A DNA stretch of 28,118 bases. Source: a virus. Below, piece by piece: positions 1-28,118 of the stretch. Position 1 is the first letter of the stretch. Every line of letters starts with the position of its first letter. The DNA lies in the IMG/VR virus record IMGVR_UViG_3300021424_000190, positions 1 to 28,118 of that record; one strand, 5' to 3'. The notes below the pieces were generated by a model. It saw only the letters and a program-made list of their open reading frames with translations, made no database searches and was not told where the DNA came from. Made by a program: the position numbers and the translations under genes.

Positions 1-1
1 C

Positions 2-41
2 AAAAACGCCGCCCGAACCCTGTAGGAGGGTTTGGACGGCG
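2..41 (-). terminator. Intrinsic (rho-independent) terminator
   Basis: Read on the minus strand, positions 41-27 and 21-7 form a 15-bp stem with a 5-base loop. Fourteen positions pair, including one G-T wobble, and there is one C/A mismatch. The stem is followed at once by five T residues (positions 6-2). The GC-rich stem plus T-tract is the standard intrinsic terminator layout. It lies about 75 bases past the stop of the 5' nuclease gene, so it would end the transcript of the minus-strand metabolism genes. On the plus strand no T-tract follows the stem, so it should act in one direction only. The T-tract is at the window edge and only five long. Confidence 0.7.
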
Positions 42-106
42 CGAAGGGCCTGAACCTGATATTGGCTATCTAGGCTGTGCATACCACACGACATTTCGTG
101 TTGTAC

Positions 107-114
107 TTTTACCC
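107..114 (-). promoter_or_regulatory. GGGTAAAA junction motif (copy 1)
   Basis: The minus strand reads TAGGGTAAAAG, so the motif shares a G with the TAG stop of the 5' nuclease gene. It is the same octamer found at five junctions in the fibre cluster. Here it is followed within about 65 bases by an intrinsic terminator and no clear gene, which weakens a simple promoter reading for this copy. Confidence 0.35.
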
Positions 115-1097
115 TACAACTTGAATGGTGCTTCGATGCCTACTGTGGCAAATGCACGAAGGGAGGAGTCGAAGTGGTCGGGTCGACTGTTTGCTTCAGG
201 GTTGTTGAGAGTCTCGATGAGTTTCTCATAATCTGGATAGACCGCCTCGATGTTCCAATCAGGATTGGCGTCGCATAGATCGAATAGGCATTTAGGGGAT
301 CCCGGCGGAAGGTTGTCGCCCATATCGCCGTGAAGTACCTTGTACTCAGCGAGATTTTTAGGGTGATCGAGCTCAAATCCCATCCTATGGAGTGTATGCT
401 CCTTGACACCCAACTCACCAACAAAGCGCTCTTGGATCTTCTCTGCTGGGAACGGCACCCGCGTATTCGCAAAGTAGACTTTATGGGACTCATCGACGAG
501 TTGCGACCAGTCTCGATCAAGTGTGGAAAGCAACACCTGACGACGTTGGATGATCTCGTCTGTACGATCACGAGACGCCCGATATATCGCCCCAGCGAAG
601 TCATCAGCTTCGTAACCTTCGTGGGTGAAAACGCCATAGTATTCTTGACAGTAGTCCATGCCCGCATTGAATACGAGCCAGAAGTCGTCGGTCTTCTCCC
701 CGCGAGTGCCTTTGTAGTTGGTTTTCAGTGTGTCACGGGCAACACCTTGTGCTTCAGCATAGTTGTCCCATGCCTGACTGACCACATCCGAATCTGACAT
801 GAACTTGTCACGCCAATAGTTGCCCGTGTCCCGATAACGGGAGTCGGCGACGATGACGTAACGGTAGGAGTGGCGTGGCAACATGTCCGGACCACGCTGA
901 ATTTTTGACGCCCATGCAGCACGAAGGAGTTTCTTCGCCACATCTTCAGACACAAGCTTGGCAATCTTATCGGTGTACCATCGCATGATGTCGTGGGCGT
1001 AGACATGAAAGTCAACAACAACGAGGGGAGCGGGCTCTCGCTCCAGCTCAAACACCTCTTCGAGTTTTGTCCGCGTAGGGAGAGCCCTGACTGTCAT
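114..1097 (-). CDS. T4 RNase H-like 5'-3' exonuclease (FEN family)
   Basis: A 327-residue FEN/PIN-fold 5' nuclease of the T4 RNase H type, expected to remove RNA primers and 5' flaps during lagging-strand synthesis. Acidic metal-binding motifs appear in the family order: D29 in VVVDF, D85 in VIVADS, E163/D165/D166 in YEADDF, D194/D196 in STLDRDW, and D258/D261 in GDMGDN, which begins the helix-hairpin-helix DNA-binding region. Length is close to T4 RNase H. The ATG overlaps the thyX stop as ATGA, indicating translational coupling to ThyX upstream. The gene ends in TAG, directly joined to a GGGTAAAA motif and followed by a terminator. The family call is firm. The exact role in this phage is inferred from T4. 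Confidence 0.92.
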   Translation of the reverse strand: MTVRALPTRTKLEEVFELEREPAPLVVVDFHVYAHDIMRWYTDKIAKLVSEDVAKKLLRAAWASKIQRGPDMLPRHSYRYVIVADSRYRDTGNYWRDKFMSDSDVVSQAWDNYAEAQGVARDTLKTNYKGTRGEKTDDFWLVFNAGMDYCQEYYGVFTHEGYEADDFAGAIYRASRDRTDEIIQRRQVLLSTLDRDWSQLVDESHKVYFANTRVPFPAEKIQERFVGELGVKEHTLHRMGFELDHPKNLAEYKVLHGDMGDNLPPGSPKCLFDLCDANPDWNIEAVYPDYEKLIETLNNPEANSRPDHFDSSLRAFATVGIEAPFKL

Positions 1098-1888
1098 TCT
1101 GATTTTGCCTTGAGTACTGCAATCTCAGACTGAAGCTCTAGCAGCTCCCTCTTGAGACGTTCGGTTTCATTAACACCCTTATTGTAGCTCCAATCTAGGG
1201 AGTTGTAAACCGTGGGGAAGACGTCTGCGAAGACTGACTTACAGGCTCGGGCAAGTTCGACGTGTTCGTATTGAGCAACACCTTCGTCATCACGAACCCC
1301 AACATAATGGATCCAGCTGCGACAAGAACCTGTAACGTACAGACGAGAATAAACGCCCTGCGGGAGAACGAATCGAGCGACTTCTTTAGCGATTCCTCGT
1401 TGAATGAGATCTTGGTACGCGTGGAGGGCAACAGTGTAAGACGTCGCCATAGTGTTCCACATGGCATCGGTGAGGTCGCCCATGCCAGCTGGTACGCTGT
1501 TCTGTCGGTTCTTGGGGTCTTGGACACGCGCTTCCTCAGGCATGTAGAACATGTTGGAGTGAGCGGATAGCCCATCCGTGTGCTCCTTCATCATCTCCTG
1601 GTTCTCGTAGCGACCGGAGAATTGCTGAAAGGTGAAAGAGCGATGGCGTAGGAGTTGAACAGCGATGGCGAGCGGAGTGACCACCTCCACTGTCATGCTC
1701 GCCTGCTCAAAGACGGACCAGTGGCCGTGCTTCGCACAGTAGTTAAGCAGACGCTCAACTTTTGGGTTGGACTGATCTTTGGAGGTCACACGGGCGATGT
1801 AGCCCATCATGCCTTCAGGTTCAGGTGTGTGAGTAACGAGGCGTGCTTTACTGGAGCCTTCAATGTGCCAGGGATTTGAGTTATCCAT
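1094..1888 (-). CDS. thyX: Flavin-dependent thymidylate synthase ThyX
   Basis: A 264-residue ThyX, which makes dTMP from dUMP using FAD, NADPH and methylene-tetrahydrofolate and is independent of ThyA. The diagnostic RHR-x7-S signature is complete at residues 81-91 (RHRSFTFQQFS), followed by GRYE. The N-terminal HWSVFEQ stretch (from about residue 56) and the later RFVLPQ...SRLYVTGSCRSWIHYVGVR block match the FAD/dUMP-binding core. An AGGAG Shine-Dalgarno six bases before the ATG supports the start. It lies between the 2OG oxygenase (9-base gap) and the 5' nuclease (ATGA overlap), fitting a phage DNA-precursor and replication operon. ThyX is common in cyanophages and some other T4-like phages, whereas T4 itself uses ThyA. 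Confidence 0.95.
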   Translation of the reverse strand: MDNSNPWHIEGSSKARLVTHTPEPEGMMGYIARVTSKDQSNPKVERLLNYCAKHGHWSVFEQASMTVEVVTPLAIAVQLLRHRSFTFQQFSGRYENQEMMKEHTDGLSAHSNMFYMPEEARVQDPKNRQNSVPAGMGDLTDAMWNTMATSYTVALHAYQDLIQRGIAKEVARFVLPQGVYSRLYVTGSCRSWIHYVGVRDDEGVAQYEHVELARACKSVFADVFPTVYNSLDWSYNKGVNETERLKRELLELQSEIAVLKAKSE

Positions 1889-1894
1889 CAGAAG

Positions 1895-1899
1895 CTCCT
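1895..1899 (-). promoter_or_regulatory. Ribosome binding site of thyX
   Basis: AGGAG on the minus strand, six bases before the ATG at 1888. It is one of only two clear Shine-Dalgarno sequences I found in the window, and it contrasts with the fibre genes, which show none. Confidence 0.7.
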
Positions 1900-2449
1900 A
1901 ATTTTTAATGTCAAGTCGGTTTACGTTGAAGAGCTGATCTCGATGCGGACCGTTGCTAAACACGTAAAAGAGAAACGCATTCACGTACCATTCTCCTTTA
2001 TACGGCTCCCTCCAGTGAGTTAGTTTGTTCCCAATGTAGAAAAGAGCGTCTCCGGGCTCCAGTAGAATCGACTGCACTCCTGATGGGGCTTCAAGAAAAA
2101 TGGGCCAAGGCGCATCACCATTCATGTGAATGCTTACGTCTACCTCACAACAGTCGATGTCTGTATGGGGGAGAAGTTCTCCGCCATTAAGATACATCCT
2201 TGAATAAGTGTAGCTTGGAAGAACCTTTTGGCCCAAAAGATTGCCGATTTGGAGGTTCTTATCTACAAGCAATTGCCAAAATGGAAGAAAGTTGCTCGTG
2301 GCTCTACAAATTTCAACTTGCGTATCATTCCCTATGTCATTGTCTTCCAAATGCTTTTTGTATTGGAGGCCCAATATCCGTGCTTCTTGCGGGGGAATGA
2401 ACGCTTTTTGCACCATGAATTGGTTTCGGAAAAATGGGTGGAAGCTCAT
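1898..2449 (-). CDS. 2OG-Fe(II) oxygenase family protein
   Basis: A 183-residue protein with the double-stranded beta-helix signature of 2-oxoglutarate/Fe(II) dioxygenases. It shows an HxD pair at H95-D97 (LPHTDIDCCEVDVSIHMN), then PGDALFYIG, a distal iron ligand H145, and R147 (HWREP) as a likely 2OG contact, ending in a hydrophobic VNAFLFYV strand. Such enzymes hydroxylate prolyl or other substrates, and phages carry many with unknown substrates. It sits between the exonuclease (3-base gap) and thyX (9-base gap) and is probably co-transcribed. The ATG at 2449 has no Shine-Dalgarno. A second Met at residue 12 is a possible start. The family call is good. The substrate is unknown. Confidence 0.75.
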   Translation of the reverse strand: MSFHPFFRNQFMVQKAFIPPQEARILGLQYKKHLEDNDIGNDTQVEICRATSNFLPFWQLLVDKNLQIGNLLGQKVLPSYTYSRMYLNGGELLPHTDIDCCEVDVSIHMNGDAPWPIFLEAPSGVQSILLEPGDALFYIGNKLTHWREPYKGEWYVNAFLFYVFSNGPHRDQLFNVNRLDIKN

Positions 2450-2452
2450 TGT

Positions 2453-3073
2453 TCAAAAATCAAGCTCGATTAGGTCAGCATTTTCAGCAGCATCATCGAA
2501 GAGGCCGGCCATTTTCTGCATCACCTTGAGAGTGGAGACGCAATCAGAAAGAGCATCATGGTTAGGCATGCCGCTCAGGTTTGGCAGTTTCTGCCATTTC
2601 ACATCGTTTTTCTTAGCGGACCACTCACCGACCCAAGCTGAGTACTGATCCATAGCACAAGAAGCGCCTGCAAACTTGGGCACAGCTTCTTTGTATTTCT
2701 GGAACATGTGGACGAGCAGGGCAATATCGAAGTCTGCGTTATAGGCGATGACGTGCTTGCCTTCGAGATATTTGGCGATGATTTTTGCCACCTGGAGGAA
2801 GAATGGCTTATCCTGCACCATCTCATTGGTGATGCCGTGGATACCCTGCACCTCAGCTGACATTGGCCGATCAGGTTTCAGCATCATTGTGAGGATAGGC
2901 CGACCAGCGGTGTTGATGGCGCAGATCTGCACGATCTCCACATTTGGATCTTGGCGAAGAATGCCAGTGGATTCGATGTCGATGATGACGGTGTTGGGAT
3001 CAGCAAGTCTTTGCGTCGCCCACTCCTTTGCTGCCGCTTTCTTGGTCTGAATCGATTGATCCGATGTAGTCAT
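2453..3073 (-). CDS. DEDDh 3'-5' exonuclease (DnaQ-like)
   Basis: A 206-residue exonuclease of the DnaQ/RNase T superfamily, which removes nucleotides from 3' ends. Motif I is D32/E34 (VIIDIESTG). A GIHGIT block follows at about 77-82. Motif II has the NADFD aspartates near 112-116, and motif III is H172/D177 (HDALSD), making the DEDDh set complete. It may serve proofreading, end-trimming or host DNA turnover. The phage polymerase normally has its own exonuclease domain, so a separate copy implies a repair or degradation role. I chose the ATG at 3073. A GGAGG lies 13 bases upstream of it but exactly 7 bases before a TTG at 3079, so a TTG start adding two residues is a serious alternative. Confidence 0.85.
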   Translation of the reverse strand: MTTSDQSIQTKKAAAKEWATQRLADPNTVIIDIESTGILRQDPNVEIVQICAINTAGRPILTMMLKPDRPMSAEVQGIHGITNEMVQDKPFFLQVAKIIAKYLEGKHVIAYNADFDIALLVHMFQKYKEAVPKFAGASCAMDQYSAWVGEWSAKKNDVKWQKLPNLSGMPNHDALSDCVSTLKVMQKMAGLFDDAAENADLIELDF

Positions 3074-3230
3074 CTGCAATGCGTTGCCTCCAGTCAAGTA
3101 TTTTGGTCACAGCCTCTTCAAGGCTGGTTGCGTAGCCGGACACTTTGTCGATGCCATCTGGACCGTCATATAACGTCCAGAAGTAAACAGTGTTCCCACC
3201 ACGCCAAAGGTCGTAGATTTCTATCTTCAT
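3000..3230 (-). CDS. Small hypothetical phage protein (76 aa)
   Basis: A 76-residue protein of unknown function. The start is supported by an ATGA overlap with the stop of the upstream OB-like gene. The first 58 residues look like a compact alpha/beta domain: MKIEIYDLW, an aromatic YFWTLYDGPDG strand-turn, then an ATSLEEAVTKILDWRQRIADD helix. The last 18 residues are polar (DSDQESGSKG) and are encoded inside the overlap with the start of the exonuclease gene, about 74 bases. That overlap is long for this otherwise economical operon. The tail may be a by-product of the missing earlier stop. No catalytic motif is visible. Confidence 0.6.
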   Translation of the reverse strand: MKIEIYDLWRGGNTVYFWTLYDGPDGIDKVSGYATSLEEAVTKILDWRQRIADDYIGSIDSDQESGSKGVGDAKTC

Positions 3231-3628
3231 GACCCGATGGGAAGTATTGAGAAGTCGTGGGTGCCTTTCAACCCACGCGTTTTGCTTTTGCCGCCGAGTC
3301 TGTGATATGCGTACACGGTGCCAGTGAAAGTGATGCGAGTGTTCTGCTCGAGAGGGACGCCAAGGCGTTTCAAGTGCCGCGTCAGACACCAAAGGTGCGT
3401 CAGCGGCACGGACTCTCCGAGCGGAAGGGGTGTCACGATGAGGTTAACAAGGAGAACTGTCTCTAAATGTTTCTTTCGTGGGTGGGAACGGAACTCCTTT
3501 ATCCTGCCCGTGACTTCAACGAGGTGGTCTTCCAGTGGCTCCAGCTCTTGTCGGTAGTTCGGCGAGTAAATCCGTTCCTCGGCGGGGACGGACGTGCTGT
3601 GGGTCACATATGTGGGTAACACTAACAC
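3227..3628 (-). CDS. Hypothetical protein, possible OB-fold
   Basis: About 133 residues, function unassigned. The core runs HLVEVTGRIKEF, a strand VLLVNLIVTPL, then LTHLWCLTRHLKRLGV and RITFTGTVYAYHRLGG, ending HDFSILPIGS. This five-strand-like pattern with a VTGRI start and a TFTGTV...Y strand is suggestive of an OB-fold nucleic-acid-binding domain, but that is inference. No ATG exists in the reading frame. The frame stays open to 3805, but the extension would overlap the divergent gene by about 160 bases. I placed the start at the GTG at 3628; GTGs at 3622 and 3607 are alternatives. It is first in the minus-strand operon and couples to the 76-aa gene by ATGA. Confidence 0.5.
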   Translation of the reverse strand: MLVLPTYVTHSTSVPAEERIYSPNYRQELEPLEDHLVEVTGRIKEFRSHPRKKHLETVLLVNLIVTPLPLGESVPLTHLWCLTRHLKRLGVPLEQNTRITFTGTVYAYHRLGGKSKTRGLKGTHDFSILPIGS

Positions 3629-3643
3629 AACTATTGTAGTCGA

Positions 3644-4393
3644 ATGACTCCTCAGGAAACCCTTGGCCTCAACAAAGGCGAATTCACCAAAAAGGTCGGG
3701 CGCATCATCGACAATAATAGGGCAAACTCCCGCCTCATTGGGGAACCGCGCGATTTTATTCTCCGCGTTTGCAGACTTTCCGCGAGATGGGAGAAATTGG
3801 CACAAAAGACGGACACCCAGGTCTATCTCCGCTACTTCGACATGGCTGGTGGTAGGCGTGTGAAGATGATTTCGCTAGAGGGAGGTGGCGCCAAGCAACC
3901 GGTCCCGAAAGCCAAACTCGTCGAGGCACTCTATCCCACCAAAAAGATCGCCACAACGGCGACTTTAGAGGAGAAACACTTCAACGCTGTCAAGGCAGCG
4001 ATGCGTCGTGGGGTGGAGCAACAACTCCGTGACTACAAAGCGACCACGAGCTATCCGATTGAGTGTTTGGTGACGGGGCGTCTTCTGAGGAAGGGAACGA
4101 GAGTTGATGTCGACCACCATGGAAAACCTTTCGCGCAGTTGGCGGACGAGTTCATCATGGAGAACATGATGACGTATGCCGAGATCATTCTGCATGGACC
4201 ACCGACAGCGAAGAAGTTCAAAGACGAGATCCTCTGGGACTCGTGGAAGAAGTACCATCGTGAGCACGCACGATTCGCTATCGTCTGTGCGAGTGCTAAT
4301 CGTTCAAAAGGCGCCGCTGGTTATGCGACGCCCGTAGAGTTACTTGGGACATTTAAGCCCCAAGCAGAAGATGAAATTGATCTTAATTTTTAG
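3644..4393 (+). CDS. DUF3223/HNH-like conserved phage protein
   Basis: A 249-residue protein and the only plus-strand gene I accept in the window. The C-terminal half has a Cys-x-x-Thr-Gly turn (IECLVTGRLL) followed by VDVDHHGKPFAQLADEF and a C-terminal FAIVCASANRSKGA helix. The C..TG...(D)VDH..PF..L...F spacing resembles the plant DCL/DUF3223-type domain and, more loosely, HNH-like folds, but a full catalytic HNH set is not seen. The N-terminal half is basic with a YLRYFDMAGG strand pair. It starts only 15 bases from the divergent minus-strand gene, leaving no room for a normal divergent promoter pair. It ends with its TAG overlapping the TAA of the convergent gene. No Shine-Dalgarno is visible. 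The fold call is uncertain. Confidence 0.6.
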   Translation: MTPQETLGLNKGEFTKKVGRIIDNNRANSRLIGEPRDFILRVCRLSARWEKLAQKTDTQVYLRYFDMAGGRRVKMISLEGGGAKQPVPKAKLVEALYPTKKIATTATLEEKHFNAVKAAMRRGVEQQLRDYKATTSYPIECLVTGRLLRKGTRVDVDHHGKPFAQLADEFIMENMMTYAEIILHGPPTAKKFKDEILWDSWKKYHREHARFAIVCASANRSKGAAGYATPVELLGTFKPQAEDEIDLNF

Positions 4394-5121
4394 GCGTTAG
4401 GATCGCCTTCAACACGCCAGTCGAAGGTATATAGTTGGGTGGTGGTTGTGGCGGCGTTAATGGTTGCGGTCATGGCAGCCACTTCGCCGTCAATGTAAGT
4501 CTGATAGCCGCTCAGATCGAGACCAGAGTAGTCGGTCGTCGGAAGAGTTCCCGCAGTGCTCGCACCCATCTGAAGCATGGAGTAGATGCGTGACTGGTAA
4601 TCCACTTGACCCGCACCAGAGGTTTGCACCTTCTCAATTAGCAGATTCTTGGCGTTAGGAAGGGTCAAAGATGGGTCAAAGGGAGAAACCACCCACGTGA
4701 GTTCATCCACATACCAAAACAACTGTTGGAAGTCCTGCGGAGTTGGGGGGTCTTCGTCGGTGCTTTGCGCGGGAGGCTGGGGATTTGGAGTGTAGATGGC
4801 AATCTTGTCCCCAAGGGTGTAAGTGACATCACCAAAGAGAAGATCGTTCTGAGTGCTATAGACAATAAGAGGGTTCAGGTAAGCATCGATGATGACCTGA
4901 GCGCTATTGACATAGGCTTGATAAGGCGCGATGCTAGAGATTTCTAGGTTAGGGGGTTTGGATCCAGTGACCAAGTCGGCGTCGTACTCCACCCAACCAG
5001 AGGTGTCATACCACTGTACACAGTGAATAGTTGGATCAATTCCGGAGAAATCCACATTTTGCGCTAACTTTCCATTAATTGAAGCGTCACCATCAAGTGG
5101 GAACAAAGTAATACGAGCCAT
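4390..5121 (-). CDS. Tail fibre assembly/accessory protein (putative)
   Basis: A 243-residue protein at the downstream end of the fibre cluster. Its first 75 residues follow a pattern I know from small proteins encoded next to phage tail fibres: PLDGDASINGKL, then DPTIHCVQWYDTSGWVEYD, then KPPNLEIS and PYQAYV. Such proteins are often chaperones or accessory factors, but this is by neighbourhood. The middle has a Pro/Asp-rich loop (about 130-150) and an FWYVDELTWVV strand. The C-terminal region has LDLSGYQTYIDGEVAAMTATI helices. I chose the ATG at 5121, one base after the upstream TGA, rather than an upstream non-ATG start 18 codons earlier. It ends convergently against the plus-strand gene. 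Confidence 0.6.
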   Translation of the reverse strand: MARITLFPLDGDASINGKLAQNVDFSGIDPTIHCVQWYDTSGWVEYDADLVTGSKPPNLEISSIAPYQAYVNSAQVIIDAYLNPLIVYSTQNDLLFGDVTYTLGDKIAIYTPNPQPPAQSTDEDPPTPQDFQQLFWYVDELTWVVSPFDPSLTLPNAKNLLIEKVQTSGAGQVDYQSRIYSMLQMGASTAGTLPTTDYSGLDLSGYQTYIDGEVAAMTATINAATTTTQLYTFDWRVEGDPNA

Positions 5122-5122
5122 T

Positions 5123-5443
5123 TCAGAAAGAGGGGGGAAGTTCAGCGAAAGATGCGTCCTGAGCGGGAAGCTCAATGACCTGCGATGCTACGACCACATT
5201 AGCCAAAAGATTGTTTGTTGTATCGGATTTTACAACCATCTCGTTTCTCATGCTTTCCACTGCAGATGCCGTACTCCTTTGTTGAGATGAGTTTTCAATC
5301 AACAACATTGGAAGTGTGGTGAGCACGCATTGTTTATTGTCGATTTCTCGACCAGAGTTCACGTCATATCCGCGAACTGTGACAAACCACTCGCATTGTT
5401 CTTGGATGCAAGGTTTTTTGATGAGTGGGCAGATTGTTTTCAT
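5123..5443 (-). CDS. Four-cysteine conserved phage tail-cluster protein
   Basis: A 106-residue protein with four spaced cysteines in its first 40 residues: C5 and C12 (CPLIKKPC), C17 (QCEWF) and C38 (KQCVLTTLP), separated by an FVTVRGYDVNSGRE segment. The spacing suggests a small zinc- or iron-sulfur-binding fold. The remainder is a PMLLIENSSQQ helix with an ESMRNEMV continuation and a polar tail. I recognise this Cys-block plus LLIEN-helix architecture from uncharacterised proteins beside phage tail genes. The function is unknown. It starts 3 bases after the fibre-tip gene and stops one base before the chaperone-like gene, so the three are probably one translational unit. Confidence 0.65.
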   Translation of the reverse strand: MKTICPLIKKPCIQEQCEWFVTVRGYDVNSGREIDNKQCVLTTLPMLLIENSSQQRSTASAVESMRNEMVVKSDTTNNLLANVVVASQVIELPAQDASFAELPPSF

Positions 5444-5446
5444 TGT

Positions 5447-6235
5447 TTAAGATTTGCTGCAAAGAATCGCGTCCACATACTGGACAGCTAGGTTCAAAGA
5501 GTTTCCGCTAAACGTGCCACTTCCAGAAGCCGTAGCAGTAAAACTGTGATCGTGCGACATATTGTTTCCACTGAAAGATCCAGAACCGGACACAGTGTGC
5601 GTGTGGCCTTGGTTTCCCCCAGTGGGACCTACTAATGAAGTTTTGTTATTGTTAACACCGTTGCCATCTCCGCGTTGCGATCCTTCAGGCGGTCTATACT
5701 GGTAGTCGTGAGTGTGTGCAGGCAGTTGCTGAACTGAAATGGAGGTTGCACTCACAGTTAAGCTTCCAAGCTGAACTGAACCAGTTGGAGTTTGAGTAAC
5801 TGTATTGGTTCTGCCTCCACTGACGCTCAAACCAGAGAGAGAAACAGATCCTGTAACCGGCACACTTGTGAAAACAGAGGTGAATGGATTTGAGCCTCCT
5901 GAGCTTCCTCCGCCACTATTCACAACTCGAATCGCCTTGTTGTTTTGGGAGTCGACTTGTGTCCATCCCAGTGGCGCTGAAGATTGAATAAAGAGTGTGA
6001 CGGTTCCGGCAGGGAAATCAGCCTGTGCCGAAATCGCATTGATGGTGACAGTGCCAACGCCTGTGCTAGGCGCGAGCGAAACGTTAGCACCTGCTACTAG
6101 CTTAGCAACAACGCTGTTGGGGTCAATACTGATGGTGCCATCGCCGGAAATGGCGATGCCAGTTCCAGCCCTTACCGCACCGACAACCCCCGGACCGCCA
6201 GGGGTTTCCATTAGTTGAGCTTTACTTAAAGGCAT
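5447..6235 (-). CDS. Tail fibre tip protein, twin A
   Basis: A 262-residue fibre-tip protein. Residues 1-75 carry the 'KAQLMETPGGPG..GAVRAGTGIAI...DGTIS' N-terminal module shared with twin B and with the 722-aa fibre. Next is a collar-like strand, FPAGTVTLFIQSSAPLGWTQV, then Gly/Ser/Thr-rich beta repeats, and then three HxH motifs (AHTHD, GHTHT, SHDHS) separated by a YRPPEGSQRG...GVNNN loop. It ends LNLAVQYVDAILCSKS. HxH motifs in T4 gp37 and gp12 bind metal along the trimer axis, so this is probably a receptor-binding tip. It lies 46 bases downstream of twin B, behind a GGGTAAAA motif, and has no Shine-Dalgarno. Confidence 0.82.
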   Translation of the reverse strand: MPLSKAQLMETPGGPGVVGAVRAGTGIAISGDGTISIDPNSVVAKLVAGANVSLAPSTGVGTVTINAISAQADFPAGTVTLFIQSSAPLGWTQVDSQNNKAIRVVNSGGGSSGGSNPFTSVFTSVPVTGSVSLSGLSVSGGRTNTVTQTPTGSVQLGSLTVSATSISVQQLPAHTHDYQYRPPEGSQRGDGNGVNNNKTSLVGPTGGNQGHTHTVSGSGSFSGNNMSHDHSFTATASGSGTFSGNSLNLAVQYVDAILCSKS

Positions 6236-6279
6236 GACTGTCTACGGTAGGATTCTTGTATTGAACGGCATTATGATGC

Positions 6280-6287
6280 TTTTACCC
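6280..6287 (-). promoter_or_regulatory. GGGTAAAA junction motif (copy 2)
   Basis: The minus strand reads CCAGGGTAAAAGC, with the TAA stop of twin B embedded in the octamer. The next gene starts 44 bases on. No Shine-Dalgarno lies between them. Candidate late promoter or processing signal. Confidence 0.5.
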
Positions 6288-7088
6288 TGGATTGCTGAGT
6301 TTGCGACACACAATCATATCGATATACTGAACATTGAAGTTAAAACTCCCCCCAGTGAATGTTCCTACACCGGTAAGCGTTCCGGAAAGACTGTGACTAT
6401 GAGTCATGCTACTTCCGCTAAAAGAACCGCCGCTTCCTGACACAGCGTGCGTGTGGCCTTGGCTTCCTCCACTGGCAGATGTTAATGCAGTTGCGTTATT
6501 GTTAACACCGCTGCCATTTCCGCGTTGCGATCCTTCAGGCGGTCTATATTCGTAGCTGTGCTGGTGGGAGGCTATTTGGGATAAGGAAAGACTCGTGCTC
6601 CCAAGAGTCACACCACTAATACTAACCGAACCCGAAGGGGTTTGAGTTACGGAATCAGTTGTGCCAATAACTGAACCATTGACCGACACGGAGCCTGTGA
6701 AAGTTTGAGTGGTGAAAACAGAATTCCAGTCTGTGCTTCCACCTTGCCGCCCACCCGTTGGATTGTTGATGCGCAGCATTCTTGTTCCAGGGTTTTCCGT
6801 GATCCACCTTGGAGGGGCCCCGGACTGAAAGAATGTCATTATCGTACCAATCGGGAGGTACGAATTTGGGTCTATCGTCTTGGTTGACGAAATTTCAACA
6901 ATGCCAACACCCGAACCGGGAACGATTTGGATATCAGTCCCAGCAATGATCTTGCTGCAAAAAGTGTTCAAGTCCGCATTGACTGTGCCAGTGGCATTAT
7001 CAAGAATGATTCCTGAGCCCTGTTTGACAGCACCAGTTATCTCAGGCCCCCCTGGGACTTCCATTAGTTGGGCTTTATTTAGAGGCAT
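6282..7088 (-). CDS. Tail fibre tip protein, twin B
   Basis: A 268-residue paralogue of twin A with the same order: an N-terminal KAQLMEVPGGPE..GAVKQGSGI module, a LPIGTIMTFFQSGAPPRWI collar-like strand, Thr/Ser/Gly beta repeats, three HxH motifs (SHQHS, GHTHA, THSHS), the YRPPEGSQRG...GVNNN loop, and a FNFNVQYIDMIVCRK ending. Parts around the loop are almost identical to twin A at DNA level, while the flanking repeats differ. That pattern is typical of duplication with local gene conversion or recombination. Its TAA stop lies inside a GGGTAAAA motif, and another copy precedes its start. Expected on the virion as a receptor-binding tip. Confidence 0.82.
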   Translation of the reverse strand: MPLNKAQLMEVPGGPEITGAVKQGSGIILDNATGTVNADLNTFCSKIIAGTDIQIVPGSGVGIVEISSTKTIDPNSYLPIGTIMTFFQSGAPPRWITENPGTRMLRINNPTGGRQGGSTDWNSVFTTQTFTGSVSVNGSVIGTTDSVTQTPSGSVSISGVTLGSTSLSLSQIASHQHSYEYRPPEGSQRGNGSGVNNNATALTSASGGSQGHTHAVSGSGGSFSGSSMTHSHSLSGTLTGVGTFTGGSFNFNVQYIDMIVCRKLSNPG

Positions 7089-7122
7089 ACTAGTCTGACA
7101 CGGACTGTCTCATCATGACATG

Positions 7123-7130
7123 TTTTACCC
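7123..7130 (-). promoter_or_regulatory. GGGTAAAA junction motif (copy 3)
   Basis: The minus strand reads TAAGGGGTAAAAC: the stop of the 311-aa fibre gene is one base before the octamer. Twin B starts 34 bases on, with no Shine-Dalgarno in between. Confidence 0.5.
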
Positions 7131-7131
7131 C

Positions 7132-8067
7132 TTATGGGGCAGTGTTCAGTTCAACCCACTGAGATCCGCTGGAATCAATATAGTAGATGTACAGGGTTCC
7201 GTCTGAGCTATCCCACCATAGCTGGCCAGGGTAAGCATTTAACGGTTTCGTTTCTGAGATCGTAGCACCACCTACGGCCGTTCTTAGAAGCTGCTGGAGC
7301 TGGAAAATAGCATTCTGAACATTTATCGCGGTCAGAGGAGCAGAAGGAACGTATGAAATGTCTGTAGCAGTCAAGTTGCCGAGAGCTCTGACTTCTGACC
7401 ACTTTGCGACCTCAGACATTATCCAGTTTCCGGCCTCGCAAAGAACCTGAGGTGCGTTGTAATCCCCTGCAATATACGGGTTGCCGGCTTTTGTTACAAT
7501 GAAGAAGTCCCCACCATTGCTAATCGAGGGAAGAGGAAGGTGTTCCCCCACCCGGTATCCAAGCCTTTGTCCAATAATGCTTACAAAGGAGATATAACCT
7601 CCTTCAGCGTCATAGTAGCCACACCAAATAGCGGCATCAGTCTGAAGCTGTATATTTTGCCTCTGTAAATCGTTCAGTGCGGACACTATATTGACGTGAT
7701 CGGGAACGATGCAGTCGCTCAGATTCCCGATTTGATCCTGAAGACGTTTACCTGCTTTCGCGGTCAAGGCCTCCGTGATGCTGGTGGATGTGGTTGTGTC
7801 ATTTAACACCACAAGTCCTGAGAGTTCAGTCGTGGCCCTCCGAATCGGAATGTTGTCGGCGTCTGTTACCTTCCCTTGAACGTCCACAGCGAATTGACCT
7901 ACTGTGACATCATTTCCATAGGTTCCAGGAGTGACACCAGTGGCTACACCGACAATCCTCCACATAAATGTGGACGTGTCCCACCTATATTGAATGACGC
8001 CAACTGGGCAGGGATTAGGGTAAAGCTGCCCGTCGATGGGGTTGTCAGGGAAGTTTAACTGAGACAT
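7132..8067 (-). CDS. Tail fibre protein with DGQLYP N-terminus (311 aa)
   Basis: A 311-residue modular fibre protein. Residues 1-40 hold the FPDNPIDGQLYPNP...QYRWD...W module shared with three other fibres here. Residues about 85-115 (LSGLVVLNDTTTSTSITEALT) match the phage tail-fibre repeat pattern (PF03406-like). Residues about 145-225 resemble the 'LAGTYDA...GDW' module of the giant protein, here as WCGYYDAEGG...GNWIMSEVAKWSEV. The C-terminus (GQLWWDSSDGTLYIYYIDSSGSQWVEL) is a short beta domain also found twice in the 522-aa collar protein. It starts 6 bases after the 722-aa fibre, so the two are probably co-translated. A structural virion role is inferred from composition and context. Confidence 0.75.
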   Translation of the reverse strand: MSQLNFPDNPIDGQLYPNPCPVGVIQYRWDTSTFMWRIVGVATGVTPGTYGNDVTVGQFAVDVQGKVTDADNIPIRRATTELSGLVVLNDTTTSTSITEALTAKAGKRLQDQIGNLSDCIVPDHVNIVSALNDLQRQNIQLQTDAAIWCGYYDAEGGYISFVSIIGQRLGYRVGEHLPLPSISNGGDFFIVTKAGNPYIAGDYNAPQVLCEAGNWIMSEVAKWSEVRALGNLTATDISYVPSAPLTAINVQNAIFQLQQLLRTAVGGATISETKPLNAYPGQLWWDSSDGTLYIYYIDSSGSQWVELNTAP

Positions 8068-8073
8068 CGGTTA

Positions 8074-10242
8074 TCAGAACGGAGTCAGGTCGATTTGGAT
8101 GCGGCCCCAGGTGTTAGGCAAATAGCAGAAGTAGAGATAGCCGGTGTCATCCCAGGCGATCTCACCGACGCTTCCAGTATCACTGGAACTAGAAGGCGTA
8201 TATGCAGTAGACAAAACCAAGTTGCCGCCTGAAATCGTCATTGCGTTGGCACCTGGGACTCCCCCAGTGTTTACTGTTACGGGACCAGTGAGTATGGGAG
8301 AGTTAATAGTTGCGTACGTTGAAGCGGCTGCGGAGCTTGTCAGAAGACCCAACTGTGTTGCGGTTCTCCAAGCTGGAAGACCAGCATTCACCGCAAGGAT
8401 CGTCCCAGCGGTACCAATTGGTAGAGACGCAGGAGTATTAGGACCGGACGCATAAACGATGTCCCCTGTTACATCCAGCAACGAAGCAGAAATTGTGCCA
8501 GGGAACGTTTGTCCAGCGTTGAACGTAATGTTCCCGGTCATTGTGCCGCCGGTTTTCAGCAGGGCATCTGCGCCCGGCATTGTGACCCACGAACAGTTGC
8601 CGGCCCCGTTAGTTGAAAGGACTTGACCCGCTGTACCATCTCCGAGAGGATATGTTAAACCCTGGTTTGTGAAGATACCCTCGACACTAAGACCAGAACC
8701 GTTGATAATTTGGACGTTGCCATCAACTATCATTCCGCCATCGGTGATGGTAAAATGGTCGATGCCCAGCGTGTAAGTGGGGCCACCACCGTCATTAGTT
8801 GTGATTACGACGTTACGTCCGGAGTTAATATTGACCGGCAGAGATGACCATGTGCTCAGGGTGGTGCCATTGAGCTGATCAAAGTAAAGACCCGCCGTGG
8901 CGAAAGTTCCATTGCCATATGTAAGACTGGCAGCACCACCGGTGTTGGACAAAGTAAACGCTTGCTGTCCACCAACTAGCTCCAGGATCTGAATGGTTTG
9001 ATTTTCGATCGTAGAACTGAAACTACTCGAAGTGACCGCGATCGGGTTGGTGGTCGTCGCTCCTGCGTCAGTGACAGTTTGAAGAGTGCCGCCACCGGCC
9101 GAAATCACTCCACTTGAGTTGACGGTGATTGTGCTTCCATCTGGCTGAACCACACCAAGTGACGATGCGGTTGCTGAGGCCACTTCGATGAGTGGATTGG
9201 CAAGAGTGCCACTGATGCTGATCGCTCCTACACCACCCAATGCGCCTTCTGCAAGTACCCCTGGGAAAGTTTGACCAACTGTAAATGCGATTGGTCCTGA
9301 CATAGCACCGCCGACTAAAGGCAGCGCACCGACAGCCAAATCGTAAGCTTGCTTTACCGAATTTGGTGTAGCCGCCTCAGTTATAGATGTCGAAGAAACT
9401 GAGTCGCTGAGAGTAACTACACCGGAAGTTGAAGTCGTGGCCGCGTTCACCCCAACTATTGGAGCGGTCAGGGTTCCTGTGATTGTAATCGGTGCAGACC
9501 CTGAAACCGACGTGACTCCTCCTCCAGTAGAGCTGATCCTGCCGTCAGGAGCGATGGTGATATTGTCACCTTGGTAAACACCTCCGATCGTGGTGCCAGA
9601 GGCAGGATTAAGGAATACTGTTACTGCACCAGAAGTTCCACCCCCACCTAGACCCGTTCCGACACCCACGCCAGTGATTGTTCCACCACCTGCGACGTTG
9701 AGTGTTCCATCAGGTGTAACTGAGCAGTTGGTTCCAGGAATGATGCCCCCTAAGACCGAAGGGCTGGCGGGGGCGAGAGTGAGCAGTCCCGATGAAGCAA
9801 CTCGTAGTCCATTGGCGCCACCCGAGACAATCACGGATCCTAAAACCGCATTGGTTGCGGGGGTCGCAGCAATGCTGTAAGAGCTGCCTCCGAGGTCAGT
9901 GACTTGAATACCAGGACCACCGGAAATAGTTGTCGTTAACGAGACACGGATGACACCGTCTGCGTCGATAGATAAACCTGAACCATCGACGGTTTTAACG
10001 CCGCCTAAACTAACGCCAGCTGGAGGTAGGAGGCCAAGGAAAACAGTGGGTCCTGTTCCACCTCCTTGAATTCCGTTAGATGGTACGATGTTAGATACAG
10101 TCCCGCCACCGGCAGATGTTGAGATAGTTCCATCAGCCGCAATGGTAATACCAGACCCAGCCTTCACGGCCCCAATTGAGGCAGCACTTGTGCCGCTGCC
10201 GGGCGGATCCATGAATTGGGCTTTGATGAAAGCGTTTGTCAT
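8074..10242 (-). CDS. Large modular tail fibre protein (722 aa)
   Basis: A 722-residue fibre, rich in Gly, Thr, Ser and Val with very few charged residues. It opens with KAQFMDPPGSG...GAVKAGSGITIAADGTIS, as in the twin tips. It continues with at least six '(L/I)GGV...G..I..DG.IS' bead repeats (residues about 20-290), a GVVTLSDSVSSTSITEAATP fibre repeat (about 270-300), and two copies of a 'GG.M(S/T)G.I.F..GQTFPG' motif (about 315 and 565). It ends in a GEIAWDDTGYLYFCYLPNTW domain typical of phage structural proteins. The pattern fits a long trimeric beta-fibre shaft. It is preceded by a GGGTAAAA motif with no Shine-Dalgarno and followed after 6 bases by the 311-aa fibre. Confidence 0.8.
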   Translation of the reverse strand: MTNAFIKAQFMDPPGSGTSAASIGAVKAGSGITIAADGTISTSAGGGTVSNIVPSNGIQGGGTGPTVFLGLLPPAGVSLGGVKTVDGSGLSIDADGVIRVSLTTTISGGPGIQVTDLGGSSYSIAATPATNAVLGSVIVSGGANGLRVASSGLLTLAPASPSVLGGIIPGTNCSVTPDGTLNVAGGGTITGVGVGTGLGGGGTSGAVTVFLNPASGTTIGGVYQGDNITIAPDGRISSTGGGVTSVSGSAPITITGTLTAPIVGVNAATTSTSGVVTLSDSVSSTSITEAATPNSVKQAYDLAVGALPLVGGAMSGPIAFTVGQTFPGVLAEGALGGVGAISISGTLANPLIEVASATASSLGVVQPDGSTITVNSSGVISAGGGTLQTVTDAGATTTNPIAVTSSSFSSTIENQTIQILELVGGQQAFTLSNTGGAASLTYGNGTFATAGLYFDQLNGTTLSTWSSLPVNINSGRNVVITTNDGGGPTYTLGIDHFTITDGGMIVDGNVQIINGSGLSVEGIFTNQGLTYPLGDGTAGQVLSTNGAGNCSWVTMPGADALLKTGGTMTGNITFNAGQTFPGTISASLLDVTGDIVYASGPNTPASLPIGTAGTILAVNAGLPAWRTATQLGLLTSSAAASTYATINSPILTGPVTVNTGGVPGANAMTISGGNLVLSTAYTPSSSSDTGSVGEIAWDDTGYLYFCYLPNTWGRIQIDLTPF

Positions 10243-10263
10243 CGTTAAGTCATGCTAATTATC

Positions 10264-10271
10264 TTTTACCC
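10264..10271 (-). promoter_or_regulatory. GGGTAAAA junction motif (copy 4)
   Basis: The minus strand reads TCGGGTAAAAG, with the TAA stop of the 161-aa gene embedded. The 722-aa fibre starts 21 bases on. A gap this short leaves little room for a leader if this is a -10 element. Confidence 0.5.
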
Positions 10272-10751
10272 GAGTTGGTTCAGGATAGTAATCAATTCTT
10301 GACCGGTGGTTGCGTCATTGATTTGGGTTTGCACTTGCTCTTGAAGTGAGTTAATACCACTGAGGAATTCGATAGCCGCGACTTGGTCGGCTGTTCTTTC
10401 GTTCTCAGGCGTGGCAATAGCCAGTTGTAATTGGTAGTCATTGTTGATGCTTAAACCCAAAATGCCATTATTGTACTGTTGTTGCCAATATTGGGAGTTG
10501 TAGTTTGTAGCAGCTGCTTGCGCTTCATCCAGCACCCAGTCAAATGTTGGGGGAGTTACACTCACATCAACTGTTTGGGCATTTCCAATGAATGGAGAAG
10601 GTGGGATGTCGGCTGCATCAACGATTTGATACGGTGTCCCATATGGATCCAGAAACTTGAATGCGATGGTTTCAAGATCGTCTAGACCGGGTGAGATAAC
10701 GCGCAGATAAGGAGTGGGCGATGTTGGGTCGCTATAGACGATTACATTCAT
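10266..10751 (-). CDS. Small fibre-cluster accessory protein (161 aa)
   Basis: A 161-residue protein of unknown function that does not share the fibre modules. The N-terminal half (VIVYSDPTSPTPYLRVISP, FKFLDPYGTPYQIVDAADIP) is a strand pair pattern seen in small proteins next to phage fibre genes. The C-terminal half is helical and Gln/Glu-rich (VLDEAQAAATNYNSQYWQQQYN, TADQVAAIEFLSGINSLQEQVQTQI) and could form a coiled coil. This makes a chaperone or trimerisation helper for the adjacent fibres plausible, by inference only. It overlaps the preceding fibre gene as ATGA, so it should be made in step with the three 'DGQLYP' fibres upstream. Confidence 0.6.
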   Translation of the reverse strand: MNVIVYSDPTSPTPYLRVISPGLDDLETIAFKFLDPYGTPYQIVDAADIPPSPFIGNAQTVDVSVTPPTFDWVLDEAQAAATNYNSQYWQQQYNNGILGLSINNDYQLQLAIATPENERTADQVAAIEFLSGINSLQEQVQTQINDATTGQELITILNQLG

Positions 10752-11764
10752 GGGTAAACCGCTGTGTCAATGATGATGATATCGAATTCTGAAATCCCGT
10801 TCCAGTTGTTCCAAGTGAAGCTACCACTAGCCGCAGTGTTATCAGTGGTGAAGAAATTCACACTGTTTAGTTCTATGGAAGTCGTGGTCTTAAGCGAGAA
10901 GTTAATTAACTGGTTCCTTTGGTATAGCTGAGCAGAGCTTCCATAGGTAGGAACCCTAGCCGAAAGAGAAACCCCATATAAAGCATTCGGAAGAGCATTC
11001 TGAAAACTGACGACGACTCGCGGTTGTGTTCCAGTTTGCCAAGTAACCGCCGAAATGTTGTATCCTTCAGCAACGGTGAAACTGTATGGCGCCGAGGTTC
11101 CCGAAACACCTATGGTTCCCCAAGCCAAAACATTGACGTCTTGAAGGCTTCCCGCCACCTGTATAGTGCCGTCCGCTGACACAGAAATACCTCTTCCAAC
11201 ACGGACAGAACCAACCGTTAGACGGGTGGCAAGAGCAGCTGAGATGGTGCCAGTGTTGACGATAGGAGATGGGGCACCCACCAAACCAGGACCAACGTTG
11301 ATGCTCGTAACTCCAAATCGTGCAGTGGGAATAGAAATTGTTCCATCCAGCCCAACATCGATGTTATCACCAACAATGACACCACCCTCAGACGTCTTAG
11401 TAGCAGGAGTGAGGTCAATTTGACCAGTCGTTGTAATTGGTCCTCCTGAAAGGCCAGGACCAGTGGTAATCTGCTTCACGGTGCCGGAAGCCGCGTCCGC
11501 AGGGATGGCATCTAGTTTGGCTTTGTCATCCGCTGACATTGAACCTGCATTATTGAGAGTAGCAGGCAGGATGCTAACTACCGCATTGTTAGTGCCATCT
11601 GAGACAACGATAGGCAGAATGCCACTGACCGACTGAACTCCAAGGGGTGAATAGATCAGCCAGACTCCAAGGGACTGGTTCCATTGATATTGCAGAGACC
11701 CAGGAATAGCCGGTACTGGGTAAAGCTGGCCGTCCGCAGGATTTACGGGAAAGATGTAAGCCAT
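10748..11764 (-). CDS. Tail fibre protein with DGQLYP N-terminus (338 aa)
   Basis: A 338-residue fibre. Residues 1-40 hold the FPVNPADGQLYPVPAIPG...QYQWN...W module. Residues about 42-90 hold GVQSVSGILPIVVSDGT...ILPATLNNAGSMSADDKAKLDAIP, shared with the 253- and 365-aa neighbours. Three 'GG(V/I)..G..I...DGTIS' beads follow. The C-terminal 130 residues (AWGTIGVSGTSAPYSFTVAEGYNI ... ALPNALYGVSLSARVP ... SGSFTWNNW) are unique in the window and look like a terminal beta-sandwich or receptor-binding domain, differing from the cap used by its two neighbours. It overlaps the previous gene as TAATG and the next as ATGA. Confidence 0.75.
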   Translation of the reverse strand: MAYIFPVNPADGQLYPVPAIPGSLQYQWNQSLGVWLIYSPLGVQSVSGILPIVVSDGTNNAVVSILPATLNNAGSMSADDKAKLDAIPADAASGTVKQITTGPGLSGGPITTTGQIDLTPATKTSEGGVIVGDNIDVGLDGTISIPTARFGVTSINVGPGLVGAPSPIVNTGTISAALATRLTVGSVRVGRGISVSADGTIQVAGSLQDVNVLAWGTIGVSGTSAPYSFTVAEGYNISAVTWQTGTQPRVVVSFQNALPNALYGVSLSARVPTYGSSAQLYQRNQLINFSLKTTTSIELNSVNFFTTDNTAASGSFTWNNWNGISEFDIIIIDTAVYP

Positions 11765-12525
11765 TAGGTTAGGGAGACTCCGTAAAAGGTTAGATTGGCA
11801 GCTGGAGCCGAGGTGAATTGAATTTGATTACCACCCACATTAAACCCCTGCCCAGGGATTTGAAACACGCTGCCCACGAACACAAGGAGAGCGTTCTGAG
11901 ACGGGGGAGTGAACGGGACACCACCTACAGTGAGTTGGAAAGAGAGAGCAGATCCATTGAAACCGGACGATATGTCGTCCAGCACCTTGAAAGTTGCTCC
12001 AGTAGCTAAAGAGATAACCCCATCTGGTGCGATAGCCACACCCGAACCTTGACGGACTCCGCCAATCAAAAGAGAGGTAGGTGGGTCCAGCAGCAATGTT
12101 CCGTCGGTTTGAACACTCACACCAGGACCGGGTTTAACACCGCCAATAACTGTGTCAGTAGCGGGCAAAAGCCTCATTGTTCCCTTGAAGGTGATCGTAT
12201 CACCAGTGCCAGGGGCACCCAGTCCAACTCCGGCGGTCACTTCTTCTACCGAACCACCAGGTGTCAAGCTATCTAGTTTGGTTTTGTCAGCAGCGGACAT
12301 AGATCCCGCCGACAGTGGTGTGGCAGGCTCAATGTTAACGTCTGGTTTTTGAATGGAACCGTCGACAACAATGGGGAATGTGCCCGTGACTTCTTGTACG
12401 ACACCGAGTTGAAGGGTCTCCCAAGCACCTTTAGTGGCGTTCCATCGATATTGTTGTACTCCCTTGATTGCAGGGTTTGGGTAGAGCTGACCGTCGGTGG
12501 GTGATGCAGGAAACTCAAGTGCCAT
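11764..12525 (-). CDS. Tail fibre protein with DGQLYP N-terminus (253 aa)
   Basis: A 253-residue fibre with the same first 90 residues in pattern as its neighbours (FPASPTDGQLYPNPAIKG, VVQEVTGTFPIVVDGS, AGSMSAADKTKLDSL). Two or three 'IGGV..G.GV....DG...L' beads follow. It ends with a 75-residue cap: FKVLDDISSGFNGSALSFQLTVGG, LLVFVGSVFQIPGQGF, IQFTSAPAANLTFYGVSLT. The same cap appears twice in the 365-aa fibre and once at the end of the giant protein. It starts one base after the stop of the 365-aa gene and its stop overlaps the next ATG (TAATG). A structural role is inferred. Confidence 0.75.
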   Translation of the reverse strand: MALEFPASPTDGQLYPNPAIKGVQQYRWNATKGAWETLQLGVVQEVTGTFPIVVDGSIQKPDVNIEPATPLSAGSMSAADKTKLDSLTPGGSVEEVTAGVGLGAPGTGDTITFKGTMRLLPATDTVIGGVKPGPGVSVQTDGTLLLDPPTSLLIGGVRQGSGVAIAPDGVISLATGATFKVLDDISSGFNGSALSFQLTVGGVPFTPPSQNALLVFVGSVFQIPGQGFNVGGNQIQFTSAPAANLTFYGVSLT

Positions 12526-12526
12526 A

Positions 12527-13624
12527 TTAGATACCTAACACTTGACCGTTGAAAGTCGCTCCGGCAGGGGGAGCAGACGAGAACACAATATTGCTACCAT
12601 TCAGGGTATAAGCTTGATTTGGAGTTTGTAGAATACCGCCCACACCAATGAACAGGGAAGCAGGAGAAGCGGGGTTATAAACTTGTCCTGCTACACGCAA
12701 CGGGAATGAAGTGGCAACTCCATTGAACTGAGATGAGATATCATCCAACTGCTGGAAAGACTGACCGTTTGGAACAAACAAACGACCACTGAATTGAGTG
12801 CCAGTGGGTGGTGGAGAAACAAACTTGATGTCTTCGGTATTGACTACTGTGAATGTTGCTGGGGAAGGCTGAAGGATGCCTCCAAGCACGATAAACAAGT
12901 TCGCAGGTTGCGTTACAGTTTGAAGGCCACCGTTAACAGTTAGGGGGAATTGGGTGCGGACACCGTCAAACAGAGGAGTGAGATTGTCCAAGATGACAAA
13001 AGCACCTGTAGCACCTTGACCTCCTGCGGCACTGATGGTGCCATCAGACGCAATCGTAATGTTGTTACCAGCTTTGACTCCTCCTATTTGTCCCCCCATT
13101 GGAGGACGAAGGAAAAGGGTTCCTGTAGAAGTAATCGTTCCACCGCCTAAACCAACTCCTGCGGTAATACTTGTGACGCCCGAGAATGCTTGCAGAGTTC
13201 CATCTGGAAGAATGGTTACACCAGCTCCAGCTTTGACACCACCAATGTTTGGTCCACTTGGTGGGAGTAGTGAGATAGTTCCTGATTGCGTGATGGGGCC
13301 GCCCGTCAGACCCACTCCTGTATTGACACTCTTAACAGATCCAACTCCAGTAGACGGAATAGAATCAATTTTCTGCTTATCTGCTGCAGATAGGGAACCA
13401 GCGGAAGTAGTTGTGGCAGGGCGAATATTAACAACAGGTACTGAAGAAGTTCCAGTGATGACAATTGGAGCGTTCCCTAAAACCTGCAGAACCGCTCCCG
13501 AAACCAGAACCCAAACGCCTTTGTTGGCTACCCACTTGTACTGGAAAGTCCCAGGAATCGCAGGGTCTGGATAAAACTGGCCGTCAAATGGAGCGCTGGG
13601 GAAATTGTACGGAGTAAATGCCAT
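12527..13624 (-). CDS. Tail fibre protein with DGQLYP N-terminus, double cap (365 aa)
   Basis: A 365-residue fibre. It has a DGQFYPDPAIPG N-terminal module, then GAVLQVLGNAPIVITGTS...AGSLSAADKQKIDSIP, then three 'GGVKAG..(I/V)TI..DGT..A' beads (residues about 95-205). It ends with two tandem copies of the 75-residue cap: VILDNLTPLFDGVRTQFPLTVNG with FIVLGGILQPSPATF, and QLDDISSQFNGVATSFPLRVAG with FIGVGGILQTPNQAY...FSSAPPAGATFNGQV. A duplicated cap in one chain, with single caps elsewhere, points to module gain. The gene is first in its unit, 35 bases after a GGGTAAAA motif, and has no Shine-Dalgarno. Confidence 0.76.
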   Translation of the reverse strand: MAFTPYNFPSAPFDGQFYPDPAIPGTFQYKWVANKGVWVLVSGAVLQVLGNAPIVITGTSSVPVVNIRPATTTSAGSLSAADKQKIDSIPSTGVGSVKSVNTGVGLTGGPITQSGTISLLPPSGPNIGGVKAGAGVTILPDGTLQAFSGVTSITAGVGLGGGTITSTGTLFLRPPMGGQIGGVKAGNNITIASDGTISAAGGQGATGAFVILDNLTPLFDGVRTQFPLTVNGGLQTVTQPANLFIVLGGILQPSPATFTVVNTEDIKFVSPPPTGTQFSGRLFVPNGQSFQQLDDISSQFNGVATSFPLRVAGQVYNPASPASLFIGVGGILQTPNQAYTLNGSNIVFSSAPPAGATFNGQVLGI

Positions 13625-13658
13625 GCTGTTGGCGATCGAGATGGCGACTTTGTGTGAG

Positions 13659-13666
13659 TTTTACCC
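13659..13666 (-). promoter_or_regulatory. GGGTAAAA junction motif (copy 5)
   Basis: The minus strand reads TAGGGTAAAACTC, sharing its first G with the TAG stop of the 301-aa tip gene. The 365-aa fibre starts 34 bases on. Confidence 0.5.
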
Positions 13667-14571
13667 TAGTATCGAATCACTGGCAGCAATGCGACATTAT
13701 CGGGGCGAGTCTCACTTGTACCATCTTCTTCGGTGTAGGGGATGTTCGTTTCCGCCATGTTGATGCTCACGTTTGTCACAGCAAAATCTGTAATGACGTT
13801 GGCCTGGGTCGTGTCCAGAAACAAATTAGCGGGGTCAGTCGCTACCACCATGTTTGCTGATTCCTGACCTACGAAATAATAGTATTCCCCAAAGAATAAA
13901 CCACCACTCCCAAATTGGATAGCTCCATTGAAAATGATGTCGTATGCTCCACCATACCCGACATGGCTAAACTGATTATAGATATGCTGGTGACCGGGAT
14001 CACTGACAGTGTGGTTGTGACCGAAATCGATAATGTCGTGAATGTGACCTGGGTCAGTTACGCCGTGAATGTGGCCCGGATCTGTGATAGTGTGGGTGTG
14101 AGGAATCGCTTGGATTACGTGGTTGTGAACACCAACATCATCCTCTTGGTAAGAACCAAAGGTCCGCGATGGGTCGAGGGGACTGACTGAACCCCACCCA
14201 CGGCAGAATCGCCCAACAAGATTCGGCAGATTGAACGTGGTTGCTCCATCCCCAGAGCCGTACAGGGTTCCTATTTCACGGAAAAGCCGCGAGTACTGTG
14301 CACGGTAAACTGCGGAGCCGTCACACAACAGGTAGCCCTCTGGTGGGCGAGGCGAACAGAACCACATGATGGCACCAGCAGGAACAATACCACCAGAGAT
14401 GATGGGGACATACGGAGCCACTGTGTTGCCGGCAGCCACCCAAGCGCGCAGCTGTGCCGCTTCCTGGCTCAGGTCGTCCAGATGCATGTACGCATGAGTT
14501 TCATCTTGGTACTGAACGAAGTAAAGCAGATTTCTTTCGTCAGCGTATTGAGCGAGTTTGATCGGAACCAT
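13666..14571 (-). CDS. Short tail fibre/needle-tip protein with collar domain (301 aa)
   Basis: A 301-residue receptor-binding protein. Residues 1-60 hold an N-terminal module ending GNTVAPYVP, shared with the 305-aa tip and the collagen fibre. Residues 64-140 form a phage tail collar domain (PAGAIMWFC..PPEGYLLCDG, LFREIGTLYGSGDG, FNLPNLVGRFCRGW). Six HxH motifs follow at exactly 9-residue spacing: 149, 158, 167, 176, 185 and 194. A 40-residue Gly/Tyr/Phe-rich head comes next, then a return stretch with AN/TN pairs every 9 residues (239 to 276). It ends NVALLPVIRY. This matches the collar-needle-head plan of T4 gp37/gp12, where HxH sites hold a row of metal ions on the trimer axis. Confidence 0.87.
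   Translation of the reverse strand: MVPIKLAQYADERNLLYFVQYQDETHAYMHLDDLSQEAAQLRAWVAAGNTVAPYVPIISGGIVPAGAIMWFCSPRPPEGYLLCDGSAVYRAQYSRLFREIGTLYGSGDGATTFNLPNLVGRFCRGWGSVSPLDPSRTFGSYQEDDVGVHNHVIQAIPHTHTITDPGHIHGVTDPGHIHDIIDFGHNHTVSDPGHQHIYNQFSHVGYGGAYDIIFNGAIQFGSGGLFFGEYYYFVGQESANMVVATDPANLFLDTTQANVITDFAVTNVSINMAETNIPYTEEDGTSETRPDNVALLPVIRY
13984..14127 (-). repeat. Six HxH repeats, 27-base period (301-aa tip)
   Basis: In-frame coding repeat of (D)PGHxHx-type units: HNH, HTH, HIH, HIH, HNH, HQH, each 9 residues (27 bases) apart. Predicted metal-binding needle strand. Confidence 0.85.
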
Positions 14572-14572
14572 G

Positions 14573-15490
14573 TCAGTAGCGGATGTATGGCAAGAGTGTC
14601 AAGTTGGCAGGATTCGTTCTGTAACCACCTTGAGGATCTGTGTCTGTAATATTCGTTATAGCTGGGTCGACTGAGATATTGGTAAGTCCTAGTTTGTCTG
14701 AGACGTTAGCGAAGCCAGTATCAGTCAGAAGATTGGCAGAGTTCTGGTTGACCGTGAGGTTAGCACTCGCGAAGTTCAATGGTGGGCTATACGTGTCATA
14801 AAACGGTGAATAATTCATGTCCGGAGTGATGACCGTATTGTTTGTCCCGACGGATACGCCAGTGTAGTCGATCTCATACATCGTGATCACGTGGGCGTGC
14901 CCCGGATCTGGAACTGTGTGGGTGTGGCCGGGATCATCCCCAACATGGGTGTGCCCCGGATCATTCACTCCGTGCAAGTGCCCCGGATCGTTGACCGCAT
15001 GAGTGTGACCGGTATCGGTAATCTTGTGGCGGTGACGTCCGAGGGTGTTCACCTGGGAGCTGCCAAATGCTCGCCCAGGATCTAGAGAGTTCACAGGCCC
15101 CCAGCCGCGCAACATCTTCCCTCTAAGGTCCGGCAAGTTGAACGTGGTCATGCCATCCCCAGGCCCAAACGTAACGCCAATGGTGGAGAACAGTTTCGGA
15201 TATTGCCGACGTTTCACAGAGGTGCCGTCACAGAGCAGATATCCGTTCGGGACGAAGCTAGAAGAGTACCAGATCAACGAACCAGGGGGAACGATGCCTC
15301 CGGGAACAGGAGGTACGTAGGGTCCGATATTGTTGCCGTCCCGCAACCATTGGGCCAAGACGTTAGCTTGCCCCGAACCACTGTTCGGTGTGACAAACCA
15401 TGTCTGACCGTCGCTAAGGAGAACGAACACCAACGTGTTCTGAACATTAGCGTATCGCGCCGAAGTAATGAGAACGTTTGTTGGCAACAT
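14573..15490 (-). CDS. Short tail fibre/needle-tip protein with collar domain (305 aa)
   Basis: A 305-residue protein with the same plan as its 301-aa neighbour. An N-terminal module ends GNNIGPYVPP (residues 1-61). The collar domain spans about 66-145 ([59 protein letters not shown]). Six HxH motifs sit at exactly 9-residue spacing (153, 162, 171, 180, 189, 198) in DPGHTHxV units. A 40-residue Tyr/Asn/Pro head (about 201-240) is followed by a return stretch with AN/AN/AN/TN/TN every 9 residues from 243 to 279. It ends NLTLLPYIRY. The head shares no obvious sequence with that of the neighbour, suggesting a different receptor. It starts 1 base after the 255-aa gene and stops 1 base before the 301-aa gene. 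Confidence 0.88.
   Translation of the reverse strand: MLPTNVLITSARYANVQNTLVFVLLSDGQTWFVTPNSGSGQANVLAQWLRDGNNIGPYVPPVPGGIVPPGSLIWYSSSFVPNGYLLCDGTSVKRRQYPKLFSTIGVTFGPGDGMTTFNLPDLRGKMLRGWGPVNSLDPGRAFGSSQVNTLGRHRHKITDTGHTHAVNDPGHLHGVNDPGHTHVGDDPGHTHTVPDPGHAHVITMYEIDYTGVSVGTNNTVITPDMNYSPFYDTYSPPLNFASANLTVNQNSANLLTDTGFANVSDKLGLTNISVDPAITNITDTDPQGGYRTNPANLTLLPYIRY
14891..15034 (-). repeat. Six HxH repeats, 27-base period (305-aa tip)
   Basis: HRH, HTH, HLH, HTH, HTH and HAH at a perfect 9-residue period with a repeated DPGH context. Adjacent units are similar at DNA level (recurring CCCGGATC). Coding repeat, predicted metal-binding needle strand. Confidence 0.88.
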
Positions 15491-15491
15491 C

Positions 15492-16259
15492 TTAGGTTCG
15501 GATTATCGGCAGAAGTGCGATGTTAGCGGGACGGGGACCACCGACCACGCCGAAGTTATCAACGGTCATTCCAGTCACCGCTGGGGCCAGAGTGATCCCT
15601 GTGACCTGGGTTGCCAGAGTCACGCCCGTATTGGCGATTTTAACGGTAGTACCAGTGGGGGCACTGTTTAGGATAGTAATTCCTGTCTTACCAGAGGACC
15701 ATTGCGGACTCGTAAGACGATTCATATCAGTGATGAAAAAGTCATTATTGTTTCGAAAGCAACCACCACCACCGTTGATGGGTGCGTAAACTTCACGATT
15801 GCAAGTCGTGATTAAGATATAGGTGTGGGTTCTAAATGGGTTTACGCCAGTAAAGTGGGAGTGATCCGCAGTGTTGGCGTGTGCGTGGTTAGAAGTCGTT
15901 GGGTGAGTGTGGGCACCGGAAGATGTGGGGTGCTCGTGCTCTGGGTCTGTCACACCATGGGTGTGAGTTTGATTCCGGAACACGCCATGGGAATGCTCCC
16001 TGTTTACGCCGTCTTGGTAAGTGAACGGGGCGCGACCAGGATCCCCCAATCCTAGAGCAAAACGACCCACAAGATCGGGAAGACCGAACGCGAAGTCATC
16101 TCCTCCATAAGTATTACCGATGTGAACGTACAAGTCAGGGTAATCGGCTACCGCAACAGAGCGCCCATCGCACAATAACCAGCCCACGGGTGGTTCTGGT
16201 GCGGCTGACCACATAATGGTCCCCGAAGGGACACCGAGGTTTTGGGGGATAGCTGCCAT
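15492..16259 (-). CDS. Short tail fibre/needle-tip protein with collar domain (255 aa)
   Basis: A 255-residue tip protein that lacks the long N-terminal module and starts almost directly with the collar domain (residues 10-85: PSGTIMWSAAPEPPVGWLLCDG, YVHIGNTYGGDD, FGLPDLVGRFALGLGDPG). Six HxH motifs lie at 89, 99, 108, 117, 125 and 133, so the spacing drifts between 8 and 10. The head (about 136-190) is larger and contains two Cys (about 153 and 167) and Gly/Asn-rich loops. The return stretch uses TG pairs at 192, 202, 211, 220 and 229. It ends [10 protein letters not shown]. Its start overlaps the collagen fibre stop (TAATG). Probably a third, differently targeted receptor-binding tip. Confidence 0.86.
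   Translation of the reverse strand: MAAIPQNLGVPSGTIMWSAAPEPPVGWLLCDGRSVAVADYPDLYVHIGNTYGGDDFAFGLPDLVGRFALGLGDPGRAPFTYQDGVNREHSHGVFRNQTHTHGVTDPEHEHPTSSGAHTHPTTSNHAHANTADHSHFTGVNPFRTHTYILITTCNREVYAPINGGGGCFRNNNDFFITDMNRLTSPQWSSGKTGITILNSAPTGTTVKIANTGVTLATQVTGITLAPAVTGMTVDNFGVVGGPRPANIALLPIIRT
15855..15995 (-). repeat. Six HxH repeats, near 27-base period (255-aa tip)
   Basis: HSH, HTH, HEH, HTH, HAH and HSH with spacings of 10, 9, 9, 8 and 8 residues. Same predicted metal-binding needle strand as in the two following genes, but with Ser/Thr/Ala-rich linkers instead of DPG. Confidence 0.82.
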
Positions 16260-17797
16260 TACCAGTACGTGACGACGGCTTGAGCGATGTAGTTGCTATC
16301 GTAAAGTATAGTACTCTGAGCAATAATCGTAACCGTGAAGGCATCACCAGGAGCCACAGGAGCGCTTACTCCGTCCCAGCCCATAACCAAAGTTGCAGTG
16401 TTGCCAGCACTGATACTCCAACCGGAGTTTGAGCCGTTAACAGTCAAGGAGGGGCATTGGGCTCGAATGGATAGTGTTTGACCGGCTGGATTGGAGCCGG
16501 CGGGTATTCCAACTCCAGAGACCACAACCGTAAAGCCGGTTATGTTGGCGGGTAATGTGAAACTCTTAGTGTTGATTGGTAGACCCAGCCCATTTGTCTG
16601 CAGGTTTATCTGCTCAACCATGACCCGAGTGCCAGAGCCAGCGGGACCAACTGGACCTTGAGGACCTGCAGGACCTTGAGGACCCGTTGCCCCAGTGGCG
16701 CCAGCAGGACCTGTGGCGCCTGTTGCGCCTGTGGGTCCTGGGGATCCTTGCGAACCTTGGGTTCCTTGCGGACCGGCAGGGCCAGTGGCTCCGGTTGGGC
16801 CTTGAGCGCCAGTTGCTCCAGCGGGACCGATGGGCCCTTGGGGGCCTGCGACACCTTGCGGACCCTGGATTGGACCGGCATCATTCCAGTTGCCAGCTCC
16901 ATCATAGATCCACAGAGTGTTCGTGGCAGTAACGAGGTAGGCATCACCCTGGCTCGCAGGTGTCGGGAGGTTAACGACATTGGCAACCGTGCCAAGGAAG
17001 TCGAAACCAGGACCAGGCTGCCCTTGAGGACCGACAGGGCCGATTGCGCCCTGAGGACCCTGAGTTCCAGTGGGGCCTACGGGGCCGATTGGCCCCGCGC
17101 TTCCCTGAGGACCGGCGGGACCCTTCGGACCGACTGGGCCAGCGGGACCGATTTTCTCAGCGTACAGAGATTCGTCTACGAGCTCAGTGATCGTCCAGGA
17201 CCCGAAGCCTCCTGCTCGGAAGGTGCCGACTGCGTTTGTGCAACGAACTTTGACTGGGACTTCCTCAGTGGGGTTATAAACGAGGCTGATACTCGTTGTG
17301 ACAGAAGCTACGTCAGTATTTGTCGTTGGAATGGCAACGAAATCAGAGCCAGGATGCAAAGGAACGTTAGTGTCGGCGTTCACAAGCTCGAAGTTCGCGG
17401 CGCCAGCTGTCGGGTTGCTGAAATCAAGCGGGTTCAGTGTTACCGAGATCAGATAAGCACGGTAAGGAAGTAGAGAGATGCTAGTTCCACTCGTCAGGCT
17501 TAGATTGAAAGAGTCAGCAACTTCCCAGTTCGTGAGGTCCCCACCCGTAGTAAGGGGTCCCTGCGTTGCACTCGGTACACAGGTGATCCACGCAGGGGGA
17601 CCAGGTTTCGGGTAATCCGGTGGGATATACGGAGCGATCTGGCCGCCGCGATACACCCACTGGTTGAGTTGCTGAGTTCGAAGGTTCGTGAACTCGTTCG
17701 GATAAACGATCGCGGTGGATGCGTCGGCGTAGGTAACCTGAACAGCCGACTGATTCGTGCTGTATACGTAAGCAGCGGAAACAATAGCAGGAAGCAT
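16259..17797 (-). CDS. Collagen-like tail fibre protein (512 aa)
   Basis: A 512-residue fibre. Residues 1-60 are an N-terminal module ending [10 protein letters not shown], shared in pattern with the 301- and 305-aa tips. Residues about 75-210 are a beta domain. Then come two collagen-like Gly-X-Y blocks: residues 217-263 (about 15 triplets) and 312-389 (about 26 triplets), rich in GPA, GPQ and GAT. Between them is a 47-residue domain with [13 protein letters not shown]...[10 protein letters not shown], a familiar insert in phage collagen-like proteins. A C-terminal beta domain follows (390-512). Bacterial and phage collagen repeats form stable trimeric rods without hydroxyproline. It stops in a TAATG overlap with the 255-aa tip gene, suggesting joint production of shaft and tips. 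Confidence 0.87.
16622..17150 (-). repeat. Collagen-like Gly-X-Y coding repeats
   Basis: Two 9-base-period blocks within the 512-aa fibre, about 16622-16866 and 17009-17150, separated by a non-repetitive insert domain. The GC-rich triplets create long open frames on the opposite strand that are not genes. Confidence 0.88.
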
Positions 17798-17799
17798 AA

Positions 17800-19368
17800 T
17801 CAGGTCTTAATGATTGGGAGAAGCGCGATGTTCTTCGGACGAGTTTCAACTCCGCCTTCCAAGGAGATGGGTTCAGAACCGTCTTGTTTCCTAACATCGG
17901 TCAAATCGCCACCGGTAGTCTTCTGACCAGTCATCTGCTGGCTCTCTGCGGGAGCCAACACACCACGAGAATCCTTGAAGCCAGCGGCGTAGTCACCGGT
18001 GTTCAAGCTCAGAACGTGACGGTGGCTTGCGAAAATGTCATTTTGAGACGAGCCAAAAGCACGACCGCTGTCAACCCCACCGGTGGCTCGATTGTCCCAA
18101 CCACGAAGGAATTGACCGCGAAGATCGGGAATTTGGAACTGCGTTGCGGGAGTGGTTAGTGATGTGAAAGTTCGACCAATTGCCGCATAAAGTGCCGGAA
18201 AGGAGTCGTTATTTAGCGTTGCTCCATTGCAGAACAACCACCCTGTTGGTGGTGTAACACCTGCGAACCACTCCACTATACCCGCAGGAAAGGAGCCAGG
18301 AGGAACTGCGTCAACAGCCAGAACACCATTAGCAGTAACGTTGAGACCAGCACCGACAATAACACCACCAATTGCTCCATTTGTAGCGGGAGTCGCGTAG
18401 ATGGTGCCATCGCCTGTGACTGCAAGTCCGGCACCTGGTTTTGTCCCTCCAATTTGAGCAGAGGTTGCCGAAGCCAAACCGATAGTTCCGGTGGTAGTAA
18501 TAGGTCCACCTGTGATACCCGGTCCTGTCTGAATTTGTGTAACAGTTCCTGTTCCAGTCCCGGCCATGTTAATTGTGCCGTCGGGGTCAATGGTGACATT
18601 GTTCCCTGGTTTAACACCACCAATCTCAGCGGTAGTGGCGGGTTTTAGGATCAGAGTACCTTGGGTTGTGATGGGTTGCCCATCGAGTGTTCTCAGACCG
18701 GTTCCTGCATCGATCTTGGTAACAGTTCCGCCTTGTCCAGCGTTGATTGCTCCTGCGCCAGCAATCTGGATCCAAAGTTTAGTGGGACCGCCGTCATTGA
18801 ACAAGACAAAGAGAGAACCGGTATCATCATTCCACCAAAGTGTACCAGCAGCGGTAATATCTGGGTTGGGTTGTTGATCGGAAATGATAACGGCACCACC
18901 ACCTCCGGAGCCTCCAGCACCTACTTGCACCCATTGACGACCGTTGGGATCCTCATAGAGGACGTACATTTCACCGTTGTAGTCGTTCCACCAGAGCGCA
19001 CCTTCGGGATAAGCCTCTAAATCAGGCGGACTGGACTGAACAATTACTTTGGCGAACCTTTGTTCAGAAGGATCACAATCGGCCCAAATGGAGCCGGTCC
19101 AAATCTTCAGGGTTTGATCATTGACGTCAAACCAAAGCTCGCCTTTTGAATTCCCTGTCGTTCCCACAGGATTGGTGTTTGGTGGCGCGATACCAACGAA
19201 ACAAGGTCCGATTTTAGTAAGGAGGCCGTTACTGTTTGCGAAAAACAGTCCCGGCTCCGCGGCATCGATGTTTACTGCTGGCTGTCCTGCGAGCAGTTGT
19301 GTAGGATCCGGTCGATCTTTTGGAACACTTGACCGGAGTAATTGAATCTGAGTAGCGGAAACAGCCAT
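17800..19368 (-). CDS. Multi-module tail fibre protein with collar domain (522 aa)
   Basis: A 522-residue protein. The N-terminal 55 residues ([29 protein letters not shown]...PGLFFAN) are a module known from phage structural proteins. Then come [16 protein letters not shown], two 'GALWWND..G.(M/L)(Y/F)VL(Y/F)' domains (about 115-200), three to four 'IGG(V/T)KPG..(V/L)....DGTI' beads (about 235-340), and a collar domain ([55 protein letters not shown]). It has a single HxH (SHRHV) and a short C-terminus ending [10 protein letters not shown]. Unlike the three needle-tip proteins it has no HxH array, so its end may be shorter and more like gp12. First gene of a five-gene unit, 40 bases after a GGGTAAAA motif, with no Shine-Dalgarno. 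Confidence 0.83.
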
Positions 19369-19386
19369 ACGTGAATCTAATCGTCA

Positions 19387-19401
19387 ACCAAGATGTTCTT
19401 G
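19387..19401. repeat. Small inverted repeat between fibre genes
   Basis: CCAAGA-TGT-TCTTGG, a perfect 6-bp palindrome with a 3-base loop, lies between the GGGTAAAA motif and the start of the 522-aa gene. There is no T-tract, so it is not a terminator. It could be an RNA hairpin in a leader, or chance. Confidence 0.4.
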
Positions 19402-19407
19402 GAGTTG

Positions 19408-19415
19408 TTTTACCC
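19408..19415 (-). promoter_or_regulatory. GGGTAAAA junction motif (copy 6)
   Basis: The minus strand reads TCGGGTAAAAC, with the TAA stop of the giant gene embedded. The 522-aa gene starts 39 bases on. Confidence 0.5.
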
Positions 19416-22400
19416 GAAACCGATGGAGTAGAAGGTTGCTCCGGAGGGAGGTGCGGAAGAGAAGATGATTATACTTCCTGATGTGTTGTAAGCATTTCCG
19501 GCGCTTTGAACGATACCACCAACAGCCACCATGACATAATGAGCTGCTTTGGGGGCAAACGCTACACCTTCTACCAGCATTTGGAACTGAGTGCGCGATC
19601 CATCGAATGGGGCATCCAGCAACACAAGTTTGACATCCACACCACCAGGACCACCAGAGGCACTAAGGGTTCCGTCTGGTGTGATGGACAAACCTGAGCC
19701 AACCTTGATACCACCTAACTTGGTTGCAGTTGCGACATTAAGGGAGAGGGCGCCATTTGAACCTAAGATAAGACCAACATTAGGTTGAACAAACACGCCA
19801 CCAAGATCAGTAGCGGTTGCGGGACCCAGAGTGATGTTACAAGTGCGGCCATTTGGACCTAAGCCTGAGTTCGTAACACTAAGACCATCTGCAGCGGTGG
19901 CAGTGATGTTAGTGAAAGAATTCTCAGCTTTGACTTCGAGTTCCGCGATACCAGCTTGAACATTGGTTGCGGATAGTCCAGCAACGGGAGACAAGCTAAC
20001 ATTGACTGCCGCGATTGCTGTGTTCTCGAAGTCAATGGTGACCCAAGCTGCCGGTTGGCCTTGTTCCCTCTCTACAACAAACCAGTCTCCAGACTGAACA
20101 CCGGTTCCAGGAATAACTGCTCCAGGAGGGCCAATAAGACCAGAAGTGGTAACCAGGACGTAGTAATTGTCGGGGACTTGTCCTGCGGCTGGTGCTTGAG
20201 CGCCGACTGTGAGATAAGCAGAGCCGGCAGGAGTGACTGAAGCAACAACACCAGTTCGGGAGTTGTAAGTACCAGCGAGAACGTTGGAACCTGTAAGAGC
20301 AGCAATCTTAGCGTTCAGCTGAGAAGCGGCAAACTGAGTTAGGGCGAGTTCCTCGGACGATCCAGTAACGTCATTTGTGAGTTGAGTCACACCCACCGTG
20401 CCAACGTTGGCACGCAGAGTGTTGATTGTTAGTGTCGTACCATCATTCGAAGAACGAATCGGAGGCGAGATACCAGCCGAAAGCCCACCGGCTCCACCCA
20501 CATTACAGAATTCCACACGATCCTGAACCTGAAGCTCTAGAGCTTCCAATGCGAGCTGCACATTGGTAGCTGATGTGATTCCAGAAATCAGCGGATTGAC
20601 GATAATGTCGCTTGCCTGCTTGCTTCCCTCGCTGGCATTGAGGGTGCCGTCTGGATCGATTGTTAGGTTTCTTCCGACTTTGACGCCGCCTAACTGAGTC
20701 GCCGAAGCAATCGCCAGTGATAGAGAACCGTTGCCACCGAGGAGAATACCACTGGAAGGCCCTTGAACAAACACACCCCCGAGATCCACTTGAGTAGCGG
20801 GCCCAAGGCGGATTTGAGCTTCTCTTCCTCCGGGTGAAGGAGCAGTCAAAGTAATTGAAAGGGCATCCACACCAGGAGCGGTCACATTGGTGATGGATTT
20901 TTCGGCTTTTACCTCTAGCTGCTCAATGCCTGTTTGAACATTGGTGGCAGACAAACCAGGAACGGTAGACAGAGAGACTTGACTAGCAGTAGTAGTCTCG
21001 TTCTCAAAGTCAATCGTAATCCAGGCTGCTGGGAAGGTTGGTGTGTTCTCCACAACAAACCAGTCTCCAGACTGAACTCCGGTGGCGGGGACCACAGCAC
21101 CCGGAGGACCGATTTGACCTGATTTAACAACCAAGAGGTAGTAATTGTCAGGAATGCCAGATGCGGCAGGGGCTTGTTGGTTGATTCGGAAGTAAGGAGA
21201 ACCAGCAGGTGTCGTAGTGACAACAAGACCAGTATTGGAGTCGTAAGTACCAGCCAGAACGTTTCCACCAGTAATGGCTTCGATCTTGCTGTTCAGTTGA
21301 GCCGCGGCTTTTTGCGAAAGAGCAAGAGTTTCTGAAGTGCCAGTGAAGTCGTTTGTCAAGGTTGTGAAACCTTGAACTCCCACGGTAGCCACCACGGGGG
21401 TTAGTGTTATCGTTGTACCTTGGTTAGAAGTTAAGGAAGGCGCAGACACGGTTGCCGCCAGTCCCAAACCATCAACCTTACAGAATTCGACTCGGTCTTG
21501 GGCCTGGAGCTCAAGTGCTTCGAGACCTTCCTGAACGGTACGAGCACCATCGATTCCGGGGATCTTATCGATTTGAATGCCAGAGGCTTGACCAGAACCG
21601 TCAGTGCTAAGAATTCCATCGGCGTCGATTGTCAAACCTTTGCCTACTCGGATGCCACCAATATGGGCAGCAGATGCCGCAGCAACGGAAAGACCGCCAG
21701 AAGCTGTAAGATTCAGTCCAACAAACGGACCAACATACACACCCCCTAGATCCACGGAATTAGCCGGATTGAGGGAAATGGTCGCCGTTCCTAGAAGCCC
21801 AGGAGTGTAAGGAGACTGAGTGACGGTAATACCGTCGTTTCCGCTTTGAATTGTGCCAAAAGCGGACCACAGCTTCCCGGTAACTTCTGTAAAACCAGAT
21901 TGAACATTACTTGCGCCCAAACCAGTAACAGGTGCCAAATAAACATTGGCGGCCACTACATCGCGATTCTCAAAATCAATCAGAAGCCACTCAGGGACGC
22001 CAATGTCATCTTGAACGATGAACCAGTCGCCAGATTGAGCTCCGGTAACAGGAACAACAGCGCCTGGTGGACCGACAGTACCTGTGACGATAACAATGAC
22101 GTAGTAGTTATCAAGGTCAGTTCGAGCAGCGGGTGGTATTCCTCCAGCTCTAAAACCTTTCGCATAACCCGCAGCCGTGGTTGTAACCATGAGGCCGGTT
22201 TTAGCGTTGTAAGTACCGGCTAGAATGTTGACACCGACCAGTGCGTCCACCTTAGCATTCAGCACCGAAAGTGCGAACTGAGTGGGGGCGATTACCTCCG
22301 ATATCCCAGAAGGGTCGTTAGTTAGCTGAACGATACCTGGTTCAGTTGTAGACGCACTCTTCAGTCCGATTTGAAGAGTGGTTCCGTCATAAGCCGTGGC

Positions 22401-25400
22401 GACGGGTTTCGTGACATCCAGAATAAGACCATTTGTTGTTGCTTGGGCAAACTCAATTCGATCTTGAACCTGAAGTTCAATGAACTCAAATGCTTGTTGA
22501 GCATTGGCTGCCTGCTCGATGCCAGGAATTCGTGGCTGGATGATTACCTTATTTGCCAGAGGTTCAGCGCCTCCGCCTCCTATAGCATTTAGCGTGCCGT
22601 CTGGACCAATCGTTAGATTTTCGCCTACTTTGATACCGCCAAGCTGCGCAGCGGATGCAACTTTAAGGGAAAGACCCCCAATAGCGTCAAGGTTTATACC
22701 ATTTGAGTTCGGAGTAGGAACGTAAACAGCGCCAAGGTCAAATGCAGTGGCTTTGTTTAGGGTGAGAGCAACATTGAGTCCTGTTCCTGCGACAGGAGCT
22801 GTAGTGGACACAGTAATGCCATCATTGGTGGATGTGATTACATCTACTCTGTTCCACAGAGCGGTCGCTTCTGCCTCCAATGCGGTCTGAACGTTTGAAG
22901 CAGATATCCCTGGAATTGGAGTTACAGCAACCAAGGAAGCGGTTGTGTTTCGGTTTTCGTAGTCAATGCAGAACCATTCGGCAACTTGACCTGGCTCTTT
23001 TTGAACGATAAACCAGTCACCTGGCTGAACATAAACAGCTGGAATGACCGCTCCCGGAGGACCTTTGTCACCACCGATGGTAACAATGACGTAGTAGTTA
23101 TCGGGAACCGCTGAAGCAGGAGGAACTTGCTGACCGGCAACGAAGCCCACGGCTTTACCTACCACTGTGGCTTGAACAACAACTCCTCGCGCCGAATCGT
23201 AGGTACCAGCGAGAGTGCTTGAACCAGTGAGGGCCTCTACTTTAGCATTTAGGCCCGCAATTGCGGCTTGAGTGCAAACGAGAGATTGAGAAGTGCCCGT
23301 AATATCGTTGGTTAGTTGAACAATGCCCTTCTGCGTAAGATCTGCGTAGGCGACAGCGATCTTGGCGGTAGTTCCGTCAACACCCGGCACCACAGGGGAA
23401 ACGGTGCAAGTGATGCCGTCAGAGTCGGCAAGAACAAACTCCACTCGATCTTGAACTTGGTTCTCGATCCCTTGAAGAGCTTCTTGAACGTTGGCAGCGG
23501 TCTCGATACCAACGATGGGTGTCCTCATTAACACTTGATCTGAATACACTGTTGAGGCATCAGCCGCATTCAGTGTTCCATCTGTGTCAATAGTAAGCCC
23601 TTTACCAACCTTCACACCGCCAAGTGTAGTGGTGGAAGCAATCTTCAGAGAGATTACGCCACTAGTTGACAAGTCAATACCACCATCAGTTGTTTGAGGG
23701 ACGACCACACCACCAAGATCGGTTTCGGAAGCCGCATTCAGTTGGATCGTAACGTCAATTCCAGTGCCTGGAACTGGCGCTGTGGCGGTGATGGTGATTC
23801 CGTCATTCAGACTTGTAATCCGGTCGATTGCCTCCCACAGCTGACCAGCAATCTCTTCCATTCCAGTCTGGACATTGGAAGCAGAAAGGCCTGGAATTGA
23901 TGCGAGAGAAACAAGAACGGCAGCAGTTGTGCGATTATCAAAGTCAATGACCAACCATTCGGAAACACCAGCATCTGCTTGAACAATATACCAGTCTCCG
24001 GGTTGAACACCACGCGGGGGAACCACAGCTCCCGGAGGTCCTTTTGAACCGCCAATGGTGACAATCACAAAGTAGTTGTCAGGAACAATGTTGGCCGGAG
24101 GAGCTTGTTGACCTGGGACAAAGCCGTGGATGGAGCCGGCAACGGTGACGTTGACCATGACTCCATTGAGAGCGTCATATGTACCTGCGAGAACGTTGAC
24201 TCCGACAAGAGCTTGAATCTCTGCCTCCATAATTGAGGCGGCACGCTGAGTGATAGCGAGCTCTTCAGAAGTTCCTGTCAGATCGTTCGTAAGTTGAACA
24301 ATACCTTTCTGTGTGGTGTTAGAATAGTCCAGACCCAGCCGAAGTGTCGTTCCGTCGTTGGAAGCATCAAGAGAATCTTCCTCAACTACAACAGGTGTTA
24401 CGACTTTGACTTGTAAACCTTCGGTGGTAGGAACAACGAACTCAACGCGATCTTGAACTTGAAGTTCAATCAGCTCCAGGGCGTTCTGAACGTTAGTCGC
24501 CGTCTTAATTCCGGCGATGGGGATAACCGAAATGTTAGATGCTTGGGCCGTGATGTTTTCATAGTCAATCAAGAACCAAGTGGGAGTTGTTCCCAAGTCT
24601 GCTTGACAAATGTACCAGTCACCAGCTTGAGAGCGCTCTGGACCATTTGGTCCCAATCCACCGCCAACGGTGATGATAACATAGTAGTTGTCGATGTTTG
24701 TTGAAGGAGCGGGGAGATTTTGCCCAACGACAAATCCCTTAACAGCACCAGCAGGTGTTGCATAAACTAGCTTTCCTGTCTGTGCGTTATATGTTCCTGC
24801 CAGAATGTTAATACCAGATAGCGTTTGAACTTCGCTTTGAATTTCAACAAGTGCTTTTTGAACGTTATCTGCAGCAACTCCGGGAATGGGTGCCACTGCA
24901 ACTTGCGATGCATCAATAGCACCCACACTCAGTGTGCCATCACTTGTAACCAGCAGTCCAGAGCCTACTTTGATGCCGCCGATGGTAACGCCTGTTGCGG
25001 GAAGAAGGGAGATTGTTCCAGAAACGAAGATGGGTCCACCAGCAAGTCCCGGACCAGTGAAGATGCTCGTCACTGTTCCAGAGTCGCCTCCGCCGCCGCC
25101 GCCGCCGCCACCACTGCTGTCTCCTCCAGAGGAGCCACCATTCGGGAGGAACGAAGAGGTAGTGCCAGCAGGACGACCTGTTGATAGTTGCCGTACAGCT
25201 CCTTCGGATACGAGGTTTCCTTCCTCATCACCGCCTGTTGCGGTCAGAGATCCGCCCCAGATGGTGGTAGCCAGATAGTCAAAGTACTGTTTGGCTGGAA
25301 TTTGATTTCGGAGGTATTCTGGTAAGCCTTTCGAATATGTCAGACGTCCAGCGCTATGGAAGGAGTGCGAAAGAGCCGCAAGAGAGGAGTTAATAGCAAA

Positions 25401-28118
25401 CTCCAAAGGCCACGGGCCAGTTGCAGTGGCATAGCCAGCCTGAGGCTCAGGCTCAGCGTAGATCTCTTGAAGCGTGATGTTTCGATTGTGGAACACACGC
25501 GGAACAAGAAGGGCTTTGATGTCCTCATCCTTGTAACCCATCACCCGGAGGAAACGGATCATGGCACCCTTTGATGGTGACCAATCGAAATCATAATCCT
25601 CCGAATTGACAACGACGTTCTCCTTTTGGAGCATCATTGAAGAGCCAGAGTCCCAATCTTGTATCGTCGCAGTGTTGTAGAGACCTCTAATCATCGTTAG
25701 AGTCTTTGTTGCGGCATCAACACCGATAATCTGAACGTATTCAATTCGTCCCTTGTATTTGGTGTTGGTGATAGACATCACCACAAACTCTTTCTGAGGG
25801 CTAGGAATCTTAGATACGTCGTTGACTGTTACGGTTGTCTGAAGAGGTAGAAGAATCTCAGTTGTGTCAGTAACAACTGTAGTGACTGGAACGTCATATC
25901 GGAGTAGGCCTTTTGTAGGAGTGCCGTTGTCGATGTTTACAGCATTATCGAGGAAGTAATTATCAAGTGTCCCTGAATCGCCTCGGAAATATGTGCCTTC
26001 CGGATACAGTGTTCGATAAGGGTCTGGAGCGTAATTGCCTTGGAATGTGTCTTCAACCAGAACTTGTACTTCGGTGGAAGCAGTAACTGCCCAAGGGGAA
26101 TTTGTTTGGAGTGGGTTGAGTTTTATTTCTCCTGTCGGTTCAAGAGAGCCGTTATAGTAAACTCCGTTCCACTGGTTGTTAGCAGCGGCATACCAGTTAC
26201 GATCAGCAAACGTGACATATCCACCATGCGGATTATCAAGAGTCGGCTCCCACGGACGAGCTCCATCGCACAGTTGGAGCGAAGTGTAATACTGAGAGCC
26301 ACCCACACGGTTGAGGAGAACCTCATTCATTTCCGGTGAGTTACCTGCCTCGGCAGTTTCGCTAAATGCGACTTGGAATACTCGACCCCAACCACCACTT
26401 GGACCAGGGTCAAGTTGAACACCTGGACGATATAGATTCGCACCTGTGGTAGTTTGGTTGAGACGGAGAACCTTACCGTATGTTGGAGCTAGGTGAGATG
26501 TCGTGGAGTTCCCAAGGATGAGGGAGTACACACGATCTGCCAGAGGGCGGGGGTCAGACCAACGGGAAATGTACGGAGAATCCCAGAAAGGCATCGAAGG
26601 GATGCTGAAAGCATCTCCAATTGGGAAGGACGAATCCTGTGTGCGAACACGAAGAGTGCAAGTGCCGTTCTGCCTGAATACGACAGTTGGGAGACCGTCG
26701 CGAGCAAAGATCGCTTTGTATGTTAGGTCAGGCGACGCTTTAACATAGATTGCAGTGTCTGGTGCAAGAGAATACGGAAGCAGGTTGATGGGTTGGAAAC
26801 CTGAAGTCAGCTCGATTAGCTGGACCGTGGGATCTATCGGATCTATCTTTACTTTAGAAACCTGGGCTCCCAAAGTAATGGAAATGGAGGAAATTGCTTG
26901 CTCTTTGGTAATTCTTGTTGGAACGCGAATGCCCTGGAAGACAAATCCTGCATTCTCAGGGATAGGAGCAATTGTAAGTGAATCCTGACCAAGACGGTAG
27001 AAACCTTCAGAACGCAGAGCGTTTAGACCGAAGTTAGAGGATGAGTTGGTTGAAGTGATGGAGCCACCATTCAGAGCCCAATATCCGACAGCAAGGCCAA
27101 TAGTCCATACAGAATCTACTTGAACATAACCACGATTGGTTGCTCGAATGCCAAAGTGACGGAAGTCAGTGTAGAAATCAGGAACGCCAGTGAATTTGTC
27201 CCCAACTTTCTGGGTTACATAGTGGAAGCGGATATTGGTTACATCAGTAGCGTTCAGAAACTCAAGCTGAGCCTCAACACTTACTTCACTCGAGGACTCC
27301 GGACGGAACGCAGGAGGAATGGACTGCCAAGTAGCATATTCAAGTGTGTACCACTTCGTTACTTTTGTGCCAGACTCGTCCTGTATGGTAGTGTAAACGT
27401 CATACGCTGCCGGGTCATTCTGAATGGAAACGATGCTGAAAGCGTCAACAATTGCAGAGCGGAAGCCACTGATGATGTCGCCGTCCTGCTCCAGACCGCA
27501 CATGCCATAATTGGATCGCAGTGTGCAGTTGCTCACATAAGGTGAGGAATTGTTTGTGGTATTTGCTCTCGTGCTATCAATTAGTGACGAAGGAACATTC
27601 GCCACAATTGTTGTTTCGCCAGGATTGGCGATCTCTGCTTGGTTGGTTTTTCCTGAGAAAGTTTCAGGATATGCTTTTTGAATTTTGATGTAGAACTCGT
27701 TGAGTTCAGCTTGAGACGCAGGGAAAAGCGCACGAAGACGGTTGTGAGAGCGACCTTCCCACACACAAGTCGCCAGAAGTCCAATGCTTTGAGGGGAAAT
27801 CGGGAGCTGAGTTCTTACAACGTAATTCGCTTCAGTTTGACGAATGAACGTGTATGAAAGTAGGAAGGTGGTGGGAGTTAGTGGGAAGGCGTAGTAGTAG
27901 CCTGATGCGATACCCGCAGCGGTGGATCCCGAAATCGGTCTTTGGTCGGCACCTGAAGTGAACTGGAAATATACGCGATCGTTAAGTCCCAGAGTGTGTG
28001 GTCGACTTGAAACAAATACGCCTTCTCCGGCTTGTCCTGTTTCAAAGTTGGAGACCTTGATCTCTGAAACCTTGTCACGGAACGAGCATGTTTCCACCAA
28101 AGAGTTTCCGGTCCACTT
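19410..28118 (-). CDS. Giant repetitive virion adhesin/tail fibre (5'-partial, at least 2,900 aa)
   Basis: The frame is open to the window edge, so the N-terminus lies outside. About 2,902 residues are visible; numbering below counts from the codon at 28100. The first ~985 residues are a non-repetitive structural region with late stretches such as FLRVMGYKDEDIKALLVPRV and YSKGLPEYLRNQIPAKQYFDYLATTIWGG, which I associate with large cyanophage structural proteins. A Gly/Ser/Asp linker follows (about 985-1006, nine consecutive Gly). Then comes one partial and five tandem modules of 322-334 residues, and a 75-residue C-terminal cap (DAPFDGSRTQFQMLVEG...FSSAPPSGATFY). Each module contains QDR(V/I)EF, a GIVQLTND fibre repeat, LAGTY, GDW(F/Y)IVQ, SNVQ and GG(I/V)KVG.(G/N)LTI..DGTL. 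Probably a very long fibre or adhesin. Function is inferred. Confidence 0.78.
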   Translation of the reverse strand, partial: KWTGNSLVETCSFRDKVSEIKVSNFETGQAGEGVFVSSRPHTLGLNDRVYFQFTSGADQRPISGSTAAGIASGYYYAFPLTPTTFLLSYTFIRQTEANYVVRTQLPISPQSIGLLATCVWEGRSHNRLRALFPASQAELNEFYIKIQKAYPETFSGKTNQAEIANPGETTIVANVPSSLIDSTRANTTNNSSPYVSNCTLRSNYGMCGLEQDGDIISGFRSAIVDAFSIVSIQNDPAAYDVYTTIQDESGTKVTKWYTLEYATWQSIPPAFRPESSSEVSVEAQLEFLNATDVTNIRFHYVTQKVGDKFTGVPDFYTDFRHFGIRATNRGYVQVDSVWTIGLAVGYWALNGGSITSTNSSSNFGLNALRSEGFYRLGQDSLTIAPIPENAGFVFQGIRVPTRITKEQAISSISITLGAQVSKVKIDPIDPTVQLIELTSGFQPINLLPYSLAPDTAIYVKASPDLTYKAIFARDGLPTVVFRQNGTCTLRVRTQDSSFPIGDAFSIPSMPFWDSPYISRWSDPRPLADRVYSLILGNSTTSHLAPTYGKVLRLNQTTTGANLYRPGVQLDPGPSGGWGRVFQVAFSETAEAGNSPEMNEVLLNRVGGSQYYTSLQLCDGARPWEPTLDNPHGGYVTFADRNWYAAANNQWNGVYYNGSLEPTGEIKLNPLQTNSPWAVTASTEVQVLVEDTFQGNYAPDPYRTLYPEGTYFRGDSGTLDNYFLDNAVNIDNGTPTKGLLRYDVPVTTVVTDTTEILLPLQTTVTVNDVSKIPSPQKEFVVMSITNTKYKGRIEYVQIIGVDAATKTLTMIRGLYNTATIQDWDSGSSMMLQKENVVVNSEDYDFDWSPSKGAMIRFLRVMGYKDEDIKALLVPRVFHNRNITLQEIYAEPEPQAGYATATGPWPLEFAINSSLAALSHSFHSAGRLTYSKGLPEYLRNQIPAKQYFDYLATTIWGGSLTATGGDEEGNLVSEGAVRQLSTGRPAGTTSSFLPNGGSSGGDSSGGGGGGGGGDSGTVTSIFTGPGLAGGPIFVSGTISLLPATGVTIGGIKVGSGLLVTSDGTLSVGAIDASQVAVAPIPGVAADNVQKALVEIQSEVQTLSGINILAGTYNAQTGKLVYATPAGAVKGFVVGQNLPAPSTNIDNYYVIITVGGGLGPNGPERSQAGDWYICQADLGTTPTWFLIDYENITAQASNISVIPIAGIKTATNVQNALELIELQVQDRVEFVVPTTEGLQVKVVTPVVVEEDSLDASNDGTTLRLGLDYSNTTQKGIVQLTNDLTGTSEELAITQRAASIMEAEIQALVGVNVLAGTYDALNGVMVNVTVAGSIHGFVPGQQAPPANIVPDNYFVIVTIGGSKGPPGAVVPPRGVQPGDWYIVQADAGVSEWLVIDFDNRTTAAVLVSLASIPGLSASNVQTGMEEIAGQLWEAIDRITSLNDGITITATAPVPGTGIDVTIQLNAASETDLGGVVVPQTTDGGIDLSTSGVISLKIASTTTLGGVKVGKGLTIDTDGTLNAADASTVYSDQVLMRTPIVGIETAANVQEALQGIENQVQDRVEFVLADSDGITCTVSPVVPGVDGTTAKIAVAYADLTQKGIVQLTNDITGTSQSLVCTQAAIAGLNAKVEALTGSSTLAGTYDSARGVVVQATVVGKAVGFVAGQQVPPASAVPDNYYVIVTIGGDKGPPGAVIPAVYVQPGDWFIVQKEPGQVAEWFCIDYENRNTTASLVAVTPIPGISASNVQTALEAEATALWNRVDVITSTNDGITVSTTAPVAGTGLNVALTLNKATAFDLGAVYVPTPNSNGINLDAIGGLSLKVASAAQLGGIKVGENLTIGPDGTLNAIGGGGAEPLANKVIIQPRIPGIEQAANAQQAFEFIELQVQDRIEFAQATTNGLILDVTKPVATAYDGTTLQIGLKSASTTEPGIVQLTNDPSGISEVIAPTQFALSVLNAKVDALVGVNILAGTYNAKTGLMVTTTAAGYAKGFRAGGIPPAARTDLDNYYVIVIVTGTVGPPGAVVPVTGAQSGDWFIVQDDIGVPEWLLIDFENRDVVAANVYLAPVTGLGASNVQSGFTEVTGKLWSAFGTIQSGNDGITVTQSPYTPGLLGTATISLNPANSVDLGGVYVGPFVGLNLTASGGLSVAAASAAHIGGIRVGKGLTIDADGILSTDGSGQASGIQIDKIPGIDGARTVQEGLEALELQAQDRVEFCKVDGLGLAATVSAPSLTSNQGTTITLTPVVATVGVQGFTTLTNDFTGTSETLALSQKAAAQLNSKIEAITGGNVLAGTYDSNTGLVVTTTPAGSPYFRINQQAPAASGIPDNYYLLVVKSGQIGPPGAVVPATGVQSGDWFVVENTPTFPAAWITIDFENETTTASQVSLSTVPGLSATNVQTGIEQLEVKAEKSITNVTAPGVDALSITLTAPSPGGREAQIRLGPATQVDLGGVFVQGPSSGILLGGNGSLSLAIASATQLGGVKVGRNLTIDPDGTLNASEGSKQASDIIVNPLISGITSATNVQLALEALELQVQDRVEFCNVGGAGGLSAGISPPIRSSNDGTTLTINTLRANVGTVGVTQLTNDVTGSSEELALTQFAASQLNAKIAALTGSNVLAGTYNSRTGVVASVTPAGSAYLTVGAQAPAAGQVPDNYYVLVTTSGLIGPPGAVIPGTGVQSGDWFVVEREQGQPAAWVTIDFENTAIAAVNVSLSPVAGLSATNVQAGIAELEVKAENSFTNITATAADGLSVTNSGLGPNGRTCNITLGPATATDLGGVFVQPNVGLILGSNGALSLNVATATKLGGIKVGSGLSITPDGTLSASGGPGGVDVKLVLLDAPFDGSRTQFQMLVEGVAFAPKAAHYVMVAVGGIVQSAGNAYNTSGSIIIFSSAPPSGATFYSIGFG
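19640..24455 (-). repeat. Tandem ~1-kb coding repeats in the giant fibre gene
   Basis: A conserved QDRVEF-encoding anchor recurs at about 24448, 23446, 22459, 21493 and 20518. The periods are 1002, 987, 966 and 975 bases, all multiples of three. A second anchor (LAGTY) occurs six times, near 24790, 24180, 23205, 22212, 21245 and 20268. Copies have diverged at DNA level but keep the same motif order, so the array is old rather than freshly expanded. The 5' end of the array has a shortened unit with only about 606 bases between the first two LAGTY anchors. Confidence 0.85.
25082..25140 (-). repeat. Gly/Ser linker with (GGC)n tract
   Basis: A nearly pure CCG triplet run on the plus strand near 25086-25108 encodes nine Gly in a row, flanked by GGSSGGDSS. 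It separates the unique N-terminal region of the giant protein from the repeat array and probably acts as a flexible hinge. Slippage here would change length without breaking the frame. Confidence 0.75.

Follow-up and report, generated by a model that had tools for sequence, protein, structure and literature searches.

The octamer GGGTAAAA is very probably a late-gene transcription-start signal in a group of cyanophages

The late promoter of phage T4, TATAAATA, is used by gp55 together with gp33 and the gp45 clamp, and T4-like cyanophages use NATAAATA (PMC2988020, PMC2984593). In phiEco32 and Salmonella phage 7-11, the promoters that depend on a phage sigma factor have the sequence tAATGTAtA (PMC4331800). 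The Microcystis phage Ma-LMM01 is a cyanophage that has neither gp55 nor gp33, and its late promoters are similar to host SigA promoters, with both −35 and −10 sequences (PMC5780444). Here, a virus record of 28,118 nucleotides (the window), in which the octamer GGGTAAAA lies between the genes of a fibre cluster, was analysed. The virus is an uncultivated relative of Synechococcus phage S-CBWM1, and the window covers part of its genome; the 5' nuclease showed 49% identity to the S-CBWM1 protein and 86–91% identity to the versions of most of ten uncultivated contigs. The contigs of this cyanophage group are up to 277 kb in length.

Copies of GGGTAAAA in the window

Both strands of the window were searched for GGGTAAAA. 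Exactly six copies were found on the minus (coding) strand, at all of the sites given in the original prediction (Table 1), and none was found on the plus strand. Dinucleotide shuffles of the window contained 0.71 copies on average, and six copies were reached in none of 100 shuffles. Each of the six copies is followed by G or C, as had been noted. According to the list of open reading frames (ORFs), the octamer marks every gap of more than 20 nt in the fibre cluster (41, 41, 23, 43, and 46 nt), and the junctions lacking it show either an overlap or a gap of at most 6 nt. The division of the cluster into six units, consisting of the giant gene and of five, four, two, one, and three genes, was thereby confirmed, and the described relationship with stop codons agreed with the sequence: TAA lies within three of the copies, TAG has its first G in common with two, and the stop codon is one base upstream of the remaining copy. 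The giant gene contains a phage fibre repeat in its C-terminal 696 amino acids (aa).

In the fibre cluster, the ATG codons are located 21–44 nt beyond the octamer and no Shine-Dalgarno (SD) sequence is evident, in line with the original prediction. This lack is not special to the genes that follow the motif, since SD-like words are as frequent elsewhere in S-CBWM1 (11 of 30 genes after the motif versus 43 of 142 other genes). The octamer had also been reported as absent within genes, and none of the six copies was located deep inside an ORF, compared with 57 of 69 anagrams. On the other hand, the set of copies had been incomplete; the six minus-strand copies stood, but a variant on the plus strand, GGGTAACA, had been overlooked. 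It precedes a conserved gene on the opposite strand, with which a Pfam search gave no match. Orthologues of this gene were found in 15 other sequences, and nearly all of them are preceded by GGGTAACA, GGGTAAAG, GGGTAAAT, or AGGTAAAAT in the orientation of the gene and at the same place as in the window, one contig (G007) being ambiguous.

The copy that follows the 5' nuclease gene is intact in all six aligned relatives, and the octamer likewise follows this gene in S-CBWM1 (position 88623) and in the contig G009 (position 94370). A conserved leader hairpin after this copy was considered and dropped, as the folds differ among the relatives.

Table 1. Positions of the predicted promoters and the associated genes in the window
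Feature	Position	Strand	Remarks
GGGTAAAA, predicted late promoter following the 5' nuclease gene	107..114	-	predicted transcription start about 99; next ATG probably 82; first G in common with TAG
GGGTAAAA, predicted late promoter of the unit 5447-6235 / 5123-5443 / 4390-5121	6280..6287	-	TAA ends gene 6282-7088
GGGTAAAA, predicted late promoter for the single gene 6282-7088	7123..7130	-	one base past TAA of gene 7132-8067
GGGTAAAA, predicted late promoter for the two-gene unit 8074-10242 and 7132-8067	10264..10271	-	TAA ends gene 10266-10751
GGGTAAAA, predicted late promoter for the four-gene unit from 12527-13624 to 10266-10751	13659..13666	-	G common with TAG of gene 13666-14571
GGGTAAAA, predicted late promoter for the five-gene unit from 17800-19368 to 13666-14571	19408..19415	-	TAA ends the giant gene
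GGGTAACA, predicted variant promoter, opposite direction	3614..3621	+	22 nt before gene 3644-4393
249-aa gene conserved on the opposite strand, function unassigned	3644..4393	+	53-89% identity in non-identical relatives
Tail collar/fibre protein, leads the five-gene unit	17800..19368	-	phrog_523, 2e-37
Fibre/virion structural protein, leads the four-gene unit	12527..13624	-	protein-family match
Tail fibre-like protein, leads the two-gene unit	8074..10242	-	protein-family match
Single-gene unit	6282..7088	-	ORF list; no PHROG match
Gene leading the three-gene unit	5447..6235	-	ORF list; no PHROG match
Giant gene, 2902 aa, runs off the window edge	19410..28118	-	ORF list
5' nuclease gene, followed by the copy at 107	114..1097	-	protein match

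Distribution and conservation of GGGTAAAA in related genomes

Because the window contains only a fragment of its genome, the genome-wide count was performed with the complete S-CBWM1 genome and long contigs, in which the octamer was enriched, on one strand, and before genes. S-CBWM1 (139 kb) has 33 forward copies against 2.3 expected and 1 reverse copy, and G009 (112 kb) has 31 forward copies against 1.6 expected and no reverse copy. When 8-mers were ranked with a dinucleotide model, GGGTAAAA was the most over-represented word in both (z values of 20 and 24, respectively). A high-order Markov ranking concealed the motif because its sub-words are also enriched, and dinucleotide and anagram controls were used instead. 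In 30 contigs besides S-CBWM1 and the window, GGGTAAAA was mostly or wholly one-stranded, although a few short contigs hold only 1–4 copies and the window's close relatives do not count as independent samples. A comparable excess or strand bias was not found in S-TIM5, where GGGTAAAA is not a top over-represented word, or in Mic1, A-HIS1, S-N03, ACG-2014f, and T4, and these phages were rejected as users of the octamer. Enrichment was also not found in the contig G030 (3 and 2 copies on the two strands).

In the relatives, the octamer was far less common within genes than at junctions, as the original prediction required. Only 17 of 200 copies were located deep inside long ORFs, compared with 4439 of 6475 (69%) anagrams of the same composition. 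Since GGGTAAAA contains TAA, the other NNNTAAAA words were added as a control; 14 of 176 copies of GGGTAAAA and 311 of 505 occurrences of the other words were deep inside ORFs, and the next commonest NNNTAAAA word occurred 21 times. In S-CBWM1, 32 of the 33 copies end 100 nt or less before a gene start (median, 27 nt), and two copies precede tRNA genes. TAA of the upstream gene is inside the octamer in 8 of the 33 copies; the overlap with stop codons is thus frequent but not defining.

Alignments with the relatives of the window revealed that the octamer was intact by column in 23 of 26 cases, with an average identity of 74% in the flanks. In the other three, the printed sequences still contained the word, moved one base by an alignment gap. 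The motif was also kept between S-CBWM1 and relatives whose proteins mostly show 30–60% identity: it was present before the relatives of S-CBWM1 motif genes in 56 of 82 cases and before those of other genes in 18 of 231 (p=4e-26, a nominal value since the relatives are not independent). The genes keeping it include those for portal, sheath, and protease. In addition, 10 copies were found 40 nt or less after an intrinsic terminator versus 0.75 expected, a comparison uncorrected for the preference of both features for intergenic sequence.

The orientation of the octamer followed that of the genes. Of the five reverse-strand copies, four are directed at a reverse ORF 7–53 nt away, and three of these are back to back with a forward copy. 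In the 190-kb contig G013, all 21 copies of GGGTAAAA are within 101–190 kb, among structural and replication genes. An early element, in which a GGGCGGTT hairpin is followed by a sigma70-like promoter, occurs in the same contig, with 38 of its 39 copies within the first 98.5 kb. A similar early element is present in S-CBWM1, and no GGGTAAAA was found at 28–47 kb of that genome. As the genes served include replication genes, the term "late" may have to be read as "middle and late".

Promoter anatomy and the candidate sigma factor

No −35 signal was detected upstream of the octamers; the information content was about 0.05 bit or less except at position −1, and matches to TTGACA were as frequent as in random sequence. 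The −35 hexamer of host-type sigma70 promoters, which precedes the −10 sequence by about 17 bp, was therefore not observed. Downstream of the octamer, A was found at nt 7 in 86 of 148 copies from six lineages (p=5e-13), and the window clade had it at nt 8 in 33 of 44 copies (p=5e-11). This enriched A would mark the transcription start, as expected for a promoter, and when it is taken as +1, TAAAAY falls at −10. Among the one-mismatch variants, GGGTATAA (13:1) and GGGTACAA (19:4) were enriched on the coding strand, and changes at the A that resembles −11 were not enriched. A short −10-like element thus precedes the late genes with nothing at −35, as in −10-only promoters. The original prediction of a compact late promoter lacking a −35 sequence and read by a phage sigma factor is supported by these features, by the avoidance of gene interiors, and by the sigma genes of the relatives. 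We infer that transcription initiates at GGGTAAAA, and with high confidence we regard the octamer as the core of a phage-specific promoter for late (possibly middle/late) transcription, in which an extended −10 element would be read by a phage sigma factor.

S-CBWM1 has two sigma-like genes, gp142 and gp152, and two phage sigma-like genes were also found in each of G013, G019, and G023; the window fragment itself carries none. gp142 has Pfam sigma region 2, sigma relatives in the PDB, a sigma-like predicted fold, and probably region 4. The predicted structure was useless when no alignment was supplied (pLDDT 40) and fair with 14 sequences (pLDDT 75.6). A full gp142-type sigma was present in 10 of 14 motif-bearing contigs searched and in 13 further motif-bearing records, S-CBWM1 included, most gp142 contigs having been found with gp142 itself as the query. 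The contigs with no full match (G001, G004, G007, and G015) are all fragments of 34–52 kb. G030, the contig showing no motif enrichment, has only a homologue with 31% identity to gp142. The gp142 proteins of the window clade show 43–45% identity to that of S-CBWM1, and the one-base shift in the spacing of the A parallels this greater divergence, which is suggestive only.

The reader of GGGTAAAA is likely to be a phage sigma of the S-CBWM1 gp142 type. The same promoter could instead be read by the second phage sigma (the gp152 type) or by a host sigma acting with a phage activator, an alternative that we consider possible but rather unlikely. The presence of two sigma-like genes in each of the four genomes named above leaves a choice of reader, and the motif is present in every contig found with gp152 relatives. 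However, gp142-type genes were found in seven of eight contigs bearing gp152 relatives as well as in other motif-rich contigs, and close gp152 relatives were found in fewer lineages. G009, which has 31 copies of the motif and may be incomplete, contains only the gp142-type gene. gp152 was rejected as the sole reader, as G009, G006, and G008, all with gp142-type relatives, have only a short region-2 match to it. A host sigma would be expected at the sigma70-like early element present elsewhere in these genomes. The co-occurrence of gp142 with the motif, its sigma regions, and the absence of gp55 and the T4 clamp (see below) make gp142 the better candidate.

In the proposed mechanism, host RNA polymerase carrying a phage-encoded sigma, most likely of the gp142 type, would read the octamer via sigma region 2, TAAAA(Y) serving as the −10 element and GGG extending it upstream. 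After melting of the DNA, transcription would start 7 or 8 nt downstream at a purine, in most cases A, producing short leaders of about 15–35 nt. The octamer would often overlap or adjoin the stop codon of the preceding gene because it contains TAA and the genes are packed tightly, and the fibre genes would consequently form separately promoted units.

Other readings and comparison with known phage systems

RNA processing and translation re-initiation had been named as alternatives to a promoter, and both fit worse with copies that lie after terminators and before tRNA genes and share the direction of the downstream gene. If an endonuclease cut a polycistronic fibre mRNA at GGGUAAAA, the motif would be intergenic and on the transcribed strand, as it is, and the fixed downstream A could likewise mark the cut. 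Such processing is nevertheless improbable: little read-through RNA is expected at the ten copies directly after terminators, other copies are back to back at divergent genes, and GGGTAAAA is sharply separated from the host-type promoter element in G013. The variants are also −10-like, with a preference for GGGTATAA and GGGTACAA and with the A at −11 retained. A signal for re-initiation or ribosome landing past the stop codon, which would suit the frequent stop-codon overlap and the start codon that follows, is more improbable still. The starts are typically 22–43 nt off, too far for ribosome binding, SD-like words are equally common after the motif and elsewhere, and tightly coupled genes with gaps of 1–6 nt do not have the motif; the two S-CBWM1 copies before tRNA genes argue against a translational role for those copies. 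The strong strand bias might agree with a polar DNA motif of the Chi, packaging, or segregation type or with a word occurring by chance, but this reading is scarcely credible and was rejected, as the bias tracks gene direction, minority-strand genes included, gene interiors are avoided, and the motif is kept before the same genes.

The predicted GGGTAAAA promoter was compared with the known systems. It is similar to the T4 late promoter in that an 8-bp element lies about one helical turn before the start (here the presumed start, from the A peak 7–8 nt after the octamer), −35 is not conserved, late structural genes are served, and the reader is a phage sigma, here a putative one (PMC2988020, PMC2984593). 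On the other hand, the octamer is a different one, and TATAAATA was found on neither strand of S-CBWM1. Neither the gp55-family sigma (phrog_234) nor the gp45 sliding clamp (PF02916) was detected in the complete S-CBWM1 genome, G009, G013, G019, and G023, while the controls T4, S-N03, and ACG-2014f were positive for both. The candidate sigma belongs to phrog_351 instead of phrog_234 and has region 2 and probably region 4, and a BLASTP comparison of gp142 with T4 gp55 gave no match. The T4 gp55/TATAAATA system was therefore rejected for this group, S-CBWM1 having no gp55, gp45 clamp, or TATAAATA.

Ma-LMM01 is likewise a cyanophage with no gp55 (PMC5780444), but its late promoters have a −35 sequence and the GGGTAAAA promoters have none. 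phiEco32 and 7-11 share with this group a short −10-like element, a phage-encoded sigma, the structural gene cluster, and host-type early promoters (PMC4331800). They differ in promoter sequence and in their unrelated hosts, and unlike in these phages, 21–33 copies occur here in the longer genomes, often on stop codons. In the portions of the literature consulted, GGGTAAAA was not found as a named phage promoter, and a prior mention in the original S-CBWM1 paper is possible. Literature matches to its letters look, from the portions seen, like primer sequences.

The predicted GGGTAAAA promoter is thus apparently undescribed but of a known kind, the −10-only phage late promoter represented by those of T4 and phiEco32. 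It provides a readable late-transcription code for a little-studied cyanophage group with one cultured member, S-CBWM1, so that late operons of uncultivated relatives can be read from their sequences, and it points to a candidate sigma factor. As a tentative reading, this cyanophage clade may rely, instead of on the T4 late machinery, on a dedicated two-domain phage sigma acting on a G-rich extended −10 element, with neither −35 nor clamp; the spacing would have shifted by one base as the sigma diverged, and the promoter would double as a stop codon. The comparison indicates that the T4 late system is not common to all large tailed cyanophages.

Base preceding the octamer

Among 195 copies of the octamer GGGTAAAA, the predicted late promoter core, taken from all lineages, T was almost absent immediately 5' of GGG (position −1), with only five cases. 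The overlap with stop codons may account for only part of this scarcity.

Repeats in S-CBWM1 and G019

A repeated stretch, TACAGATGTGAAAGATTnnnnACTGTCCCATGGG, was present in six copies in the cultured cyanophage S-CBWM1, and four of these ended at or just before GGGTAAAA. In addition, a 72-nt tandem repeat, most units of which carried CAGCCTAACCT, was found in the uncultivated contig G019; it is probably coding sequence.

Positions of the early-type elements and repeats
Feature	Source	Position	Remark
Early-type element	S-CBWM1	2670, 8917, 11181, 19442, 23046, 27355, 32332, 40208, 101576	
Early-type element	G013	1-98.5 kb	
TACAGATGTGAAAGATTnnnnACTGTCCCATGGG repeat	S-CBWM1	26633, 65857, 126611, 135656; also 96451, 132314	
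72-nt tandem repeat	G019	31841-33626	Coordinates on reverse complement of L083-L087

An inverted conserved gene

The window gene at 3644-4393 (+) is conserved and lies on the strand opposite to its neighbours, an orientation retained in every relative examined. Its 249-aa product, which had no Pfam match, showed 53-89% identity in the non-identical relatives.

Early-type elements and long contigs

A second, early-type element, distinct from the octamer, was found in S-CBWM1 and the related contig G013: a G+C hairpin (GGGCGGTAAACCGCCC or GGGCGGTTTCCCGCC) leads into a −35-like word (TTTACA/TTG), followed after approximately 17 nt by a TATAAT-like word. The first 100 kb of G013 contained the early-type elements and no GGGTAAAA, and the structural module was located in the remainder. 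Both G013 (189,900 nt) and a further contig, G017 (277,244 nt), harbor the sigma factor of this group together with the motif, and both far exceed S-CBWM1 in length.
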